A stretch of DNA of 64,000 bases from the IMG/VR virus record IMGVR_UViG_3300034013_000869, positions 1 to 64,000 of that record; one strand, 5' to 3'. Below are positions 1-64,000 of this stretch, piece by piece. Below the pieces are notes generated by a model that had not been told where the DNA came from, did not search any database, and was given only the letters and a program-made list of their open reading frames with translations. Source of the stretch: a virus. The position numbers were made by a program, and so were the translations under genes. Positions within the stretch are counted from its first letter, which is position 1, and each line of letters starts with the position of its first letter.

Positions 1-52
1 TCTCTAATGATAAGAAAGAATTTAAAATTAAATAACAATTAAAAAACATAAT

Positions 53-289
53 ATGAAAAGTAAAATAAAATCACCAGCTATGAAAACAGAAAAAGCAATC
101 TCTACTGAACCAGTTAAGAGAACAAGAACTACAAGAGCTAAAGTAGTATCTCCTATTCAAACAGAAATGACTAAATTAGAAACTGCTTTTATGGCAGCAA
201 TGACTGGTCAAATGAAATTCAAAGAAGTTAAATCTATCTTCCTTGAAATTCATAAAGAAATCAAAAAATCTGCAAAGTCAAAAAATTAA
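53..289 (+). CDS. small basic protein, function unknown
   Basis: A 78-residue protein rich in Lys, Arg and Thr. The N-terminal half (about residues 1-35) is disordered-looking and basic, with a KRTRTTRAK stretch. The C-terminal half is an amphipathic, helix-like segment ending in KKSAKSKN. The composition would suit nucleic-acid binding or a structural role, but no family is recognised. The ATG follows an A-rich stretch without a Shine-Dalgarno site, as is usual in this genome. The methyltransferase gene begins nine bases after its stop, so the two are probably co-transcribed. Confidence 0.6.
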   Translation: MKSKIKSPAMKTEKAISTEPVKRTRTTRAKVVSPIQTEMTKLETAFMAAMTGQMKFKEVKSIFLEIHKEIKKSAKSKN

Positions 290-298
290 TAATTTTAG

Positions 299-1021
299 AT
301 GCTGATACCTTATCTAGGAGAAAAATCTAAATTTGCTAATTTTATAGTACCGAACATTCCTAAAGATATTTCTACTTATGTAGAACCATTTGGTGGGATG
401 TTTGGTATTTTTTTTGCATTAGACTTTACTAAGTTTAATGATGTTAAATTTATCTACAATGATAAAAACAATCTAAACTATCTACTTTTTAAAAATCTTC
501 AAAACGATAAATTCATTGAGTTAGTTAGATACACTGAAGTCAATAAAGAATATTATAGAAGTTGTCTTAAAAATCTAATCATAGAAAAAGATGAAATTTT
601 ACTTTCCTTATATTGGTTAGTAATTTTAACTTGCTCTTCACCTTATGAAATAGGCAAAGACTCTTGGAGAAACAATAGTGAATTTGAAATATTCAAAATG
701 AAATACAGAGCCTATAGTCATCATCTGAATAAAATTGATGAAATACATAACTATGATTATCAAAAATTAATTGATATGTATGATTCTGAATCGACATTCT
801 TTTATGTAGACCCACCTTATATGGGTAAAGAAGAGTATTATATTAATCATGATTTTAATAAAGATACTCATAAAGAACTATCTGAAGTTCTTAATAATAT
901 TAAAGGAAAATTCTTGTTAAGTTATTATTACTTTGATGGAATAGAAGACCTTTATCCTAATTGTAGATTTGATTCTAAAATTACAATAATGGGAACAGAG
1001 TTAATAATTATGAATTATTAA
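299..1021 (+). CDS. dam: D12-class adenine-N6 DNA methyltransferase (T4 Dam-like)
   Basis: Transfers a methyl group from S-adenosylmethionine to N6 of adenine in DNA; phage versions protect DNA from host restriction. Residues 4-11 (PYLGEKSK) match the N-terminal PYxGxK motif of the D12/Dam family. The SAM-binding motif I is the variant FGGMFG (31-36) where FxGxG is usual. The catalytic motif IV is DPPY at 171-174. The C-terminal MGTELIIMNY resembles the GTDEVYIFN end of T4 Dam. At 240 residues it has the usual length. The family is well supported; the target sequence cannot be read from the gene. It is downstream of a small basic gene on the same strand. Confidence 0.88.
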   Translation: MLIPYLGEKSKFANFIVPNIPKDISTYVEPFGGMFGIFFALDFTKFNDVKFIYNDKNNLNYLLFKNLQNDKFIELVRYTEVNKEYYRSCLKNLIIEKDEILLSLYWLVILTCSSPYEIGKDSWRNNSEFEIFKMKYRAYSHHLNKIDEIHNYDYQKLIDMYDSESTFFYVDPPYMGKEEYYINHDFNKDTHKELSEVLNNIKGKFLLSYYYFDGIEDLYPNCRFDSKITIMGTELIIMNY

Positions 1022-1024
1022 ATT

Positions 1025-1936
1025 CTAAAGGATAGTTATAAAATTATGAACTATACTTTTAATATCTTCGGTGATCTCGTATTTTTTACCATCATACTCT
1101 ATTACAACATTTTTAATATTATCTTTATTAAAACCTAGGTCTATTATATCTTTATCTGAAATAATATAGTCTATTTTAATAGAGTCAGTAATTATTGATA
1201 AATTAATAGGCGATGTAATATTGTAGAAATATATCTCTACATTTTTATCAGATTTTGATATGAAATATTTCACACCTTCTATATTAGAATAATTATGAAT
1301 GTCCATATTTTTATAATAATATATTTCATCATCCACATAACTATTTTCTAGAGTATAGTTGAATTTATTGGATTTTAATAGGTTAAATAACCAATCTTCA
1401 GTTATACCATGTATTTTTAGATATTCATCTAAAGTTAGATTTGGAAGAAATTTTATTAAGTGCTCTCTATCAAATACCATAAGATGTAAACTAACTTGAT
1501 GTTCATGAAAATGATAGAAGTTAGATTTCTTATCATTTGATGATAAAGCATTTATAACAACATCATCTATTTTTAGGTCATAAATAATATGATAGAAAAT
1601 ATCATAATTATATGTTAAAGCATATTCTGATAGTTTTTTAACTTGATATATATTAGCCCAACCATAATCAGGAAGTCCTCTACTTATTTTAATTGATTTA
1701 GTTGGTGTTTTATGTAAAACCCAAGAGTAAAGTATCTTTTTACCAAAATTTAATACCGGATTTTCTTTTGTCTGAATATAATAATCACATAAGCCAGTAA
1801 CTTCAGTTGGTAAAATAATAGGGCTATTAAGCATAACATCTAGCCCTAATTTTTTTAATATTCCAATATTTTTAACTAGAACATCTATTTTCTCTTGTGT
1901 GTTACAATAAGAACTTATAAGTACAATTTTTTTCAT
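1025..1936 (-). CDS. glycosyltransferase-like protein
   Basis: A 303-residue protein starting KKIVLISSYCNTQEK, followed by an alternating strand-helix pattern (LVKNIGILKKLGLDVML) and CDYYI..KENPVL. This resembles the N-terminal nucleotide-sugar-binding half of GT-A-like glycosyltransferases found in marine phages and surface-polysaccharide clusters. I see no clear DxD motif, so the catalytic assignment is tentative. It might modify phage DNA bases, virion glycans or host surface sugars. It is the last gene of the leftward 1-5 kb operon and is convergent with the methyltransferase, three bases apart. Confidence 0.45.
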   Translation of the reverse strand: MKKIVLISSYCNTQEKIDVLVKNIGILKKLGLDVMLNSPIILPTEVTGLCDYYIQTKENPVLNFGKKILYSWVLHKTPTKSIKISRGLPDYGWANIYQVKKLSEYALTYNYDIFYHIIYDLKIDDVVINALSSNDKKSNFYHFHEHQVSLHLMVFDREHLIKFLPNLTLDEYLKIHGITEDWLFNLLKSNKFNYTLENSYVDDEIYYYKNMDIHNYSNIEGVKYFISKSDKNVEIYFYNITSPINLSIITDSIKIDYIISDKDIIDLGFNKDNIKNVVIEYDGKKYEITEDIKSIVHNFITIL

Positions 1937-1945
1937 TAATTAGTT

Positions 1946-2392
1946 TTATATCCTATAAATTCCCGGTTCATCAGATTCATCTAAGAATCTTCCAACTTTT
2001 ATCATAACTGGATATGATGGTAAATAATGAGTTGAATACTTCCCGTGTTGGTCACGAAAGTCCCAATCAATCTTCTCCAACTCACCAACTGAGTAAACAC
2101 ATCTAATAGAATTAGGAATTCCTTGTCTTTCAGCTAACTCACAAAATTGATTATACATATCAGTGGCAATTTCTTCAACTGATTCTGGTGTAGTTGTACA
2201 ACCAGGATGAACATCAATATCCATTGGTATTACAATACTATCTGAATACTTAGTATTGATATTATTAGCAATATCTTCAGCATTTTTTTGAAATGATTTA
2301 GGAGTTGCGGATAAGATATGACAATATTTTATCCAATCACCTGGTGTTCCATCTTTAGGACAAACTTTTATGTAAATAACTCCGTATTCCAT
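1946..2392 (-). CDS. conserved hypothetical protein
   Basis: A 148-residue soluble protein with a mixed alpha/beta pattern and no motif I recognise. It begins EYGVIYIKVCPKDGTPGDWIK and contains DIDVHPGCTTTPES near the middle. There is no signal peptide or membrane segment. Its start codon overlaps the stop of the HD phosphohydrolase gene by one base, implying translational coupling within the leftward operon. Confidence 0.55.
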   Translation of the reverse strand: MEYGVIYIKVCPKDGTPGDWIKYCHILSATPKSFQKNAEDIANNINTKYSDSIVIPMDIDVHPGCTTTPESVEEIATDMYNQFCELAERQGIPNSIRCVYSVGELEKIDWDFRDQHGKYSTHYLPSYPVMIKVGRFLDESDEPGIYRI

Positions 2393-2949
2393 TAGTAGTT
2401 AGTTTTTACCCAATCAACCAATTTAAGTAAGTTCTCAGTATTGTGAGGATATTTATTTAAAATAGATTCTAAGAATTTTAATCTACCTTCTTTATATAAC
2501 TCACCATAAGCTTTAAATTCTTCATGTATTCCGTTCTCCCACTCTAATAGTTGATCGAAATCTCTTTCAACAATACTCATATCATAGTGATTAAATGACT
2601 CAGAAAGGTTTGTTGTAGCTTGGTGAGTCTTCGTATCTAAAATCATCTGTCTTACTTCTAAGACATCTTTATTTGACTTATCTGAACAACATTCCATAAA
2701 GAAATCTGCTGATTTTTCTTCGTTATCACTTTTCATCGGATCATAAACACAATCGTGAAAAAGAGCAGTTAACATTAACTTCTCATATTCTTTATCTGAG
2801 TATTTTGATTTACTTTCATTGATTTGGTCAATCACATCATTTAAGTGATTTAATGTATGGTAAGATCTATGAGATTCATTCCACATTGAAAGTAATGTAT
2901 TAACATCACATTTAATATTCCATTTGTTAAGTAATTCTTGTAAGTTCAT
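2392..2949 (-). CDS. HD-superfamily metal-dependent phosphohydrolase (COG4339-like)
   Basis: Resembles the small predicted HD phosphohydrolases often annotated near nucleotide metabolism. The metal-binding signature is complete: RSYHTLNHL gives the first histidines, and LFHDCVYDP gives the HD pair, followed by DNEEKSADFF as in the family. The substrate is unknown, probably a nucleotide or phosphoester. I place the start at the ATG at 2949 (MNLQELL). The upstream in-frame codon at 2982 is TTG and lies inside the previous gene, while 2949 is preceded by an A-rich TATAAAAATAAATAAAAAT typical of starts here. Confidence 0.75.
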   Translation of the reverse strand: MNLQELLNKWNIKCDVNTLLSMWNESHRSYHTLNHLNDVIDQINESKSKYSDKEYEKLMLTALFHDCVYDPMKSDNEEKSADFFMECCSDKSNKDVLEVRQMILDTKTHQATTNLSESFNHYDMSIVERDFDQLLEWENGIHEEFKAYGELYKEGRLKFLESILNKYPHNTENLLKLVDWVKTNY

Positions 2950-2953
2950 ATTT

Positions 2954-3316
2954 TTATTTATTTTTATAAAATTCAACTCCAAATTTATTTGAAATTTGTT
3001 CAGCTTTTTCTAAATTTTTTTCTTCAACAAAAAACACCCATTTGAATCCAGGATATTTATCATTTATTTCAAAGATATTATGATTATTTATAATATTACC
3101 AGTATTATCTACAAATTTAGGTGGAGTGGAGAATCCTTGATTCCACATAAGATTGTCCATTTCTTTTCTAATATTCTCTTTTGTTCTAACACTAGTTTTA
3201 ATAAAGTCCATAATAACAGAAGGATATACGATTTTTTCAATACCCCTACTATTAGTAAACGTAATAGGACTTATCAAAAAACCATCTAAATTTTCATTAA
3301 ATCTTTTAATTTTCAT
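2954..3316 (-). CDS. putative capsid-targeted protein with CTS-like leader
   Basis: A 120-residue protein of unknown function beginning MKIKRFNE, the short version of the leader shared by about 20 proteins in this window and similar to the T4 capsid-targeting sequence. The body shows SPITFTNSRGIEKIVYPSVIMDFI and a C-terminal WVFFVEEKNLEKAEQISNKFGV that looks like an alpha/beta domain. A TATATATTAA box (TTAATATATA on the coding strand) lies at 3321-3330, just before the ATG. That arrangement is typical of the other leader-bearing genes and suggests late expression. Confidence 0.6.
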   Translation of the reverse strand: MKIKRFNENLDGFLISPITFTNSRGIEKIVYPSVIMDFIKTSVRTKENIRKEMDNLMWNQGFSTPPKFVDNTGNIINNHNIFEINDKYPGFKWVFFVEEKNLEKAEQISNKFGVEFYKNK

Positions 3317-3319
3317 AAA

Positions 3320-3541
3320 CTATATATTAAATATAGATTTGATTCTTTCTTTTCTTATTCTAACTCTTTCATATTTAGAGTGAAGACTATGCCATTCCAT
3401 TAAAGAAGCATTAATACTTGACTTACCAGTTTGTCTAGACTTCAACATAATCATATTTTTACCACTAAGTAATTGGCCAAAGACATCAAGAGTTTCTTTA
3501 TTATCCATAAATTCTTTTAATTTTTTCTTTTCGTCTTTCAA
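3320..3541 (-). CDS. mini-protein: terminase-like Walker A fragment with RxxKIxxI tail
   Basis: A 73-residue protein carrying an isolated P-loop, SGKNMIMLKSRQTGKSS, followed by INASLMEWHSLHS. This aligns with the start of the T4 gp17 large-terminase ATPase (YVMLLSRQLGKTTVVAIFLAHF). The rest of the ATPase is absent, so it cannot be a working motor. The C-terminus RIRKERIKSIFNI matches the tail shared with many small proteins here. It is the last of four consecutive mini-genes (3320-4250). The terminase assignment of the fragment is inference from this short match. Confidence 0.6.
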   Translation of the reverse strand: MKDEKKKLKEFMDNKETLDVFGQLLSGKNMIMLKSRQTGKSSINASLMEWHSLHSKYERVRIRKERIKSIFNI

Positions 3542-3683
3542 TTTTATCTCTATACTTACGAGAATTAGACATTATTGTATAAATTTCTTTACTAAATTTT
3601 TCTAAAATATTATTTTGATATTTAGATTTACTCTGATTTATCATACCAATATGATCCAATACAATAATATCTCTTTTAATCAT
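3501..3683 (-). CDS. mini-protein: RecA/DnaB-type Walker B fragment with RxxKIxxI tail
   Basis: A 60-residue protein starting MIKRDIIVLDHIGMINQSK, which looks like the Walker B strand of a RecA-fold replicative helicase (gp41/DnaB) or recombinase; UvsX in this window has ILIVLDSIGMMSS. No Walker A is present. It ends KIERRKEKIKRIYG, the shared tail. It overlaps the following mini-gene by 41 bases and the preceding one by 8, so translation of the four is probably coupled. The parent protein cannot be decided by eye. Confidence 0.55.
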   Translation of the reverse strand: MIKRDIIVLDHIGMINQSKSKYQNNILEKFSKEIYTIMSNSRKYRDKIERRKEKIKRIYG

Positions 3684-3915
3684 TTAATAGTTGGTCAATC
3701 TTATTATTTCTTTTTTCCGCTTTTTCTTTAGCCAAACGGATAGCCTTTCGTTCTTCAGATTCTTCTGTTAAATTTGTTGAGTTATAATAAACTCCAAGTT
3801 GGTCTATTAAGTCCTCATAGTTACTATATTTAGATTCAGATTTATCTAAACCATAAACCATATAATCACCATATTTAGTACCACCAAATATGTCTTTGTA
3901 ATATTCTTCTTTCAT
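3676..3915 (-). CDS. mini-protein with RxxKIxxI-type tail
   Basis: A 79-residue protein with an aromatic N-terminus (EEYYKDIFGGTKYGDYMVYGL) and a long basic helix that ends KRNNKIDQLLND, a match to the shared tail. The N-terminal half may be a fragment of a larger phage protein, but I cannot name one. It overlaps the upstream gene by four bases (ATGA-type junction) and the downstream gene by eight. Confidence 0.55.
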   Translation of the reverse strand: MKEEYYKDIFGGTKYGDYMVYGLDKSESKYSNYEDLIDQLGVYYNSTNLTEESEERKAIRLAKEKAEKRNNKIDQLLND

Positions 3916-4250
3916 TCTAATATATTTTTAATTTTCCAATCTCTTACATTTTCATAAAAATCAATAAAACTATTCATTCTATGATTCTGAATATTTTTGA
4001 ATGATTCTATTTTATTAATAATATCATCAATCAATTCTTTTTCTTCAATTAATTGAGAACCATCTGAACCAGGATATCCTAACCAGATTTTAGGCTCCTT
4101 GTTCTTCCTACCATCTAAACAAATTTCAATTTCATCACTATTTAAATGATGGTCTGATAAGTATTTAGACCATTGTGGTCCACCTAAATTACATCTTAGA
4201 GAGATAGTTCCCCCGTCTCTATATGAGTCAAAACTTTTTATATTAAGCAT
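3912..4250 (-). CDS. small protein with RxxKIxxI-type tail
   Basis: A 112-residue protein. Residues 1-90 look like a compact beta-rich domain (GGTISLRCNLGGPQW, IEICLDGRKNKEPKIWLGYPG). The C-terminus NVRDWKIKNILE carries the shared tail and is close to NIRDWRLSELI at the end of the protein at 42138-42545. It follows the sirtuin gene with a two-base gap and leads the four-gene cluster of tail-bearing proteins. No known function. Confidence 0.55.
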   Translation of the reverse strand: MLNIKSFDSYRDGGTISLRCNLGGPQWSKYLSDHHLNSDEIEICLDGRKNKEPKIWLGYPGSDGSQLIEEKELIDDIINKIESFKNIQNHRMNSFIDFYENVRDWKIKNILE

Positions 4251-4251
4251 T

Positions 4252-4986
4252 TTAAATGTTTTTTAAATCATTTTTGATTTTTTCCATACCGGTTGATGCC
4301 AATTCTTGGTAATGAGTAAATAAGTGTGTTCTATATTCTGGTATATAAAAATCAACATCTGATAAATCTACATAATAAATAGAAGCACTTTCTTTGGTTA
4401 AGAATGGAATTGTGTTAGCAGGTGATACTTTCATTGAAGTTCCAACAACAATACAAACATCACATTCTTTAGCAGCAGTCGTAGCCATATCAACAAAATT
4501 TGGATCTAGATTTTCACCAAACCAAACAATATGAGGTCTTAATTGAGAACCAGTTGTTGGACATTTATCACCAATTTTAATTGGATTATATCCTATATCA
4601 ATAACGGCATCTAATGGTGATGTTTTATGATCATACATACAACCTCTAGCCTTTGTTAACTCACCATGTAAGTGAATTACATTAGTTGAACCAGATCTTT
4701 CGTGTAAATCATCGACATTTTGAGTCACAACGGTAACATCATAGTCTTTTTCTAATTCAGCAATTATTTTATGTGCCAAATTTGGTTCAACTTCATTCAT
4801 TTGAGCACGTCTCATATTGTAGAAATTAAGAACTTTTTCTCTATCTCTACGCCACCCATCAGGGGTAGCAACATCTTCTATTCTGTGATTATACCAAAGC
4901 CCATCGTCTCCAGTTCTGAATGTAGCAACACCACTTTCAGCTGAAACTCCCGCTCCAGTAAAAATCAATACTTTTTTCTTTTCCAT
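4252..4986 (-). CDS. cobB: SIR2-family NAD-dependent protein deacylase (sirtuin)
   Basis: Removes acyl groups from lysines using NAD+, or consumes NAD in related ways. The NAD-binding motif GAGVSAESG is at 11-19, TQNVDDLHERSG at 88-99, and the catalytic histidine is H107 in HLHG. The conserved LRPHIVWFGE follows at 149-158. Only two cysteines (C116, C142) remain where most sirtuins have a four-Cys zinc site; as I recall, Bacteroidota sirtuins often lack that site, so this probably reflects host-related ancestry. At 244 residues it is normal length. It is the first gene of the leftward operon. A role in NAD-based defence or in changing host proteins is inference. Confidence 0.9.
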   Translation of the reverse strand: MEKKKVLIFTGAGVSAESGVATFRTGDDGLWYNHRIEDVATPDGWRRDREKVLNFYNMRRAQMNEVEPNLAHKIIAELEKDYDVTVVTQNVDDLHERSGSTNVIHLHGELTKARGCMYDHKTSPLDAVIDIGYNPIKIGDKCPTTGSQLRPHIVWFGENLDPNFVDMATTAAKECDVCIVVGTSMKVSPANTIPFLTKESASIYYVDLSDVDFYIPEYRTHLFTHYQELASTGMEKIKNDLKNI

Positions 4987-5040
4987 AATATTTTACAAAT
5001 TTAATTAATTAAAGTTTAATATCAAAGAAACTCTTAATAA

Positions 5041-5051
5041 ATAATATATAC
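5041..5051 (+). promoter_or_regulatory. TAATATATA box upstream of giant virion gene
   Basis: ATAATATATAC lies 22 bases before the ATG at 5073. It matches the box found before most putative virion genes here and sits in the divergent gap after the sirtuin gene. It is probably the -10-like element of a phage late promoter. Confidence 0.45.
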
Positions 5052-5072
5052 ATAAAAGAATTACAGAGTTTA

Positions 5073-8000
5073 ATGGCAAATTTTTCAGACTATCCACTTA
5101 GGCCAAAAATACCTAATCTAGGAACATCCTCAATACCAGCTGTGGTAGCAACTACATCGATGAAATCACCGTTGGATAATTCTTTTATTAAAAATATGAG
5201 TTCTATCATATCCAAAAAACCTTTATTAATTTCAAAGGCAGATTTAATAGGTCTTGGGAAAAATAAAAAGTTAGTTGGATATAATCCTTTACAAGACTTA
5301 GTATCAGATGCTGGTAAATCATTTAGTCCTAGAATTATAAACTGGGTTGAACCATATGAAATAAATGGTATTGATAAAAGTTTATTTTACACTGAAGTCA
5401 ATTCAGGACTTAAAGTTGGAGATAGAGTATTTATATTAAATGGAAATTATGATAGTGATAGTTTAATTATATCCAATAAATATAAAAAAGGCAGAGACGG
5501 GTATAAAGTTCTTTTTGTTGATAATTGTCAAATAGTCTTAGATATAGATTATACTGGAGTTTTACCATATTTAGAAGAATCAATAGATAAATTTATAAAA
5601 GTTTATTACATAAAAAATGTACAAGATTTTTTACATGCTAATAGACATGCAACTACTGGATCTGCTGAATTTGATTATAAATTTAACTACTACCAAAATA
5701 ACATAGCATTTATTGACCAAGATTATACAACAACAACAAGTTGGGGTAGAAATGGTGGTATTATAGGTTCACCTGGATTCTTTGTAAAATCTGGTATAAC
5801 ACAAAGTTGGACAAATATTAGTAATGATTTAATTAATAGTGGATCATATTCATATGCACTTTCACCTATTTATTCAAATAATGATAGAATAAAAATAATG
5901 GAAAGTGACTTTACCTATAATGGTAAAACATTTCAAGAAGGATTTGTATATAAATGGAATGTAGGACCTACTCAATCAGAGTGGATAGTTGATGTTAAAT
6001 ACTCTAAACCACTTATAACAAAGGGTAATTTTAGAGATGGTAATTTTAATGGATTTTGGAATACTGGTTTATTTGGTAGTCAAAATAAACAAATAAAGTG
6101 GGAGGGCAAAACTTCAACTTGGAAATCAGGAACTTTATTAAATACAAATTGGATAAAAGGAACATATGAGGCTTTATATACATTACCAGAGAGTTATTAC
6201 TCTGGGTTAAATGATGATGGATTTCCATATCAGAAACTAAATACACCTAATAATTCAGGTAGGAGTTTTAATTTTATAATAGACTCTATTATAGAACAAT
6301 CAACAATTAATAATGGTACAATTATTAATTCAATAATAGGAACTTCATCAGCAACTTATTCAGTTGTTGAAAACTATTTGATGAATTATACAACACCTTA
6401 TCCAAATCTTATTAAGAAAGCTTATTTTGAAGATTGTAATTTTAATAATGCTTACATTTCTAATTCTGAATTAAAAAATATTAAAACAAATAACTCAAAG
6501 TTTGAAAATGTAAAATCAGTAAACTCTTATTTTAGAAACTCTGTTTTTATCAACTCAAATTATAATAGTGATAACATTATAAAAATATTAGGATATGATG
6601 AGTTAAATGCAACTGAATATCCAAGTATAGGTTCAACATTTAGTATTGGTGGATCATATGCTTCATTAAATGATGTATCTCAAAAAGTTTATAAATTTTA
6701 TATAAACGAAAGTGGTTATAATAGATTAAAAACTGGAGATAAACTATACATAAAAGGTATAAAGTTAAATAATAGTAGTAAAGAAATACTAAATCTATTT
6801 GATAAGAAATTAAGATTAGGGTCTTGGACAGAATATATTGATGATTATAACATCTATACAAATAAATTCTTTAAAAGAGGTATTGATGTCTCTGCATTTT
6901 TATCTTCTCCTTTAGAGAATTCATATTTATTCGAAAGTGTTAGAAAACCAATCGATCCATTGAACACAACTTCACCTGATACTTATCACACTTCAGTTTA
7001 TTCTGCTAACCCAAATAGTAATCTTTATTCAATAGATATTTGGATGAGTATTTATGATATAAATGATGAAGTTTTATTACCTTCTAGTCCAGGTTTAAAT
7101 GGTATGACATCACCAACACCAAATAGACCATTTTTGAAAGAATATTTAAATATAAATACTAGTTGGGAATATCCAACTAAATATGATTATATTTCAGCAA
7201 CTGGATCAGGCCCAGTAAAATTAGGAAACATAGTAGATGTGACAAACGCATATATCGTTGATGCTGATTTTGAAAGTGGTATTTTTGAAAACTCAAATTG
7301 GAATAGTGGATATCATATAAATTCTCAAACTGACTTAAATATAACAGATTCGTCAGCAACTTCATCATTAAATGATGGAGTTTATAACTTATCATTTACT
7401 TCAAGTAATAGTTTATTAGCAACTTCTTTATATAATCAATTTCATCAAGAAACTGAATATCCTTTATTTGTAGGAGAGGTTGTATTTTTAGATGGTGTTG
7501 ATTTTAATGATGGTACAACCATTACAAGATTACCAGATGCTTACAAAGTAGTTTCAAATAATTTATTAGGAGTTTATAAATTAGAAGAGTTAGTAACAGG
7601 TACAGTTAGTATCATATCATCATTAACTCAATCAACAGGAACTTTCTCTACAACTAATGCGGGTAATAGATATGGTTATATTAAATCACTTAAATTCAAT
7701 AAATCAAAAATAAAATCTGGTATCTTTAGAAGACCTTATATCACAAACTCTATAATTGAGAACGATTCTTATGATTCTTTGGATAAAGATTTTAGTGATA
7801 TACCAAAACTTAGAAACTTAGTAGTAACAGACTCTTTATTTACAAATAAGTCAAATAGATTATCATCAGCTACTTATCTTTATTCATCGTTTTTATCTGG
7901 TAGTGATAGTTGGAATAATGGTATAATACAAAACTCTATATGGGTTAATGGTACTTTCTCAAGTGGTGTTATAAAAGAATCATCTTGGTTAGATGGTGTA

Positions 8001-9563
8001 TTCACTGGTGGTCAGTTTTATGGATCAAGAAGTTTCAACGATAACGCAACATCAGATTATCAATATTATGATACTAATAGAATTAGAACTTATTATAAAA
8101 ATGGTTATACTTATGGTAGTCCATATACAGTAGTTGTTGGAACTACTTCAAATGATAGATATTCTTGGAGAGGTGGAGTTTTCTTAAATGGATTATTCTC
8201 TAAGAGTGATTGGGAAAGTGGTACTTTCTCAGGTGGTCAGTTTTTCAACTCAAAATGGTATGATGGTATTTTTGAAAATGGAACTTTAGGAAGTAATCAA
8301 TTATCAACAAGTGATACAATTTTCTACAATGGAACTTTTAGTTATGTAACAGTTGAAAATGCTTTAATTTACGCGAGTGATACAAGTCATTCAGGAATGT
8401 CAAGTTCCACAATTGTTTGGAAAAATGGAGTATTTAATAATGGTATATTCTCTACGGATTATCAACAATCAGCATTAAATAGTACATCAAATACAGCAAC
8501 TTGGGAAAATGGACTATTTAATGGTGGTCAATTTGTATCAATGGCTAAGTGGAAAAGTGGAACATTTAATAATGGTAAATTTACATCAGCATATGGATGG
8601 TCACAAAGCAGTTCAACACTTCAATCAGATTATAGTTGGGAAAGTGGTAAATTTAACGGAGGTGAATTTGGAAATGCAAACGGATTAAGTAACTCAACTT
8701 GGTATACAGGAGAGTTTAATAATGGAGTATTCAAAGGTAGAGTTTGGAACGATGGTATATTTTTATATGGTGAATTCCAAGGTAGTGGAGATAGTCCGGT
8801 AAGTGGATTAACTTGTGGAAACGCATCTGATTTTGTTAACGCATATACATACTCATATTGGGGACATTGGAGAAATGGTATATTCACAGATGTAAAAGAT
8901 AAATTTATAACAGATATAAAACTTTACACAAAGATTAAAAAGTCAATGGATGTTGAAACTAGAGGAGCAAGAGCTAAGTTTAAAAATGCTTTATGGGAAT
9001 CCGGAACATTTAGTCATCCAAGTGGAGAAATGTTTAGTTCGGTTTGGTTAGATGGTTCTTTTGAAAGTGGTAAATTCAAATCAAGTTCATTCAATCCATA
9101 TGTAAAAAGAGGAGGTTCTTTACAACCATCATTTAACTTAAATGATGATACTTGTTATTGGGAAAATGGTCAATTAGAAGATAGTGATTTTTATATTTCT
9201 AGATGGAAAAATGGAACATTCACTATAGGTACAGCAACGGGTATGATATGGGAAAATGGTGTTAATAATTATATGAACGCATTTAATGTATTCTGGGAAG
9301 CAGGAACTTGGAAAAATGGAAACTGGTATGGATCTTCTTTTCAATTTGATGGAGAAGTTGATGATGATTATACAATGCAAATACTAATGAGAGGAATGTA
9401 TTGGAGTGGAACATCTTCATGTCATGTTTGGAATATATTCTTGGATAATGAATATGAACCATCAGTTATGAGTTTTACAGCAAGTACTCCAGTTTTATCA
9501 CCTCGAAATCTTGGACCACAAGATCAGTCCCCTCTTCCTATAGATACTAACCCAGTAGAGTAG
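5073..9563 (+). CDS. giant virion protein with W/F-centred pentapeptide-type repeats
   Basis: A 1496-residue protein, probably a tail, baseplate or fibre component. The N-terminal 300 residues are non-repetitive, with barrel-like segments (GLKVGDRVFILNGNY). Classic pentapeptide repeats occur around residues 450-500 (SKFEN, SYFRN, SVFIN, SNYNS). From about 960 to 1440 many blocks follow the five-residue pattern (W/F)-x-x-G-x, for example WESGTFSGGQF and WENGLFNGGQF. These should stack as a square right-handed beta-helix with aromatic cores. The C-terminus is Pro-rich. A 43-base gap separates it from the next gene, which has the same repeats. Fibre or baseplate role is inference. Confidence 0.75.
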   Translation: MANFSDYPLRPKIPNLGTSSIPAVVATTSMKSPLDNSFIKNMSSIISKKPLLISKADLIGLGKNKKLVGYNPLQDLVSDAGKSFSPRIINWVEPYEINGIDKSLFYTEVNSGLKVGDRVFILNGNYDSDSLIISNKYKKGRDGYKVLFVDNCQIVLDIDYTGVLPYLEESIDKFIKVYYIKNVQDFLHANRHATTGSAEFDYKFNYYQNNIAFIDQDYTTTTSWGRNGGIIGSPGFFVKSGITQSWTNISNDLINSGSYSYALSPIYSNNDRIKIMESDFTYNGKTFQEGFVYKWNVGPTQSEWIVDVKYSKPLITKGNFRDGNFNGFWNTGLFGSQNKQIKWEGKTSTWKSGTLLNTNWIKGTYEALYTLPESYYSGLNDDGFPYQKLNTPNNSGRSFNFIIDSIIEQSTINNGTIINSIIGTSSATYSVVENYLMNYTTPYPNLIKKAYFEDCNFNNAYISNSELKNIKTNNSKFENVKSVNSYFRNSVFINSNYNSDNIIKILGYDELNATEYPSIGSTFSIGGSYASLNDVSQKVYKFYINESGYNRLKTGDKLYIKGIKLNNSSKEILNLFDKKLRLGSWTEYIDDYNIYTNKFFKRGIDVSAFLSSPLENSYLFESVRKPIDPLNTTSPDTYHTSVYSANPNSNLYSIDIWMSIYDINDEVLLPSSPGLNGMTSPTPNRPFLKEYLNINTSWEYPTKYDYISATGSGPVKLGNIVDVTNAYIVDADFESGIFENSNWNSGYHINSQTDLNITDSSATSSLNDGVYNLSFTSSNSLLATSLYNQFHQETEYPLFVGEVVFLDGVDFNDGTTITRLPDAYKVVSNNLLGVYKLEELVTGTVSIISSLTQSTGTFSTTNAGNRYGYIKSLKFNKSKIKSGIFRRPYITNSIIENDSYDSLDKDFSDIPKLRNLVVTDSLFTNKSNRLSSATYLYSSFLSGSDSWNNGIIQNSIWVNGTFSSGVIKESSWLDGVFTGGQFYGSRSFNDNATSDYQYYDTNRIRTYYKNGYTYGSPYTVVVGTTSNDRYSWRGGVFLNGLFSKSDWESGTFSGGQFFNSKWYDGIFENGTLGSNQLSTSDTIFYNGTFSYVTVENALIYASDTSHSGMSSSTIVWKNGVFNNGIFSTDYQQSALNSTSNTATWENGLFNGGQFVSMAKWKSGTFNNGKFTSAYGWSQSSSTLQSDYSWESGKFNGGEFGNANGLSNSTWYTGEFNNGVFKGRVWNDGIFLYGEFQGSGDSPVSGLTCGNASDFVNAYTYSYWGHWRNGIFTDVKDKFITDIKLYTKIKKSMDVETRGARAKFKNALWESGTFSHPSGEMFSSVWLDGSFESGKFKSSSFNPYVKRGGSLQPSFNLNDDTCYWENGQLEDSDFYISRWKNGTFTIGTATGMIWENGVNNYMNAFNVFWEAGTWKNGNWYGSSFQFDGEVDDDYTMQILMRGMYWSGTSSCHVWNIFLDNEYEPSVMSFTASTPVLSPRNLGPQDQSPLPIDTNPVE

Positions 9564-9590
9564 TAAATTTTTATTACAATGAAAGTAAAA

Positions 9591-9600
9591 TAATATATAT
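9591..9600 (+). promoter_or_regulatory. TAATATATA box upstream of second giant virion gene
   Basis: TAATATATAT lies seven bases before the ATG at 9607, in the 43-base gap between the two giant genes. It matches the box before other putative late genes. Confidence 0.4.
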
Positions 9601-9606
9601 AATAAT

Positions 9607-12600
9607 ATGAGTTGGAATACATCAGTATCAGGAATATCGTCAGCAGATTGGAGATTAACAACAATAGGCACTGGAGGGCCCACTCCAATTAGAATGCGTG
9701 TTAATAGTCAAGTATCACCATCAAAGTTAACAACCTTAACATATGTTAGTTCAACCAACTATCAATTTAAAAGTGGTAAAACTTATCAATTTGTTACAGA
9801 TGTTTATTATTATATGAATAATTTAAATCCAAATTCAGCGTCCTTTTCGATATCAACTCCGATTGAAACAGTATCTAATTTTCAATGGGATGAGAGTTTA
9901 GATTATAATAAATTTAAAGGAACAAGTCCTTCGATTTTAGGAACAGGAACATCAGTTGGTAGATTTCCAGGTATTACAAATTCTAATTTTTATTTTTACG
10001 CGACTCCACCAAGTGATATATCAACAAAAAATATTATTGAGTATAATGCTAATAATAAATTTGGAACTGCTAGTAATACAGAAACAATTAGCGCCGGTAT
10101 AACCAACTTCAATTTATCTGAAATGGATTATAGAATCCAAGGTTTTGCCTTTTATAAATGGGGTGATGCTCCATATTCAAGAGCCGGAACATCTTCTACT
10201 TTCACAGGAGCTTATCCACAAAATGGACTTGGGTGGACATATGATGCTAACTATAATTCTGGTGAGCTTTTACACTGGTATGACGATTCACAAGTTAATC
10301 TTAATCCAGTTGGTGGTGGACGAACAACTAAAATAGGATCGGTTGGATATAGACAAAATAATTATATAGCAAAATTTGTACCATATACTTACTTTAACTT
10401 CTCATTTAATTATCAAAATCAACATGGTGATTTTCCACTTGAGATATATTTATCAAGTACACTACCAACAAATAATCCGGGATCATTTTCAAAACCAACT
10501 AATGCGTTATTAATTGGAACACTAACTCAAAGTATTTCTGTAATAGCTGGTGTGACCTATTCATCTCGCTCATATTCAATACCTCACAAATTCTTCTCAT
10601 TAGAAGGTGGTAGATATATTTATTTTAAAGGACCATTCGTAGGAACCCAAAGTTCAGCTACATATAGTAGTATTTTCATAACAGATATAGTGGTAGAGGG
10701 TGGATATCATCCAGGCAATAATGAGCAATATCAAACTTCAAATGTTACTAGTATAATACCATATGGACTAATTGGTGCAACATATTCAACATATGTTGGT
10801 AATGGAAACACAATAAACGCAACACAATCACTATCAATAAGTCAAATTAATGCAAATATAGGAAATGGAACTTTCAAGTCTGGTGTTTGGGAAAATGGAG
10901 TCTGGAATAGCGGATGGAGATATGATGATAGTGTTCAAGAATTTAGTAAAATATACCAATACTTCACCTACAATAAATCAAAAAGATGGAGAATTCAAAT
11001 AGAAGGACCATCAGACGCGGTAAATAGCTTTGAAATTGGAGATAAAGTGTCTATTGGTAATATAATAGCTATAGATATTAATGAGAATAGAAAAACAATT
11101 AAAGGATATTTCACAATAATAGCCAAAACTGATTTTACAATTATTGTAGAATTTGATAATGATTTTCCTTTAAGAAGAATAGAAAAAGATTCAGACAATC
11201 ACAGAATATATGTAACTAAAAATGTATGGTTATCAGGGGCATTCTTTAATGGATATTTCAGAGGAGTTTGGAATTATGGATTATTTAGAGGATATCCAAT
11301 GATTACTGAAATGTATGACACACATTGGGTAGATGGTATATTTGATGGTGGACATTTTAACACAAGCTACTACACAGTACCTAAATTTGTTGATACTTTA
11401 TTTTATCCTAATGAAACATTTGGTGGAAGAGTAGGACTTACATTCTCTAGTAAACACGGATTGGCTGTAGGTGATACAATATTAGTAGATAAAGATAATA
11501 AAAATATCAATCCACAATATGATGGTGAAACGACTATTGATAATGTAATTAATGACTATCATATTGTAACTGCTTTACCTTGGGGGAATGACTCAACAAG
11601 TGAAGGTGGTACAGTATCTGTAACTTTATCTAAAGGAGTTGTTCAAAAAATGCAATTTAAATCTAAAAATAGATCTAAAATAACATCAAATCAATCATTA
11701 GAAAGTACATCTGTATTTATTTATGACTCATGGATGGATGTAAACTACTACAATACAAGTGCTGTTAATATTGGAAAACCTCAATCATTAGTAAATACTT
11801 TATCTGGAAAAGATTATTCTGAAAATAACTTATATGGATATCCAACAAATGATGTTTTAGAAAGCTCATCAACATTTAGAGATAGTTTTTCCACAACTAT
11901 AAGAGAGTATAGTTTAGGAACAAAATATAAGATATTTAACAATTATATAGGCGATGCTGGTAATTTCCAAGAACAATTTGGAAGCACAAGAGATTACAAT
12001 CCAATTGGAACACCTACCGAAAGTGTAGAGAGAAATAGTTCAGATAGTAAATTTATAAATCTTGGTTGGACTTATTCAAGATACAATGCTTCATCTTTAA
12101 CATTCTCAAGAACTTTTGACCTAGGTGAAGAGGGAGTTATAGGACAGGAGTTATTAGTAAGAGCTATAGGAAGAGGTGGTATTTTAGATATTTATCCATT
12201 AACAGATGATGAAATAATAGCTAATAGAACAAATGATACAATAAAGAAATTAAGATATACTGCTATTGAGTTTGATTTAGTTAGTCACTCAGAACTTCTT
12301 GAGGATGGGGGTACTTTTATAGAAAGTTCAGTTCCAACTTTACCTATACTCACAAAAAAATCTTTATTCCCAACTGGAAGTCAAGGAGGATACCCTATAC
12401 CAATGTTACATTTTAATAATATAAACACGACTCTAAGAAATATTTATTACTCAACTTTAGGTGCAGGTGGTGGTACAGTATCAACAATAATACCAGCATC
12501 TTATTTACCGATTAGTTCAAATGTCAATCACTTATCTACAAGTAAGAAAAGAAAAATTGAATATTTTTATAATAAGAAAAATCTATCAATGAATTTTAGT

Positions 12601-12945
12601 GGGTACGTTGGATATACTGTTCAATCAACTTTTAATTATGTAATAGATAACATTAAATTTATAGAGATTGATATGATTCCCTTTTTCCAGTATTTCGTTG
12701 AATCAAATATTAATAAAGGTATACAAATTCCTTTTCAAGGAATATCACCTTATATAGATTATAGTAATCCATTCTTTAATTTCTTAGATAATATATCACT
12801 TGGTGTTAGCAGTATTGCTGTATCAAATTCAAATGTTGCAGTTAGTGGAGTAGGTGTTGGTGTTTCAACAAATAATCCACCAGCAAATAATCCAGCAGGT
12901 GGATTATTTGAGACCGGAATAGGAACTGAGGGTCGAGGTGATTAG
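9607..12945 (+). CDS. giant virion protein with short W/F-x-x-G repeat blocks
   Basis: A 1112-residue protein, probably a partner of the upstream 1496-residue one. It is rich in Ser, Thr, Asn and Gly, as tail-fibre proteins are. Short repeat blocks appear near residues 420-435 (GTFKSGVWENGVWNSG), 540-560 (VWLSGAFFNGYFRGVWNYG) and 578-586 (HWVDGIFDGGHF). Between them are barrel-like segments such as FEIGDKVSIGNIIAIDI. The C-terminus is low-complexity, with repeated NNPPANNPAGG. The gene overlaps the DnaJ gene on the other strand by four bases at its stop. Confidence 0.7.
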   Translation: MSWNTSVSGISSADWRLTTIGTGGPTPIRMRVNSQVSPSKLTTLTYVSSTNYQFKSGKTYQFVTDVYYYMNNLNPNSASFSISTPIETVSNFQWDESLDYNKFKGTSPSILGTGTSVGRFPGITNSNFYFYATPPSDISTKNIIEYNANNKFGTASNTETISAGITNFNLSEMDYRIQGFAFYKWGDAPYSRAGTSSTFTGAYPQNGLGWTYDANYNSGELLHWYDDSQVNLNPVGGGRTTKIGSVGYRQNNYIAKFVPYTYFNFSFNYQNQHGDFPLEIYLSSTLPTNNPGSFSKPTNALLIGTLTQSISVIAGVTYSSRSYSIPHKFFSLEGGRYIYFKGPFVGTQSSATYSSIFITDIVVEGGYHPGNNEQYQTSNVTSIIPYGLIGATYSTYVGNGNTINATQSLSISQINANIGNGTFKSGVWENGVWNSGWRYDDSVQEFSKIYQYFTYNKSKRWRIQIEGPSDAVNSFEIGDKVSIGNIIAIDINENRKTIKGYFTIIAKTDFTIIVEFDNDFPLRRIEKDSDNHRIYVTKNVWLSGAFFNGYFRGVWNYGLFRGYPMITEMYDTHWVDGIFDGGHFNTSYYTVPKFVDTLFYPNETFGGRVGLTFSSKHGLAVGDTILVDKDNKNINPQYDGETTIDNVINDYHIVTALPWGNDSTSEGGTVSVTLSKGVVQKMQFKSKNRSKITSNQSLESTSVFIYDSWMDVNYYNTSAVNIGKPQSLVNTLSGKDYSENNLYGYPTNDVLESSSTFRDSFSTTIREYSLGTKYKIFNNYIGDAGNFQEQFGSTRDYNPIGTPTESVERNSSDSKFINLGWTYSRYNASSLTFSRTFDLGEEGVIGQELLVRAIGRGGILDIYPLTDDEIIANRTNDTIKKLRYTAIEFDLVSHSELLEDGGTFIESSVPTLPILTKKSLFPTGSQGGYPIPMLHFNNINTTLRNIYYSTLGAGGGTVSTIIPASYLPISSNVNHLSTSKKRKIEYFYNKKNLSMNFSGYVGYTVQSTFNYVIDNIKFIEIDMIPFFQYFVESNINKGIQIPFQGISPYIDYSNPFFNFLDNISLGVSSIAVSNSNVAVSGVGVGVSTNNPPANNPAGGLFETGIGTEGRGD

Positions 12946-13655
12946 ATTTTATTCTTTTTCAATAAAAGGTAACCAACTTTACCAGGCTCTGTTTTTGAAA
13001 CATTACCCATAGCAGGTATTTTTGTCTCATCACCTTCTAATTTGATTTTAGTTATTTTTTGTTTTCCTAAAATTCTTTTCTCACCATTACAACTCTTACA
13101 AGGATTCAAACCAACTTTACCTTTACCCATACAGAATGAGCAATCATATCCCATGTATTTACCACTACCATCACAGAAGTCACATCCATCATCACCATCA
13201 AAAGTTTTAAGTATATTACCATCAACATCTTTAATAACTATCTTAGAAGACATATCTTTACCAGTTCCGTCACAAGGTTTACATTTAACATACCTTTCAT
13301 ATTCTATATTACCATCAAATGAATCATCAATATTAATATAGATATCAAGTACTTCTGTTTTCTTAAAGTTGTCTAAATGGTCTTTACTTTTATGATAATC
13401 AAACTCAACATTTATTTCAAAAAACTCAAAATACTCATTATAGTTATTTCCAAACTTACTTTTAACATCATAATCTTTTCTTTGTTCTCCGCAAAGTATA
13501 TCATATGCTTCTGTCATTTCACCAAAAGTAACTGGATCCCCACCTTTATCCGGGTGGTGTGTAAATGAAAGTTTATAATAAGCCTTTTTTATTATTTTTT
13601 CATCGGAATTATTATCAACTCCAAGAATTGAATAATAGTTTTTATTTAAATTCAT
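12942..13655 (-). CDS. dnaJ: DnaJ-like co-chaperone (J domain plus zinc-finger domain)
   Basis: Stimulates Hsp70/DnaK ATPase and delivers substrates; phage forms can steer host DnaK to virion folding or replication. The J domain covers residues 1-65 with the essential HPD at 34-36. Four CxxC pairs (125/128, 158/161, 172/175, 186/189), most followed by G-x-G, form the two-zinc cysteine-rich domain. At 237 residues it lacks most of the C-terminal substrate and dimerisation domains of full DnaJ (about 375). The G/F linker is also missing. It is the end of a leftward block with zinc ribbons and bS21. Confidence 0.88.
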   Translation of the reverse strand: MNLNKNYYSILGVDNNSDEKIIKKAYYKLSFTHHPDKGGDPVTFGEMTEAYDILCGEQRKDYDVKSKFGNNYNEYFEFFEINVEFDYHKSKDHLDNFKKTEVLDIYINIDDSFDGNIEYERYVKCKPCDGTGKDMSSKIVIKDVDGNILKTFDGDDGCDFCDGSGKYMGYDCSFCMGKGKVGLNPCKSCNGEKRILGKQKITKIKLEGDETKIPAMGNVSKTEPGKVGYLLLKKNKI

Positions 13656-13857
13656 AGAATCCTATATTTTTTAATTTCTCTTTCATTTCAGATTTGTTTT
13701 TTGTTAAACCAACAATATCACAAACTTGTTTTGAAATACCACCAGATTCTATTATAAGAGCATCCGGTTTTGTTACATAGTTAATTAGATAATCCAATCC
13801 TTGTTTAGCGGCAGATTCTAAGTTTTCTAATTTGATATATCTTTTATTAAAGCTCAT
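13642..13857 (-). CDS. small hypothetical protein
   Basis: A 71-residue protein with NKRYIKLENLESAAKQGLDYL forming a probable helix and PDALIIESGG in the middle. The end, SEMKEKLKNIGFYEFK, only weakly resembles the RxxKIxxI tail. It overlaps the DnaJ start by 14 bases and the upstream zinc-ribbon gene by 11, so expression is probably coupled. Function unknown. Confidence 0.5.
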   Translation of the reverse strand: MSFNKRYIKLENLESAAKQGLDYLINYVTKPDALIIESGGISKQVCDIVGLTKNKSEMKEKLKNIGFYEFK

Positions 13858-14047
13858 TTTTATTCAGTATTTGTTCAATTTTATAGTCTCTATTTTTTCT
13901 AAAGTTTATAATAGAGAATGATTCTTCAGATCTAAATCCACAATGTTTACAAATATAAACGAGTGGTTTTGGAATGTATCCATAATTAGAAACAGGTTCT
14001 GAAAGACTTGTTTTAATATCAGTAGATTCACATTCTGGACAATTCAT
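13847..14047 (-). CDS. zinc-ribbon mini-protein with RxxKIxxI tail
   Basis: A 66-residue protein with two zinc-binding knuckles: CPEC at 3-6 and CKHC about 30 residues later. The C-terminus NRDYKIEQILNKNEL carries the shared tail. It overlaps the next zinc-ribbon gene upstream by four bases. The two adjacent zinc-ribbon genes look like diverged duplicates. A nucleic-acid-binding role is possible, but it could equally be a piece of a larger zinc-binding protein. Confidence 0.6.
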   Translation of the reverse strand: MNCPECESTDIKTSLSEPVSNYGYIPKPLVYICKHCGFRSEESFSIINFRKNRDYKIEQILNKNEL

Positions 14048-14337
14048 ATATCTAATATCTGATTAATTTTTTTTTCTCTTAAAATTGCTTTATTTGTTCT
14101 TTCAAATTCACCTCTTTCATCTTTATAACCACAATCATTACAAATACTTTGTGATGGAATAGTCGGTTTAGAACCATCGGTTGGTATAAAAAACTTCCAT
14201 TTAATATTCTTACTTTTACAATTCGGACAACCTGATAAATCTTCTAAAGTTCCTATAAATCCTGACTTTTGTAATTTTCCTAAATCATATGTTTTATTAC
14301 TTTGATTAGGAAACAAACTAAGTAATTTTTTAATCAT
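14044..14337 (-). CDS. zinc-ribbon protein with RxxKIxxI tail
   Basis: A 97-residue protein. CPNC and CNDC form a zinc ribbon separated by a KWKFFIPTDGSKPTIPSQSI loop. The C-terminus LREKKINQILDI is one of the cleanest copies of the shared tail. It overlaps the bS21 gene by eight bases. Relationship to the neighbouring 66-residue zinc ribbon is suggested by the same order (CxxC, about 25-30 residues, CxxC, tail). Confidence 0.6.
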   Translation of the reverse strand: MIKKLLSLFPNQSNKTYDLGKLQKSGFIGTLEDLSGCPNCKSKNIKWKFFIPTDGSKPTIPSQSICNDCGYKDERGEFERTNKAILREKKINQILDI

Positions 14338-14521
14338 TACTTCTATATTTCTTATTAATATAAGCAGCTCTACTTTTAGCGGCTCTCTTTCTATCAGATT
14401 TAGGAATAAATTCTTTTCTATCTCTAATTTCTTTAATAGCTTTAGTTTTGTCCCATTTTCTTTTTAGAACTTTCAAAGCTTTTTCAATTGGTTGTTTACT
14501 ATTTACTTCTACAATTAACAT
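14330..14521 (-). CDS. rpsU: phage-encoded ribosomal protein bS21
   Basis: bS21 is a small-subunit ribosomal protein near the 3' end of 16S rRNA that influences translation initiation. This 63-residue protein follows the family throughout: an N-terminal short strand, then ALKVLKRKWDKTKAIKEIR and SDRKRAAKSRAAYINKKY, as in E. coli ALRRFKRSCEKAGVLAEVR and ERKRAKASAVKRHAKK. Large phages are known to encode bS21, which is thought to replace the host copy and favour phage mRNAs. It is coupled to the zinc-ribbon genes. Confidence 0.9.
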   Translation of the reverse strand: MLIVEVNSKQPIEKALKVLKRKWDKTKAIKEIRDRKEFIPKSDRKRAAKSRAAYINKKYRSND

Positions 14522-14531
14522 ATATTTTAAT

Positions 14532-15338
14532 TTATTTTATAATACAATAGATTGGACAATGGTCCGATATTTTTCTAGCTAACTTTAAATCTTTAAAGTC
14601 ATTAAAGAATAAGATAACATCACTTTTACTTAAAACTAGTAGTGATGATATAAAAAAGTTATCATATTCCATATTTAACTTAACACCATTATCTTCTTTC
14701 ATTTTAAGTGAAGTCTTTTTACCTATCAAGGTTGGTTTAGACCATTTTTTAAGTTCATTAAATCCAGGGTCAGATTGTGATAAATTTAAATCTCCCATTA
14801 TAATTATTCTTTTATCCTTGTAAGTATTTTTCAATGTTGCTAAATGAACTGCCTCCAAAGCTGGATTTTTATCAGTTGGGACTAAGTGTTCACTGAAAAG
14901 ATAATATTCATTATTCTTAAATATAAAAACTGCTCGAAATGGTTCTCTATTTATTTTATCTTGTATAGACTTCTCTAGTCCAGATTCTTTTAATTTAACT
15001 CTATTTTTTTTATATAAATAAGCGTATCTTTCCGAACCATCACCAGTTGTTGGATCAGAAACAACATAGTCCCAAGATGTTCCAGTTCTATCTAATAAGT
15101 CATCTAATTTAGCAACCGCTTGTGCTCCAAATTCAGAAGTAGATACTTCTTGAATAGCAATAATATCGTAGTTTTTAATTTTATTACAGATATAATTCAT
15201 TGTAGTATCATTTTGTGATTTACTTCTACCAAAGTTTTGAATATTCCAAGATATTATATTTAGATAAGATGTGTCTGTCTGTGAATATCCAAATAGTGAT
15301 ATAAGACAAAATAGAATTGATAATTTTAATCTTTTCAT
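14532..15338 (-). CDS. secreted DNase I-like endonuclease/exonuclease/phosphatase
   Basis: A 268-residue enzyme of the EEP fold that hydrolyses phosphodiester bonds with a divalent metal. Catalytic motifs are complete: WNIQNFG (31-37), QE at 63-64, H151 (SEHLVP), GDLN (182-185) and SDH (258-260). The first 19 residues form a classical signal peptide (KR, hydrophobic LSILFCLISLF, then GYS-Q), so the enzyme should leave the cytoplasm. This is unusual for a phage gene. It may digest DNA in the periplasm or outside the cell. It is the first gene of the leftward block and is divergent from the gene at 15404. Confidence 0.85.
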   Translation of the reverse strand: MKRLKLSILFCLISLFGYSQTDTSYLNIISWNIQNFGRSKSQNDTTMNYICNKIKNYDIIAIQEVSTSEFGAQAVAKLDDLLDRTGTSWDYVVSDPTTGDGSERYAYLYKKNRVKLKESGLEKSIQDKINREPFRAVFIFKNNEYYLFSEHLVPTDKNPALEAVHLATLKNTYKDKRIIIMGDLNLSQSDPGFNELKKWSKPTLIGKKTSLKMKEDNGVKLNMEYDNFFISSLLVLSKSDVILFFNDFKDLKLARKISDHCPIYCIIK

Positions 15339-15366
15339 TGAAAATTATTTTTTTGTAAATTATATA

Positions 15367-15380
15367 TTTAATATATACTC
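15367..15380 (+). promoter_or_regulatory. TTTAATATATA box upstream of Cys-rich leader-bearing gene
   Basis: TTTAATATATACTC is 23 bases before the ATG at 15404, in the divergent gap after the secreted nuclease gene. It matches the shared late-type box. Confidence 0.45.
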
Positions 15381-15403
15381 TTATATAAAATATATTAATA
15401 AAG

Positions 15404-16936
15404 ATGTTAAAAAGATACTTTGATTTTGTAAATGAATCTCTAAACTTAATACTAGAGTCCGATGTTGTTTATTCTAGTAAACTTAGAAATGTATTATCTA
15501 AAATAGATAGTGAAATCTCTAGAAAACTTATTGAGATAGAAAATAGAGACCTTCCAGTTAGAAGTAACTATTTTGATATCATTTCAGATAAAAATGATAT
15601 GGTTTCATTTATACCAGATAGAAAAGCTCAAGAAATACTTAAAGATGTTAAAGAATTCTGGAGATTCAATGGATCTGGCGGAGGTTGGTTAAAACACTCA
15701 GAATCAAATGCTGAATTGTTTTCTAAATTAGGATATGTTCCAGAAGGAAATCCTTATTCACCAAACTCAAGAGATATTGGTGAAATAGTTGCAGAAACTA
15801 CTTCAGAAACATCTGGTAACACATATTGCTGGGTTAAATTCATGAATGGTACTGGAGAATATATTGGACAAGGAGTTTATAATAAAGAAAAACTTATAAA
15901 AGCAGAAGGAATTAAAGAGAAAGAAGTTTGGACTAAAAGTAGACAAGAAATCGGTGTAGGTAGAGGAATTAGAGCTTTATTATTAACAACTGGTGAAAAG
16001 TTTTTAGATAAAGATATTGAACAATTTGTTAATATTTATAAAGCAACAATTGATAAATTAAACGATAAGTTTAGTTTTTTTGAAGTTGTTAGTGGAACAG
16101 ATATTCATTATTGGTATAATTATGATAATTATTACCAAAGAAGTGGATCATTAGGAAGTTCTTGTATGGCAAGTGCAAGAGCAAGTTGGTTAGAAATATA
16201 CACTGCTAATCCAGAACAATGTTCAATGGTTATATTCAAATCACCAGATGATATTAATAAAATAGTTGGAAGAGCTATCTTATGGACTTTAACAGATGGT
16301 AAAAAGTTCATGGATAGAATCTATACTATAAATGATTCAGATGTTCAGTTGTTTAGAGAATACGCTAAAGAAAATGGATGGTATGCAAAATATCATAATA
16401 GTAGTACATCAAATTCCGATGCTTACGCACCAGATGGTACAAAAACAAACTTGAATTTAAGGGTTAATCTTTCTCAGAAAGACTACGACTATTTTCCTTA
16501 TTTAGATACTTTAAAATATTTTACACCAGGAAGTGGAATATTAAATAACACTGATGGTGAATATGCACTCGAAGATACTGGAGGTGGTCATTCATCTTGT
16601 GATTGTTGTGGTGGAAGTGGTAGAACTGAATGTGGTGATTGTGATGGAAGAGGAGTAGAAGACTGTAGTAATTGCGATGGAAGTGGAAAAGAAGAATGCT
16701 CAGAATGTGATGGTAATGGGAAAAACACTTGTAATAATTGTGATGGTTCAGGAAAAGTAGAAGATGATGAAGGAAATGAGATTGATTGTGATGAGTGTGA
16801 TGGAGATGGTGAATTAGAATGTGATGATTGTAATGGAAGAGGTAAAGTAGATTGTGATGAGTGTGATGGAGATGGTGAACACGATTGTAATAGTTGTGGT
16901 GGAGATGGTGAAGTTGATTGTTACGAATGTAACTAA
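15404..16936 (+). CDS. putative capsid-targeted protein with C-terminal DnaJ-type zinc clusters
   Basis: A 510-residue protein starting MLKRYFDFVNE, a clear capsid-targeting-like leader with a V-N-E site. The middle (about 215-385) is homologous to the protein at 33130-34083: VVSGTDIHYWY, SLGSSCMASARA, IVGRAILW, DRIYTI, FREYAKENGW and DYFPYLDTLKYF all have counterparts there. The C-terminal 120 residues are a run of about ten CxxCxGxG-type units with very acidic spacers, like a greatly extended DnaJ zinc domain. Function unknown; it may be packaged in the head. The stop overlaps the convergent gene by four bases. Confidence 0.7.
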   Translation: MLKRYFDFVNESLNLILESDVVYSSKLRNVLSKIDSEISRKLIEIENRDLPVRSNYFDIISDKNDMVSFIPDRKAQEILKDVKEFWRFNGSGGGWLKHSESNAELFSKLGYVPEGNPYSPNSRDIGEIVAETTSETSGNTYCWVKFMNGTGEYIGQGVYNKEKLIKAEGIKEKEVWTKSRQEIGVGRGIRALLLTTGEKFLDKDIEQFVNIYKATIDKLNDKFSFFEVVSGTDIHYWYNYDNYYQRSGSLGSSCMASARASWLEIYTANPEQCSMVIFKSPDDINKIVGRAILWTLTDGKKFMDRIYTINDSDVQLFREYAKENGWYAKYHNSSTSNSDAYAPDGTKTNLNLRVNLSQKDYDYFPYLDTLKYFTPGSGILNNTDGEYALEDTGGGHSSCDCCGGSGRTECGDCDGRGVEDCSNCDGSGKEECSECDGNGKNTCNNCDGSGKVEDDEGNEIDCDECDGDGELECDDCNGRGKVDCDECDGDGEHDCNSCGGDGEVDCYECN

Positions 16937-17346
16937 TCTATAACTTGATTAATTTTCTTATCTCTTATAAATGATCTATATATCTGGAAATATTCAGATT
17001 TCTCAGATGCTATTGTTTCTTCAAAATTACTATAATTTAGTTCAATTTCAATTGAAAGTGGTATAAAATTACCATACCAATCAAAACAATCATTTTGTAT
17101 TTTTACAATAGTGGATGAATTAAATATACTAAGAACCTTAAATTGATCAAAAATTATAATTGTTCTTTTATCAAAAACATCAATAGGATCATTGGTATAC
17201 TTATTCATCCATTCTTTGAAAAATCGGATAGAATTTTCACAATTTGTAGTAACCTTTATATAAGACCTACCTGTTTCAGATACCATATTAACTTTAGATA
17301 TCTCACCTATAACATTTAATCCATTTTTATCATCTATTAAAATCAT
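16933..17346 (-). CDS. hypothetical protein with RxxKIxxI tail
   Basis: A 137-residue, mostly beta-strand protein (VIGEISKVNMVSETGRSYIKV, TIIIFDQFKVLSIF). The C-terminus FIRDKKINQVID is a close copy of the shared tail. It overlaps the upstream small gene by four bases. No known family recognised. Confidence 0.6.
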   Translation of the reverse strand: MILIDDKNGLNVIGEISKVNMVSETGRSYIKVTTNCENSIRFFKEWMNKYTNDPIDVFDKRTIIIFDQFKVLSIFNSSTIVKIQNDCFDWYGNFIPLSIEIELNYSNFEETIASEKSEYFQIYRSFIRDKKINQVID

Positions 17347-17633
17347 ATACCTAAATCTTTTAGTTTTATTTGTCTATTTATATTTTTAAGACATAATGAA
17401 TAATCATAAATACTACAATTGTAAACTTGTTTACAATAATCATCTATTATTTTATCGCAAGTATTCCAATCAATAAACTCACCATCGGGTATTAATATAT
17501 TAAATATTTCTTTTGATTTAATACGCTCTTTATCTCTAGCAATAGCAGCCTTCTCATATTTTTGACAAAAAATAGCTTCTTGCTTTTCTTTCATAGCTTT
17601 AAGATATTCTATAATTAAATTATCAATTTTCAT
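17343..17633 (-). CDS. small protein with UVR-like motif
   Basis: A 96-residue protein. Residues about 14-40 (MKEKQEAIFCQKYEKAAIARDKE, shown here in part) fit the UVR helical hairpin of UvrB/UvrC, in which paired hydrophobic residues precede YEKAA.ARD. Such motifs mediate protein pairing. The C-terminal half has three cysteines and ends NINRQIKLKDLGI. It overlaps the gp46 gene by 11 bases, so it may act with the recombination machinery; that link is inference. Confidence 0.55.
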   Translation of the reverse strand: MKIDNLIIEYLKAMKEKQEAIFCQKYEKAAIARDKERIKSKEIFNILIPDGEFIDWNTCDKIIDDYCKQVYNCSIYDYSLCLKNINRQIKLKDLGI

Positions 17634-19371
17634 AATTAAGATTCACTTCTTCAATTGATGAGAATATTTCCTTATTTATTTTTAGTATCCTATCAAACAT
17701 TTCCTGGTTCAAAATAGCATGATGTACAACAAATATATTAATGTTATAATCGTTTGCAAATGACTTTAATAGTGCTAAAATAGAATCTATACCTTCTATG
17801 TCAATTGAAGAAAAAACTTCATCTAAGAAGAGAATATTGATATGCCTTTTAGTTCTAATTAACTTCAAATAAGCAATTAAGATACTAATATTTACTTTTT
17901 TAGTTTCTCCAGTTGAAAGTGAATCATGTTCAATTACAGAACCCAATTGTCTTATTTCAGCAGTGAATGTTTCATCTAACTTAACATCAAATGGTAACAT
18001 CATTTTTTTAATATTCTCAGATATAAAATGATTAATTGGTTTGATAATACCAGAAATGATAGACTTCTTAACACCATCTTCACCAAAGATACGATTTAGC
18101 TCTTTGTAATAAAGTTCTTTTTCTTTACAAACGGTAATGTTATCACTACTAACTACTTTCTTTTCCTCAAGCTCTTCAATGGTATTTTGAAACTCTTGAA
18201 TATTAATAGAAGGTGTTGTATTAGTAGGTGCTTTTTGACTAGCTTTCTTTTGAGTTAGTTTTTCAATCTCAGATTTATAGCTTTTAAGTAAATAACTTAA
18301 ATCATTAAAAGAGTTTGTTGTTGTTTCAGATAAACCCTTTAACTTAATTTGTCTTTCTTTTACTAATTTTATATTATCTTCAATCTCAGATTTAATTTTC
18401 TCATATCCAGCTTTCTTTTCAACAAAAGAATCTCTTAGCGTAACAAAGTGATCAGAATTAAAATCTGTTCTACAAGTGGGGCATTTACCAGAGTCATATA
18501 AGTCAATTTCTCGTTGTACATTTTTAATATCATTTTGTGTATTAATATACTGCTTTTTCTCATTATCCAATTCATTATTTAATTCGGTTTCTTTTTCCTT
18601 GATTTTATCCATCTTTTCTTTCAAAGATTTATAATCATCTTTTCTAGAATTCATCTCATTTGTGATTCTATCAATCTCAGATTGAATATCTTCTTTCTCA
18701 CGTTCTAAGGCTAGTCTGGCTTCTTCTTTTTGTCTTTCAATAGCTTTATCAATAGACCTTTGAATAGATGAAATTGAATCATCTAAAGTTCTAATTTCTG
18801 CATCAAAAGAAGCTGCTCTAGTTTTATTGTTTTTTGCGATATCTTTTAAGATACCATTTAAGATATTGATAACTTCTAAGTTGAACAACTTATCTAAAAG
18901 AAGTTGTTTTTCCTCGTTTGAGAGTGAGATGAAGTTTTTGAAGTCATTAATAGACATTGATATAAACGACTTAAAAGTCTCTATATCCATACCAACATAC
19001 TTTTCGATTTTCTCATCGACATTAGCTTTACCAGCTCTTTCATTAACTACACCATTTTCGGTAAGTTCAAGTACACTTGGTGATATACCTCTTTTTATTT
19101 CTACCTCAGTTCCTAATGATGTAAACTTTATACGATTTAAAAGTTCACCATTAATTCTATTTGGAAGTGTTGATAGAGTAGCCCATCTTTTTTTACGACC
19201 TCTAACTTTTCCGTAAAGAGTATAATCAAATGAGTCTAATAAAGATGATTTCCCAGCTCCATTGTTTCCAACAAGAAGTATAAGTTCACCTTTTTCTGTA
19301 TTTAATTTTAAAATTTGTTCGTTGTTACCATAAGATTTAAATCCTCTAATTCCTAATTCATTAATAAGCAT
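17623..19371 (-). CDS. 46: recombination nuclease ATPase subunit gp46 (SbcC/Rad50-like)
   Basis: With the gp47 nuclease (SbcD/Mre11), T4 gp46 processes DNA ends for recombination-dependent replication. Walker A is GNNGAGKS at 35-42. Long coiled-coil arms flank a CPTC zinc hook at 297-300. The ABC signature LSTGE is at 485-489 and Walker B ILFLDE at 513-518. At 582 residues it is close to T4 gp46 (560). No gp47 gene is visible in the window, so it is expected elsewhere. It is preceded by a 51-base gap and followed by an overlapping UVR-motif gene. Confidence 0.93.
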   Translation of the reverse strand: MLINELGIRGFKSYGNNEQILKLNTEKGELILLVGNNGAGKSSLLDSFDYTLYGKVRGRKKRWATLSTLPNRINGELLNRIKFTSLGTEVEIKRGISPSVLELTENGVVNERAGKANVDEKIEKYVGMDIETFKSFISMSINDFKNFISLSNEEKQLLLDKLFNLEVINILNGILKDIAKNNKTRAASFDAEIRTLDDSISSIQRSIDKAIERQKEEARLALEREKEDIQSEIDRITNEMNSRKDDYKSLKEKMDKIKEKETELNNELDNEKKQYINTQNDIKNVQREIDLYDSGKCPTCRTDFNSDHFVTLRDSFVEKKAGYEKIKSEIEDNIKLVKERQIKLKGLSETTTNSFNDLSYLLKSYKSEIEKLTQKKASQKAPTNTTPSINIQEFQNTIEELEEKKVVSSDNITVCKEKELYYKELNRIFGEDGVKKSIISGIIKPINHFISENIKKMMLPFDVKLDETFTAEIRQLGSVIEHDSLSTGETKKVNISILIAYLKLIRTKRHINILFLDEVFSSIDIEGIDSILALLKSFANDYNINIFVVHHAILNQEMFDRILKINKEIFSSIEEVNLNYEN

Positions 19372-19422
19372 TTATGTTATATTATTTTTATAAATATTAT
19401 ATTAGAAATAAATGAATTGTTA

Positions 19423-19773
19423 TTACTTATCCTGAGAATTTATATCATTTTCATCAATTTCTTCACCAAATGAAGATGATGTGTCGGGCGTGAGATGATC
19501 TGAAAAGTTCATTTCATCAAGTCTGTTAATAATCTCGTCATAAGGAACTACTTTTTTAAGTATAGATACTAATAAATCTCTATAACCACCCCATAGTTCA
19601 ATTGGGCCTATTTCTCTTTCAATACTCTCATCAACAGTTAATGCTAGCATTACATCAGAATAATATAAAGTACCATCTGAAAAACTATTATTATAGTTTA
19701 TTGAAAGTAAAACAAGAACACCATTTTCGTATTTACCAAGATAGTCTATTACATCAGCTGTTATATTAATCAT
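19423..19773 (-). CDS. hypothetical protein
   Basis: A 116-residue acidic protein. The first 70 residues alternate strands (ITADVIDYLGKYENGVLVLLSI, VMLALTVDES). The C-terminus is disordered and acidic (SSFGEEIDENDINSQDK). No family recognised. It sits between gp46 and another small gene, both on the same strand. Confidence 0.5.
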   Translation of the reverse strand: MINITADVIDYLGKYENGVLVLLSINYNNSFSDGTLYYSDVMLALTVDESIEREIGPIELWGGYRDLLVSILKKVVPYDEIINRLDEMNFSDHLTPDTSSSFGEEIDENDINSQDK

Positions 19774-19779
19774 TTGATT

Positions 19780-20052
19780 TTAGATTTTTTCTCCTAAAAT
19801 AAATTCTATCTTTTTGAATCTATCATCAGTATCAGTGAAGATAATGAATACCCTATCGATATCTTTAAATTCTTTTGATTCGCCAGTAAATTCATTAACC
19901 ATTACATCTTTTTTGTAAACAACATCAATTCCAGGTTCTTCACCTAAAAATCTACGCATATCTTCTTTAATCTGTGATAGTTTCCAGTCATCATTTTTAA
20001 AATCAATCTTAGAGATGTAGTCTCTAATCGCCATTTCTTTCATTGAGCTCAT
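19780..20052 (-). CDS. hypothetical protein
   Basis: A 90-residue protein with a helical N-terminus (MKEMAIRDYISKI) and a strand-rich C-terminus (RVFIIFTDTDDRFKKIEFIL). I start it at the ATG at 20052, because the further upstream codon at 20058 is TTG and this genome almost always uses ATG. No function recognised. Confidence 0.5.
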   Translation of the reverse strand: MSSMKEMAIRDYISKIDFKNDDWKLSQIKEDMRRFLGEEPGIDVVYKKDVMVNEFTGESKEFKDIDRVFIIFTDTDDRFKKIEFILGEKI

Positions 20053-20086
20053 ATTCAAAAGTATTTTTTTATTTATATTCTATTTA

Positions 20087-20422
20087 TTAATATAGTTTAC
20101 CTGTTTCTAAATAGTAGGTATTATTTGTAGTTATCATTTCAAATGTTTCGTGTATTGATTCACATTTTACCATAAATGATTTTACATCTTCATCAGTTAA
20201 ATCAAACCACTCACCATTTACTTTTTTAGTTTTAAATGTTCTATGTAGTTGTGATTCTATTTTTGTTCCCCATTTTGACTTGAAAGAATTTATAACATAT
20301 AGTTCAGAACCATTACCCGTCTTTAACTCTTTAATTCTTTTAGAGACTTCTCTTCTTGTATAACCTATTTTATACAATCTTCTTCCTTCAAATTCAGCAC
20401 ATATTAAGTAAATATTAAACAT
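20087..20422 (-). CDS. GIY-YIG-like nuclease (T5orf172/MUG113 family)
   Basis: A 111-residue protein with the T5orf172 variant of the GIY-YIG nuclease fold. FNIYLICAEFEGRRLYKIGYT supplies the paired tyrosines and KIG core, KRIKELKTGN the basic helix, ESQLHRTFKTKKVNGEWFDL the Glu-His segment. Family members cut DNA or are thought to do so. It might be a free-standing homing-type enzyme or a DNA-repair nuclease. It lies between unrelated small genes near the truncated capsid gene. Confidence 0.75.
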   Translation of the reverse strand: MFNIYLICAEFEGRRLYKIGYTRREVSKRIKELKTGNGSELYVINSFKSKWGTKIESQLHRTFKTKKVNGEWFDLTDEDVKSFMVKCESIHETFEMITTNNTYYLETGKLY

Positions 20423-20452
20423 TAGAGTATATATTACTCTATCATGTTCTCA

Positions 20453-20638
20453 TCACCAGATTTGTGGGAAGTTAGTTGGTCCTTTTGGAGTAGAAGTTAT
20501 AATAACATTAGGAACATCTATTCCAAATATTTTACCTATTTTTATTTTTCTTAAATATCTTTTAGAATATTCAACACCTGATGTATCTTTTTCAATGAAG
20601 TGAATACCTGGTCTCACATATCTACCTATTCTGTTCAT
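20453..20638 (-). CDS. mini-protein: terminase-like fragment with RxxKIxxI motif
   Basis: A 61-residue protein. The C-terminal NVIITSTPKGPTNFPQIW closely resembles the segment of T4 gp17 terminase just after Walker B (KIIITTTPNGLNHFYDIW). Before it is RYLRKIKIGKIFGIDVP, a copy of the shared RxxKIxxI motif, internal here. I choose the ATG at 20638, which overlaps the upstream gene by 17 bases; an ATG at 20698 would overlap it by 77. It adjoins the gp23-like fragment gene, so two virion-protein fragments lie side by side. Confidence 0.55.
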   Translation of the reverse strand: MNRIGRYVRPGIHFIEKDTSGVEYSKRYLRKIKIGKIFGIDVPNVIITSTPKGPTNFPQIW

Positions 20639-21119
20639 TTGATTTCTTCTTTTTACTTCTTCTTGTTTTCTTGTGAGTTTTAGATGATTCAGCTCCATAT
20701 TTATAATCTAAATAGAATAAAGTACCTGATGGAGCAGACATTGGAGTTACTCCTTTTTTCATCAACTCTTTATATTCTTCATCATCTTCTAACTTCTTTT
20801 CAGTAAATTCACCACCTTCAATAACAGCTTCAATTTTACCATCACGATTTTCAGAATTTACTCTACTTTTTACATCATCAATTTCTTCTTTTGATGCGAA
20901 TCCTATTATTTCATTGGACATTAATTTTGATGATACTTTCATAGCCATTGGTAGTAAACTTGGAAACTCTTCAGTTTTAGTTTCTTCTAATATTTGATTT
21001 GATTGATTTTCGGCTAACTGAGCTAAATTGTCTAATTGAGATCCAGTCATACCCATAGACCCTAAGATAGGAGCCCATTTTTTCATTAATTCTTCTTTAT
21101 TTGGTTGTTTCATAAACAA
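20622..21119 (-). CDS. truncated gp23-like (major capsid protein N-terminus) paralogue
   Basis: A 165-residue protein resembling only the first quarter of T4-type gp23. NKEELMKKWAPILGS and the following NQ-rich segment match the T4 propeptide (KAELLNKWKPLLEGE...ENQEK). LPMAMKVSSKLMSNEIIGF and VTPMSAPSGTLFYLDYKYG match the T4 RRAIPNLIAFDICGVQPMNSPTGQVFALRAVYG region, with a roughly 45-residue insert between. Directly after YKYG it ends in a basic tail (KTRRSKKKKSNEQNR). It cannot form the HK97 capsid fold. It may be a decaying duplicate or a small head-associated protein. Confidence 0.65.
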   Translation of the reverse strand: MFMKQPNKEELMKKWAPILGSMGMTGSQLDNLAQLAENQSNQILEETKTEEFPSLLPMAMKVSSKLMSNEIIGFASKEEIDDVKSRVNSENRDGKIEAVIEGGEFTEKKLEDDEEYKELMKKGVTPMSAPSGTLFYLDYKYGAESSKTHKKTRRSKKKKSNEQNR

Positions 21120-21158
21120 AAAAACTTTTCTTGTTATAGAAAAGTTTTTGTTTTTAGT

Positions 21159-21470
21159 TTAGTAGTTAAAGTTTAAGAAATCATATTCTTTAAGTATAAG
21201 TTGTTTGACTTTTTCAAAGTTTTCATCTGATAAAACATAATACTTTTTATTAAACCAACCAATCATTTGATTAATAATAACATCTTCTGCTTCTCCATTT
21301 CCTGAGGTAGAGTAAAAATCAGGATCCTCTTCATCTGGAATCCATTGTTTGATTTCTTTTTCTAACATTTTCTTTACAGAATCAGATTTATACTCTTCTT
21401 TAATTTTAGTAATTGCAAAAGTAGTATCTTGTTGTTCTACATTCTCGTTATATTTTTTTAAGTATTTCAT
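21159..21470 (-). CDS. putative capsid-targeted protein with CTS-like leader
   Basis: A 103-residue protein of unknown function beginning MKYLKKYNE. The rest is helical and acidic (ATG to EDVIINQMIGWFNKKYYVLSDENFEKVKQL). A TTAATATATA box on its coding strand lies at 21475-21484, five bases from the ATG. It is in a run of three leader-bearing genes followed upstream by the 903-residue virion protein. Confidence 0.6.
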   Translation of the reverse strand: MKYLKKYNENVEQQDTTFAITKIKEEYKSDSVKKMLEKEIKQWIPDEEDPDFYSTSGNGEAEDVIINQMIGWFNKKYYVLSDENFEKVKQLILKEYDFLNFNY

Positions 21471-21474
21471 AGTG

Positions 21475-21484
21475 TATATATTAA
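21475..21484 (-). promoter_or_regulatory. TTAATATATA box
   Basis: TTAATATATA on the minus strand, five bases before the ATG at 21470. It overlaps the end of the upstream gene region, so it may give this gene its own late transcript with an almost leaderless mRNA. Confidence 0.45.
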
Positions 21485-21485
21485 T

Positions 21486-22235
21486 TTATAGTCCAAATAT
21501 ATCTTTCATCTTAGAAAGAAAGTTATTAATAAAGTCTTTATCTTTTTCAGAACCATCTTCAAGTATATTTTGAACCCAAGTTTTATTTTCAATATATTGA
21601 TAAGCTTGAAGTTTATCAGAATAATCAAAGTTATCCATCTTCTTACCTATATAGGATTCGATATCTTTTTCAAAATCCTCTTCAGAAGTCCACATACCAA
21701 TATCATTTTCATCTTCTTCAATATCATCTAATCCAGAGATAACATCATCTATATCAGATGTGTCAAAACTCCCATCAGTTTCATTCTCATAAATCCAAGA
21801 TTTATCCATCTTATTTAAGATATGTTCAGCGTCTTTACCTAATCTATTAATATCATCTTCTGCCTTTTCATCTAATGTTAAGTTGAAAAGACCTACCAAG
21901 TCATCCAATGAACTAAATAGTGACTGGTCAAATTCTGCCAATTTATTTTCTCTATAGATTTCTTTTTCAAAAAGATTTATTACAGAAAGATAATCTTCAG
22001 TAATTGTAAATTCACCTTTAATAGCAGCATCAATTAAATCATTTAATGAAGTTTTAAATCTATCATAAGATGATAGTTTATTATCATTGTAACACTTTTC
22101 TTCATGAAGTCTAACTATTTTAAGAATAGCTTGTTTCATCTTTCCAATGTTTGATAGAAAGTCAAAGTCAAAATCATTATTAGATTCTTCTTTCTTCTTG
22201 TTCCAAAAAGCTTCATATAATTTAATTACTTTCAT
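21486..22235 (-). CDS. putative capsid-targeted acidic protein
   Basis: A 249-residue, strongly acidic, helical protein starting MKVIKLYEAFWNKKKEE, a weaker version of the shared leader. Asp/Glu-rich segments (DTSDIDDVISGLDDIEEDEND) dominate residues 150-200. No enzymatic motif. Its start lies two bases from the stop of the next upstream leader-bearing gene, so the two are probably translated together. An internal head or core protein is a reasonable guess only. Confidence 0.55.
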   Translation of the reverse strand: MKVIKLYEAFWNKKKEESNNDFDFDFLSNIGKMKQAILKIVRLHEEKCYNDNKLSSYDRFKTSLNDLIDAAIKGEFTITEDYLSVINLFEKEIYRENKLAEFDQSLFSSLDDLVGLFNLTLDEKAEDDINRLGKDAEHILNKMDKSWIYENETDGSFDTSDIDDVISGLDDIEEDENDIGMWTSEEDFEKDIESYIGKKMDNFDYSDKLQAYQYIENKTWVQNILEDGSEKDKDFINNFLSKMKDIFGL

Positions 22236-22237
22236 AA

Positions 22238-23197
22238 CTATTTTATTTTTATATTTAAGTAAACCCAGAAAGACATAGGATTTACACTTATTAATACTTT
22301 ACCTCCCCACTTCTTAGAAAGTAACCAAGTTGTAAAGTTATTTTTAATATTTAGATATTCTCCTTCATCCAATTTACCATTATCCCATCTACCTATACCA
22401 TAATAACCAAATGAAATAACTCTATCTTTTATAATAGGTGTTAATTTCTTTTCGTGATATCCTGGGTTAAATGTTAACATATCTGTTTTAATTTTACCAA
22501 ATGTTAAAACATCAGATAATGTTAAATTCACAAGCTCTTTCTTCAATGAAGAAGCAGACTTAGACTCAATTTGACAAATCCATTTAATAACAGATTGTGA
22601 TAATTTAAATTGGCCAAGTGGAGTTGGTGTATTATAATGTAAACCATATTCAAAATTACCATCACATTTAACACCGAAATATAAATCAACTTCGTTCTTT
22701 TGATAGTCAATTAAATCTAAATATCTTGAAAGTGATTTAAATCTTGAGAATATTTGTTTCAAATCCTCAGATTGAATATTAGAGAAATGATAGTATAATA
22801 AAAAACTTTCAGGACATCTTTCCCAATTTGGTTGAGATTCTTTATGACCTAAACCAGTCAATGATTTAAGAAATGAAGTAAATATTCCTTTACCAGCTAC
22901 TGATATTTCAGACTCTGTTAATGGTTCTAAATCAGTAGATGCTAAAAGTTGAGGTTCTTTCTCTTCTATTCCATTTTCTAAATAATGATCTATTTGAGCT
23001 TTTATCTCTTGTTGTTCTTTATCATCTAATACATTTATAGCATTTGATAAATCAATAGATAAATCAGAACCTTTTGTATATCTAGTAACTATATTCTGAA
23101 TATACGAATCATCTATTAGTGATTCGACCCATTCTCCTAAAGAATTGAATCCATTGAAATGACCTTCATTTATAAATTCTATATATTTTTTAATCAT
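22238..23197 (-). CDS. putative capsid-targeted protein with CTS-like leader
   Basis: A 319-residue protein beginning MIKKYIEFINE, one of the best leader copies with an I-N-E site. The body has no recognised domain; the C-terminal 150 residues look beta-rich (DLYFGVKCDGNFEYGLHYNTP, VISFGYYGIGRWDNGK) and end WVYLNIKIK. A TTAATATATA box on its coding strand is at 23202-23211. It is followed by two more leader-bearing genes. Confidence 0.6.
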   Translation of the reverse strand: MIKKYIEFINEGHFNGFNSLGEWVESLIDDSYIQNIVTRYTKGSDLSIDLSNAINVLDDKEQQEIKAQIDHYLENGIEEKEPQLLASTDLEPLTESEISVAGKGIFTSFLKSLTGLGHKESQPNWERCPESFLLYYHFSNIQSEDLKQIFSRFKSLSRYLDLIDYQKNEVDLYFGVKCDGNFEYGLHYNTPTPLGQFKLSQSVIKWICQIESKSASSLKKELVNLTLSDVLTFGKIKTDMLTFNPGYHEKKLTPIIKDRVISFGYYGIGRWDNGKLDEGEYLNIKNNFTTWLLSKKWGGKVLISVNPMSFWVYLNIKIK

Positions 23198-23201
23198 AGA
23201 T

Positions 23202-23211
23202 TATATATTAA
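23202..23211 (-). promoter_or_regulatory. TTAATATATA box
   Basis: The minus-strand sequence TTAATATATA ends five bases before the ATG at 23197. Same position and sequence as at 3321, 21475 and 26845. Confidence 0.45.
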
Positions 23212-23226
23212 ATTTAGAATTATAAA

Positions 23227-25938
23227 TTATCTTATATCCTCAACATCAATATAGTATTTATCAGCTAAAGAAGAATCTGATAAACTTGAAATTCTTGTAA
23301 TCTTTATCTTCTTACCTTTATTTAATGAGAAATAAGGTGTGTTTGAAAGTAAAGTAGAAGAAGTTCCATGTAAATATAAAGGAAAAGAAGCCGAAGCACC
23401 ATAAGCAACTAAATCCGGATTTGAATCAGCGTTTAGATTAATATAAGAACTTGTTAATCCACCCAATGAGTCAACAACATATTGACCAGAGAAGTCATAT
23501 ATTGATGCAGTACCAACATAAAGATTGTTAAGATACAAGACATCACCTGGTTTGATAGAGTTATTTATAATTGTAGTATTTCCTGTTAAAGGAACTTCAA
23601 GAATATTACCAATTGTATATTGAATAGTTTGTGTAAAATCAATATCAAAATTAAAATCCTTCCACAAAGAAGCTGAATTAGGTAACTGACTTGTACTATT
23701 AAAGAAAACAGGCAAATCAATATCACCTATTAATAAAACTTCTGATGTAACACTTGGATTATCAGGTATAGCACTATTAATATAAATATCTAATTTTTTA
23801 TTTTGTGTTGAGAATTCATTTGATTTGATGAAAATTTCTATTGATTGTTTATGATCTAAATCTCTATCAATAACAACTGTTAATTTATCATTATTTGGTA
23901 AATCTAATTGAACTTCATCATTATTGTTTATAACTATTAGTAAATTCTTATTAGTTGGAACCGAAACATTTAATGGAACGATACCATCGGTTCTATACAA
24001 GTCAGTAGTTTTGATACTATCAATTCTTGTATAAGCTGGTTCTCTATTTGTTAAAGTAATATTATTAGATAGATTATTAACCTCTATACTTTCATTAGAA
24101 ACAATTTGATTAGTAGAATATAATCTTAATAAGTTTTCAAGACTTTTAATCTTTGTATTAATAGTATTAAGGTCTGTTTGTGTATAAAGTAATTGTCTAA
24201 CACTACTAACTTGATCTCTCAAATCACCTTGTTCAGCAATAATATTTAAAAAACTATCATTAGTAGATGATAACTTAGCCATAGCTTGGTTAAATAAATT
24301 CATACTAAAAAGTGAATTTATAGCTTCTGGGTTATATGTTTGTTGTGGATTATCATTTAGAATATTAAAGTTAAGATTCAAACTAAAAGCATAAGAAGTA
24401 CCATCATGTTTACCATTTGAAACAAGCTTTTTATAAACTGGAAATCTAATTCCAATTTCTTCTTCTGTTGTATTATTTGATGGACTATCTAAAAACGAAA
24501 CTCCATATAAGTTAGTTTTAGTAACTTGATTACCGCTAGCATCTTGTTTTTGAACAGTGTAATACCATAAAATAGCATTAAATTCAAAGTCACTTGGTGG
24601 TTCGTTATTAACTTCTAAAGCGTTAAATTGGTCAAAGTTAGTTAAAACTCTATTGAAAATATTCATTTTAACATAGTGACTAGTGTTGAAGTCAATATTG
24701 ATACCATCAATTGTTGAACTATCAACAATTGGATTATTAATATCACCACTAACACCAAAATATTTACCACTTCTTCTTAAAGTATCACCAGTTGATGTCT
24801 CATAAGTAAAGTCAGGTGTATCAAATTGTGCGAAATATGAACCTGGGTAATTTTGAGGAAAACTTACAATCGGTGAATTAAATAACTCAGCACCTAATAT
24901 CTCAGGTTGAAACTGACTTGGTAGAATAGGAAAATTAACATTTGGTTTATAATTAACATCCACCATTGTTCTAAATAAAATATCTGGAGTTTGTCCTGTA
25001 TGGTCAGGAATATGAGCATAAACCTCAGTATAATTTCTATTAGCTTCTTGAACATTACTAACACCAGTAACCTCACCTACATATTGAACTAATCTATGAT
25101 AAACCAATTCTGCTTTACCTGTAGTTTCATATTCTTGAGAAATTGTAGTTTCAACATTTATAATAATTCTTTGACCTTGTGTTGGACTTGCTGGAATAAC
25201 AGCTAATATATCAGTTTGAATACCTTCAAAAGTATCAGAACCATCCATTTCTGAATTAGATAAACTATTTGTGTTTATAGTAGAGTTACTAACATAGTAT
25301 ATTTTAATCTTATCACCAACTTTGAAATTAGTAGTTCCAATAAACTCTATTTCCATTTTTGTTGTATAACCAACTTCACCACTTTGATAATAGGAATAAG
25401 TGTCCCAAGGTAATATTTCTCTTTCTCTCCAAAGATACTCTTGAAAATATTGGTCATCATTTATATTTCTTCTTTCAAATTCAGCAAGATTACTAAAATA
25501 CTCATCAGAAGGAACAGCAGGTTCAAAATCAACTAACCCTAACTTCTTACACCACTTAAAAAATATTTTCTCAGTAGGTGTTTCAAGTGCATTAGTATCA
25601 TAGTAATATTTTGTATTATTTAATCTAGACTCTCTAATTACAGTTTCTTGATTACCCACATAATTTCTTAATGATTCTATTATTTGGTCACTAAAGTTAG
25701 TAGCTGGTGTAGCATTTACCGACTTTTCAAAACTATTATCAAAGTCAAAATAAATTTTATTAGACATAGTACCAGATGTCAAATTCTGTTTTGGGAAATT
25801 TAACAAAACAAACTTTGAAAAATACATTTTATAATTTGAATTCTGGTAAGCTGCCGATATATCTTCAGCCGCACCTGGGAAAGCATAAAATGATGTTCCA
25901 TTAGATTTCAGAAACTTATAAAGAGGTGTAGACGCCAT
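23227..25938 (-). CDS. large virion (baseplate/tail) protein
   Basis: A 903-residue Asn/Ser/Thr-rich protein without transmembrane segments, typical of a structural tail component. It begins ASTPLYKFLKSNGTSFYAFPGAAEDIS. A barrel-like segment (FKVGDKIKIYYV) near residue 200 recalls similar segments in the giant repeat proteins. Residues 590-640 form a coiled-coil-like helix. No W/F repeats are present. It sits between leader-bearing genes and the 1720-residue protein. The precise role is unknown. Confidence 0.6.
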   Translation of the reverse strand: MASTPLYKFLKSNGTSFYAFPGAAEDISAAYQNSNYKMYFSKFVLLNFPKQNLTSGTMSNKIYFDFDNSFEKSVNATPATNFSDQIIESLRNYVGNQETVIRESRLNNTKYYYDTNALETPTEKIFFKWCKKLGLVDFEPAVPSDEYFSNLAEFERRNINDDQYFQEYLWREREILPWDTYSYYQSGEVGYTTKMEIEFIGTTNFKVGDKIKIYYVSNSTINTNSLSNSEMDGSDTFEGIQTDILAVIPASPTQGQRIIINVETTISQEYETTGKAELVYHRLVQYVGEVTGVSNVQEANRNYTEVYAHIPDHTGQTPDILFRTMVDVNYKPNVNFPILPSQFQPEILGAELFNSPIVSFPQNYPGSYFAQFDTPDFTYETSTGDTLRRSGKYFGVSGDINNPIVDSSTIDGINIDFNTSHYVKMNIFNRVLTNFDQFNALEVNNEPPSDFEFNAILWYYTVQKQDASGNQVTKTNLYGVSFLDSPSNNTTEEEIGIRFPVYKKLVSNGKHDGTSYAFSLNLNFNILNDNPQQTYNPEAINSLFSMNLFNQAMAKLSSTNDSFLNIIAEQGDLRDQVSSVRQLLYTQTDLNTINTKIKSLENLLRLYSTNQIVSNESIEVNNLSNNITLTNREPAYTRIDSIKTTDLYRTDGIVPLNVSVPTNKNLLIVINNNDEVQLDLPNNDKLTVVIDRDLDHKQSIEIFIKSNEFSTQNKKLDIYINSAIPDNPSVTSEVLLIGDIDLPVFFNSTSQLPNSASLWKDFNFDIDFTQTIQYTIGNILEVPLTGNTTIINNSIKPGDVLYLNNLYVGTASIYDFSGQYVVDSLGGLTSSYINLNADSNPDLVAYGASASFPLYLHGTSSTLLSNTPYFSLNKGKKIKITRISSLSDSSLADKYYIDVEDIR

Positions 25939-25961
25939 TTAAACAATTTAATTTTATACTC

Positions 25962-25975
25962 TATATATAATTATT
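25962..25975 (-). promoter_or_regulatory. late-type AT box upstream of 903-aa virion gene
   Basis: Minus-strand AATAATTATATATA precedes the ATG at 25938 by about 23 bases. It deviates from TTAATATATA by one added base but occupies the same kind of position. Confidence 0.35.
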
Positions 25976-26032
25976 TTCATCTTCTGTTTGTTTGAAAAAC
26001 AAAACAAAGAAATATTAATAGATATAATCTTT

Positions 26033-26479
26033 ATGATCGGTCACATATATTATTTAATTGGATTAGTTGTATTCTTCTCTATAATATCTATAATATTTAG
26101 ATTCAAAAAAGTCTATTTTATTAGAGAATGGAAAGATAAATATGAAAAAGTAACTGGTAACAAGCCACTTAAATCACAATTTAGAACAAAAACAGAATAC
26201 TCAAAACTTGAATCATATAATATATTAGTGACTTTTGAGTTAATATGGGTATTATTTGGTTTGATATCAAATAGTTGGTCTATTTTCTTATCTATTATTA
26301 TAATATCTTATATACTAAATATTTTGATAAAGCCAATAAAATACACAATGTTACATAGATTAACTATACACCTTTTTATAATAGCAAAATTACTGGTTTA
26401 TGGATATCTAATAGTAAATCACTTCTACTTACACATAGAAAATTTAGATATAATTAAAGGGTTTTTACAACTTCAATAA
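26033..26479 (+). CDS. small polytopic membrane protein
   Basis: About 148 residues with four hydrophobic segments: IGHIYYLIGLVVFFSIISII, then a basic cytoplasmic-type loop (REWKDKYEKVTGNKPLKSQ), then FELIWVLFGLI, IFLSIIIISYILNI and HLFIIAKLLVYGYLIV. It probably sits in the host inner membrane. I use the ATG at 26033; an in-frame TTG at 25988 would add 15 residues. It is a lone rightward gene among leftward virion genes, and its end overlaps the convergent gene by 26 bases. Function unknown; superinfection exclusion or lysis timing are guesses. Confidence 0.55.
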   Translation: MIGHIYYLIGLVVFFSIISIIFRFKKVYFIREWKDKYEKVTGNKPLKSQFRTKTEYSKLESYNILVTFELIWVLFGLISNSWSIFLSIIIISYILNILIKPIKYTMLHRLTIHLFIIAKLLVYGYLIVNHFYLHIENLDIIKGFLQLQ

Positions 26480-26840
26480 CAGCCTTTTCAGTGCCATTAA
26501 TTATATAGTCATATAATCCAAAAGTATTAGACTCACTTGGAACTTCATCAAAATATTTTATATCATTTAGAAGTTCATCTATATCATTTCTGAATTTAAG
26601 GTAAAACTCATAGATATCAGAATCATTTATAAACCCCTCGATTTTAACATCTTCAGGAGATTTAATAAACTTCTCAGTAAAGGACTTAAACTCACCACCA
26701 CTATTCTCAATAGTCTTTTCAATCATTGATTTAACTTCACTTGATAACTCAGTGTATTTAGAATTATCAGTCTTAGTCTCAGGTGTCTGAACCTCAGTCT
26801 CATCAGCTTCTTTTATAAATTGTAAATATTTTTTTACCAT
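26454..26840 (-). CDS. putative capsid-targeted protein with CTS-like leader
   Basis: A 128-residue acidic protein beginning MVKKYLQFIKE, a strong leader with an I-K-E site. The rest is helical with a disordered segment (ADETEVQTPETKTDNSK). No known domain. TTAATATATA on the coding strand is at 26845-26854, four bases before the ATG. Confidence 0.6.
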   Translation of the reverse strand: MVKKYLQFIKEADETEVQTPETKTDNSKYTELSSEVKSMIEKTIENSGGEFKSFTEKFIKSPEDVKIEGFINDSDIYEFYLKFRNDIDELLNDIKYFDEVPSESNTFGLYDYIINGTEKAVIEVVKTL

Positions 26841-26844
26841 AATC

Positions 26845-26854
26845 TATATATTAA
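26845..26854 (-). promoter_or_regulatory. TTAATATATA box
   Basis: Minus-strand TTAATATATA four bases before the ATG at 26840, in the gap after the 1720-residue gene. Confidence 0.45.
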
Positions 26855-26868
26855 CTTTCAAACTTAAT

Positions 26869-29800
26869 TTACATCCAAGTAGCTTCAAATACACCGTTAT
26901 ACCAGATACCGCCTTCCCATAAACCAGTGTCAAATAAACCATTTGTCCATATTCCTGACTTCCAATTTAGGTTTGTAAATTTACTAACAACTCTCAAATT
27001 TGTCTCAACTAAGTTAATAGATGTACCTGAAAGATTATAATTAACATATATTGTTGTAGTCTCATTGATATTATCTTCTTCAGTAAAAAGTACTTTATAT
27101 CTACCCGGTGCTGAATTCGATCCGTATATAGAATAAGTTCCACCAATTTGATTGTCTATAATATAGATATCGTCACCTATATTAAATTTGAAAATTCCAT
27201 TAAGTGTGAATGTATTATTAACAGTATCTACACCAACAACTTGAATATCTTCAAGTATACCACCATACCAAGTACCTAATTTCCAATCCATGTTATAAGC
27301 AATACCACCATACCACTCTCCAGATAACCATTTACCTGTTTTCCAGATTGAGTATTTATGTTTGTCTGAAACATCTAATTGACCATCACTATTTCTATTA
27401 AGTTCAGAGTAAAAACTTCCACTAACCCAATTTCCAGCTTGCCAAGTGGACGTTCTACTATTGAATGATTTAGTACCAAATCTAGATTCGCCATTCTTTT
27501 GTTGCCAGTTACCATTATACCACATACCATTCTCAAAGTCACCGCCATTCCAGTTACCATCTAACCAATAAGCAGGTTCACTATCACAATTGAAAATACC
27601 TGTATTCCAAGTACCTAATATCCAAATACCTCCTTGAAATAATCCGTTATTCCAAACACCATCATTCCAAGTACCTTTATACCAAATACCATTATTCCAA
27701 GTACCATCATACCATCTACCATTATTCCAAGTACCATTATTCCAAGTACCAGTATACCATCTACCAGTATACCAAATAGACATCTCTTTATCTACGGTTT
27801 TAGTATCAACACTAACTGATAGAATTCTATCATCAATTTTATTTGAGTTCCAAGTACCACCGTACCAATCACCACTCATCCAAACTCCAGAATGCCAAGT
27901 TCCGCCGAACCATCTACCACATTCCCAAGTTCCTTTATACCAAACCAATTCTTCAGTACCAAGACCAATAATAGCTCCTGATATCTCAGCTTCTAGAATC
28001 CAAGGATATGATAAAGAAATAGTCTCTAGGTTTAATCCATCCACTAATCTATATCTATATTTATCATAGTCTATGTCAATCAATGAATAAACACTACCAG
28101 ATAACTTAAGATTTTCGACTGTTAACTCAATTGATTGTTTACCTCTTTGATCAGCACCATAGTCAATCAAATCAATCGGTTGATAGTTTAAGAATGGATC
28201 TTGTCTAGTATATCTAACATATCCATCATCATTACCTAAAAGAGGAGTTGTTCCATAATCTATATCTACTACAAAGTCATAATCAGTTACTTTTATAACC
28301 GGATGATATCCAAAATATTGTTGATTAAGTTGTTGTGAAGAACCAGTACCTCCAGTAAATTCAAGATTCACACCATCCCCAGTAATCAATTCATGTTTTT
28401 GTGAACAAGAAATATATAATTTACCTGGAACATATATAACAGAACCAATTCCTGTTTGACTGGTATTTAATATAGGAATAGAATATTCTTTAGCTAATCT
28501 CGTTATATTCATTGCCAATTCATTTTTATAATCGACATAAATTATAGCTGATAACTTACTAACCGTATTTGCATCCGATAATAAAATTTTAGCATAAGAG
28601 TCTGTAGGTATTTTGAAGTTTAACTCATTTTCATATGACTCATAATTAAAAAGACCTTGATCTTTCCAAGAGTTTGTTTTACCTTTTGTTCTTTGTATAT
28701 TATTTAACTCTTGTAAATCTTCACTTATTTGAGAAAGATATCTTCTGGATACAATATCTAATGTACCTGATAATATAGCAGTATCACCAAGTACAAAGTT
28801 TAACCTTTTATGAAACTCAATAACATAAGCTTCTTGTACCTCATCATAGTACTTATCCATAACTAATAATTTTTCAGTTGTATAAGTTGAAGAACCATTT
28901 ATATTAACATCAACAAATGTATTTATGAAAATACTATTCCATTCTAAATAAAGGTCATTACCAAATAGTATTTTATTACCTTGTGAATTTAAATCATAAG
29001 AAGCTGTCATACCATTATAATCAATATAAGCTGTTGAGGCGGTCAAACTACCCAATGGTATATTTCTATACTCTGGCATTGCTAAATATTCTTTAGTAGC
29101 ATAAAAAGTTGGATTCAAATCACCAAAACCATTTATACCCTCTAAATAACTTAATAAATTATAAGTAGGTGAGTATCCAAAATTTAAAAATCCAGAAGTA
29201 TATTTCATTTCAGAATAATTACCACCAATTATAACATTTGTTGCTAAGTTATAATAACTAGTTAGATTATTAAAATCAGCACTCATTTTAAGAATACTTG
29301 ATGTAGAACTTAAAACATTACCATAAGAATCTGAATATTCTAATTTATAAGCATTTCCAATAGGGTGTTCATTAAATCGATAAGTCAACTCATCAATTGT
29401 CTGATATCTATTTAAGTTTGTTAAAGTAATGCTATAAGTTGTACTTTGAAGTTCCTTAATAATATTACCATTAAAATCAGTAAACATATAGATGTAATTA
29501 CGACCAGAAAGTGTCTCAACTCTATTTACAACAAATTGACCATCAACAACAGAACTATTAAATTGAATAACATCTCCTACACTAACCGGATAAGATGTAG
29601 TAACTTTATAAACCATTAAATAATCATAGATATAGATGTCATACGGTGATGTTGGAGCAGATATAACCGGCAATCCTTGTGAATCATATCTACTTTGAGT
29701 AGCAAGTGTAATCATAGGAGCCAAATATGATATCTGAGAAGCTGAACCTGTTATAGATGATATAGTATTTGATGTCGAAACTGAACTATATGAAAAAGTA

Positions 29801-32031
29801 GTTGACATTAAAACACTAACTGACTCATCCATAGGAGTATTAGTATAAAACTGGAATGTTTTTTGTCTATCACTCCAATAAGTGATCCAATTTGTTTCAG
29901 ATTGTGTCATAAAACTTGGAGCAGTTGCTGAAATAATAAGTGGTTCAAACGCTAAATAAGAACCAACAAGAGATGTATCACTAAAGGTCAATGAGTTTGG
30001 AAGTCTATAATCACCAGCATCTGTAAAGAAGTTTAATTTACTAGCAATATCATAATCCAATACCAATAATTTAGACTTTAATTTCTCTTCAAAAGTAGGA
30101 TCTAAAACATTAAAGTTTAATACACTATATGTAGATGATTGTAATAGTGATGTATTACCACATATTATCAATTCACTACCGTCATAATCAAAAATTTCAT
30201 TAGGATAAGTAACATATTCAAAAGTAGCCGCTGTTAATCCAACAGTTTTATTTGAATAAGAACTACCTGTTCCTAAATATTGAAAGTTATTAATATCGAA
30301 TGAGAAAATCCCATCTTGATTAGTGACATTATCAGTACCTGTAAAATAAAAATAATCTGTGTTTTTTCTTCTTGTAATACTTCTTATATCACCATAATAA
30401 TTTGAAAAGTCAAAATAAATAAAGTCAGTTCCTAAATCAGAGAATGAACTATTAATATCATAAGCTATAATATTACCATTATCAGTAGCTAAGAAAAGTA
30501 AATCTTTCTCAGTTGGTATTGAATAAGTTGAATATGAGTAAGAAGCTGCCCAAGTTGTTAACTTTGTTTTATAAATATCATTAATATTATCAACTAAAAC
30601 ATATTCATCTTCTTCATCATTTATCTTAGATATTCTTCTTTTATAAGCCACCCAACCGTCAATACTATCAACCATCTCAATCAAAACTCCTGTATTACCT
30701 GCTATAAAAAAGCTAGTAGCTGTTGAAAATAAAACTTTATTATAATTATAAGAATTAAAATCATCTAATTCAATTCTTGTCCAAGTATAACCACCATTTT
30801 TAGTAACTAAAATCGTATTTAATTCACCAACAATAACCCCTCTAAGATCATTAAAAAATGACACTGAATAAATATTTGTCTTTATTATTTGAGGTTGTAA
30901 GGAAGTAACATCTTCTATTTTTATTCTTTCTATTTCAAAGTCGTGTTTTCTTACTTTTAGTAAAGTATTACTATCACCACATATCCAGTAGTATTGAGAT
31001 GTCTCTGATATACCTCTTAGATTTACTTTATACTTATTTTTGATAATATTTGACTTACCTTCTTGTGTATTTAGAATAACTCCAAATTCACCTACTGATA
31101 TGGTTCTTGTAGGAATAGTATATGTTATATTTTCAAAAGTATATGATTGTGTTCCATTTTTTATAACATCAAAATAGTTTATTTCAAATAAGTTATTATA
31201 ATCAACTCTGTTTCTTAAAATCCAATTTTTCTTTTCTTTGAATTCAATTGGTTGACTAAGTGCAGTAGTTGGATAAAAACCATCTAATAATCTAGATAGA
31301 TGAAGTTGTTTACCAGCATTGTTAGTTCCTAATTTAACATTAGTGCTAAACCTAATACATTTTTTATAATCATCAAGAATTATATCTCTTACTAGTTTAC
31401 CACCTTGATAAGTATAAATACCATTCTCTTCATTATAATATTGATATTCAATAGTAGCTCCAAGGTCTAAAGTGATTGTATATCTACCAGTAAAATAAAT
31501 ATCTGGGTCAGTACTATTTAATAAAGTAACATTTGTAACTTGATCTTTTACTAAAACTTTATGACCTTCTTTAAGTCTAATATCATCAATATAATAAGGA
31601 TCTGTAACTAATGTAAGGTCTATTTGTTCTGTTGTAGCCACATCAACATAGTGATAGTTTTTTAAAGAATCTTTAATTAATCTAGATGGTGTAAATAAGT
31701 TTTTCAGAGTTAAACCATATTCTGATACAGATTTGTTATAAAAGTCATAAGAACTATCATTTGTGATTTGAGAGGCATCTTGTGGTGGTATAGTAGATAT
31801 ACTATACGGAGAACCTATTATTTGTGGTATATACCAATTTCTAAATTGATACTCTTCTATAATATCATAAATATTACTTAAATCATTAACTGGTAGATAT
31901 GTAGCACCACTTAAACACTTAGAGTAAAGTCTTGTAGAACTAAGTTCTTGTTTTAGATAATTAAAGTCACTCTTTGTTAACTTATCATCTGTTGATGACC
32001 ACTTATTAAAATCACTATTGTATTTCCACAT
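26869..32031 (-). CDS. giant virion protein: beta-propeller-like segment and W-x-x-G repeats
   Basis: A 1720-residue protein, the largest in the window, probably a tail or baseplate component. Residues about 350-560 hold propeller-type units with an Asp-box/BNR motif (VTKNGGYTWTRIE), as in Ycf48-like or sialidase-like propellers. Residues about 1370-1500 and near the C-terminus are a dense (W/F)-x-x-G-x array, for example WNNGTWNNGRWYDGTWNNG. The same five-residue pattern is in the proteins at 5073 and 9607. The protein ends on a repeat (NGVFEATWM). A ligand-binding or host-recognition role is inference. Confidence 0.75.
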   Translation of the reverse strand: MWKYNSDFNKWSSTDDKLTKSDFNYLKQELSSTRLYSKCLSGATYLPVNDLSNIYDIIEEYQFRNWYIPQIIGSPYSISTIPPQDASQITNDSSYDFYNKSVSEYGLTLKNLFTPSRLIKDSLKNYHYVDVATTEQIDLTLVTDPYYIDDIRLKEGHKVLVKDQVTNVTLLNSTDPDIYFTGRYTITLDLGATIEYQYYNEENGIYTYQGGKLVRDIILDDYKKCIRFSTNVKLGTNNAGKQLHLSRLLDGFYPTTALSQPIEFKEKKNWILRNRVDYNNLFEINYFDVIKNGTQSYTFENITYTIPTRTISVGEFGVILNTQEGKSNIIKNKYKVNLRGISETSQYYWICGDSNTLLKVRKHDFEIERIKIEDVTSLQPQIIKTNIYSVSFFNDLRGVIVGELNTILVTKNGGYTWTRIELDDFNSYNYNKVLFSTATSFFIAGNTGVLIEMVDSIDGWVAYKRRISKINDEEDEYVLVDNINDIYKTKLTTWAASYSYSTYSIPTEKDLLFLATDNGNIIAYDINSSFSDLGTDFIYFDFSNYYGDIRSITRRKNTDYFYFTGTDNVTNQDGIFSFDINNFQYLGTGSSYSNKTVGLTAATFEYVTYPNEIFDYDGSELIICGNTSLLQSSTYSVLNFNVLDPTFEEKLKSKLLVLDYDIASKLNFFTDAGDYRLPNSLTFSDTSLVGSYLAFEPLIISATAPSFMTQSETNWITYWSDRQKTFQFYTNTPMDESVSVLMSTTFSYSSVSTSNTISSITGSASQISYLAPMITLATQSRYDSQGLPVISAPTSPYDIYIYDYLMVYKVTTSYPVSVGDVIQFNSSVVDGQFVVNRVETLSGRNYIYMFTDFNGNIIKELQSTTYSITLTNLNRYQTIDELTYRFNEHPIGNAYKLEYSDSYGNVLSSTSSILKMSADFNNLTSYYNLATNVIIGGNYSEMKYTSGFLNFGYSPTYNLLSYLEGINGFGDLNPTFYATKEYLAMPEYRNIPLGSLTASTAYIDYNGMTASYDLNSQGNKILFGNDLYLEWNSIFINTFVDVNINGSSTYTTEKLLVMDKYYDEVQEAYVIEFHKRLNFVLGDTAILSGTLDIVSRRYLSQISEDLQELNNIQRTKGKTNSWKDQGLFNYESYENELNFKIPTDSYAKILLSDANTVSKLSAIIYVDYKNELAMNITRLAKEYSIPILNTSQTGIGSVIYVPGKLYISCSQKHELITGDGVNLEFTGGTGSSQQLNQQYFGYHPVIKVTDYDFVVDIDYGTTPLLGNDDGYVRYTRQDPFLNYQPIDLIDYGADQRGKQSIELTVENLKLSGSVYSLIDIDYDKYRYRLVDGLNLETISLSYPWILEAEISGAIIGLGTEELVWYKGTWECGRWFGGTWHSGVWMSGDWYGGTWNSNKIDDRILSVSVDTKTVDKEMSIWYTGRWYTGTWNNGTWNNGRWYDGTWNNGIWYKGTWNDGVWNNGLFQGGIWILGTWNTGIFNCDSEPAYWLDGNWNGGDFENGMWYNGNWQQKNGESRFGTKSFNSRTSTWQAGNWVSGSFYSELNRNSDGQLDVSDKHKYSIWKTGKWLSGEWYGGIAYNMDWKLGTWYGGILEDIQVVGVDTVNNTFTLNGIFKFNIGDDIYIIDNQIGGTYSIYGSNSAPGRYKVLFTEEDNINETTTIYVNYNLSGTSINLVETNLRVVSKFTNLNWKSGIWTNGLFDTGLWEGGIWYNGVFEATWM
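27597..27790 (-). repeat. tandem 15-base repeats coding for W-x-x-G-x units
   Basis: About a dozen near-identical 15-base units (plus-strand form ATTCCAAGTACCATT and variants) run head to tail within the 1720-residue gene. Each encodes one five-residue unit such as WNNGT. The high DNA similarity means copy number could change by slippage or recombination. Confidence 0.7.
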
Positions 32032-32034
32032 ATT

Positions 32035-32247
32035 TTATTTTTTAACTTTTAATTCCCATAGAACGGTTTTACTATCCATTACTATGTTACTTTTTGATAT
32101 TTTAACCTTGGACTTTTTAAGCACACTCTTTATCATTGAAACAAACTCAGTATATTGATATATGTCTGTTATATAATCAGATATATCAATAATAAAAGAT
32201 TCTTGTTCCGAAAATATCAAACTATAGATTAAATCATCTTTTTTCAC
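32035..32247 (-). CDS. small hypothetical protein
   Basis: A 70-residue protein (MKKDDLIYSLIFSEQESFIIDISDY at the start, ending LWELKVKK). Mixed helix and strand, no recognised family. It is the first gene of the leftward virion block, with three bases between its stop and the start of the giant gene, and is divergent from phoH. Confidence 0.5.
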   Translation of the reverse strand: MKKDDLIYSLIFSEQESFIIDISDYITDIYQYTEFVSMIKSVLKKSKVKISKSNIVMDSKTVLWELKVKK

Positions 32248-32334
32248 TTTAACTCAGTCTTTGACTTATATATTAAAAGTATGCATCTCTAATGAGGGAG
32301 AAAATGGAATATCAATATATAAAATAAAGAAATA

Positions 32335-33093
32335 ATGTATATGAGTAAAAAGGGCGACGCTAACAATCAAATACAAGAAGGAATTCAGGAATTTGAATAC
32401 AGAAAAAACATCAGAAAAAAGAATTCTCTGACTAAAGAAGAATTTCAAAAGTCTAATGTACATTTAAGTGATAAACAACAAAGCTTATATAAAGGAATAA
32501 GAAACAGCACATTAACTGTTGTTCACGGACCAGCAGGAACCTCAAAAACATATACAACCTGTTACGCAGCTTTAGCACTATTAGCTGATAAGAAAATCGA
32601 AAAGATTATTATAACAAAACCTATACAAGAATCTGGTGAGAATTTAGGTTTTTTACCTGGAAGTATGGAAGATAAACTACTTCCATATAAACAATCTTAC
32701 TATACAACATTTTGTAAAATCATTGGTAAAGTATCAACTGATATGTTATTTGCTACAGAAGAGATTGTATTCGAACCATTAGCTTATATGAGAGGTTCTA
32801 CTTATGATAATTGTATAATGTTATTAGATGAGTGTCAAAATGCTTCAATCAAACAATTAATGCTTTGGGTTACTCGTTTGGGTAAAGATTCAAGAGCCGT
32901 AATGATGGGAGATACATCACAATATGATGTTAGGAAAAAAGACTCAGGCTATAATGACTTCATTAAGATGGTAGATGGTATGGATGAACTTTGTATGTTT
33001 GAATTTAATAACTCTGATATTGTTAGAAATAAATTCTTAATACAAATTGCTAATAGATACGATAAATATCGTTCAGAACAAAAAGAGTTTTAA
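32335..33093 (+). CDS. phoH: PhoH-like ATPase
   Basis: A P-loop NTPase of the PhoH family, common in phages; related proteins bind or unwind RNA, but the phage role is not settled. Walker A is GPAGTSKT (65-72), then IITKP and LPGSMEDKLLPY, Walker B LLDECQN (163-169) and the sensor-like GDTSQYD (192-198). At 252 residues it has the usual length. A second ATG two codons downstream is possible. A hairpin terminator follows directly. Confidence 0.92.
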   Translation: MYMSKKGDANNQIQEGIQEFEYRKNIRKKNSLTKEEFQKSNVHLSDKQQSLYKGIRNSTLTVVHGPAGTSKTYTTCYAALALLADKKIEKIIITKPIQESGENLGFLPGSMEDKLLPYKQSYYTTFCKIIGKVSTDMLFATEEIVFEPLAYMRGSTYDNCIMLLDECQNASIKQLMLWVTRLGKDSRAVMMGDTSQYDVRKKDSGYNDFIKMVDGMDELCMFEFNNSDIVRNKFLIQIANRYDKYRSEQKEF

Positions 33094-33094
33094 T

Positions 33095-33126
33095 AAAAAA
33101 CCCACTAAGATTTAGTGGGTTTTTTA
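33095..33126. terminator. bidirectional rho-independent terminator
   Basis: AAAAACCCACTAA-GAT-TTAGTGGGTTTTT forms a perfect hairpin with A and T runs on both sides. It lies between the convergent phoH and 33130-34083 genes and can serve both. Confidence 0.85.
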
Positions 33127-33129
33127 TTA

Positions 33130-34083
33130 TTAATTATCAAATTCAAAATTTCCATCATCATCATAAAATTCTTCTTCAGGTTCAGGATCTCTTTCGGTCT
33201 GACCATTACTTTGTACTAAAATATAGTCAAAACTATATCTATCAGAGTTTGAAAATCTACCCGTATTTTCATTATAAAACTTAAAGGTATCTAAATAAGG
33301 ATAGTATCTAAAATCATAATTCTCCAAGACAACATAAAGTGATTTTATACAAGGACTTCCATCCACATCAAAAATTAACTCAGATTTAGCATTTTGTTCC
33401 CATTTTGATAAGTAACCATTTTCTTTTGCCCAATCTTTGAAAAATGCAACATCATGATCGTAGATATAATATATTCTATCCATTACTTTGTATTCTTTTT
33501 CTATTTCTTTATGCTCTTTAACACCTTCCCAAAGAAGTGCTCTAGCTCTCACTTTTCCATCATCTTCTAAATAAACTAACATTTTAATATTAGGATTTTT
33601 AGAATAAATCTCCATGAACTTATTTCTTTCTCTTTGTCTCATACAAGAGTTCCATAAAGTTCCAATTTTCATACCATTTGACAAATGGTAATTATCTTCT
33701 AAATAATACTTTAGAATATCTTCACCAGAAACTATCTTTAGTTTAGATTTATCTCTTGAGAAGAAAGATTTATAAAGATTTACAAATCTTTCAATTGCGT
33801 TATCATTTATATTAAAATTAGATATTGAGAACTCAGTTAGGAATTTTCTTATAAATCTACCAATTTTAATTTTTGTTCGACCTGAACTCCAAACATCTTC
33901 TACTTTTTCATATTTAGAACGAGGTAGAAAAGATATAACATCTATTTCAGACTCTTCTACTTTTATATAATTACCCTCATCGGTTAAGTGCGAACCATCA
34001 CCATTTAGTAGTATTTGAGAAATGATATCTCTTGATGCGAAGTGTAAGAATTCAACAAAATTTTTATCGAAAATAAGTCTCAT
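33130..34083 (-). CDS. paralogue of the Cys-rich protein at 15404 (no leader, no zinc clusters)
   Basis: A 317-residue protein. Residues about 115-285 align with the middle of the 15404 protein: VSGEDILKYY, GTLWNSCMRQRERNKFMEIYSKNP, RARALLW, VMDRIYYIYDHDVAFFKDWAKENGY and YYPYLDTFKFY. An SCM cysteine and a DRIY motif are shared and may be functional. The N-terminus (RLIFDKNFVEFLHF) is not a capsid-type leader and no coding-strand TTAATATATA box precedes it, unlike its paralogue. The C-terminus is acidic. Function unknown. Confidence 0.65.
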   Translation of the reverse strand: MRLIFDKNFVEFLHFASRDIISQILLNGDGSHLTDEGNYIKVEESEIDVISFLPRSKYEKVEDVWSSGRTKIKIGRFIRKFLTEFSISNFNINDNAIERFVNLYKSFFSRDKSKLKIVSGEDILKYYLEDNYHLSNGMKIGTLWNSCMRQRERNKFMEIYSKNPNIKMLVYLEDDGKVRARALLWEGVKEHKEIEKEYKVMDRIYYIYDHDVAFFKDWAKENGYLSKWEQNAKSELIFDVDGSPCIKSLYVVLENYDFRYYPYLDTFKFYNENTGRFSNSDRYSFDYILVQSNGQTERDPEPEEEFYDDDGNFEFDN

Positions 34084-34086
34084 AGA

Positions 34087-34099
34087 TTTTAATATATAG
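34087..34099 (+). promoter_or_regulatory. TTTTAATATATA box in 19-base divergent gap
   Basis: TTTTAATATATAG sits between ATGs at 34083 (minus) and 34103 (plus). Its orientation matches the plus-strand gene. Confidence 0.4.
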
Positions 34100-34102
34100 T
34101 AT

Positions 34103-34315
34103 ATGAAATTTTTATTAGAGTTTAAGTCTTTTTATAATGTAGATGATATTGTTCTCATTGAATACTGGTATGGTGATATGGTTACTCCTGTTAAAATTGT
34201 TGAGAAACTATCGAGAGTTTCTTATAAAGTTAGCCATAATGTTCCAAATTCTAAAATATTTAATGCTCCCGATGAAATCATCAAATCATCGGATATAATT
34301 GATATTAGTCGATAA
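34103..34315 (+). CDS. small protein, possible SH3-like fold
   Basis: A 70-residue protein. After a weak leader-like start (MKFLLEFKSF), NVDDIVLIEYWYGDMVTPVKIVEKLSRVSYKV (given only in part) has the strand spacing of a small SH3/Tudor-like barrel, with alternating hydrophobics and a turn after VLIEYW. No family is certain. The stop overlaps the convergent peptidase gene by 11 bases. Confidence 0.5.
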   Translation: MKFLLEFKSFYNVDDIVLIEYWYGDMVTPVKIVEKLSRVSYKVSHNVPNSKIFNAPDEIIKSSDIIDISR

Positions 34316-35504
34316 CGTTACCTAATAAGTAGTCATAAAATGTTTTATCATTTACACTATTCATATCAAGATATTGGTCTTTAACAACATCTAATTCTGA
34401 TTTTGATAGATTTTTATCTAAAATTTTATCAATAATAGAATCATAGTAATCTTCTTTCTTATCAACAGATTTAGGTGTAATATCAATTAAACCCGAGCCA
34501 TTGTCAAAGTATTTCTTACCACTACGTCTTGTCTTTTTGAAAGAAGCATATTCTTTTTCACCTGGCCAATCTTCTTCAAGATCATCTTCTAAATCATCCT
34601 TAGGACCATCATACCAATCATCATGATATCCATAATCTCTACTTCTCCAGTTACTTCCTTTTCCTTTCCAACTACTTGAAGAACTTCCATAACTTTTTTG
34701 TTTGTTTCTACCAAAAGAACCATAACAACCATAATCATAAGACTTATATTCTGTTTTAGAAGGATCTCTTCTAGTTGGTAAGTTTTCCCAGTCAATCAAT
34801 AAACAAGCGTCAGCCAATTTGACCAAGTGTTTAATATCTTGAGACTCGTTAGTAGTGTGTTCTTTATAATAACCAACTGATATATTAGTACATTCTGGAA
34901 TTAAATGTGTAAACTCAGCGGAGTCTGTATAAACACCACCATCATCTTTCTTATAAGACATACCACCTCTTTTATTAAGTTGTTTACTTAATTCATCGGC
35001 GAACGCATCTGAACAACATCTTGAAGATGATTGGAAAGTAATAACAGAACCTGTATCTCGTCTATCAAAAGAAATTATTCTATCATATAATCCTTTGAAT
35101 TTATCGTATTTAGCAGCCAAACCCGAACCAATACAACCAACTTCCTCACCAATGAAAAAGTAGTAAAGACCTGGGATTTTATTTTTAATAAGATGTAGTA
35201 ATATAGTGACACCTGCTTTATCATCAGCTCCTAAAATTGTTTTACCATCTGTTTTAATCATATTTCCATCGAAAACATGAGTAACTGGAGTTGCTTCTTT
35301 GCAAGCCGTGTCAAGGTGTGATGCGAAAATGGTTCTTGATTTACCAATTTTATAGTAGTAGTTACCATGTGAATCTTTTTCTAAATCAGGAAATACTCCT
35401 TGACTTATCATACTCTCAACAAGAGTATCTTCAGTACCATAAGGATAGGTACGATTTGTTAGTCGTAAAAATGTTTCTAAAATATAATTTTCTTTTTTAC
35501 TCAC
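34305..35504 (-). CDS. M20/M28/M42-type zinc metallopeptidase
   Basis: A 399-residue co-catalytic zinc aminopeptidase-like enzyme. Metal ligands are in the usual order: H63 and D65 (ASHLDTA), D94 (LGADDKAG), E120/E121 (GEEVGCIGS), D147 (SFDRRDT) and H216 (KEHTTNE). Residues 1-245 are the catalytic domain. Residues about 245-330 are low-complexity, rich in Ser, Gly, Tyr and Lys. The acidic C-terminus ends DYLLGNVID. Peptide recycling or processing of a host peptide are possible roles. Such enzymes are unusual in phages. Confidence 0.82.
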   Translation of the reverse strand: MSKKENYILETFLRLTNRTYPYGTEDTLVESMISQGVFPDLEKDSHGNYYYKIGKSRTIFASHLDTACKEATPVTHVFDGNMIKTDGKTILGADDKAGVTILLHLIKNKIPGLYYFFIGEEVGCIGSGLAAKYDKFKGLYDRIISFDRRDTGSVITFQSSSRCCSDAFADELSKQLNKRGGMSYKKDDGGVYTDSAEFTHLIPECTNISVGYYKEHTTNESQDIKHLVKLADACLLIDWENLPTRRDPSKTEYKSYDYGCYGSFGRNKQKSYGSSSSSWKGKGSNWRSRDYGYHDDWYDGPKDDLEDDLEEDWPGEKEYASFKKTRRSGKKYFDNGSGLIDITPKSVDKKEDYYDSIIDKILDKNLSKSELDVVKDQYLDMNSVNDKTFYDYLLGNVID

Positions 35505-35563
35505 TTTATCAATTTTATTTATAATTATAACAAATATACGAAAAAAATTAGAAAAAACAATAC

Positions 35564-35575
35564 TTTTAATATATA
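35564..35575 (+). promoter_or_regulatory. TTTTAATATATA box
   Basis: TTTTAATATATA ends four bases before the ATG at 35580, in the 75-base divergent gap after the peptidase gene. Confidence 0.45.
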
Positions 35576-35579
35576 ATTT

Positions 35580-36131
35580 ATGAATTTTAAAGTAGATAAT
35601 TCAATTTTATGGGATAATGTGTTCTTTATCGAAACCGATAGTGGTGTAAAGTATGTTGCTAAATTAGAAGAAACATCACCGGGATCAGGGGTATGGACAC
35701 TTTTCTTCCTTTTAGTAAATGGTATACCAAATTCTAGAGAAATATTTGGAACAATGAATACTCTAACTGAGAATCTTATAAATGTACTAAATCAAAAAGG
35801 TATAGATTCTCTATTAGTTTGGATTGCTGGAAAAGATAGAAAAGAAATAGACCAAAAAACTAAAGTATTTTTAAGATGGGTAGAGTATCCATTTGAATAT
35901 ACATTAGATGAAAATCCAGAAATTAGAATACAGGGTAAGAATGAAACCATATATCCGAATACAAATTTTATACACATAAAAAGAATTGTTAAACAAGAAG
36001 TTAAGGAAGTTAAAAAAGATGTACAAGTTCCAATTTCAAACATTAAAGTAAAATTCTGTTTTAATTGTGGAATGGAAAATAAAGATTATAAATTTTGTCC
36101 TGGTTGTGGAACAAATTTAAAACAAACATAA
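35580..36131 (+). CDS. protein with C-terminal zinc ribbon
   Basis: A 183-residue protein. Residues 1-110 form a beta-rich domain (NSILWDNVFFIETDSGVKYV). The C-terminus FCFNCGMENKDYKFCPGCG is a typical two-knuckle zinc ribbon like those at the ends of many bacterial membrane-associated or regulatory proteins. No catalytic motif. A TTTTAATATATA box precedes it. Function unknown. Confidence 0.6.
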   Translation: MNFKVDNSILWDNVFFIETDSGVKYVAKLEETSPGSGVWTLFFLLVNGIPNSREIFGTMNTLTENLINVLNQKGIDSLLVWIAGKDRKEIDQKTKVFLRWVEYPFEYTLDENPEIRIQGKNETIYPNTNFIHIKRIVKQEVKEVKKDVQVPISNIKVKFCFNCGMENKDYKFCPGCGTNLKQT

Positions 36132-36246
36132 AGTTTTTCAATATATAACATTAGCTGTTCGCTACACTTATGTCGGGTATCATTAGGATACCTTTGAGAT
36201 TTAGAAATGAATCAAAGATATAGGATAAAATAAAAAAAGAATAACT
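36132..36246 (+). other. 115-base intergenic region with a hairpin
   Basis: This gap contains TTCAATATATAAC near its start and a hairpin GGTATC-ATTAG-GATACC around 36175-36191. It then has ATTTAGAAATGAATC before the A-rich start region of the SHOCT gene. It may be a structured 5' leader, but no known riboswitch is recognised. Confidence 0.35.
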
Positions 36247-37260
36247 ATGGCAAAATCAATTGCACAAACTAGCACTAAACCAAGTGCTTGGATCGTAACT
36301 CCTAACGACAAAGGGAGAAAATCAATTAAAAGTGGTAAAATCTTCTTAGAAGATAAAGAAGAATTTGAAATAGAATTATTTAACCCACTAACCGTTTCAG
36401 TTCTCGCTGATATTAAATTAAACGGTCAATCAATATCAAAAACAGGATTAGTTTTAAAACCAGGACAAAGAGTTTATCTCGATTGTTTTATTGACGACAA
36501 AAAGAAATTCATATTTTCTACATATGAAATCGATGGTGGTTTAGAATCATTAAACGCTACTCAAAACAATGGTCTTTTAGAAGTTTTTTTCTATAAAGAA
36601 GATGTTATCACTTTAGATAACTGGAGATCTCGTTTTGATAGAGTAATCGTTGAAAAGTGGTATCCTGCTTACTACCCATCACATAACTATCCTTGGAACA
36701 ACATCTATTGTGGTGGTTCTTTCGGAACTGGTGGGTATGGAACTACTCTAACCAATGGTATTATTGGAAGCACTACAACTACTAATGTTGATTTATCTAA
36801 TATAAGTAGTAATATCAATTCATCATATACATCTGACTCTAATGTTTCATATGGTGGAACTACGGTTAATAATTTATTTTCATTAAATAATATAGAAACT
36901 GGTAGAGTTGAAAAAGGTGAAGTTTCAAAACAAAAATTCACTGAAGTAGAAATGGACTTTGAAAAGAATTATATCTCTTCAACTATTATTCAGATATTAC
37001 CAGAAAGTAGAAAACCAGCAGAGATTAAAAATGTTAAAATTAATATTGAACTTCCTAAAGGTGATTGGTCTAAAGAACAGATAGAAGAAGCCAAAGAAGT
37101 AGTTCAAAATTTCTTGTGGAAAGAAGATACCCAAGAAACACAAAAAGAAATGTATAAAAACATAGAACTAATTAAAAAATTAGCCGACTTACATTCAGCA
37201 GGTATCTTAACAGATGAAGAATTCTCAACAAAAAAAACAGAATTACTAAGTAAAATCTAA
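36247..37260 (+). CDS. SHOCT-domain protein
   Basis: A 337-residue protein. Residues about 25-100 look like a beta-sandwich (SGKIFLEDKEEFEIELFNP, VLADIKLNGQSIS, LKPGQRVYLDCF). Residues 150-220 are Gly/Ser/Thr-rich. The C-terminus LIKKLADLHSAGILTDEEF is a SHOCT (short C-terminal) domain, which usually mediates oligomerisation or membrane/nucleic-acid association. It is followed by a strong terminator. A virion or assembly role is possible. Confidence 0.65.
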   Translation: MAKSIAQTSTKPSAWIVTPNDKGRKSIKSGKIFLEDKEEFEIELFNPLTVSVLADIKLNGQSISKTGLVLKPGQRVYLDCFIDDKKKFIFSTYEIDGGLESLNATQNNGLLEVFFYKEDVITLDNWRSRFDRVIVEKWYPAYYPSHNYPWNNIYCGGSFGTGGYGTTLTNGIIGSTTTTNVDLSNISSNINSSYTSDSNVSYGGTTVNNLFSLNNIETGRVEKGEVSKQKFTEVEMDFEKNYISSTIIQILPESRKPAEIKNVKINIELPKGDWSKEQIEEAKEVVQNFLWKEDTQETQKEMYKNIELIKKLADLHSAGILTDEEFSTKKTELLSKI

Positions 37261-37284
37261 AAATAAATAAGTGAACAGCTTAAG

Positions 37285-37312
37285 AAGAGAGTCATTTTGA
37301 CTCTCTTTTTTT
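37285..37312 (+). terminator. rho-independent terminator
   Basis: AAGAGAGTCA-TTT-TGACTCTCTT followed by a T run, 24 bases after the SHOCT gene stop. It lies just before the convergent kinase gene ends. Confidence 0.85.
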
Positions 37313-37314
37313 AA

Positions 37315-38238
37315 TTAAATTGTAGTAGGAGTATCAACTGCTCTACCAGTTGATTTATCTCTTGTATTTATTACCATTGTTGATTTATCTATCCAAGACT
37401 TAGTAGTAATATAAAATTCGTCTTCTAATTTCCCACTAACTCCTAATAAATCTAATATCTTATCTGGATTTTCATGACCAGCTGCAATCAACATAGTTCT
37501 AACATTTTCAGCAGTATACATCTTATTATCTAAATCAGGTTTGTCAGTTGCTTGCCACCAATTACAATATTGATAAATCGAAGTTCCTTCATCATTTATG
37601 TTTATATGTTCTCCTTTATTTTTTGACAAATTTCTACTTTCAATGTTCTTTAACAACCAATCAAATGGTGTGAATAAAATCCACTCAGTAATTTGACCCT
37701 TAAAATAAGATTTTATACCTATACTTATATCATCAAATATAATTGTTTTACAATTATCGGGTAATAAATCAGCACACCAAGCCATTCCAGTAATTCTACC
37801 ATCTGGACTATTACGAGGTATATTATTTTGTATATTTTGAGATATTGTTAATGGATATTTTTTACAAATTTCTTCAAATGCCTCGACTTCTTCGACAGGT
37901 GCTGTTTTTTTCCAATCCATATACTCTTTTTTATAAAAGACTTTTGTTCCATCAGACTGACCAAATGTCCAAGGCCAATCTGATATAGTATCAGCAAGTG
38001 TATTCATACCTCTTTCTCTTAATAGTTTTTGGAAGTCTTCAAAGTATTTACCTCCACCAAAATTATCTGTACCAACTAAAACTACAGGAGATAGATTTTC
38101 ATACCAATCAGTTGCTCCTAATTTTTTTGCCAAAGTTGATTTCCCAGACGCACTTGGACCAGAAAATAAAATAAGTTTTTTTCCACTAATTGATTCTTTT
38201 ATCAATCTAAATTTTTCGTATAGTTTTAAGTATCTCAT
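37315..38238 (-). CDS. P-loop kinase with capsid-targeting-like leader
   Basis: A 307-residue protein. The first 16 residues (MRYLKLYEKFRLIKES) are the shared leader with an I-K-E site. Next is a kinase-type Walker A, GPSASGKST (27-35), and VLVGTDNF, as in zeta-toxin/polynucleotide-kinase-like enzymes. A Walker-B-like IIFDD is near residue 168. Substrate unknown. If the leader works as in T4, the enzyme would be packaged and injected. A palindromic TTAATATATATTAA box lies upstream, shared with the divergent gene at 38273. Confidence 0.7.
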   Translation of the reverse strand: MRYLKLYEKFRLIKESISGKKLILFSGPSASGKSTLAKKLGATDWYENLSPVVLVGTDNFGGGKYFEDFQKLLRERGMNTLADTISDWPWTFGQSDGTKVFYKKEYMDWKKTAPVEEVEAFEEICKKYPLTISQNIQNNIPRNSPDGRITGMAWCADLLPDNCKTIIFDDISIGIKSYFKGQITEWILFTPFDWLLKNIESRNLSKNKGEHININDEGTSIYQYCNWWQATDKPDLDNKMYTAENVRTMLIAAGHENPDKILDLLGVSGKLEDEFYITTKSWIDKSTMVINTRDKSTGRAVDTPTTI

Positions 38239-38255
38239 AAATTGTAATGAAATTT

Positions 38256-38269
38256 TTAATATATATTAA
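38256..38269. promoter_or_regulatory. palindromic TTAATATATATTAA box between divergent leader-bearing genes
   Basis: This 14-base perfect palindrome presents TTAATATATA to both strands. It lies 17 bases from the minus-strand ATG (38238) and 3 bases from the plus-strand ATG (38273). It could drive both genes. Confidence 0.5.
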
Positions 38270-38272
38270 GAA

Positions 38273-39628
38273 ATGAAACTTAAAAGATATATTCAATTTA
38301 TTAAAGAGTCTATTAAAGAAGATATAGAAGAAGGAACTCTTTGGAAGTTAACCGAAGATGATATCACCGATTATATGTTAGAAATAACAGATGCTGGATA
38401 TTATGTTTCAGTTGAATTTGGTTTTTGCGAAACTATACAAGAAACAAATTGGTCTACTAAAGAGGTAAAAGATAAAGATATTTTTACTGAGAAAGTAAAA
38501 TCAGGAGATAAAGTTAGACCGGCTTATTGGATTAAAATAGATAAAAGTGGTAGAGTTAAAAATGATGATGTTACTTCTACATTTCAATTTGCTTGTGGTA
38601 TTATAGGTGAAGAAGCCAATACTGAAATATCAATAAATGATGCTGATGGTAACCTTGGAGATATAGACGGAATAGAAATTAAAGGTGGTTTATTCTACAC
38701 AGATAATTGGAATTCAAATGAACCAGAGTTATTAGAGGCTGAAGATTATATTGCTATTTTTGCTAAATCAAAAGAAACCATTACATTCACACAAGAAAAT
38801 TTAGTAGAGTATTATAACTGGTCAGATGCTATTGTAAAAGATGGTAGAATTTATATTGAAATAGATACAGAAGATTTATCTGATATTATGTTATCTAGAA
38901 GTTCTAGTTATAAAGACATCTTAGTAAAAGGTGAGGAAGATATGTATGATAATTACTATGGTTCTGATTATCAACCAGATATTACATCAATGTTTCAATA
39001 TTCTTTAGATAAAGAGAATGAAGTTTTATTAGTAAAAGCTATGATTAAAGAAATGGGTGGTTTAGAAGACACTATTAATCATATTGGTGATGAATGTTCA
39101 GATGAAACATACGAAAGTGTTAAAGGTAAGTCAGAAGAAGAAGTCATTCAATTCCTATTAAAAGAAAGATTCTACGAAACATTAAAACAATTATGTAAAA
39201 ATTCTGAAATCTGTCAAGATATTAGACAAACTATTGGAGATTGGGAAATGAACGCTCACGTTGACACAAACTATAAAGAAATTCTTCATGAATTTGATGA
39301 AGTTGTTGAAAGTGAATTCACATTTACAAAAGAAGATAAAGAAATTACTAGGTATTATAAATCAAAAGATGCCGAAGGAAATGAAACCAAAAGAGAGTAT
39401 AAAGAAATAGTGACCTATTATACCATTCCTTATAGTAATGATTGGATAGATAATGAAGATGCCGAAAGACTAAAAGGTAATAGTTTATTTGACATATTCA
39501 AAGAATGGTGTGGGGAACAATACTTTACATATGAATTGAAACCTTATTTTTCCGACCATGGTGATGTTGATTCAAAAGCTCTTAATCAGGATTTGAAATC
39601 AGATTTAGAAAGATATCTTAAAAAGTAA
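38273..39628 (+). CDS. putative capsid-targeted protein with CTS-like leader
   Basis: A 451-residue acidic protein starting MKLKRYIQFIKE, a strong leader with an I-K-E site. The rest is unrecognised, with alternating strand-rich segments and Asp/Glu-rich helices, and ends YLKK. No catalytic motif seen. It meets the convergent Nudix gene with no gap. Late-type expression is suggested by the box at 38256-38269. Confidence 0.6.
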   Translation: MKLKRYIQFIKESIKEDIEEGTLWKLTEDDITDYMLEITDAGYYVSVEFGFCETIQETNWSTKEVKDKDIFTEKVKSGDKVRPAYWIKIDKSGRVKNDDVTSTFQFACGIIGEEANTEISINDADGNLGDIDGIEIKGGLFYTDNWNSNEPELLEAEDYIAIFAKSKETITFTQENLVEYYNWSDAIVKDGRIYIEIDTEDLSDIMLSRSSSYKDILVKGEEDMYDNYYGSDYQPDITSMFQYSLDKENEVLLVKAMIKEMGGLEDTINHIGDECSDETYESVKGKSEEEVIQFLLKERFYETLKQLCKNSEICQDIRQTIGDWEMNAHVDTNYKEILHEFDEVVESEFTFTKEDKEITRYYKSKDAEGNETKREYKEIVTYYTIPYSNDWIDNEDAERLKGNSLFDIFKEWCGEQYFTYELKPYFSDHGDVDSKALNQDLKSDLERYLKK

Positions 39629-40195
39629 TTAAATATTCATATACTCTTTTAACTTCAATAACATATAATCTGTTACTAAGTCAGATGTATTTAATGAAGA
39701 AAGATATTTAATATCAACTTTAACAGCCTTACTCATTTCCTCTTCTTTAGAACCATCACCTTTAGCAACTACTTCATGATAGTCTCTCTCATTTAATGGT
39801 AGAATATAAGGATAATATTTGTTGGCTGATGCTTTATTAATAAAAAGTGGTCTCAAAGCTTCTAATTGATAATCTTCTCTTAAAACTATACCAGCTTCTT
39901 CTTCTAATTCTCTTAGAAGAGCTTTATCAGGAGTTTCACCTTGTTCAATTCCACCACAAACTAAAGTAACATGGTATTCTTGACCATCAACATATTTAAA
40001 TGTTGGAATATATTCATATCTTAAAACTATCTGATTAGTTTCAATCAAATATGGAATACAAACTACCGCATCTCTTTCTTTAAGAATTGACCAATCCTCA
40101 AATTGAACTATTTGGAAATGTTCATCTTTATAAAGTACTTTTTCTTTAGAGTCGTCAAACTCGTCTTTTGGTTTTAATTTTGAAAATTTCTCCAC
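39629..40195 (-). CDS. Nudix hydrolase (ADP-ribose pyrophosphatase-like)
   Basis: Hydrolyses a nucleoside diphosphate linked to another group. The Nudix box is complete: GGIEQGETPDKALLRELEEEAG at 81-102 (shown to 22 positions only as coordinates; key residues G82, E86, R95, E96, E99, E100). The N-terminal beta domain and overall 188-residue length fit the ADP-ribose/NDP-sugar branch. The start is GTG, rare here. An NAD or ADP-ribose substrate would match the sirtuin and SLOG genes, but that is inference. Confidence 0.85.
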   Translation of the reverse strand: MEKFSKLKPKDEFDDSKEKVLYKDEHFQIVQFEDWSILKERDAVVCIPYLIETNQIVLRYEYIPTFKYVDGQEYHVTLVCGGIEQGETPDKALLRELEEEAGIVLREDYQLEALRPLFINKASANKYYPYILPLNERDYHEVVAKGDGSKEEEMSKAVKVDIKYLSSLNTSDLVTDYMLLKLKEYMNI

Positions 40196-40226
40196 GGTAA
40201 TTTAATTGTTTTTCTTATATATTAAA

Positions 40227-40865
40227 TTAATATTTGTAGTTCTTAGTCGCCTTACGACATTTCAACTGACTTTTAACATTATTCAATTCAGATGTTCCCA
40301 TTTCAAGACGAGCACTCTTACGCTTCATAACTAAACCTTCAATCATATCGATTGGTGTTAGTTTATCAAATAAGTCTTTAAATCCATTTAAGTAAGATTT
40401 AACACGATAAACATTTGTTGTAATATTATAAAGGTAATCTTTTTCAGAATCGACTTGACCGTAAATATTATCCAATAACTGAACTCTTTCTTGAAAAGTC
40501 TTACCAACTAAATAGTCACCATCTAAAGCAAGAATGTCAAAAATAACAAACTTATGGTTGAATGGTTGTCTAGTTTCATCAGATTTGTTCTTATTCATAT
40601 ACTCACCATTAAGAACGGTCCATCCACCAGTACCTCGGTAGATGTCTTTTACTTCTTCATCACTTAAACGGAAGTTAGTTAGTCTTTGATTATGACGATT
40701 CATAACTATTGATTTAACACCATTAGTGAAAATCAAACAATTAGAACCGTTAAGTTTTGGCTGAGCAATTAGGCTATCATCATCCCAGAAATCTAGTTCA
40801 CTATCAGGAATAGCATTCTTAGGTCTTGGTGGATAGATATATCGATATGTTATAAATTTAGACAT
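40227..40865 (-). CDS. ATP-dependent RNA/DNA ligase-like nucleotidyltransferase
   Basis: A 212-residue adenylation domain. Motif I is K37-L-N-G40 (AQPKLNGSN), where K37 would be adenylated. Further motifs are LNGEYM, FVIFDILALDG, EGLVMKRK (motif IV) and KCRK (motif V). There is no OB-fold or other C-terminal domain, so it is smaller than most DNA ligases and closer to minimal RNA ligases. It adjoins a nucleotidyltransferase and tRNA-Cys, which suits an RNA-repair role (inference). Confidence 0.8.
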   Translation of the reverse strand: MSKFITYRYIYPPRPKNAIPDSELDFWDDDSLIAQPKLNGSNCLIFTNGVKSIVMNRHNQRLTNFRLSDEEVKDIYRGTGGWTVLNGEYMNKNKSDETRQPFNHKFVIFDILALDGDYLVGKTFQERVQLLDNIYGQVDSEKDYLYNITTNVYRVKSYLNGFKDLFDKLTPIDMIEGLVMKRKSARLEMGTSELNNVKSQLKCRKATKNYKY

Positions 40866-40884
40866 AACACAAAGATAATAAAAC

Positions 40885-41499
40885 TTATGATAGTTGCCAA
40901 GACATTTGACCGAAAATTTGAGTTAAATCTTCATTATGTTTACGGGATGTTGAACTATAAACTTTTGTATTAATAGCCATATTCAACTTATAATCCATTA
41001 TTTCTAAAGGATTGTGAACTTTAAGTTTTTTCCCATTGAAGTCAAATATTATAAAAGAAGCATTATTATCATTATGAAAGAAATCAACTTTATATTCTTT
41101 GTATTTAGGGAATAATTGTAATTTCTCGATACTAATTAAAGGTTTCTTTTTATATTTAAAATCAACATATCCTAATCTATTAGGTGTTGAAAATTCATCA
41201 TCATATCCGTCTTTAGAATACTTAGAATATCGATTTTTATCATCAATAAGAATATCAATATCATTTGTATCTCTGTATATGAGACCAAGAATATTTAGAG
41301 CTAATGAACCACTGATGATATCATTGGGAAATTCATCTGAAATAAAGTAAAGTAAATCTTTGTATTTCTCTTTCAAAGTAGGTTTGAAATCAATCTCACC
41401 ATTGAGAACTTTCAGTTTATAATCTCTGAACTCTGTTTGTAACTCAGTAGGAGTTAAATAGTTGGTATGTACCGTACCTAAACGATATGAATTTGCCAT
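40885..41499 (-). CDS. MNT/AbiEii-like nucleotidyltransferase
   Basis: A 204-residue protein of the DNA polymerase beta-like nucleotidyltransferase superfamily. The signature is SGSLALNILGL then RDTNDIDILID, giving GS plus the D-x-D metal site. Family members include antitoxin-type (MNT), AbiEii toxin-type and tRNA-modifying enzymes. It lies between the ligase-like gene and tRNA-Cys on the same strand. Acting on tRNA ends is possible but unproven. Confidence 0.72.
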   Translation of the reverse strand: MANSYRLGTVHTNYLTPTELQTEFRDYKLKVLNGEIDFKPTLKEKYKDLLYFISDEFPNDIISGSLALNILGLIYRDTNDIDILIDDKNRYSKYSKDGYDDEFSTPNRLGYVDFKYKKKPLISIEKLQLFPKYKEYKVDFFHNDNNASFIIFDFNGKKLKVHNPLEIMDYKLNMAINTKVYSSTSRKHNEDLTQIFGQMSWQLS

Positions 41500-41513
41500 T
41501 AAAATAAAATTAG

Positions 41514-41584
41514 AGGTCGGGGGTAGTAACTAACTACCGTATCATCATTTGCAATGATGTACCTAAGATCTCGGTCACCCGACC
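41514..41584 (-). tRNA. tRNA-Cys (anticodon GCA)
   Basis: On the minus strand: seven-base acceptor stem GGTCGGG/CCCGACC, anticodon stem CATCA/TGATG with loop TTGCAAA (anticodon GCA), and T stem GGTAG/CTACC with a seven-base loop TTAGTTA. The discriminator base is T, as expected for tRNA-Cys. The D arm is weak (three pairs) and the T loop is not the usual TTCRANY, so it is divergent but probably functional. CCA is not encoded. Confidence 0.78.
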
Positions 41585-41592
41585 ATATAGTA

Positions 41593-41733
41593 TTAAGAGT
41601 TTATTTCCTCTTGTAGTTCCGACATCAATAATTGATATTGGTAATCTTGTGCCATTGAAATTAAATCAGAAAGTGAATTCACATCCATTTCTGGGTTTTC
41701 TAAATAATCATTAATAACTTGTGTAGCGTCCAT
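41593..41733 (-). CDS. small hypothetical protein
   Basis: A 46-residue acidic, helical protein (MDATQVINDYLENPEMDVNS at the start). I use the ATG at 41733, preceded by an A-rich ATATAAAAGAT; an upstream ATG at 41790 overlaps the neighbouring gene. It lies just upstream of tRNA-Cys. No function recognised. Confidence 0.45.
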   Translation of the reverse strand: MDATQVINDYLENPEMDVNSLSDLISMAQDYQYQLLMSELQEEINS

Positions 41734-41761
41734 ATCTTTTATATTTATACAAATATAGTAA

Positions 41762-42157
41762 TTATTTTCTAGATTCCAAAATATCACCAATAGTTGTTTT
41801 AGAATAACCTATCATTTTTTCAACCCCTAAGATATGATTAATTCTTTTTTGTCTTAAAACATCTTTTGGATAAACAGAGTTTAAATCAATCAACCGACCA
41901 GTTGAATAAGTATGCTTAGTTACTCTGATACCTCTTTTACTCACATACTCAACATATTTTGGTTGAAATTCTTCTGGTAGGTATTCATAACCAACACATT
42001 CATATCCATTACAATAATATCTACCACAATCACAATTCCAATAATAGTAATCATCATCGTAATCATCATCCCAATAACCCCAATAGTAATCACTACCAAG
42101 TTCAGCCTTGGTTATTATCTTATCAAGAATTTCTGTTCTATTTTTTCTCAGTGCCAT
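41762..42157 (-). CDS. Tyr/Asp-rich protein with RxxKIxxI motif
   Basis: A 131-residue protein. Residues 20-45 are a run of Tyr, Trp and Asp followed by a small cysteine cluster (CDCGRYYCNGYEC). Near residue 103 is LRQKRINHILGVEK, the shared tail motif, here followed by 20 more residues (SKTTIGDILESRK). It overlaps the upstream gene by 20 bases. Function unknown. Confidence 0.55.
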   Translation of the reverse strand: MALRKNRTEILDKIITKAELGSDYYWGYWDDDYDDDYYYWNCDCGRYYCNGYECVGYEYLPEEFQPKYVEYVSKRGIRVTKHTYSTGRLIDLNSVYPKDVLRQKRINHILGVEKMIGYSKTTIGDILESRK

Positions 42158-42545
42158 TTATTAATTCGCTTAATCTCCAATCCCTGATGTTGATTTTGAA
42201 ATCATCAAAAGAATGAGAATTTGACATTATATCTATTCTTGTATTTATTTCTTTTATTAAGTCACTTATTTCCATATCTCTATTTCTACATTGACCATCA
42301 TAAACACATTCAATACTTGTTTTATTAGAAGCTAATATCCACATAGTAATATTTGAGTAAATATCAAACATTCGTTTTACTTGTGCTAAATACTCTTCAG
42401 CAGATTGTCTAGACTTACCAGATACATCAACATGAACGGTAAAGATAGGATTATTTAAATTTAGTTCAATTTTTTCTGGAGCAACACCATATGAGTGAGT
42501 AAATGGATTGTTATTTATAGCATTTTGAAGATTTTGAAAAGACAT
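42138..42545 (-). CDS. hypothetical protein with tail-like C-terminus
   Basis: A 135-residue alpha/beta protein (PEKIELNLNNPIFTVHVDVSG, ITMWILASNKTSIECVYDG). The end, INIRDWRLSELINGTEKK, is similar to VRDWKIKNILE at the end of the 3912-4250 protein and fits the shared tail with conservative changes. No family recognised. Confidence 0.55.
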   Translation of the reverse strand: MSFQNLQNAINNNPFTHSYGVAPEKIELNLNNPIFTVHVDVSGKSRQSAEEYLAQVKRMFDIYSNITMWILASNKTSIECVYDGQCRNRDMEISDLIKEINTRIDIMSNSHSFDDFKINIRDWRLSELINGTEKK

Positions 42546-42579
42546 AATAATAAATTTTTATTTATTATATCTACTTTAC

Positions 42580-43059
42580 TTAAAATGTTTCTAATACAGA
42601 AGCTGTCTTGTGGAAGATTTTATCTTTAGCTTGTTCTTTATCTAAAAATCCAGCCCAATCAATCTCTTCAATTTGAAGTCTTTCTTTTGGAATAACTTCC
42701 GAATCTAAACCAATTTCAGAGACATCATTTATATGAACCGTATATAAAGTTATACTTTTATACTTTATGCCTTTCTTATTTTCATAAAAAACAACAATAG
42801 GATTTTTAATATCTAATATTTGACTCTTACTAATTATAACTGAGGTTTCTTCTTTTAATTCACGAAGAGCAGCATCTAAAGTAGATTCACCTTCTTCTAT
42901 ACCACCTTTTGGAAATGAATAAGTTCCGAACCAACGAGAATTGGATGGATGACAAAGTAAAACTTTCTCACCTTTTAATATAATTACAACACCGGCTGAT
43001 TTCTTCATCTTGCTATCAAAAGGATCAAACTCAAAGAATTTATTGATTCTACTTAACAT
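42580..43059 (-). CDS. Nudix hydrolase (MutT/diadenosine-type)
   Basis: A 159-residue Nudix enzyme. The Nudix box spans 52-74 (GGIEEGES, then RELKEET). SAGVVIILKGEKVLLCHPSN just before it is typical of MutT-like or Ap4A-hydrolase-like members. The N-terminus MLSRINKFFEFD is a weak capsid-type leader. Start and stop overlap by one base with the downstream HAD gene. It could clean oxidised nucleotides, remove alarmones or decap RNA; the substrate is not readable. Confidence 0.83.
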   Translation of the reverse strand: MLSRINKFFEFDPFDSKMKKSAGVVIILKGEKVLLCHPSNSRWFGTYSFPKGGIEEGESTLDAALRELKEETSVIISKSQILDIKNPIVVFYENKKGIKYKSITLYTVHINDVSEIGLDSEVIPKERLQIEEIDWAGFLDKEQAKDKIFHKTASVLETF

Positions 43060-43541
43060 TATTTCATGTGTCTCACATCTTTATGTGATGATTTAGGATT
43101 ATTACTATGTGACCACAATCTAGCAAATGGAGTTTGAAAGAAATCATTATAGATTAGTGTATCATCTATATGAAGTGATATATTTTGCTCTTTACAATAT
43201 TTAGCTTTAACATTATCCCAAACACCGTCTTCAAACTTCTTTTGAATAGTACCATCTGGAAACTGAATCTCTCCAGTTATGGTAGATCCTGTCTCAATTA
43301 AATAATCATATACTGAAAATTTATGTGTCCACTTGATACCAAAATCATTTAATTGTTTTTCAAAATCTTCATTCCAATGACCACCTGTTATAAGGTGAAC
43401 TTCACCACCATTCTTAACAAATGAATCAGTTAAGAATGAGAAAAAATCCGGCATTGAATCTACAACACCATGTATATCTAAACCTAGTTTAAATGTACCT
43501 GTACTAACTTCTTCATTAATCATTTCACTGAATTTTAACAT
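43059..43541 (-). CDS. HAD-like phosphatase with capsid-targeting-like leader
   Basis: A 160-residue protein. The leader MLKFSEMINEE has an I-N-E site. The HAD-like body follows: LGLDIHGVVDS (motif I, D-x-H-G-V in place of D-x-D-G-T), LITGG (motif II) and HIDDTLIYNDFF (motif IV). The third position change in motif I is shared by some 5'-nucleotidase-like HADs, and activity is uncertain. The coding strand has TTTTATATATAG at 43546-43556. Confidence 0.65.
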   Translation of the reverse strand: MLKFSEMINEEVSTGTFKLGLDIHGVVDSMPDFFSFLTDSFVKNGGEVHLITGGHWNEDFEKQLNDFGIKWTHKFSVYDYLIETGSTITGEIQFPDGTIQKKFEDGVWDNVKAKYCKEQNISLHIDDTLIYNDFFQTPFARLWSHSNNPKSSHKDVRHMK

Positions 43542-43545
43542 AAAC

Positions 43546-43556
43546 TATATATAAAA
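43546..43556 (-). promoter_or_regulatory. TTTTATATATA box
   Basis: Minus-strand TTTTATATATA ends five bases before the ATG at 43541. It is a one-base variant of TTTAATATATA. Confidence 0.4.
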
Positions 43557-43563
43557 TTTATTT

Positions 43564-43962
43564 CTACAATAAATTTCGCCAACCCCCTCTTTCAACCGGA
43601 ATTACTTTACAAAGATAATCATTTTGAGAAAAAACAGCATTACAATAATAAATTTCTTCTTCTGAATTTTCAAAATGCATATCGATTTTAAGTCTCATTA
43701 AATGAGAAAACTTCCATTCTCTATTTGTGAAGTTAATATCAGTTATTCCAAGTTTATTAGCCAACTCATAAACAACAACGTGTTCATTTTTTATTCCAAG
43801 ATTTTTATTTTTTTCATCATATCTTCTTGTAACTATACAAACATCATGTCCTTCTTCAATATATTTTTTTGCTAATTGTTGTATTTCCTCTTTTTGATGA
43901 TTGATAATCTTTCCACCAAATTCATCATCTAAAGTCCCATCAAAATCAAAACTTATTCTCAT
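43564..43962 (-). CDS. HAD-superfamily hydrolase
   Basis: A 132-residue protein starting RISFDFDGTLDD, the canonical HAD motif I. IVTRRYDEKN supplies motif II and KIDMHFENSEEEI the acidic region. It lacks a large cap domain and resembles small phage phosphatases of the 5'-nucleotidase or polynucleotide 3'-phosphatase type. The next HAD-like gene (43059) lies 22 bases downstream. Substrate unknown. Confidence 0.75.
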   Translation of the reverse strand: MRISFDFDGTLDDEFGGKIINHQKEEIQQLAKKYIEEGHDVCIVTRRYDEKNKNLGIKNEHVVVYELANKLGITDINFTNREWKFSHLMRLKIDMHFENSEEEIYYCNAVFSQNDYLCKVIPVERGGWRNLL

Positions 43963-43964
43963 TT

Positions 43965-44585
43965 TTATTTATTAAAAGTTTTTTCATAAACATTCCTAAT
44001 GGCTTTTATACCATTTGGTTGAATCTCTCTTGTTCCTATACCCGCAAAATTTTGAGAAGTTATAGAAGGAACATCTTTCATTTCAACAAATTGAAGAGTT
44101 GAGTAAGACCATCTAAACCACTTATCTCTAACTTGATCAAATACAAATACTTCTTTTTTATTATTTATACCCATCATTACTGCATATCCGGTACCACCAT
44201 CGACAATATCAAATTCACCTTTATTGTAATATCCTTTTGAATTTTTGTGACCAGATTTAATAATTGTGCTAATTGCAAATATTTGATCCGAGTATTTCAC
44301 TTGAGACCAATTACGAGCTAGCAAATTCATATACTTATGAATTCCATATCTATTTAGAAACTTATTTGCTTTATTAACTTCAATAACACCTTCATTATAA
44401 TCATCATCTGAAATTTCAACTTTATTAGGTGATGTGTGTTTAGGTGTTTTATGAGAGTAGGCTCTGGTAGTAACATCATAGGTAACTCCTTCGTTTTCCC
44501 AGACGGTATCCGCTCCGACTGCACCACCAGAATGACAAACTACTTTTGTCAAGTCAATGGGTTTTTTATCAAAAATATCAATCAT
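43965..44585 (-). CDS. SLOG-superfamily (YpsA/YspA-like) protein
   Basis: A 206-residue protein. CHSGGAVGADTVW near residue 17 is the glycine-rich nucleotide-binding loop, LLARNWSQVKYSDQIFAI fits the middle, and GIGTREI closes the domain. SLOG proteins bind nucleotides or NAD derivatives and some belong to defence or signalling systems. It is two bases from the HAD gene and overlaps the upstream mini-gene by eight. Confidence 0.75.
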   Translation of the reverse strand: MIDIFDKKPIDLTKVVCHSGGAVGADTVWENEGVTYDVTTRAYSHKTPKHTSPNKVEISDDDYNEGVIEVNKANKFLNRYGIHKYMNLLARNWSQVKYSDQIFAISTIIKSGHKNSKGYYNKGEFDIVDGGTGYAVMMGINNKKEVFVFDQVRDKWFRWSYSTLQFVEMKDVPSITSQNFAGIGTREIQPNGIKAIRNVYEKTFNK

Positions 44586-44832
44586 TTAGTATTTTGTTTA
44601 TTAAAAATTCTCTCTTTATCGATAAATCCTTTTCAAAAAATAGATTTATCGAATTTTCTCCACTAAAAGAGCTATAGATATTCAATTTATATTTACAATC
44701 TTGATAATGTTTATCTAAGTATTTAATTATTAAATATCTAGCATCATCTATATTGGTTACTTTATCACTATACGGAACATCAAAACTCTCCACTAAGTTT
44801 TTATTAGTTTCTAAATAAATATTTATCATCAT
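44578..44832 (-). CDS. small protein with RxxKIxxI-like tail
   Basis: An 84-residue protein (NIYLETNKNLVESFDVPYSD early; INLFFEKD late). It ends SIKREFLINKILND, which matches the shared tail with L in place of K before the Ile. It overlaps both neighbours by a few bases. Function unknown. Confidence 0.5.
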   Translation of the reverse strand: MMINIYLETNKNLVESFDVPYSDKVTNIDDARYLIIKYLDKHYQDCKYKLNIYSSFSGENSINLFFEKDLSIKREFLINKILND

Positions 44833-45695
44833 AGTTTTACCTCCATACCTTGAGTGTTCCAGATGGCCAATGCACCATCCATCCTAAAATACAGGTCTCT
44901 TATATCAATCGGTTCATTAAAAATGTATTTTTTAAGACAAAGAAAAAATCTATTTCCATTACAACCAACCATTTCTTTATGTAAGATATTATTACCTACA
45001 TCAATATAAGAATTAATTCTAAAATTCTCAACTCTTTCTACCGTAAATATCTTAGTACTAAATACTAAATCGATTGTATCCAATATTTCTTTAATCTCTG
45101 AGAAATCATTAAATGAATAAATCACTTCATCGTTTTTAATACAAGCAATTTTTAATCCTAAATGATTATATTTATTTATAACATCTTCAATAATAACACG
45201 TTGTGCTTTACCCTGTCTCTTTGGATTAATATTACCGAATATATATTGTCGGAATTGTTTAGAGTGGTTAAAAATCTCAGGGAAATCAAATTTTGATAAG
45301 AAATCTTCATATGAGTTTCCCAATTCATTTAGGAAATCAGGATCATATTTTTTAAGAACCTTCCAGTTTGCTTTTTTAATATCTATAGATATATACTTAC
45401 AATCTTCTGAATATTCAAAGTTTTTAGTAACTGGATAATCAGGTATTAAATTATCATCTTGAAGCTCATTATAAGCTCTTGTATTTTTGAGAAAATCAAT
45501 TATCTGATTTGATTTTTCAATTCTATATTCATAAAGATCACCATACTTTTCTTCAGCTTCTTCATAAAGTCTAATTAACTCTTTAATATTTTTCCACTTC
45601 TCCAACTTAGAGAATTGTTCTATATAATAGTCAAAGTGTTCGTATTCGGGAACACTTATGTCCATTAATTTACAAAATCCTTTTACGTCTTTCAT
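44829..45695 (-). CDS. conserved protein with possible polymerase-palm-like motifs
   Basis: A 288-residue protein. CKYISIDIKKANWKVL around residue 114 resembles motif A of palm-type polymerases. HSKQFRQYIFGNINPKRQGK follows. IACIKNDEVIYSF near residue 188 has the look of a motif C strand-turn-strand with D-E. I recall similar proteins in large viruses and phages but cannot name a family. Enzymatic function is not shown. Confidence 0.5.
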   Translation of the reverse strand: MKDVKGFCKLMDISVPEYEHFDYYIEQFSKLEKWKNIKELIRLYEEAEEKYGDLYEYRIEKSNQIIDFLKNTRAYNELQDDNLIPDYPVTKNFEYSEDCKYISIDIKKANWKVLKKYDPDFLNELGNSYEDFLSKFDFPEIFNHSKQFRQYIFGNINPKRQGKAQRVIIEDVINKYNHLGLKIACIKNDEVIYSFNDFSEIKEILDTIDLVFSTKIFTVERVENFRINSYIDVGNNILHKEMVGCNGNRFFLCLKKYIFNEPIDIRDLYFRMDGALAIWNTQGMEVKL

Positions 45696-45696
45696 A

Positions 45697-46026
45697 TTAG
45701 TTTAATACCTGTTTTATTTTTTCGTCTCTTTGATAAGCTTTATAATCTTCTCCTTCCGTGATAAAATATTCTGACATTTCTTGTTCAGTAAAATAATACC
45801 ACTTTATTCTCTCACTATATGGTAAATTCCACCAATCTTTTCTACCAGAATGATATCCATGTTGATCATCTTCAACACAAAAACCATATCCTTTTCTACC
45901 ATTAACTTCTGGATCAGCATTAAATTCTAAATTACCTCTTCCTTTGATATCATAATGACTACCAACTTTAATAGTTTTGTATTCTTTGACACAAACAACT
46001 CTTTGACAATCCCATCTATCTTCCAT
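45697..46026 (-). CDS. small protein with RxxKIxxI tail
   Basis: A 109-residue protein with two or three strands at the start (QRVVCVKEYKTIKVGSHYDI) that look SH3-like, then an aromatic, acidic middle. The C-terminus AYQRDEKIKQVLN carries the shared tail. It overlaps the 55-residue mini-gene upstream by 11 bases. No known function. Confidence 0.55.
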   Translation of the reverse strand: MEDRWDCQRVVCVKEYKTIKVGSHYDIKGRGNLEFNADPEVNGRKGYGFCVEDDQHGYHSGRKDWWNLPYSERIKWYYFTEQEMSEYFITEGEDYKAYQRDEKIKQVLN

Positions 46027-46183
46027 CGAATAGTTTTTTAATTTTATATTTTCTAGCTTTTATAACATTAACTCTACATCTTAACTTGGATAACTCTGAG
46101 TAAACATCAGTTACATTCATAGCACCGTAGCTCGAGTTCAAAATCATCTTGTAATAAGCTAATTTACTTTCTAATTCTCTCAT
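46016..46183 (-). CDS. mini-protein: family-B DNA polymerase motif B fragment with tail
   Basis: A 55-residue protein. LAYYKMILNSSYGAMNV matches motif B of family-B DNA polymerases (K-x3-N-S-x-Y-G-A; T4 gp43 has LLINSLYGALG). It then diverges into a basic segment ending ARKYKIKKLFDGR, the shared tail. No other polymerase part is present. The ATG overlaps the stop of the phosphoesterase gene, so it is probably translated by coupling. Confidence 0.55.
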   Translation of the reverse strand: MRELESKLAYYKMILNSSYGAMNVTDVYSELSKLRCRVNVIKARKYKIKKLFDGR

Positions 46184-46785
46184 AAATCTCCGTGATGGTC
46201 AATTTTTTCCATAGTTCTCTTTGACATTATATTAGTAATATCACCTATGTTAAAAGGTCGATATTCACCAAACATTTTATAAGCAACATCAACTCCAACG
46301 TCCATAGAACGACCAAAGTCTGGGATAGAACCGTGTGAGTGACCATAAAGATGTATAACACCTTTGTGACTACCTAACCAAACTCGATGTGAGTAGTGAG
46401 AAAGGAATAGTTTTGTTTTACCAATATCTAAAGTTAAAACATCTTGAACTGATGAAAAAAGTTCAATTGGGTTAAATGATGTATCGTGATATTTTATTTC
46501 TTTGTCTACTATGTGTTGGTCATGATTTCCTAAAATAAGATGTACATTTTTACAAACAATGTAGTTTCTAAATTGAAGTATGTTATGAACTCCACCGAAA
46601 CTCCAATCACCTAAGTGATAAAGAATATCATCTTCTTTAACATATTTGTTGATACCATCAACAAGTGCCATATTCATTTCATGTACAGAGTTAAAATCTC
46701 TATATCCTGAAGACCAGTTCGATATTTTGGGACCAGCTATGTTAGTGTGTCCAAAGTGTGTGTCTGATGTAAACCATATATTCAT
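46180..46785 (-). CDS. calcineurin-like metallophosphoesterase
   Basis: A 201-residue phosphoesterase. Metal-binding motifs are in order: SDTHFGH (7-13), LGDWSF, LGNHD, LSHYSH and YGHSHG. At this size it matches small phage phosphoesterases often annotated as Icc- or YfcE-like, not the gp47/Mre11 nuclease partner of gp46. The substrate is probably a phosphodiester or nucleotide. It is the first gene of the leftward 39-47 kb block. Confidence 0.85.
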   Translation of the reverse strand: MNIWFTSDTHFGHTNIAGPKISNWSSGYRDFNSVHEMNMALVDGINKYVKEDDILYHLGDWSFGGVHNILQFRNYIVCKNVHLILGNHDQHIVDKEIKYHDTSFNPIELFSSVQDVLTLDIGKTKLFLSHYSHRVWLGSHKGVIHLYGHSHGSIPDFGRSMDVGVDVAYKMFGEYRPFNIGDITNIMSKRTMEKIDHHGDL

Positions 46786-46811
46786 AATACAAATATAAGG
46801 ATTTAAAATAA

Positions 46812-46840
46812 AAAAACCACTCTATTGAATGGTTTTCTAA
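46812..46840 (-). terminator. probable rho-independent terminator
   Basis: AAAACCA and TGGTTTT form a stem around a ten-base loop. The minus strand then runs into TTTTTTTATTTT. It follows the leader-bearing gene at 46855-47619. Confidence 0.6.
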
Positions 46841-46854
46841 TTTTTTTCAGATTT

Positions 46855-47619
46855 TTATTTTTTGACTTCTTTCCAAAAGTGCTTTTGTCCAGGTTCTTCT
46901 TGAATTTTCCCATCTTTAAATGCAAACTTTTTCAAACCACCAACTGGTATTTTATATGAATCGGACTGATTAGGTGGGGTAGGTGGAGTATCAGTAGAAT
47001 CTTTGAATCTACCAGTAAACTTATCATTTTCAGGTCTATAATAACCAACAGCCGCACTATCAGTACCATCATATCCAAAAAATTCAAGAATCTTAGTTAA
47101 TAACCAACTAACCACAAACGATCCTATCCAATATAAAGCAGCAATAGAACCACTACCATCTGTCATAAATAATCCTGTAACAAATGCCGGTAATCCAAAC
47201 CAACCAGCAATATTCAATCCGAATAAATATTTAAGAGTTGCCAATATTTTTACTATAATGTTTTCACCTTCTACTGTATGCCACTCATCACTTTGACTCT
47301 CTTTAACAGGACTTAGTTTAAGAGCCTCTATCATTTTAGAAACATTTTTTGAATCTAACTCTGGAGTAATTGTTCCAAAATTTTTCATCATAAAGTCATA
47401 TATTTTCTTTAATGATTCTTTACTTGGTTTTATAGAATTCAAAATATCATGACCTTTATCTTCTAACCATTTCTCAACAGGTTTAACCATTGTGTTTTTT
47501 ATTTCATTATAGATTGATTTATAAACATCAGCTGCTCCAGCGATTGGATCAACTGGCATAAACATCATGTCCATAGTTTCATTTACATTGAAAGATTCAA
47601 ATTTTTTAATATATTTCAT
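46855..47619 (-). CDS. membrane protein with capsid-targeting-like leader
   Basis: A 254-residue protein starting MKYIKKFESFNVNE, a strong leader with a V-N-E site. Residues about 40-130 are helical. Hydrophobic segments near 145-170 (LFGLNIAGWFGLPAFVTGLF) and 176-195 (ALYWIGSFVVSWLLTKILEF) can span a membrane. The C-terminus is Pro-rich. If packaged and injected, it could insert into the host membrane early in infection; this is inference. A TAATATATA-type box lies at 47643-47652. Confidence 0.65.
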   Translation of the reverse strand: MKYIKKFESFNVNETMDMMFMPVDPIAGAADVYKSIYNEIKNTMVKPVEKWLEDKGHDILNSIKPSKESLKKIYDFMMKNFGTITPELDSKNVSKMIEALKLSPVKESQSDEWHTVEGENIIVKILATLKYLFGLNIAGWFGLPAFVTGLFMTDGSGSIAALYWIGSFVVSWLLTKILEFFGYDGTDSAAVGYYRPENDKFTGRFKDSTDTPPTPPNQSDSYKIPVGGLKKFAFKDGKIQEEPGQKHFWKEVKK

Positions 47620-47642
47620 AATATAAGTAATTTTTTATAACA

Positions 47643-47652
47643 TATATATTAT
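47643..47652 (-). promoter_or_regulatory. AATAATATATA box
   Basis: Minus-strand AATAATATATATG, about 24 bases before the ATG at 47619, in the 101-base divergent gap with the cysteine synthase gene. Confidence 0.35.
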
Positions 47653-47720
47653 TTTTCTAAATATATTTTTCATCAAACTATCATTTTTTAGATATATAAA
47701 CTATAAAAAAATCGTATTTA

Positions 47721-48593
47721 ATGAAAAATCTATCATCTCAAGTTGGTCAAACTCCACTAATTCAAATATCAGAAAGAATCTTTGCAAAATTCGAAGGTCA
47801 AAATCCAAGTGGATCCATAAAAGATAGAATGGCATCTTTTATAATCAATGATGCTGAAAAAAACAATCTTATTAAAAAAGGTGATACAATTATTGAAGCA
47901 ACATCAGGAAACTCTGGAATTGCTTTTGCTTTCTTAGCAGCAGAAAGAGGTTATAAATGTATTATTATTATGCCTTCTAATATGAGCGAAGAACGAAAAC
48001 AAATGTTAAGAATTTATGGAGCTGAACTTATTGAAGTTCCTGATGGTAAATTTGATGATGCGATTGCTTTAAGAGATAAAATGGCTAAAGAAAATGGATA
48101 CTTTAACCCTAATCAATTTCATAACCCTCTAAATATACAAGCTCATTATGAAGGAACGGGTGTTGAGATTCTACACCAACACACAGAGAAAATTGCTGCT
48201 TTTGTTGATGGAACAGGAACTGGAGGTACTCTTATGGGTATCTCTCGTCTTTTAAAGATGTATCATCCATGGATGAAAGTTGTTGCTGTTGAGCCAGCAG
48301 AATCTCCAGTTATGTCAGGTGGTCAACCAGGAATTCACGGAATTCAAGGAATTGGCGATGGTTCTAAATTCTTAGTTAATCTAAAAGAAGTTGATGATAT
48401 TATGATTATATCAACTGAAGAAGCTAAAGAAAGAGCTAGAAGACTAGCTAAAGAACAAGGTTTATTTGTTGGTATCAGTTCGGGAGCTAACATTTTAGCA
48501 TCAGAAAGGTTATTAGAAAAGTACCCGGATATGGAAGGTAATATCATTACTATATTATGTGATAGAGGAGAAAGATATCTTTCTTGTTTATAA
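47721..48593 (+). CDS. cysM: cysteine synthase (CysM/CysK-type, PLP-dependent)
   Basis: Makes L-cysteine from O-acetylserine (or a related acceptor) and sulfide or thiosulfate. The PLP lysine is K34 in PSGSIKDR. TSGNSG (61-66) binds the substrate, GTGTGGT (164-170) the PLP phosphate, and SSGAN (253-257) closes the site. FVDGTGTGG and the 290-residue length favour the CysM branch. It is a host-type metabolic gene, rare in phages. It fits with the phage tRNA-Cys and several Cys-rich zinc proteins in this window. Confidence 0.93.
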   Translation: MKNLSSQVGQTPLIQISERIFAKFEGQNPSGSIKDRMASFIINDAEKNNLIKKGDTIIEATSGNSGIAFAFLAAERGYKCIIIMPSNMSEERKQMLRIYGAELIEVPDGKFDDAIALRDKMAKENGYFNPNQFHNPLNIQAHYEGTGVEILHQHTEKIAAFVDGTGTGGTLMGISRLLKMYHPWMKVVAVEPAESPVMSGGQPGIHGIQGIGDGSKFLVNLKEVDDIMIISTEEAKERARRLAKEQGLFVGISSGANILASERLLEKYPDMEGNIITILCDRGERYLSCL

Positions 48594-48596
48594 AAA

Positions 48597-48606
48597 TAAT
48601 ATATAG
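48597..48606 (+). promoter_or_regulatory. TAATATATAG box
   Basis: TAATATATAG lies four bases before the ATG at 48611, overlapping the region just after the cysteine synthase stop. Its position argues for 48611 as the true start of the next gene. Confidence 0.5.
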
Positions 48607-48610
48607 TTTA

Positions 48611-49864
48611 ATGAAACACTTAAAATCTTACAACGAAGGATTCTTAGACTATTTTAAGAAAGATAGTAGTGATGACAAACTCACACTGGATATGATGCAT
48701 CGTCTTGAAAAAGTTAAAGATAATAACCCATATGAAATTCATGATATAATGAAAGAAGATATGAGGTTACCTGCTTGGATGCAAAATGCAGCAAGTACTT
48801 CAGAAAATGGAGCTGGATCTGAATATTATAGTGTAATATACATTGTTAGATTTGATGATGTTGATGTATTAATATCAAATGATAGACATAATCTAGTTAA
48901 TGTTCAAACTGGAGCACCAGCAGGTCATAAGAAGTGTGTTAATAAGTGGAAATTATTTATTGGAAATAACACAGGTTTATGTGAAAGAATTAGATCTAAA
49001 GAATTATATCGTATAAAGTTATTTCACTTAATAGAGAAAATCTATAATGAAGATATAGAAAGAAAAAGAATTGATAGAATTCAAACTGAGATTAACCCAG
49101 CGGCTGATTTATTAGAAGAAGGTCTTTTTGATTTCTTTTCTAAGAAGGAAACTGAAGATGATAAAATTGCTTCAGCATATATCAAAAGATTAAAGAAGGT
49201 TAGAGGTATTTGTCCTTATAAAATAACAAAAGACGATACTAGTAACGGAGATTCATACACAATAAATAAATGGGAAGTAGATTTTGAAGACACTCCTATT
49301 AAACTATGGTCTATAATATCTACTAGATCATCTGGATTTGATGAACAATCACAACAACTTTTACTTAGCAAAAAATTAGCAAAATATAGCAAATATGAGT
49401 TTTACGGACTAAATATTAAATGTGAAGGTGAACTTGAAAATTGTAAAGCAAGTGCTAAAGTGCTAAAAGAATTGGTTGAATTGGTAGAATCTGTATATGA
49501 AAATGATAAAGAAGCTAGAAGAATTGAACATATAAGAGTAAATATGAATGATGCTGCTGATTTAATTGGAGAATCCATATACGAAAGAGAAGTAGTATTC
49601 ACTAATAAAAGAAACCCAAGATTAGTAATTGCAATTAAGAAGAATCCTGATGGTAGAATAACTGAAATTCAAAATGAAACCGGTATGAGATTTCCTTTCT
49701 CAGTTGGTCAAATTCTAAATAGAACAGCTGAAGTTTGGGCTTGTAATAATAACTTCTTAATGGATGGTAAAGATACTTGTCCTGATAAAAAGATATTTGG
49801 TATTAAAACTAAAGATGTTCCACAAGGACACGAATGGAGACATATTTTCCCTCACAAATTTTAA
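48611..49864 (+). CDS. putative capsid-targeted protein with internal duplication
   Basis: A 417-residue protein. I start it at 48611 (MKHLKSYNE), where the shared leader begins right after a TAATATATAG box; an upstream ATG at 48584 lies in the cysteine synthase end. Two related halves follow: EGFLDYFKK...LEKVKDNNPYEI...RIDRIQTEINPAADLLEE, then EGLFDFFSKK...LKKVRGICPYKI...RIEHIRVNMNDAADLIGE. The second half keeps a leader-like start. The C-terminal 80 residues are distinct (NPDGRITEIQNETGMRF). Function unknown. Confidence 0.6.
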   Translation: MKHLKSYNEGFLDYFKKDSSDDKLTLDMMHRLEKVKDNNPYEIHDIMKEDMRLPAWMQNAASTSENGAGSEYYSVIYIVRFDDVDVLISNDRHNLVNVQTGAPAGHKKCVNKWKLFIGNNTGLCERIRSKELYRIKLFHLIEKIYNEDIERKRIDRIQTEINPAADLLEEGLFDFFSKKETEDDKIASAYIKRLKKVRGICPYKITKDDTSNGDSYTINKWEVDFEDTPIKLWSIISTRSSGFDEQSQQLLLSKKLAKYSKYEFYGLNIKCEGELENCKASAKVLKELVELVESVYENDKEARRIEHIRVNMNDAADLIGESIYEREVVFTNKRNPRLVIAIKKNPDGRITEIQNETGMRFPFSVGQILNRTAEVWACNNNFLMDGKDTCPDKKIFGIKTKDVPQGHEWRHIFPHKF

Positions 49865-49870
49865 TATATA
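49861..49870 (+). promoter_or_regulatory. TTAATATATA box
   Basis: TTAATATATA four bases before the ATG at 49875, overlapping the stop codon of the preceding gene. Confidence 0.5.
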
Positions 49871-49874
49871 AACT

Positions 49875-50378
49875 ATGAAAAAAATAAAAGATTTCAAATC
49901 ATTCAATGAAGCACTAGCAGGTCATATGGGAGCGGTTCATTCAGCTACAAGGAATATGAAGTCAGCTTCTGGTGAAGAACCTTCTACTAAATCAGATGAA
50001 TTCTCACTACACATTTGTACCGATCCATTATATAAAAGGTTTGCTAACTATAACTACAAACTAAAAGATGTGGAAATTGAAAAAGTTGAGCCTAAAAAAG
50101 GATTTATGTCTAAATTATTTAGTGGTAGTTCATCTATTGATTTTACATTCACTAAAGTAAAAGACAACTCTGAAGCTTTTTTATCTTTAAAATTAAAAGG
50201 AGATAAATTTGTTTTAGCCAATTCTTCAACAAGTGAGAACATTATGGCTACTATTCCGGATTTAGAACAAGCTAAAAAGTTTCTTAACTTTCTATTAGGA
50301 CAATCCCAATGGAAAGATGAATTAACTAAGAATTTTGAAAATATAAAAGAATCGCTAACAATTGAATCTTTCAAATAA
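49875..50378 (+). CDS. putative capsid-targeted protein with CTS-like leader
   Basis: A 167-residue protein starting MKKIKDFKSFNEA, a strong leader. The body includes a strand-rich region (SIDFTFTKVKDNSEAFLSLKLKG). The last 16 residues (KNFENIKESLTIESFK) are almost identical to the end of the next gene product, though the middles differ. This gives a shared start and end around different cores. Function unknown. Confidence 0.6.
   Translation: MKKIKDFKSFNEALAGHMGAVHSATRNMKSASGEEPSTKSDEFSLHICTDPLYKRFANYNYKLKDVEIEKVEPKKGFMSKLFSGSSSIDFTFTKVKDNSEAFLSLKLKGDKFVLANSSTSENIMATIPDLEQAKKFLNFLLGQSQWKDELTKNFENIKESLTIESFK
50331..50378 (+). repeat. direct repeat copy 1 (gene 3' end)
   Basis: 48 bases, including the stop codon, that match 50772-50819 at about 43 positions. 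Both copies end a leader-bearing gene. Confidence 0.8.
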
Positions 50379-50393
50379 AAAATAAAAATGATT

Positions 50394-50819
50394 ATGAAAC
50401 ACATAAGAAAATTCAATGAATCAATTGAAAACGAAGAAATCAATGAAAACGAAATAAATGAATTCTTAAATAATGGAGTTAGAATTAATGTATTTTTAAC
50501 TGATTTACTTTATGATACAAATCTTATTTTACTTATGACCAATGGTGAGATATATGAAAGAAGAGCTGGTAATAAAAAATTCACTATTTATTCATCAAAA
50601 GATGAATTCAAATCAAAAACTGGGGCTTCTTTAGATGATGAGTATGCTGGAAATGCTTCTCCTGCTTTAATCAATCTTTTTGGTGAGGTGGATGATTATA
50701 GAGGTGGTTTAATTGAAATGGCTTATATTGATAGCCAATTTGATAATCCACTTTTAGATAGTATTCTAAAAAACTTTGAAAATATAAAAGAATCATTAAC
50801 AATTGAGTCTTTAAAATAA
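50394..50819 (+). CDS. putative capsid-targeted protein with CTS-like leader
   Basis: A 141-residue acidic protein. I start it at 50394 (MKHIRKFNE), two codons inside an in-frame ATG at 50388, because the shared leader begins there. The core (RINVFLTDLLYDTNLILLMTN) is unlike its neighbour, but the C-terminus KNFENIKESLTIESLK is nearly identical. It is in tandem with two other leader-bearing genes and probably shares their transcript. Function unknown. Confidence 0.58.
   Translation: MKHIRKFNESIENEEINENEINEFLNNGVRINVFLTDLLYDTNLILLMTNGEIYERRAGNKKFTIYSSKDEFKSKTGASLDDEYAGNASPALINLFGEVDDYRGGLIEMAYIDSQFDNPLLDSILKNFENIKESLTIESLK
50772..50819 (+). repeat. direct repeat copy 2 (gene 3' end)
   Basis: Partner of 50331-50378, about 43 of 48 bases identical, with mostly silent or conservative changes. 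Confidence 0.8.
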
Positions 50820-50832
50820 ATAAATAAAAACT

Positions 50833-51456
50833 ATGATAAAGAAATTTAACCAATTTGTAAAAGAAAATGTTTCACTAAGTAATTCGGCAGCTAGAATATA
50901 CATTGATAGTGATGAAGCCGAAATGTTTACTACTGAACCAGCTTTGCAAAAATTAGTATCAGATAGAAAAGTATCTCTACTACCACCAGAACTTTATTTT
51001 GAAGCAGAAGATAAAAGTACAATTGAGATACTTAAAGGATATTTTCCAGATGTTGATTTTGAGGATGATTTTGAGGATGAACATTATAGTGGTGACGATG
51101 AGGACGAGGATGATTCAGATGGATTTGACGATGATGACTACGAAATGAGTAATGAAGAAATTAACTTAAAAGGCCTTGCTGCTGGAGCAATGATGGCTTT
51201 AATGACTGCTTGTCATAATGGTGAAATAAATGGTGAGCCATATGAAGGATATACTGGCGATATGTTAGTAAAAAAGATTGAAATGGGTGGAGGTAAATAC
51301 AACCACTTTCTTGTACACGGACTTGATGAAGATGGTAAATATGTTGAATTTAGAACAGATAATCTAACTTTTAATGTAGGAGATTCTATTCATGTTGACT
51401 TCTCAAAAGAAGAAGCTTATCCACTAGATGATAAAGAAAATATAGGAAAATTCTAA
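50833..51456 (+). CDS. putative capsid-targeted acidic protein
   Basis: A 207-residue protein starting MIKKFNQFVKE (V-K-E site). Residues about 75-105 are almost entirely Asp, Glu, Ser and Gly. The C-terminal part has LKGLAAGAMMALMTACHNGEI and a compact domain with HFLVHGLDEDGKYVEF. The acidic stretch could mimic DNA or help in capsid-core packing. Function unknown. A bidirectional terminator follows. Confidence 0.6.
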   Translation: MIKKFNQFVKENVSLSNSAARIYIDSDEAEMFTTEPALQKLVSDRKVSLLPPELYFEAEDKSTIEILKGYFPDVDFEDDFEDEHYSGDDEDEDDSDGFDDDDYEMSNEEINLKGLAAGAMMALMTACHNGEINGEPYEGYTGDMLVKKIEMGGGKYNHFLVHGLDEDGKYVEFRTDNLTFNVGDSIHVDFSKEEAYPLDDKENIGKF

Positions 51457-51460
51457 ACAA

Positions 51461-51487
51461 AAAAGACCAGTTTAACTGGTCTTTTTT
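51461..51487. terminator. bidirectional rho-independent terminator
   Basis: AAAAGACCAG-TTTAA-CTGGTCTTTT with flanking A and T runs, between convergent genes ending at 51456 and 51472. Confidence 0.85.
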
Positions 51488-52164
51488 GTTTTAATATAGT
51501 TTGATAAGTTCTCCCAAAGTATTTTATAAATATCATCAAATTGATTATACCTAATTCTAATTGAATCAATATAATTATCTTCACAATAATCTTTTTTTAT
51601 TTTATCTACTTCTTTAATTAAATAATGTTCTTTACTTAAATACTCAATTGTAGTTCTTCTATTAGGTAAATAAAATTGAAATATATTATTATCTAAGTTT
51701 TTATTTTCATCATATTCAATTTGATACTTATCTAAAAACTCTTTAATATCATTTATTCCTTCTTTATCACAATTATTGATCTTATCTCTTAATAGACTTT
51801 CCTCGTTATTTCTAAATTCAGGAGCAAGGCCTAGTAAGTGTGAGCTAGACCTTTGTTCGTAAACAATACCATTATAAATTATCTTAATATTATTAAGAGC
51901 ACCAGTATATTCAGTTAAAGAGTAATCATATTTGTCTTTCCAAATATTTTTGGCTTCTAAAATAAAATCTTCAGTTGTCTTTCTTTTAATAGACTTCTCA
52001 GGACATCTACCCATCAAATGTTTAGAGATGGATTGAGTATAAATCTCACCATTATATTCAATTTCTATTCTATCATTTAAGGTAACCTTATCTGATAAAT
52101 TTAAATAATTGTATTTATAACCGTGTGTATTTCTAGCTTTTTCTAAAAATTCTAACCTTTTCAT
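51472..52164 (-). CDS. homing endonuclease-like protein (DUF723 repeats plus Vsr-like nuclease)
   Basis: A 230-residue protein with two tandem DUF723-type DNA-recognition repeats. The first is FLEKARNTHGYKYNYL...YNGEIYTQSISKHLMGRCP, the second ILEAKNIWKDKYDYS...YNGIVYEQRSSSHLLGLAP. The C-terminal domain (EFLDKYQIEYDEN, IFQFYLPNRRTTIEYL, EVDKIKKDYC, IRIRY) resembles Vsr/PD-(D/E)xK free-standing homing nucleases. I use the ATG at 52164, preceded by TTTATATATACTAT; an ATG at 52200 is possible. It sits opposite and next to uvsX, a common homing site. Confidence 0.75.
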   Translation of the reverse strand: MKRLEFLEKARNTHGYKYNYLNLSDKVTLNDRIEIEYNGEIYTQSISKHLMGRCPEKSIKRKTTEDFILEAKNIWKDKYDYSLTEYTGALNNIKIIYNGIVYEQRSSSHLLGLAPEFRNNEESLLRDKINNCDKEGINDIKEFLDKYQIEYDENKNLDNNIFQFYLPNRRTTIEYLSKEHYLIKEVDKIKKDYCEDNYIDSIRIRYNQFDDIYKILWENLSNYIKTKKTS

Positions 52165-52178
52165 ATAGTATATATAAA
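52165..52178 (-). promoter_or_regulatory. TATATATA box before homing endonuclease-like gene
   Basis: Minus-strand TTATATATACTAT leads directly into the ATG at 52164, supporting that start. Confidence 0.35.
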
Positions 52179-52235
52179 AATCTTTACCTCCTTTCAACAT
52201 TTTTTTAATTTTTCTTGAAAGAGGGAGTAAGTTTC

Positions 52236-52246
52236 TTAATATATAA
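52236..52246 (+). promoter_or_regulatory. TTAATATATA box upstream of uvsX
   Basis: TTAATATATAA about 22 bases before the uvsX ATG, in the divergent gap with the homing endonuclease-like gene. Confidence 0.4.
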
Positions 52247-52268
52247 AGTATAAAAATAATTAATTAAA

Positions 52269-53507
52269 ATGGCAAAACAATCAGGTAAAGAAGTAAAAAG
52301 ATTCGAATTTAGTAAGGTAGGAACTATATTAGATAATATAGCAAAATCAACTCCAATTTTAATCGAAAAAGAACTGAAAGAAAGAAATTATATTTCAACT
52401 GGAAATTATCTTTTAGATGCGGCTCTTTCTGCAAAATTAGTAGGAGGTGGTATTTTAGGAGGTAGAATATTCGGACTTTTAGGAGAATCTGGTGCAGGTA
52501 AGTCATTTATCGCTTACTCTATATGTAAATCAGCTCAAAGAAAGCAAGATTATAGTGTGATATACATTGATACTGAGAACTCAATAGATATCGAAGGTAT
52601 AGCTAAAATGGGTATTGATAACTCACCAGAAAAATTCAGATTAATTAGATCTAATAAAGTTGAAGATATAAATATTACATTAACACAACTATTAGATGAA
52701 TTAAAAAATCAAAAAATGGCAGGATATGAAATTCCAAAGATTCTAATAGTATTAGACTCTATTGGTATGATGTCTTCTAACAAAGAAAAAGCGGATTTAC
52801 TAAAAGGTGATATGAAACAAGATATGACTAGAGCTAAACAATTAAATGCTCTTTTTAGAAGTATTAGTTCTGATCTTGGATATTTAGATATCCCCATGGT
52901 ATGCTGCAACCATACATACTTGACACAAGATTTATTTCCAAGAGAAATAAGTAAGGGTGGTATGGGTCTAGTTTATTCAGCTTCAGTTTTAGGTTTTCTA
53001 TCTAAATCAAAATTGAAAACAGGAGATGAGGATGATATGGACTTAGGCCAATCAGGTATCTCGGTTCTTTTCAAAACTCAAAAGAACCGTTTAGCCAAAC
53101 CTAAGAAAATTAGATTTGATATCTCTTTTCTAAATGGTTTAAATCCTTACACTGGATTAGATGCTTTCTGTCGTCCAGAATATTTTGAACAAATTGGTAT
53201 CGCTAAAGGTAAAATGGATGTTGATAAGAAAACAGGCGAAATGACTTTCATCCCAGGTGGTATCAGATGGTATGTTAATCACTTAAATAAATCAGTTACA
53301 ACAAAACAATTATTTTCATCTGAGATATTTACTCAAGAAGTTCTTGAAAAAATGGCACCAATTGTAAATGATTATTTCAGATTTAGATCATTGGATGAAA
53401 TTGAAGATGTTGAAAAACAATTTAATAGTGTAATCGGAGAAGATGAAGACGAAGATGAATCAAATGGATTCACAGATGCCGCTGACGCAGATGATATCTT
53501 TGGATAA
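52269..53507 (+). CDS. uvsX: UvsX/RecA-like recombinase
   Basis: Forms filaments on single-stranded DNA and performs strand exchange in recombination-dependent replication and repair. Walker A is GESGAGKS (72-79), Walker B ILIVLD (158-163) and the catalytic glutamate region is IYIDTENS (98-105). The 412-residue length and acidic C-terminus (EDEDEDESNGFTDAADADD) match T4-type UvsX (390). With gp46 it shows a T4-style recombination system. Downstream lies the Hc1-like gene. Confidence 0.93.
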   Translation: MAKQSGKEVKRFEFSKVGTILDNIAKSTPILIEKELKERNYISTGNYLLDAALSAKLVGGGILGGRIFGLLGESGAGKSFIAYSICKSAQRKQDYSVIYIDTENSIDIEGIAKMGIDNSPEKFRLIRSNKVEDINITLTQLLDELKNQKMAGYEIPKILIVLDSIGMMSSNKEKADLLKGDMKQDMTRAKQLNALFRSISSDLGYLDIPMVCCNHTYLTQDLFPREISKGGMGLVYSASVLGFLSKSKLKTGDEDDMDLGQSGISVLFKTQKNRLAKPKKIRFDISFLNGLNPYTGLDAFCRPEYFEQIGIAKGKMDVDKKTGEMTFIPGGIRWYVNHLNKSVTTKQLFSSEIFTQEVLEKMAPIVNDYFRFRSLDEIEDVEKQFNSVIGEDEDEDESNGFTDAADADDIFG

Positions 53508-53560
53508 TATTAAAAATAAAGTCGAAGAGTACTTAACTCTAAAAAATAAAATAAATTAAA

Positions 53561-53737
53561 ATGACAAAACAAGAAATCTACGAACAGTTAAAACAACTTT
53601 GGGAGCAATTCGAAGCTGGACACAATGGTACAACTAAAGTATCTGATTCAAGAGCTCGTAAAGCTTTAGGTGAAGTTAAGAAATTAATTACTCCTTACAG
53701 AGCAGCTTCTACTGAAGAAGGTAAAGCAAAAAAATAA
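53561..53737 (+). CDS. histone H1/Hc1-like DNA-binding protein
   Basis: A 58-residue protein: helical, starting MTKQEIYEQLKQLWEQFEAG and including SRARKALGEVKKLITPYRAAS, ending GKAKK. It resembles the small Hc1-type proteins of Bacteroidota (RARKASLELEKALKEFRK). Such proteins bind DNA non-specifically. The ATG follows AAATAAATTAAA. It is 53 bases downstream of uvsX and probably on its transcript. Confidence 0.62.
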   Translation: MTKQEIYEQLKQLWEQFEAGHNGTTKVSDSRARKALGEVKKLITPYRAASTEEGKAKK

Positions 53738-53753
53738 AACAAAATCAATTCCA

Positions 53754-53972
53754 ATGAAAAATATGATAAAATCGCTATTAGTGGAAAGAAATGTGGAAAG
53801 TAAAAACTTTTCAGATGAAATATTATATAAAGTTGGAATGGACAATGTTAGAGATAACATTGAATTCTATCACGACAAAACATTCACTTGTGAGTCAGTG
53901 ATAAAAGAATTGTTTATTAGAGGTATAATTAATTATATCGAGAAAAATAGGTTTCCTTATTTAGAAAAATAA
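53754..53972 (+). CDS. small hypothetical protein
   Basis: A 72-residue protein starting MKNMIKSLLVERN, faintly leader-like with an L-V-E site. The rest is helical (IKELFIRGIINYIEKNRFPYLEK). No family recognised. It lies 16 bases after the Hc1-like gene and before a terminator. Confidence 0.5.
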   Translation: MKNMIKSLLVERNVESKNFSDEILYKVGMDNVRDNIEFYHDKTFTCESVIKELFIRGIINYIEKNRFPYLEK

Positions 53973-54010
53973 GGTGGTGGATGTTCGGAAGTGATTCGGG
54001 CCCAAAAGAA

Positions 54011-54043
54011 AACCCTCTGAATTAATTTTCAGAGGGTTTTTTT
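54011..54043 (+). terminator. rho-independent terminator
   Basis: AACCCTCTGAA and TTCAGAGGGTT form an 11-base stem with a six-base loop, followed by seven T residues. It ends the uvsX-containing transcript and faces the convergent gene at 54022. Confidence 0.88.
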
Positions 54044-54498
54044 GTTGACGTATAAATAGTTCTGTATATAGAAATACACCAATAAATAATATTTAAACCA
54101 CCATAGACTAAATATAAACTTAAATTCATTCCAAAAAGCTTAAATACTATATCTAAAATGATAAAAAAACAAACAGATATTAAAAAATACCTATTTAGTT
54201 TATCAAATTTTTGAGTGACTACAAATTTTTGAAATTTATACTTTATAATTAAGTAAGGATGTTGTAATAAAGATATTTTTCTATCTCTACTACAAGGTAT
54301 GCAGATTTTTGAATAATCCTCTGATTTCATCAATCTTTCGAAAGTTTCTTTTTCAGATAAGTTCAAATCATCTTTGCAATTATAGCATATTTTACCTTTT
54401 TTTATCTCCCAACTTAATGAGTTTCTTTTTTTCAAAATTAAAATTTGAAAAAAAACAAAAAATATGGGTAAAAAACAATATATGATTGAAAACATCAT
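54022..54498 (-). CDS. membrane protein with zinc-knuckle loop
   Basis: A 158-residue protein. An N-terminal hydrophobic segment (IIYCFLPIFFVFFQILIL) is followed by a loop with CYNC and CIPC, a possible zinc site. Two further hydrophobic segments (YFLISVCFFIILDIVF, LYLVYGGLNIIYWCISI) come near the end. The loop includes CSRDRKISLLQHP, which fits the shared RxxKIxxI motif, perhaps by chance. Function unknown. Confidence 0.6.
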   Translation of the reverse strand: MMFSIIYCFLPIFFVFFQILILKKRNSLSWEIKKGKICYNCKDDLNLSEKETFERLMKSEDYSKICIPCSRDRKISLLQHPYLIIKYKFQKFVVTQKFDKLNRYFLISVCFFIILDIVFKLFGMNLSLYLVYGGLNIIYWCISIYRTIYTSTKKPSEN

Positions 54499-54947
54499 CC
54501 TAAAATTAATTTTAAAAAATTATCTCTCTTATCCATCTTAGATAAAGACTTAACACACTCTGGCCCTAAACCATTTAAGATACTAGAAGGTACAGTAAGT
54601 GTTCTACCACATTTACCACATTTACCCTCGTGCCAAGCTTCAATGAAGTCAGGTAGAGTATTTGTTTTTAGTTTATTAAGAACATACTCAAATACTTTAA
54701 CGGATTGAGCATCTTTAGAAATTGCTGATTTTTTACCATGTCTATAGATACCTTCAATACAAGTACCAATATAGGAATATGTTTCAGGACCCGTCAAAAC
54801 ACTAATAAAAAACATATTAGAGTCTTTGGCTTGTTTTACTTTGAATGTAAAACGATTTCCTGTTTTTGAGTTAAGTAATGTAACAAGTGATTTACCTGCA
54901 AAGATAAATTTAAGTGCTTCTGAGTTATTTAATTTATGTCCTTCCAT
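54495..54947 (-). CDS. DUF6011-like protein with zinc-binding CGKCGR motif
   Basis: A 150-residue protein. An N-terminal domain (FIFAGKSLVTLLNSKTGNRFTFKV) is followed by SVLTGPETYSYIG and a C-terminal CGKCGRTLTVPSSILNGLGPEC zinc-binding segment (given in part). This is the layout of a phage and plasmid protein family catalogued as DUF6011. The role is unknown; the zinc segment suggests nucleic-acid binding. Overlaps the membrane protein gene by four bases. Confidence 0.68.
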   Translation of the reverse strand: MEGHKLNNSEALKFIFAGKSLVTLLNSKTGNRFTFKVKQAKDSNMFFISVLTGPETYSYIGTCIEGIYRHGKKSAISKDAQSVKVFEYVLNKLKTNTLPDFIEAWHEGKCGKCGRTLTVPSSILNGLGPECVKSLSKMDKRDNFLKLILG

Positions 54948-54999
54948 TTTGTAGTGATTTATAATACAAATATAAGGAAAATATCTTAATAGTCAAATA

Positions 55000-55009
55000 T
55001 AATATATAA
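55000..55009 (+). promoter_or_regulatory. TAATATATAA box
   Basis: TAATATATAA three bases before the ATG at 55013, in the divergent gap after the DUF6011-like gene. Confidence 0.48.
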
Positions 55010-55012
55010 ATT

Positions 55013-55414
55013 ATGATTAAAAGATTTCAACAATTTATAACTGAAAGATTCTCACTTCAAAATGATTTTGGAGTGACATATAGTGAATTGGATGAGATAA
55101 TGTATTATATTACTGATGAATTTCAAAATCTAGGATGGTCAGTTGAAGATTCATCACAATCATCTTTAATAGAACAAGATGATAATTGTTTTATAATTGA
55201 ATTATATGATAAAACGATTGATTTCCCATCTGATATGCCAGTTCTTCATTATATTGAACCAAAAGTTTTCGAGTTAATATCAGATGTTAATAGTCAATTA
55301 AAACAATATGAACTGGAAGTTTACACATCAGACTTTGGATCAACTGATGCTTATTATGAGTTAGTAATATCTAAAATAGACCACACACCTAAAGATAGAC
55401 AAAGAGGTTGGTAG
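55013..55414 (+). CDS. putative capsid-targeted protein with CTS-like leader
   Basis: A 133-residue acidic protein beginning MIKRFQQFITERF, which is very close to the T4 leader MKTYQEFIAEA, with an I-T-E site. The rest is alpha/beta without known motifs. It is 19 bases upstream of the RuvC-like gene. Confidence 0.62.
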   Translation: MIKRFQQFITERFSLQNDFGVTYSELDEIMYYITDEFQNLGWSVEDSSQSSLIEQDDNCFIIELYDKTIDFPSDMPVLHYIEPKVFELISDVNSQLKQYELEVYTSDFGSTDAYYELVISKIDHTPKDRQRGW

Positions 55415-55433
55415 ATTCTTACTATATAGAATT

Positions 55434-56156
55434 ATGAATATAGTAGCAGTCGATCCATCACTTATTTCAACAGCTCTTGTAGTTACATCAGGAGATACAT
55501 TTAAGATTTATAATTATTGTAGAGAGTCATCTGCTTTTGGTAAAACAGGTATCAAAAAATGGTTCAAATTAGCTGAAGAGTTTGTAACTTATAAGTTTAT
55601 TGAATATAGAGAATTTGAAGATTACTCAGAAGGAGAACTAACAAAGTTAAAAGATTATGATAAAATAACAGATGATATCATAAAAGATATTTTAGATAAT
55701 ATAGATTCAACTAAACCAACTAAGATAGGAATCGAAGGTTATTCATTCTCATCAACTGCTGGTGATATTATTGACTTAGTTACATTCTCAACTCTTTTAA
55801 GAAAGAAACTATTTGATGAAATATCAGAAGATATTACGGTTCTTTCTCCATCAACACTTAAATTAGAGTCTTGTAAATTGACTTATCCACCTATTATTAA
55901 AGAAATTGGAGGAAAGAAACCAAGACAAGAATTTATTTGGAGGAATTCAATTGGTGTTTCTGGTGGAAACTTTAAAAAACCAGAGATGTTCAAGTCTATT
56001 ATTGATAATAATGATTTAAATGATTTTTGGGCAAAACATTGTAAGTTATCAAAATCAGATGTTTTATCTATTTCGGTTATACCAAAACCATATGAAGATG
56101 TTAATGACGCTTACTTAATCTATAAAGTATTAGAAAAACAAAACCCACTTAATTAG
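55434..56156 (+). CDS. RuvC-like / RNase H-fold nuclease
   Basis: A 240-residue protein with the acidic pattern of RuvC-type Holliday-junction resolvases: D7 in NIVAVDPSLISTALVV, a Glu in IGIEGYSFSSTAGDI near residue 99, and D residues in YEDVNDAYLIYK at the end. T4 itself uses an unrelated resolvase (gp49), so this may replace it in DNA debranching before packaging. A terminator hairpin overlaps its stop. Confidence 0.72.
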   Translation: MNIVAVDPSLISTALVVTSGDTFKIYNYCRESSAFGKTGIKKWFKLAEEFVTYKFIEYREFEDYSEGELTKLKDYDKITDDIIKDILDNIDSTKPTKIGIEGYSFSSTAGDIIDLVTFSTLLRKKLFDEISEDITVLSPSTLKLESCKLTYPPIIKEIGGKKPRQEFIWRNSIGVSGGNFKKPEMFKSIIDNNDLNDFWAKHCKLSKSDVLSISVIPKPYEDVNDAYLIYKVLEKQNPLN

Positions 56157-56167
56157 GTGGGTTTTTT
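56140..56167. terminator. rho-independent terminator
   Basis: AAAACCCACTT-AATT-AGGTGGGTTTTTT spans the stop of the RuvC-like gene and the end of the convergent ankyrin gene. Confidence 0.82.
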
Positions 56168-56170
56168 AAT

Positions 56171-58162
56171 TTAACTTTCATATTGTTTAATCTTATCTTC
56201 AAGATATTCAATTGTTTTCTTTTTAATTTCAGGTGATGTTTTTCTACTATGACTTAACCAAGTTAAAGCTGCTTTGAATCCACCTTTAACACCTTTTTCT
56301 ATCATTATATCAATGAAATCTAATCTACCATACTCTGCTGCCCATTTAACTGGCATGTTTCTACCAGAATCATCTGCTAATTTAGCACCATACTTAACAA
56401 GTAATTGGAATACATCTAAGTATCCTTCTCCAATATCATCAATATTTTTCCAACCACCTCTACAACATCTTCTTATTGGAAGTGAGTTGTCAAAGTTAGG
56501 ATTTAATCCTTGTTTCAAACAATATTCAACAGCATTAACATCATTACAAATATTATTAAATACTTCTCCTGTTAATTCAGAACCATTAGATACCAATAAT
56601 TTAATCATATCTAAGTCTTGAGCTTTATTAACAATAGCGTCTGCTTTACTTCTTAAGTTTGGAGAACCACCTAATTCTAAAATAACTTTAGCTTTCTCGT
56701 GATTGTTTTCTTCAACAGCATGTAAGAGAGCTACACAATTATCTTTATTGATATTAGCGCCATCTTCTTTAACATATTGTTTAATCTTTTCAATTGAAAG
56801 TCCTTTCTTAACTATTTCTCTTTCAGCAAGTTTTGCTCTTTCTCTTCTAGTGATTTCTTCTTGAGTCATTGGTTTAAGCTGAGCAAAAAGATCTTCCTTA
56901 ATATCATATTCACCTTCCCATTTTTTAAGAAGATTTTTAATTGAACTAAGAATATTAGCGTCGTCTTTAGCATGAGCCGCTCTTACTGATTGACCTGGTT
57001 GAATAGTAATACCAATAGTAGATAAGTTATCATATTGAGGAATATTAAAGTTATAAATATAATATTGTTTGTTATTATGGTTACCAACATAGTTTTCCCA
57101 CTGAGAAGAATAATCTTTAATACAATGTCGTGTATGACCATTTAACATCTGATTAGCTTGAAAAGACTTAACTTCAATAATTAAGATACCATTATCTTCA
57201 AATACGGTATCAGAACCTAAGTAACCATACTTCTCATTACAAGCATTAATCTTATCATAAAAAGCAATAATTGAATCATTTTCTGATGATTTCAAGTAGT
57301 TCTGAGCCGCTTTGATAAACTCTCTAATATTTTTATATCTGAAAAGAGGTCCGAAATATCTTTTATCACCTTTCTTATAAGCTTTACCATGAATAACTTG
57401 GTCAGCATCAATTATTCTAACCTCACCAAAGAATGATTTCCATAGTCTTTCTTTTTTAACTTCATCTTTACCACCTAATTGATCAAATCCTCTACAAACT
57501 TCAGCAAATTGGTCTTTAATAACTTCTGGTGAATCCATATAATCTTTTTTCAACACCGGAGTTAATTTATCAATTACTTTTTTAATTTTTTTATAATCCT
57601 CTAAACTATCTAATCCATCAATAAGTGCCTCTGCATTATTTGGAATATTTGGATCGATAAAATTAGCATCAAACTTTTTAGGAAGTCTATCAAGTAATCC
57701 AGAATATTCAACAAGTTTAGATAGAATGTTATTAGGTGCTTCAATTTCTTTACCATCAACTTCAATTTTCTCTACTCTTGTAAATAACTCTTCCATTGAA
57801 ACCATCTCAACAAAAAAGAAATAAGTAAATGGATAAGTCCACCCTATGTGTTTTTGACCTAAATACTCTCTAATCTTTAAGAAGTCTGGATTTCTCTCAA
57901 TATTTCTTACTTCTTCATCTTTTAGTCTAAGTTCTCTTAACTTTAATTTGATCTCACTTTGTTGTTCTGGAGTAAAGTCACCTAAAGTCAAACATCTTTT
58001 TTCTTTATGATCCAACTGAGCTTTTAACTCACCTTCAACAAATCCAAGGTTAGTAGCAGCAGTAGTTAACAAATAAGTATCTTTCAAGAATTTTTTAGCC
58101 TTATCAAGATTTTCGTTTAATGGTTTCTCACCTAAAAATTGATTATATTTAAATAGTTTCAT
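56171..58162 (-). CDS. ankyrin-repeat protein with capsid-targeting-like leader
   Basis: A 663-residue protein starting MKLFKYNQFLGE (L-G-E site). The middle, about residues 340-410 (NGHTRHCIKDYSSQW, NKQYYIYNFNIPQ, STIGITI), resembles the PcfJ-like core seen in plasmid and phage proteins. Residues about 455-640 are degenerate ankyrin repeats (ALLHAVEENNHEKAKVILELGG, VFQLLVKYGAKL, AAEYGRLDFIDIMIEKG). Ankyrin repeats bind proteins, so an injected effector or assembly adaptor is possible. It is the last of three leader-bearing leftward genes. Confidence 0.7.
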   Translation of the reverse strand: MKLFKYNQFLGEKPLNENLDKAKKFLKDTYLLTTAATNLGFVEGELKAQLDHKEKRCLTLGDFTPEQQSEIKLKLRELRLKDEEVRNIERNPDFLKIREYLGQKHIGWTYPFTYFFFVEMVSMEELFTRVEKIEVDGKEIEAPNNILSKLVEYSGLLDRLPKKFDANFIDPNIPNNAEALIDGLDSLEDYKKIKKVIDKLTPVLKKDYMDSPEVIKDQFAEVCRGFDQLGGKDEVKKERLWKSFFGEVRIIDADQVIHGKAYKKGDKRYFGPLFRYKNIREFIKAAQNYLKSSENDSIIAFYDKINACNEKYGYLGSDTVFEDNGILIIEVKSFQANQMLNGHTRHCIKDYSSQWENYVGNHNNKQYYIYNFNIPQYDNLSTIGITIQPGQSVRAAHAKDDANILSSIKNLLKKWEGEYDIKEDLFAQLKPMTQEEITRRERAKLAEREIVKKGLSIEKIKQYVKEDGANINKDNCVALLHAVEENNHEKAKVILELGGSPNLRSKADAIVNKAQDLDMIKLLVSNGSELTGEVFNNICNDVNAVEYCLKQGLNPNFDNSLPIRRCCRGGWKNIDDIGEGYLDVFQLLVKYGAKLADDSGRNMPVKWAAEYGRLDFIDIMIEKGVKGGFKAALTWLSHSRKTSPEIKKKTIEYLEDKIKQYES

Positions 58163-58170
58163 TTTAGTTA

Positions 58171-59928
58171 TTATTTTATTCTTGTATGAAAGCTATGGCC
58201 CTCATTAATTCTTTCTAATTCTTTTAGATAAATTTCTTTACCTTCTTTCATATATTGAGCTAACATTTGAACTTTTTTATAGTCACCCTCATCTAAAGCA
58301 GCATCAATTAACTCTTGTAATTCTCTTGGAGTTAAATCAGCATAATCTACTTCACCTTCAGTTTCTTCAGATCCACCATATAAACTTTGTTTAACTAATT
58401 TATCAATGTCAGATTCTTCTTCTTCTTTACCTGGCTCCATAGTACCATCTTCTTCCTCTTCTTGACGATATTTTTCTTCTTCCTGACGATATTTTTCTTC
58501 TTCTTGTCTTTCCTTTTCTTCTTGTTCCCATTCAGCAATTTCTCTATTATAGTCTTCGATATCTTCAACGATATAGTCAACTATCTTTTTGATTTCTGTT
58601 TTAGCTAAAGATGAATTGAATTTTTGTTCATTAATAACAAATTCAATTTTACCACCTCTTTCAACACTATCAAATACAGAGAACATACTTTTCATAATAT
58701 CTAAGAATTGTTTATCAGTTCTAGCAATATCTGCTTTCTTTTTCAAAAATTGTTTATGTTCTTCAGGAGCATTTTTAACTTCTTCTTGAGCTCTTTCTTT
58801 ATCAACAGCTAACATTGTAAATACTCTTGTTTCTAATCTTTTATAATCATTAGATTCAGAAAATTTATTAACAAAAGTTAATAACATTTGTAAAGCTGGT
58901 GGTCCATATCTAAAGTCTTGAGCTTCATCCATAAAAGATGAAGTAGCTTTTTTAACTATTTCTGCAGTTTTCTTATCTTTCTTGATAGCACCAGATTGTA
59001 AGAAAAGGAATATACCTTTAATTGTCTCGTGAATCAACATTGGAAAATCAACACCAGCAGATTTAATAACTATTTTAGTAGCTTCTTTTTCTAAAAGAAG
59101 ATTCATATTATAAAAGTTACCTGACAAACTTTCCCATTTAACTTGAACAGCTCCAGCCATACCACCTGGTTGATTTCTCATCATACTAGCTTTTCTATCA
59201 ATTGGAATAACCCAGTCCATTTTATCAGCGATATCTGACATTTGAACCCATAAGTTTAATATTGTTCTATAACCATCACCGAAAATTTGTTGTAAACCTT
59301 CATCAACAATATCAGAAGCTCTAATAATATCTTTTGTAGATTTACCAGCGGCTTGAGTAATCATATTAAGAATCTTTTTCTTTTCAACCGCATCAACTAA
59401 ATCAGTTCCAGGAACTTCTTCTTGTTCTTCATCTGATCCAGACTCTTGATTTTCATCTTGGTCCTCATCTTGGTCCTCTTGGTCTCTCTCATCTTGCTCT
59501 TCTTGGTCTTGTTCAGTAGGCTGTTTAGCTTGTTGAGGAACTTCATTAATATCTCCAATTTCTCTATTAACAGAACCCATCGGTACTAATTTAATATCTA
59601 ATTCAATTGGCTTAATAGATGAATCTAAAATTTCACCGAATTGATCTCTTACTACTTTCTCAGCTAACTTTTCTAATTTAGCAATTCTTTCTTGTACTTC
59701 TTGTTGTGATAATCTTTGTCCATTAGGACCTGTTGATAAAATTTGTTGAGATTGTCTCATAGCACCTTCAAAAGATGGCCAAAGATTTCTCATTTGAGAC
59801 TCATCATCAGGTCTGATACCTAAATTTCTTGCAGCTTCTTCATCAGATTTACGCATGAAATCAGTAGGGACTCCCTTATTTCCTCTCAAATCAACTTCTT
59901 CTTTTATAAATTTTTCAAAATTTTTCAT
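58171..59928 (-). CDS. large putative capsid-associated protein with CTS-like leader
   Basis: A 585-residue protein beginning MKNFEKFIKEE. Two acidic low-complexity stretches, about 135-175 (QDQEEQDERDQEDQDED) and 465-510 (repeated EEKYRQEE), separate helical domains. This composition resembles T4 scaffold or internal head proteins. The sequence IKKIVDYIVEDIEDYN and ELQELIDAALDEGDYKK suggest long helices. It has no catalytic motif. Nine bases separate it from the ankyrin gene downstream. Confidence 0.62.
   Translation of the reverse strand: MKNFEKFIKEEVDLRGNKGVPTDFMRKSDEEAARNLGIRPDDESQMRNLWPSFEGAMRQSQQILSTGPNGQRLSQQEVQERIAKLEKLAEKVVRDQFGEILDSSIKPIELDIKLVPMGSVNREIGDINEVPQQAKQPTEQDQEEQDERDQEDQDEDQDENQESGSDEEQEEVPGTDLVDAVEKKKILNMITQAAGKSTKDIIRASDIVDEGLQQIFGDGYRTILNLWVQMSDIADKMDWVIPIDRKASMMRNQPGGMAGAVQVKWESLSGNFYNMNLLLEKEATKIVIKSAGVDFPMLIHETIKGIFLFLQSGAIKKDKKTAEIVKKATSSFMDEAQDFRYGPPALQMLLTFVNKFSESNDYKRLETRVFTMLAVDKERAQEEVKNAPEEHKQFLKKKADIARTDKQFLDIMKSMFSVFDSVERGGKIEFVINEQKFNSSLAKTEIKKIVDYIVEDIEDYNREIAEWEQEEKERQEEEKYRQEEEKYRQEEEEDGTMEPGKEEEESDIDKLVKQSLYGGSEETEGEVDYADLTPRELQELIDAALDEGDYKKVQMLAQYMKEGKEIYLKELERINEGHSFHTRIK
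58460..58512 (-). repeat. tandem 21-base repeat coding for EEKYRQE
   Basis: Two or three near-identical units (plus strand TTCTTCTTCCTGACGATATTT, in part) give EEKYRQEEEKYRQEE in the acidic linker. Copy number is likely variable. Confidence 0.6.
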
Positions 59929-59936
59929 AGTTAAAA

Positions 59937-60209
59937 TTATTTTTGTTCGAAATAGGAGTCTATTTCTTTTTTATCTTCTTTTGAAGCATCTGAATAAACA
60001 GAACTAAGTCTATCAATTACTTTTTCAGCTGACGCTAAAGGAGCATCTTGTTCAGATGGAACTTCAGTTGGTGTTATACCTGGTCTACTTGGTCTCGGTC
60101 TCGTTGGAGTAGGAGTTGTAGTCGGTGCTGGAGTTGTAGTCGGTGCTGGATTTGCACCCATTACCAATTCCTCACTAACAAAACTCTCAAACTTTTTGAT
60201 AATTCTCAT
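59937..60209 (-). CDS. Pro/Thr-rich putative capsid-targeted protein
   Basis: A 90-residue protein starting MRIIKKFESFVSEE (V-S-E site). Residues about 20-55 are Ala, Pro, Thr and Arg repeats (PAPTTTPAPTTTPTPTRP). The C-terminus is a short helix (DASKEDKKEIDSYFEQ). It leads the three-gene leftward set. A TTAATATATA-type box is at 60236-60246 on its strand. Confidence 0.6.
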   Translation of the reverse strand: MRIIKKFESFVSEELVMGANPAPTTTPAPTTTPTPTRPRPSRPGITPTEVPSEQDAPLASAEKVIDRLSSVYSDASKEDKKEIDSYFEQK

Positions 60210-60235
60210 ATATAAGTTTATAATTTTTACATTAT

Positions 60236-60246
60236 TATATATTAAT
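60236..60246 (-). promoter_or_regulatory. TTAATATATA box
   Basis: Minus-strand ATTAATATATA about 27 bases before the ATG at 60209, in the 52-base divergent gap with the MazG gene. Confidence 0.4.
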
Positions 60247-60261
60247 TTCTAATCTTCAAAA

Positions 60262-60747
60262 ATGACATTAAAACCAATAAAAAGTTATTATGATTACAAA
60301 CAAGCTAAAAAATACCTAGAGTCTGTATCTTATAATGAATTAACGAAAGAAGAATCTAATGATATTGAAATTCTATCTATTCTAATAGAGGACTTTGAAA
60401 GAAGAGGTAAACCAAACTTAGAAGATGTAGTTATTGAGCCAATAATTGATTATGTTTACGATTTAGTTGAAAACGCATCTAAATATGAGAAAAACGGATT
60501 AATAGAAAAGGGTCTAAAACTAGGAGAAGAATATGGTGAGTTATCAGCCGAGATTTTAAAATTAAAAGGATATAAAAAAACAACCGAAGATGAAGGTAGA
60601 ATAAACTATAATATTCTATTGGAATCAACCGATTGTTTAATAATGGTATTTGATATTATGTCATCTATGGGATTCACTAAAAAACAAATATGTGATATGT
60701 CAGAAAAACAAGTTAATAAGTGGTTAAAAAATATAGAAATTAAGTAG
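60262..60747 (+). CDS. mazG: MazG-like NTP pyrophosphohydrolase with HigA-like N-terminus
   Basis: A 161-residue protein. Residues about 1-70 (IKSYYDYKQAKKYLESVS, EESNDIEILSILIEDFERR) resemble the N-terminal domain of HigA-type antitoxins, without the HTH. Residues 80-150 match MazG: E89, E90 and E93 in LGEEYGEL, and E121/D124 in ESTD. MazG hydrolyses nucleoside triphosphates and, in phages, may lower (p)ppGpp or alter nucleotide pools. The two-domain arrangement is unusual. It is one base upstream of the next gene. Confidence 0.72.
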   Translation: MTLKPIKSYYDYKQAKKYLESVSYNELTKEESNDIEILSILIEDFERRGKPNLEDVVIEPIIDYVYDLVENASKYEKNGLIEKGLKLGEEYGELSAEILKLKGYKKTTEDEGRINYNILLESTDCLIMVFDIMSSMGFTKKQICDMSEKQVNKWLKNIEIK

Positions 60748-60748
60748 T

Positions 60749-61180
60749 ATGAAAAAAGCGTATGTTATTTTAAAAAAAGGATTTGAGTATGATGATAACA
60801 TCTACAATGAATCAGATGGTGGTACACCAAATCTAATTGTATTTTCTAAAGAAGATGCTCAATTAAAAGTAAATGAATTAAATATTCAAGAATTAAAAAA
60901 TTGTTCAATATCAGAATACTCATATGATATGGAAGATATTCTTAATGTAGAAATTGATGAATATGATAAATTCAACGAATCTCTAAATACCAAGTATGGT
61001 AAACCAGAATCTAAAAATAGATGGGATTCATTTGAGAATAAACTACATCCAATGGCTAATGAAGAAGAAGCTAATCAATATGTTAAAATGGTTTCTATTA
61101 GTTTTTACGAGGCTGTTGAAACGGATATTGATGTTCAATCTCTTAGAGAAAAACAAGTTTCTAGTATTTTAGACAAGTAA
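60749..61180 (+). CDS. hypothetical protein with tail-like C-terminus
   Basis: A 143-residue acidic protein (KKAYVILKKGFEYDDNIYNES at the start). The middle includes YDKFNESLNTKYG, a faint internal leader-like string. It ends QSLREKQVSSILDK, which fits the shared tail except for V in place of I. It is the only tail candidate on the plus strand. Function unknown. Confidence 0.5.
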   Translation: MKKAYVILKKGFEYDDNIYNESDGGTPNLIVFSKEDAQLKVNELNIQELKNCSISEYSYDMEDILNVEIDEYDKFNESLNTKYGKPESKNRWDSFENKLHPMANEEEANQYVKMVSISFYEAVETDIDVQSLREKQVSSILDK

Positions 61181-61199
61181 ATCAAAATAATTATAAATT

Positions 61200-61243
61200 A
61201 TCCTCATAGTTTTAATATATAGACTATGAGGATTATTTATTTT
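61200..61243 (+). other. hairpin with promoter-like box in its loop and a 7-codon relic ORF
   Basis: ATCCTCATAGT and ACTATGAGGAT form an 11-base stem; the loop is TTTAATATATAG, the late-type box. Just after it, ATGAGGATTATTTATTTTAAATAG reads MRIIYFK and stops, as if a leader-bearing gene had been cut short. The hairpin plus TATTTATTTT might also act as a weak terminator for the upstream gene. Confidence 0.45.
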
Positions 61244-61272
61244 AAATAGTTTATAAAAATACCTAATGGAAA

Positions 61273-61659
61273 ATGAAAAAATTTACTAAAATATTAGAAG
61301 AGGTAGAAAGTGAAAGATTCTACAAAGTAACAGCACAAGTTGAATTAATTATACCTGCTGAGAATGAAGGAGAAGCTGGATATATGTCAGACTCTATATT
61401 AGCATCTATTGAATACGGTTCTAACTATACAATTGATTTAATCGATGAGACAGATGAAAGAGTAGTAACAGAATCAAAGTCGGAGATAAAATCAGAAGTA
61501 AAAGGTAATGATTATCAAATGGTTTCTGGTATTATAGATATCCTCAATAAAGTAAAAGATAAAGAAAATAGAATGGAAATAGCAAAAGATATGATTTCTC
61601 AATTTAAAAGAGAAGATATAAAATTTGATTATGATAAGTTTTTAGATTCAATAAAATAA
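61273..61659 (+). CDS. putative capsid-targeted protein with CTS-like leader
   Basis: A 128-residue acidic protein beginning MKKFTKILEEVE (I-L-E site). ERFYKVTAQVELIIPAENEGEA and helical C-terminus (MEIAKDMISQFKRED) have no recognised family. It is in a row of rightward genes with the ferritin-like protein. Function unknown. Confidence 0.58.
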   Translation: MKKFTKILEEVESERFYKVTAQVELIIPAENEGEAGYMSDSILASIEYGSNYTIDLIDETDERVVTESKSEIKSEVKGNDYQMVSGIIDILNKVKDKENRMEIAKDMISQFKREDIKFDYDKFLDSIK

Positions 61660-61667
61660 TATATACT
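61658..61667 (+). promoter_or_regulatory. TAATATATAC box
   Basis: TAATATATAC overlaps the stop codon of the previous gene and is about 21 bases before the ATG at 61689. Confidence 0.42.
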
Positions 61668-61688
61668 ACATAAAAATAAAATATTAAA

Positions 61689-62255
61689 ATGAAAAGATTT
61701 TCAGATATTAAAAAAGTAAAAGTTAAAAAAATCAACGAAGCCGAAGGTGAATCAAATTTACCTTCAAACTACGAAGATATGTCAAAAGAAGAACTTTTAG
61801 CTCTTATGTCAGGTAAAAAAGAACAACCTGAACCAGAAAAGAAAGAAGAAGAAAAGAAAGAAGTATCTAACGAAGGTGGTGATGTTTCTAAATTCATCTC
61901 TAAATTGTTAGAAAGTAGAGAGATGGCTCAAGTTTATCACTGGACGGTTAAAGGTGATATGGGTTCACACGCAGCTCACTTAGCATTAGAAGCTTACTAC
62001 AGTGGTGTTATTGAATTTATTGATGATATCGTTGAGGTTTATCAAGGTCAATATGGTTTAATTGAAGGATATGATCAAATTGCTACAGATGAAACAAGAT
62101 CTAAAGATAAATTGGATTACTTCAAAGAAGTTGTTGAATTTGTTAAATCAGAAAGAAGTTGCATTAAAGTAGAAGATACACACTTACATACTATAATAGA
62201 TGAGGTTGTAGTTCTTATTTACAAAACAATCTACAAATTAACTTACAATAAATAA
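61689..62255 (+). CDS. ferritin-like (DUF5856) protein with leader
   Basis: A 188-residue protein. The N-terminus MKRFSDIKKVKVKKINEAEG has an I-N-E site in a longer leader. Residues about 35-60 are a Lys/Glu-rich linker. The C-terminal domain has the helical, His-bearing pattern of Dps/ferritin-like phage proteins of DUF5856: AQVYHWTVKGDMGSHAAH, LALEAYYSGVIEFIDD and VYQGQYGL. It could bind DNA or metal in the capsid. Good match to the family; function not established. Confidence 0.68.
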   Translation: MKRFSDIKKVKVKKINEAEGESNLPSNYEDMSKEELLALMSGKKEQPEPEKKEEEKKEVSNEGGDVSKFISKLLESREMAQVYHWTVKGDMGSHAAHLALEAYYSGVIEFIDDIVEVYQGQYGLIEGYDQIATDETRSKDKLDYFKEVVEFVKSERSCIKVEDTHLHTIIDEVVVLIYKTIYKLTYNK

Positions 62256-62256
62256 A

Positions 62257-62805
62257 ATGAAACACATTAAAAAACATCCTATTAATGATAAAGCTCAGAA
62301 GCTTTCAAAGGATATAAAAAAACAAGATCATAGTAAACCAGCATCAAAAAAGAAATTAGACGCTGATAAATCTTTAAGTGATCCTGAGGTTTCAATGAAG
62401 GTAACTAAACCATCAAATAAAAAATTAAATGGTGAAAAGTTTTTATCTAACCCTACAATCAATACTAAAAAGCCTAATAAACCTTCTAATAAAAATTTAG
62501 ATGGTGAGAAGTTCTTAGCAGAAGGACTTAATCATTTAAAAAGATTCAATGAAGAATTCGATTCAAGTGGATATCAATCACACTGGACTAAATTTGCTCA
62601 ATGGTTATGGGAAAAAGACTTTGAATTATATGGTGGTGGAGAAGACCTTCACAATAAATTTATGGAAGTATCTAATGATGATAACTTATCATCAGAAGAT
62701 AAAGCTAGTCAAATTACAAATTATTTAGATGAAAAATGGGGAGTCTATGATGGATATATGTCAGTATATAATTATTTAGAATCTTTATTCATGGATGAAA
62801 TTTAA
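62257..62805 (+). CDS. protein with three basic repeats and internal leader-like motif
   Basis: A 182-residue protein. The N-terminal 90 residues contain three related units: KPASKKKLDADKSLSDP, KPSNKKLNGEKFLSNP and KPSNKNLDGEKFLAEG. Directly after is GLNHLKRFNEEFDSSG, which looks like the capsid-type leader placed internally. The C-terminal 80 residues are a helical, aromatic domain (WTKFAQWLWEKDFELYGG). If a prohead protease cuts at RFNEE, the basic half would be released inside the head. A terminator follows. Confidence 0.6.
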   Translation: MKHIKKHPINDKAQKLSKDIKKQDHSKPASKKKLDADKSLSDPEVSMKVTKPSNKKLNGEKFLSNPTINTKKPNKPSNKNLDGEKFLAEGLNHLKRFNEEFDSSGYQSHWTKFAQWLWEKDFELYGGGEDLHNKFMEVSNDDNLSSEDKASQITNYLDEKWGVYDGYMSVYNYLESLFMDEI

Positions 62806-62807
62806 CT

Positions 62808-62836
62808 AAAATCCCACTTAATAAGTGGGATTTTTT
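62808..62836. terminator. rho-independent terminator
   Basis: AAAATCCCACTTA and TAAGTGGGATTTT form a hairpin with flanking A and T runs, between convergent genes ending at 62805 and 62818. Confidence 0.85.
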
Positions 62837-63075
62837 ATTTCTATAGTTCCGTAAAAGTTATTATTTATAATCTTTTTAGAGTATCTACTCATAATTGATT
62901 TACTTGGTGAGAATTCATCTTTAACATCTAAACCTAAACCAAATATCTTATTAATCTTTCTTTTTCTACTTACATTCTTAGAAGTATATCCAGATATAAC
63001 AGAAGTGGTTGTCAATGGAATATAAGGAGCAAAAACATAACCTTGTTCTAAATTACTTTTCTTTCCTATTATCAT
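62818..63075 (-). CDS. gp23-like C-terminal fragment with embedded RxxKIxxI motif
   Basis: An 85-residue protein. GYVFAPYIPLTTTSVISGY resembles the GIYYAPYVALTPL segment near the C-terminus of T4 gp23. SIMSRYSKKIINNNFYGTIEI resembles the RYxxK...NFYG end of related capsid proteins. Between them is NVSRKRKINKIFGLGLDVKD, holding the shared tail motif. It cannot be a capsid subunit by itself. With the gp23 N-terminal fragment at 20622 it suggests repeated capture of capsid-gene pieces. Moderate confidence. Confidence 0.55.
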   Translation of the reverse strand: MIIGKKSNLEQGYVFAPYIPLTTTSVISGYTSKNVSRKRKINKIFGLGLDVKDEFSPSKSIMSRYSKKIINNNFYGTIEIKNPTY

Positions 63076-63211
63076 TGAATATTTTTTTAATTTTTTCTTT
63101 TCTTTTATCTTTTCTAAGAAAAGAACTTAAAAAGTTCATAGAAGAATAGTCATGTAATCTACTTCCAGGTCCACCTAGTACAACATTCCACTCATCTCTC
63201 GCTTTTATCAT
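63053..63211 (-). CDS. mini-protein with RxxKIxxI tail
   Basis: A 52-residue protein: IKARDEWNVVLGGPGSRLHD, then SSMNFLSSFLRKDKRKEKIKKIFNDNRKEK (tail motif KRKEKIKKIFND). The first 25 residues may be a piece of a larger protein that I cannot name. It overlaps the gp23-like fragment gene by 23 bases and the upstream mini-gene by 20, so the three are probably coupled. Confidence 0.5.
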   Translation of the reverse strand: MIKARDEWNVVLGGPGSRLHDYSSMNFLSSFLRKDKRKEKIKKIFNDNRKEK

Positions 63212-63326
63212 ATAATCTTTTGATTTTATTTTTTCTCTTTTCAGATCTTTCTTTTTTAGACCATCTGAAAATTGAATCTGTTATAGACTCTTGAAACTCT
63301 TTTGATTGATTTTCCCAAATTGACAT
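63192..63326 (-). CDS. mini-protein with RxxKIxxI tail
   Basis: A 44-residue protein starting MSIWENQSKEFQESITDSIF and ending KRKNKIKRLYDKSER, with the shared tail. It is the first of three overlapping mini-genes on the minus strand. The A-rich region before the ATG fits a start in this genome. Function unknown. Confidence 0.5.
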   Translation of the reverse strand: MSIWENQSKEFQESITDSIFRWSKKERSEKRKNKIKRLYDKSER

Positions 63327-63348
63327 AAATATTATACAATAAAATTAA

Positions 63349-63666
63349 CTACTTGTTTTCTGTGTACATATACTTTCTACCAGTATCATTATAATCCATT
63401 AGATTATTAACAACGGTATCAATCTTATCTTTAGAATCATCAACATCTTTTTTGATAACTTGAAGCGCAGCAATTGAATCATCTATCTGATCATTTCCTT
63501 TTTTAGAATCACTTTTGAAATTATTTAATTCATTTAGTAATGATTCTACTGATTTTGATTTATCATCCATGATAGAAGCAAAGTCTTTTAACTCCTCAAT
63601 AATTTCTGCTACTCTTTCTGATGAAATATCTACTTGTTCATCTTCATTGAATCTTCTAATTTTCAT
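63349..63666 (-). CDS. putative capsid-targeted coiled-coil protein
   Basis: A 105-residue protein starting MKIRRFNEDE. Residues 20-95 form an almost continuous amphipathic helix (ERVAEIIEELKDFASIM, VIKKDVDDSKDKIDTVVNNL), likely a coiled coil. It shares a palindromic AT box at 63682-63700 with the divergent gene at 63702. Function unknown. Confidence 0.6.
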   Translation of the reverse strand: MKIRRFNEDEQVDISSERVAEIIEELKDFASIMDDKSKSVESLLNELNNFKSDSKKGNDQIDDSIAALQVIKKDVDDSKDKIDTVVNNLMDYNDTGRKYMYTENK

Positions 63667-63681
63667 ATTAATAGTTTAATA

Positions 63682-63700
63682 TTTTAATATATATATTAAT
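63682..63700. promoter_or_regulatory. bidirectional TTAATATATATATTAA box
   Basis: TTTTAATATATATATTAAT lies between ATGs at 63666 (minus) and 63702 (plus) and presents TTAATATATA to both strands, as at 38256-38269. Confidence 0.48.
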
Positions 63701-63701
63701 T

Positions 63702-64000
63702 ATGAAACGTAAGAATAAGCTTATATTAGAATTCACAGAATTTAACATGCAAAGAATGAACCCTGATTCAGCGGCTCAAACAGTTGGAGGTGTAGATGAT
63801 CCGTCATTATCAACAAATGCCTTTGATAAACACTCAGACGCTATTAGACAAGCGATGGGTAGAATTAATGACATCCTTTATAATCTTAGTGGTACAAGTG
63901 CTTATAAAAATCTTAGAAGTAGATTAGCATTAGAACATCAAGATATTCAAAGTATTAAAATTCTAAGAATTGTTAAGAATGAAATTTACTATGATGCTTA
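63702..64000 (+). CDS. putative virion protein with leader (cut by window end)
   Basis: At least 99 residues, continuing beyond the window. It starts MKRKNKLILEFTEFNMQRMN, a longer leader-like string with an ILEF site. The visible part is helical (DAIRQAMGRINDILYNL, HQDIQSIKILRIVKNEI). No family recognised. A bidirectional AT box precedes the ATG by one base. Confidence 0.55.
   Translation, partial: MKRKNKLILEFTEFNMQRMNPDSAAQTVGGVDDPSLSTNAFDKHSDAIRQAMGRINDILYNLSGTSAYKNLRSRLALEHQDIQSIKILRIVKNEIYYDA

Follow-up and report, generated by a model that had tools for sequence, protein, structure and literature searches.

A gene of 55 codons in a Maha-type huge phage encodes a small protein, here called a mini, in which the core of motif B of family-B DNA polymerases is joined through a spacer to a C-terminal tail that recurs on many other proteins of these phages. 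It is a real, conserved gene with selection on both the motif and the tail; there are sister minis with other core motifs, and the tail, or tag, is limited to one clade. The window analysed here is a stretch of 64,000 nucleotides, i.e. bases 1-64000 of a 175,660 b record that is itself a fragment of a Maha-type phage. The N-terminal half (N-half) of the polymerase in this record is 84% identical to the N-halves of LR745206 (634,780 b) and LR756502 (642,428 b). We note that the clade name Maha-type is our own reading, drawing on the genome sizes and on PMC7162821, in which Bacteroidetes are the predicted hosts of the genomes above 634 kb.

The motif-B mini and its orthologues

The gene lies in an operon-like run (Table 1), overlapping the phosphoesterase gene by 4 nt (ATGA) and the downstream gene by 11 nt. 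Its product, read from 46183 to 46016 on the minus strand, is MRELESKLAYYKMILNSSYGAMNVTDVYSELSKLRCRVNVIKARKYKIKKLFDGR, followed by a stop codon. The small motif-B gene of the original prediction is thus real, as it is conserved in syntenic orthologues. The protein end given there, ARKYKIKKLF, is correct as to the tail, but the terminus lies three residues further (...KKLFDGR).

The 55-aa mini had no hits in Pfam or the PDB, only an unknown family in PHROGs (0.061) and nothing better than E 2 in tblastn against phages; a neighbour search for the locus in bacterial genomes gave nothing. Since IMG/VR scans gave no confirmed relatives, whether run with the protein alone or with the five-row alignment described below, orthologues were sought by synteny. 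LR745206 has a 52-aa ORF, MDKSWIKISINSYYGTYN...KRKSKIKNIWKIDGML, flanked by the phosphoesterase and MEDRWD genes, and the IMG/VR contigs L075, L076 and L079 have syntenic ORFs of 54-57 aa. The alignment of these four with the window mini shows invariant columns at M1, K12, N16, S17, Y19, G20, R44, K45, K47 and I48. A wider synteny search added three orthologues (L168, L170, L175), found after the prediction was made, and all ten invariants are kept in them. The eight sequences (29-67% identity to that of the window) therefore have exactly ten invariant columns, which are Met1, the five motif-B residues and four residues of the tail. The mini is absent at the syntenic place in L077, L078, L172 and LR756502.

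Whether motif B could be a chance match was examined with an HMM built from 11 real motif-B regions and run on 888 ORFs. The mini ranked second (12.1 bits, E 0.0074); the maximum in 20 shuffled proteomes was 10.4 bits, and one spurious 33-codon frame scored 12.9 bits. Judged from the single sequence, the motif is suggestive, of borderline above-chance status, and it is its conservation in eight sequences that lifts it above chance. The probability that five invariant body columns coincide with the five motif positions is 1/C(43,5) = 1e-6, and hhalign of the mini profile against polymerase motif B gave a probability of 77-82% (E 1e-5 to 2e-5) over 14 columns. The K-x3-N-S-x-Y-G pattern, as originally read, is thus very probably a genuine motif B. 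Between the mini and its L075 orthologue dN/dS is 0.25/0.70 = 0.36. The motif codons differ among the orthologues (TCT, TCA, TCG and AGC for the serine), which indicates that selection acts on the protein. The motif-B minis have the canonical NSxYG where the own-lineage polymerases have NGSYG. The flank of the motif in the window mini is nevertheless nearest to the own-lineage polymerases (43-45 vs 39 or less for more distant phages), so mimicry of foreign proteins is not general.

The split polymerase and a motif-B insert in three relatives

The N-half of the polymerase (record 85315-86844, minus strand, 509 aa) is of family B, as the original reading supposed. It contains motif A (DFASLYPTTQ), and motifs B and C are absent. 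The same break right before motif B is found in LR745206, LR756502, LR756504, LR756501, LR756500 and Lak-A1, and two polymerase genes are also present in PAU, Chryseobacterium phage MA9V-2, pT24 and a cyanophage. In LR745206 the C-terminal half (C-half), with motifs B and C, spans 130634-131950 and is separated from the N-half by about 100 kb. No C-half was found in the 175-kb record; it lies outside it, and no N-[SA]-x-Y-G was seen in the record's frames of at least 40 codons besides the 55-aa ORF. A split gp43 is already known: in Aeromonas phage 25 its two parts, 43A and 43B, purify together and have polymerase activity (PMC2988022). As LR745206 has a complete C-half alongside the mini, the mini is an extra gene and no remnant of the split, and we ruled it out as the phage's missing polymerase half. 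The absence of the remaining polymerase, as originally remarked, is no accident here. The relatives examined all have the enzyme split into N-half and C-half, and the mini is additional to both. Elsewhere in the record, a 413-aa ORF (101706-102947, minus strand) with DIKNSQP and, later, LFGRNGS and VHDSI recalls a family-A palm.

The C-half gene of three Maha-type contigs is interrupted between the Tyr and the Gly of motif B (Table 1). The inserts are 39, 42 or 48 nt long and combine a stop codon in frame (TAG/TAA) with a strong hairpin (-30.7 kcal/mol, z -4.6 in one example); in 3/3 contigs they are followed by 428 open in-frame codons. Their recurrence in diverged contigs makes an assembly error unlikely. 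T4 gene 60 carries a coding gap, and the insert is alike in outline. The insert is possibly a translational bypass element, with splicing or readthrough as alternatives; matching take-off and landing codons were not found at it.

The shared tail and the sister minis

The tail was searched as R-x-x-[KR]-[ILV]-x-x-[ILVF]-[ILFYWMV] within the last 20-22 residues, with composition-matched shuffles as the control. It ends 18 of the 210 ORFs of the window (0.39 in the shuffles) and 107 of the 986 of LR745206 (2.9 in the shuffles). In the stretches examined its share was 10-11% in LR756502, 5% in LR756504 and 1/130 ORFs in LR756501, and it was absent from those of LR756500, Lak, PAU, pT24 and T4. It is thus very well supported that the tail is a clade-limited C-terminal tag of Maha-type phages, and the mini belongs to this enriched tag family as defined here. 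A common form is R-[DEKN]-x-K-[IL]-x-x-[IL]-[LF], e.g. in the window ORFs 45697-46026, 16933-17346, 14044-14337 and 3912-4250. Many of the proteins that carry the tag have no recognised core.

The synonymous third positions of the tail codons vary and the next gene is on the opposite strand after 26 of 124 tail-bearing ORFs, i.e. about one fifth, which makes the tail mainly a protein feature. The same two observations ruled out that it serves as ribosome-binding region for the gene that follows. Position 7 favours the codon ATA, and there may be a small nucleotide-level contribution. ORFs with the tail are short (median 85.5 aa vs 192 for the others in the window; 105 vs 153 in LR745206). The idea that the tail might be a sliding-clamp-binding peptide was set aside, its likeness to the polymerase C-terminus (VVMDIF) being only loose.

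About 28 of the 210 ORFs have an N-terminus like MKxxKxFxxFxxE (e.g. window 46855-47619, 49875-50378, 50833-51456 and 58171-59928). These N-termini are similar to the T4 capsid-targeting propeptide and suggest many packaged internal proteins; the tail and such an N-terminus occur together in one ORF only 1 time in LR745206 vs 8.5 expected. Two very long proteins of the window (5073-9563 and 26869-32031) have many WxxGxWxxG repeats and are probably structural, and 14330-14521 reads as similar to ribosomal protein S21. Ribosomal protein S21 has been reported for huge phages.

Members of the RK-x-K-I-x-x-I-F sub-class are mostly 41-85 aa long and often carry a core motif of an essential protein. 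Among 344 small ORFs a core motif was seen in 9 of the 25 with an RK-tail and in 1 of the 319 others (Fisher p 1e-10), a value to be taken as descriptive since the core patterns were picked after seeing examples. The set of conserved cores joined to the shared tail, as originally proposed, is supported by sister minis with polymerase motif A, TerL, protease, capsid and scaffold cores. Capsid mini 62818-63075 matches the capsid of Microcystis phage Mel-JY01 (tblastn E 2e-6), and the 71-aa capsid-middle ORF matches those of Mel-JY01, immuto and T4 and hardly its own. The two capsid minis fit the Mel-JY01/immuto capsids (z 16-18) above their own (7.4 and 2.8), and the LR745206 capsid mini is nearest its own lineage. 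Tail-bearing minis just upstream of capsid minis (L055:15215-15367, minus strand; window 63053-63211) have the cores GRDVWMPNFWF and LGGPGSRLHDYSSMNFL.

Table 1. Features discussed in the text. Positions are those of the window unless another sequence is named; (-) denotes the minus strand.
Feature	Position	Evidence or remark
Mini-gene, 55 aa: polymerase motif-B core, spacer and shared tail	46016..46183 (-)	Synteny, dN/dS
Motif B, K12-x3-N16-S17-x-Y19-G20	46124..46150 (-)	Invariant in 8/8 sequences; hhalign
Shared tail, RKYKIKKLF	46028..46054 (-)	R44, K45, K47 and I48 invariant; C-terminal enrichment genome-wide
Upstream neighbour, phosphoesterase (phrog_547)	46180..46785 (-)	Syntenic anchor
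Downstream neighbour, 109 aa, tail-bearing (RDEKIKQVLN)	45697..46026 (-)	Syntenic anchor for finding orthologues
Motif-B insert, L183 (3300027969_000042)	L183, near 1500 (-)	
Motif-B insert, L184 (3300032280_000642)	L184:1501	
Motif-B insert, L181 (3300027631_000002)	L181:2202	
Polymerase motif A mini (DFASLYPSTQR)	LR745206 83154-83393	Same tag
TerL Walker A mini (KSRQTGKS) with tail	3320..3541 (-)	Weak TerL matches; counterpart LR745206 308370-308522
DnaB-like Walker B mini (IIVLDHIG) with tail	3501..3683 (-)	Read against own helicase, weak; counterpart LR745206 308177-308380
Prohead protease ADPGF-type core minis	record 128780-128950; LR745206 189488-189649	
Major capsid C-part mini (T4-type)	62818..63075 (-)	Tail module inside a loop; also LR745206 255010-255237, L093
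Capsid-middle mini, 71 aa	record 102988-103203 (L003:19088-19303, -)	Ends RKNSINKIFNNI
Scaffold repeat mini	LR745206 460435-460686	Same tag
Major capsid N-part, 165 aa	20622..21119 (-)	No clear tail; phrog_138 E 1e-5; homologues in LR745206 and LR756502
Possible terminase piece ITSTPKGPTNFPQIW behind internal tail-like module	20453..20698 (-)	Sequence reading only; no informative match in the library
Tail-bearing mini adjoining capsid mini	63053..63211 (-)	
Tail-bearing mini adjoining capsid mini	63192..63326 (-)	

Possible roles of the minis and known systems

The mini is unable to polymerise. The reading we tentatively favour is that it acts as a tagged mimic of motif B and competes with the genuine motif for one of its partners, preferably a sensor of the host defence. 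The binding, the competition, the partner's identity and the role of the tag are what we infer here. The first ~23 residues would copy the catalytic-site pattern and would be followed by a variable helical spacer and then by the tag R-K-x-K-I-x-x-[IL]-F, which appears to mark many small, apparently non-packaged proteins of the Maha clade. By occupying a partner that recognises the invariant polymerase motif the mini would spare the real polymerase, and the common tag would ensure the same handling of all minis inside the infected cell. It is conspicuous that only the nucleotide-contact residues are kept, beside a tag common to the motif minis, which points to recognition. Bacterial defence is known to target DNA polymerase (Borvo) as well as terminase and portal (Avs) (PMC11348598). 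We prefer a host sensor for two reasons: the residues retained belong to the catalytic site and not to an interface, and the known triggers of defence include polymerase, terminase and portal. The second choice would be polymerase assembly, either that of a rival or that of the phage itself. Against the mimic reading as a whole, a 25-residue motif cannot form the polymerase fold, the AlphaFold model of the mini is a helix-loop-helix, the flank of the window mini is nearest to own-lineage polymerases, and the tag is found on many proteins lacking a recognised core. On the scale of the genome, it is possible, if doubtful, that Maha-type phages possess a modular peptide-mimic system, with the tag on ~5-11% of the ORFs and minis with core motifs that blunt host defence or rivals, the tag being their common handle.

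The minis could instead be dominant-negative weapons that enter or block the capsid, terminase or split polymerase of a co-infecting rival phage, the tag aiding inactivation or removal. This is an unlikely but serious alternative, to which the resemblance of the two capsid minis to Mel-JY01/immuto capsids lends weight, as do the coming and going of minis between relatives (cf. L077, L078, L172 and LR756502, without the motif-B mini) and the two-piece polymerases of the Maha clade, PAU and Lak, which must assemble at the motif-B junction. However, co-assembly predicts that interface residues are kept, whereas the kept ones are dNTP-contact residues, and both the LR745206 capsid mini and the flank of the window motif-B mini are nearest their own lineage. 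It is rather improbable that the likeness is a coincidence and that K-x3-N-S-x-Y-G represents the functional residues of another kind of small tagged protein. Just 14 columns align, the significance of the single sequence is borderline with a spurious frame scoring as high, and the AlphaFold model, a helix-loop-helix (pLDDT 80, pTM 0.49), is dominated by spacer and tail; but all five invariant body residues fall exactly on motif B at the hhalign probability given above, a sister mini carries polymerase motif A, and core motifs are enriched among the RK-tail minis.

That the N-half stops right before motif B, and that the stop and hairpin lie inside the C-half motif B of three relatives, two of them with a mini, would fit an adaptor or regulator of the phage's own polymerase, which binds the N-half where motif B of the C-half would otherwise sit or provides motif B in trans. 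We consider this improbable, as LR745206 has a mini despite its uninterrupted C-half, LR756502 has none and the motif is NSxYG rather than the own NGSYG. Gene debris, i.e. functionless pieces of phage genes that were duplicated or captured and then recombined before a common tail, would explain why many core genes are represented by fragments and why these are present in some relatives and absent in others; the purifying selection seen in dN/dS strongly disfavours it, and the orthologues keep exactly the catalytic residues while the remainder drifts, so it is very improbable. Mobile elements are known to settle in motif B, and in relatives the real gene carries an insert at exactly this point, but a decoy or relic of an intein or homing-endonuclease site, for which the DNA of the motif would matter, is scarcely credible. 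The motif DNA is not conserved, the serine codon changing even between TCN and AGC, and neither an intein nor a nuclease was found at the mini locus; the remark that this is an intein insertion site thus gained no support.

If the minis are decoys, as the favoured competition for a motif-B partner would have it, they would reveal which residues of polymerase, terminase and capsid are sensed by defence systems or rivals, and would be ready peptide baits for sensors in Bacteroidetes. Whatever the mechanism, some of the largest phages carry the tag on about one tenth of their ORFs, which calls for a cognate receptor, be it a protease, a compartment or a scaffold. In the open-licence literature searched we found no description of such a receptor, of the tag and minis, or of a catalytic-motif peptide decoy with a shared tag.

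Among known systems, T4-type gp43, including the split 43A/43B of Aeromonas phages 25 and 44RR (PMC2988022), has the K-x3-N-S-x-Y-G motif in common with the mini, and the real polymerase of the Maha clade is likewise a two-gene enzyme. Unlike gp43, the mini has no exonuclease or palm domain and no motif A or C; it is no polymerase but an additional gene, and not one of two genes that cover the whole enzyme. The mimicked proteins overlap with the Borvo and Avs triggers sensed by bacteria (PMC11348598), and a decoy role would be the putative addition here. The tag, a short peptide on many unrelated phage proteins and evidently a sorting mark, is in this respect similar to the T4 capsid-targeting sequence, a short N-terminal peptide common to packaged proteins; it differs in its C-terminal (sometimes internal) position, in its restriction to one clade and in that it is hardly ever combined with a capsid-targeting-like N-terminus. 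Phage satellites encode proteins that interfere with capsid and terminase, and like these the minis would be small and directed against central components of morphogenesis. Unlike them, the minis occur outside a satellite context, their tag is spread across a 640-kb genome, and motifs of replication enzymes are mimicked as well.
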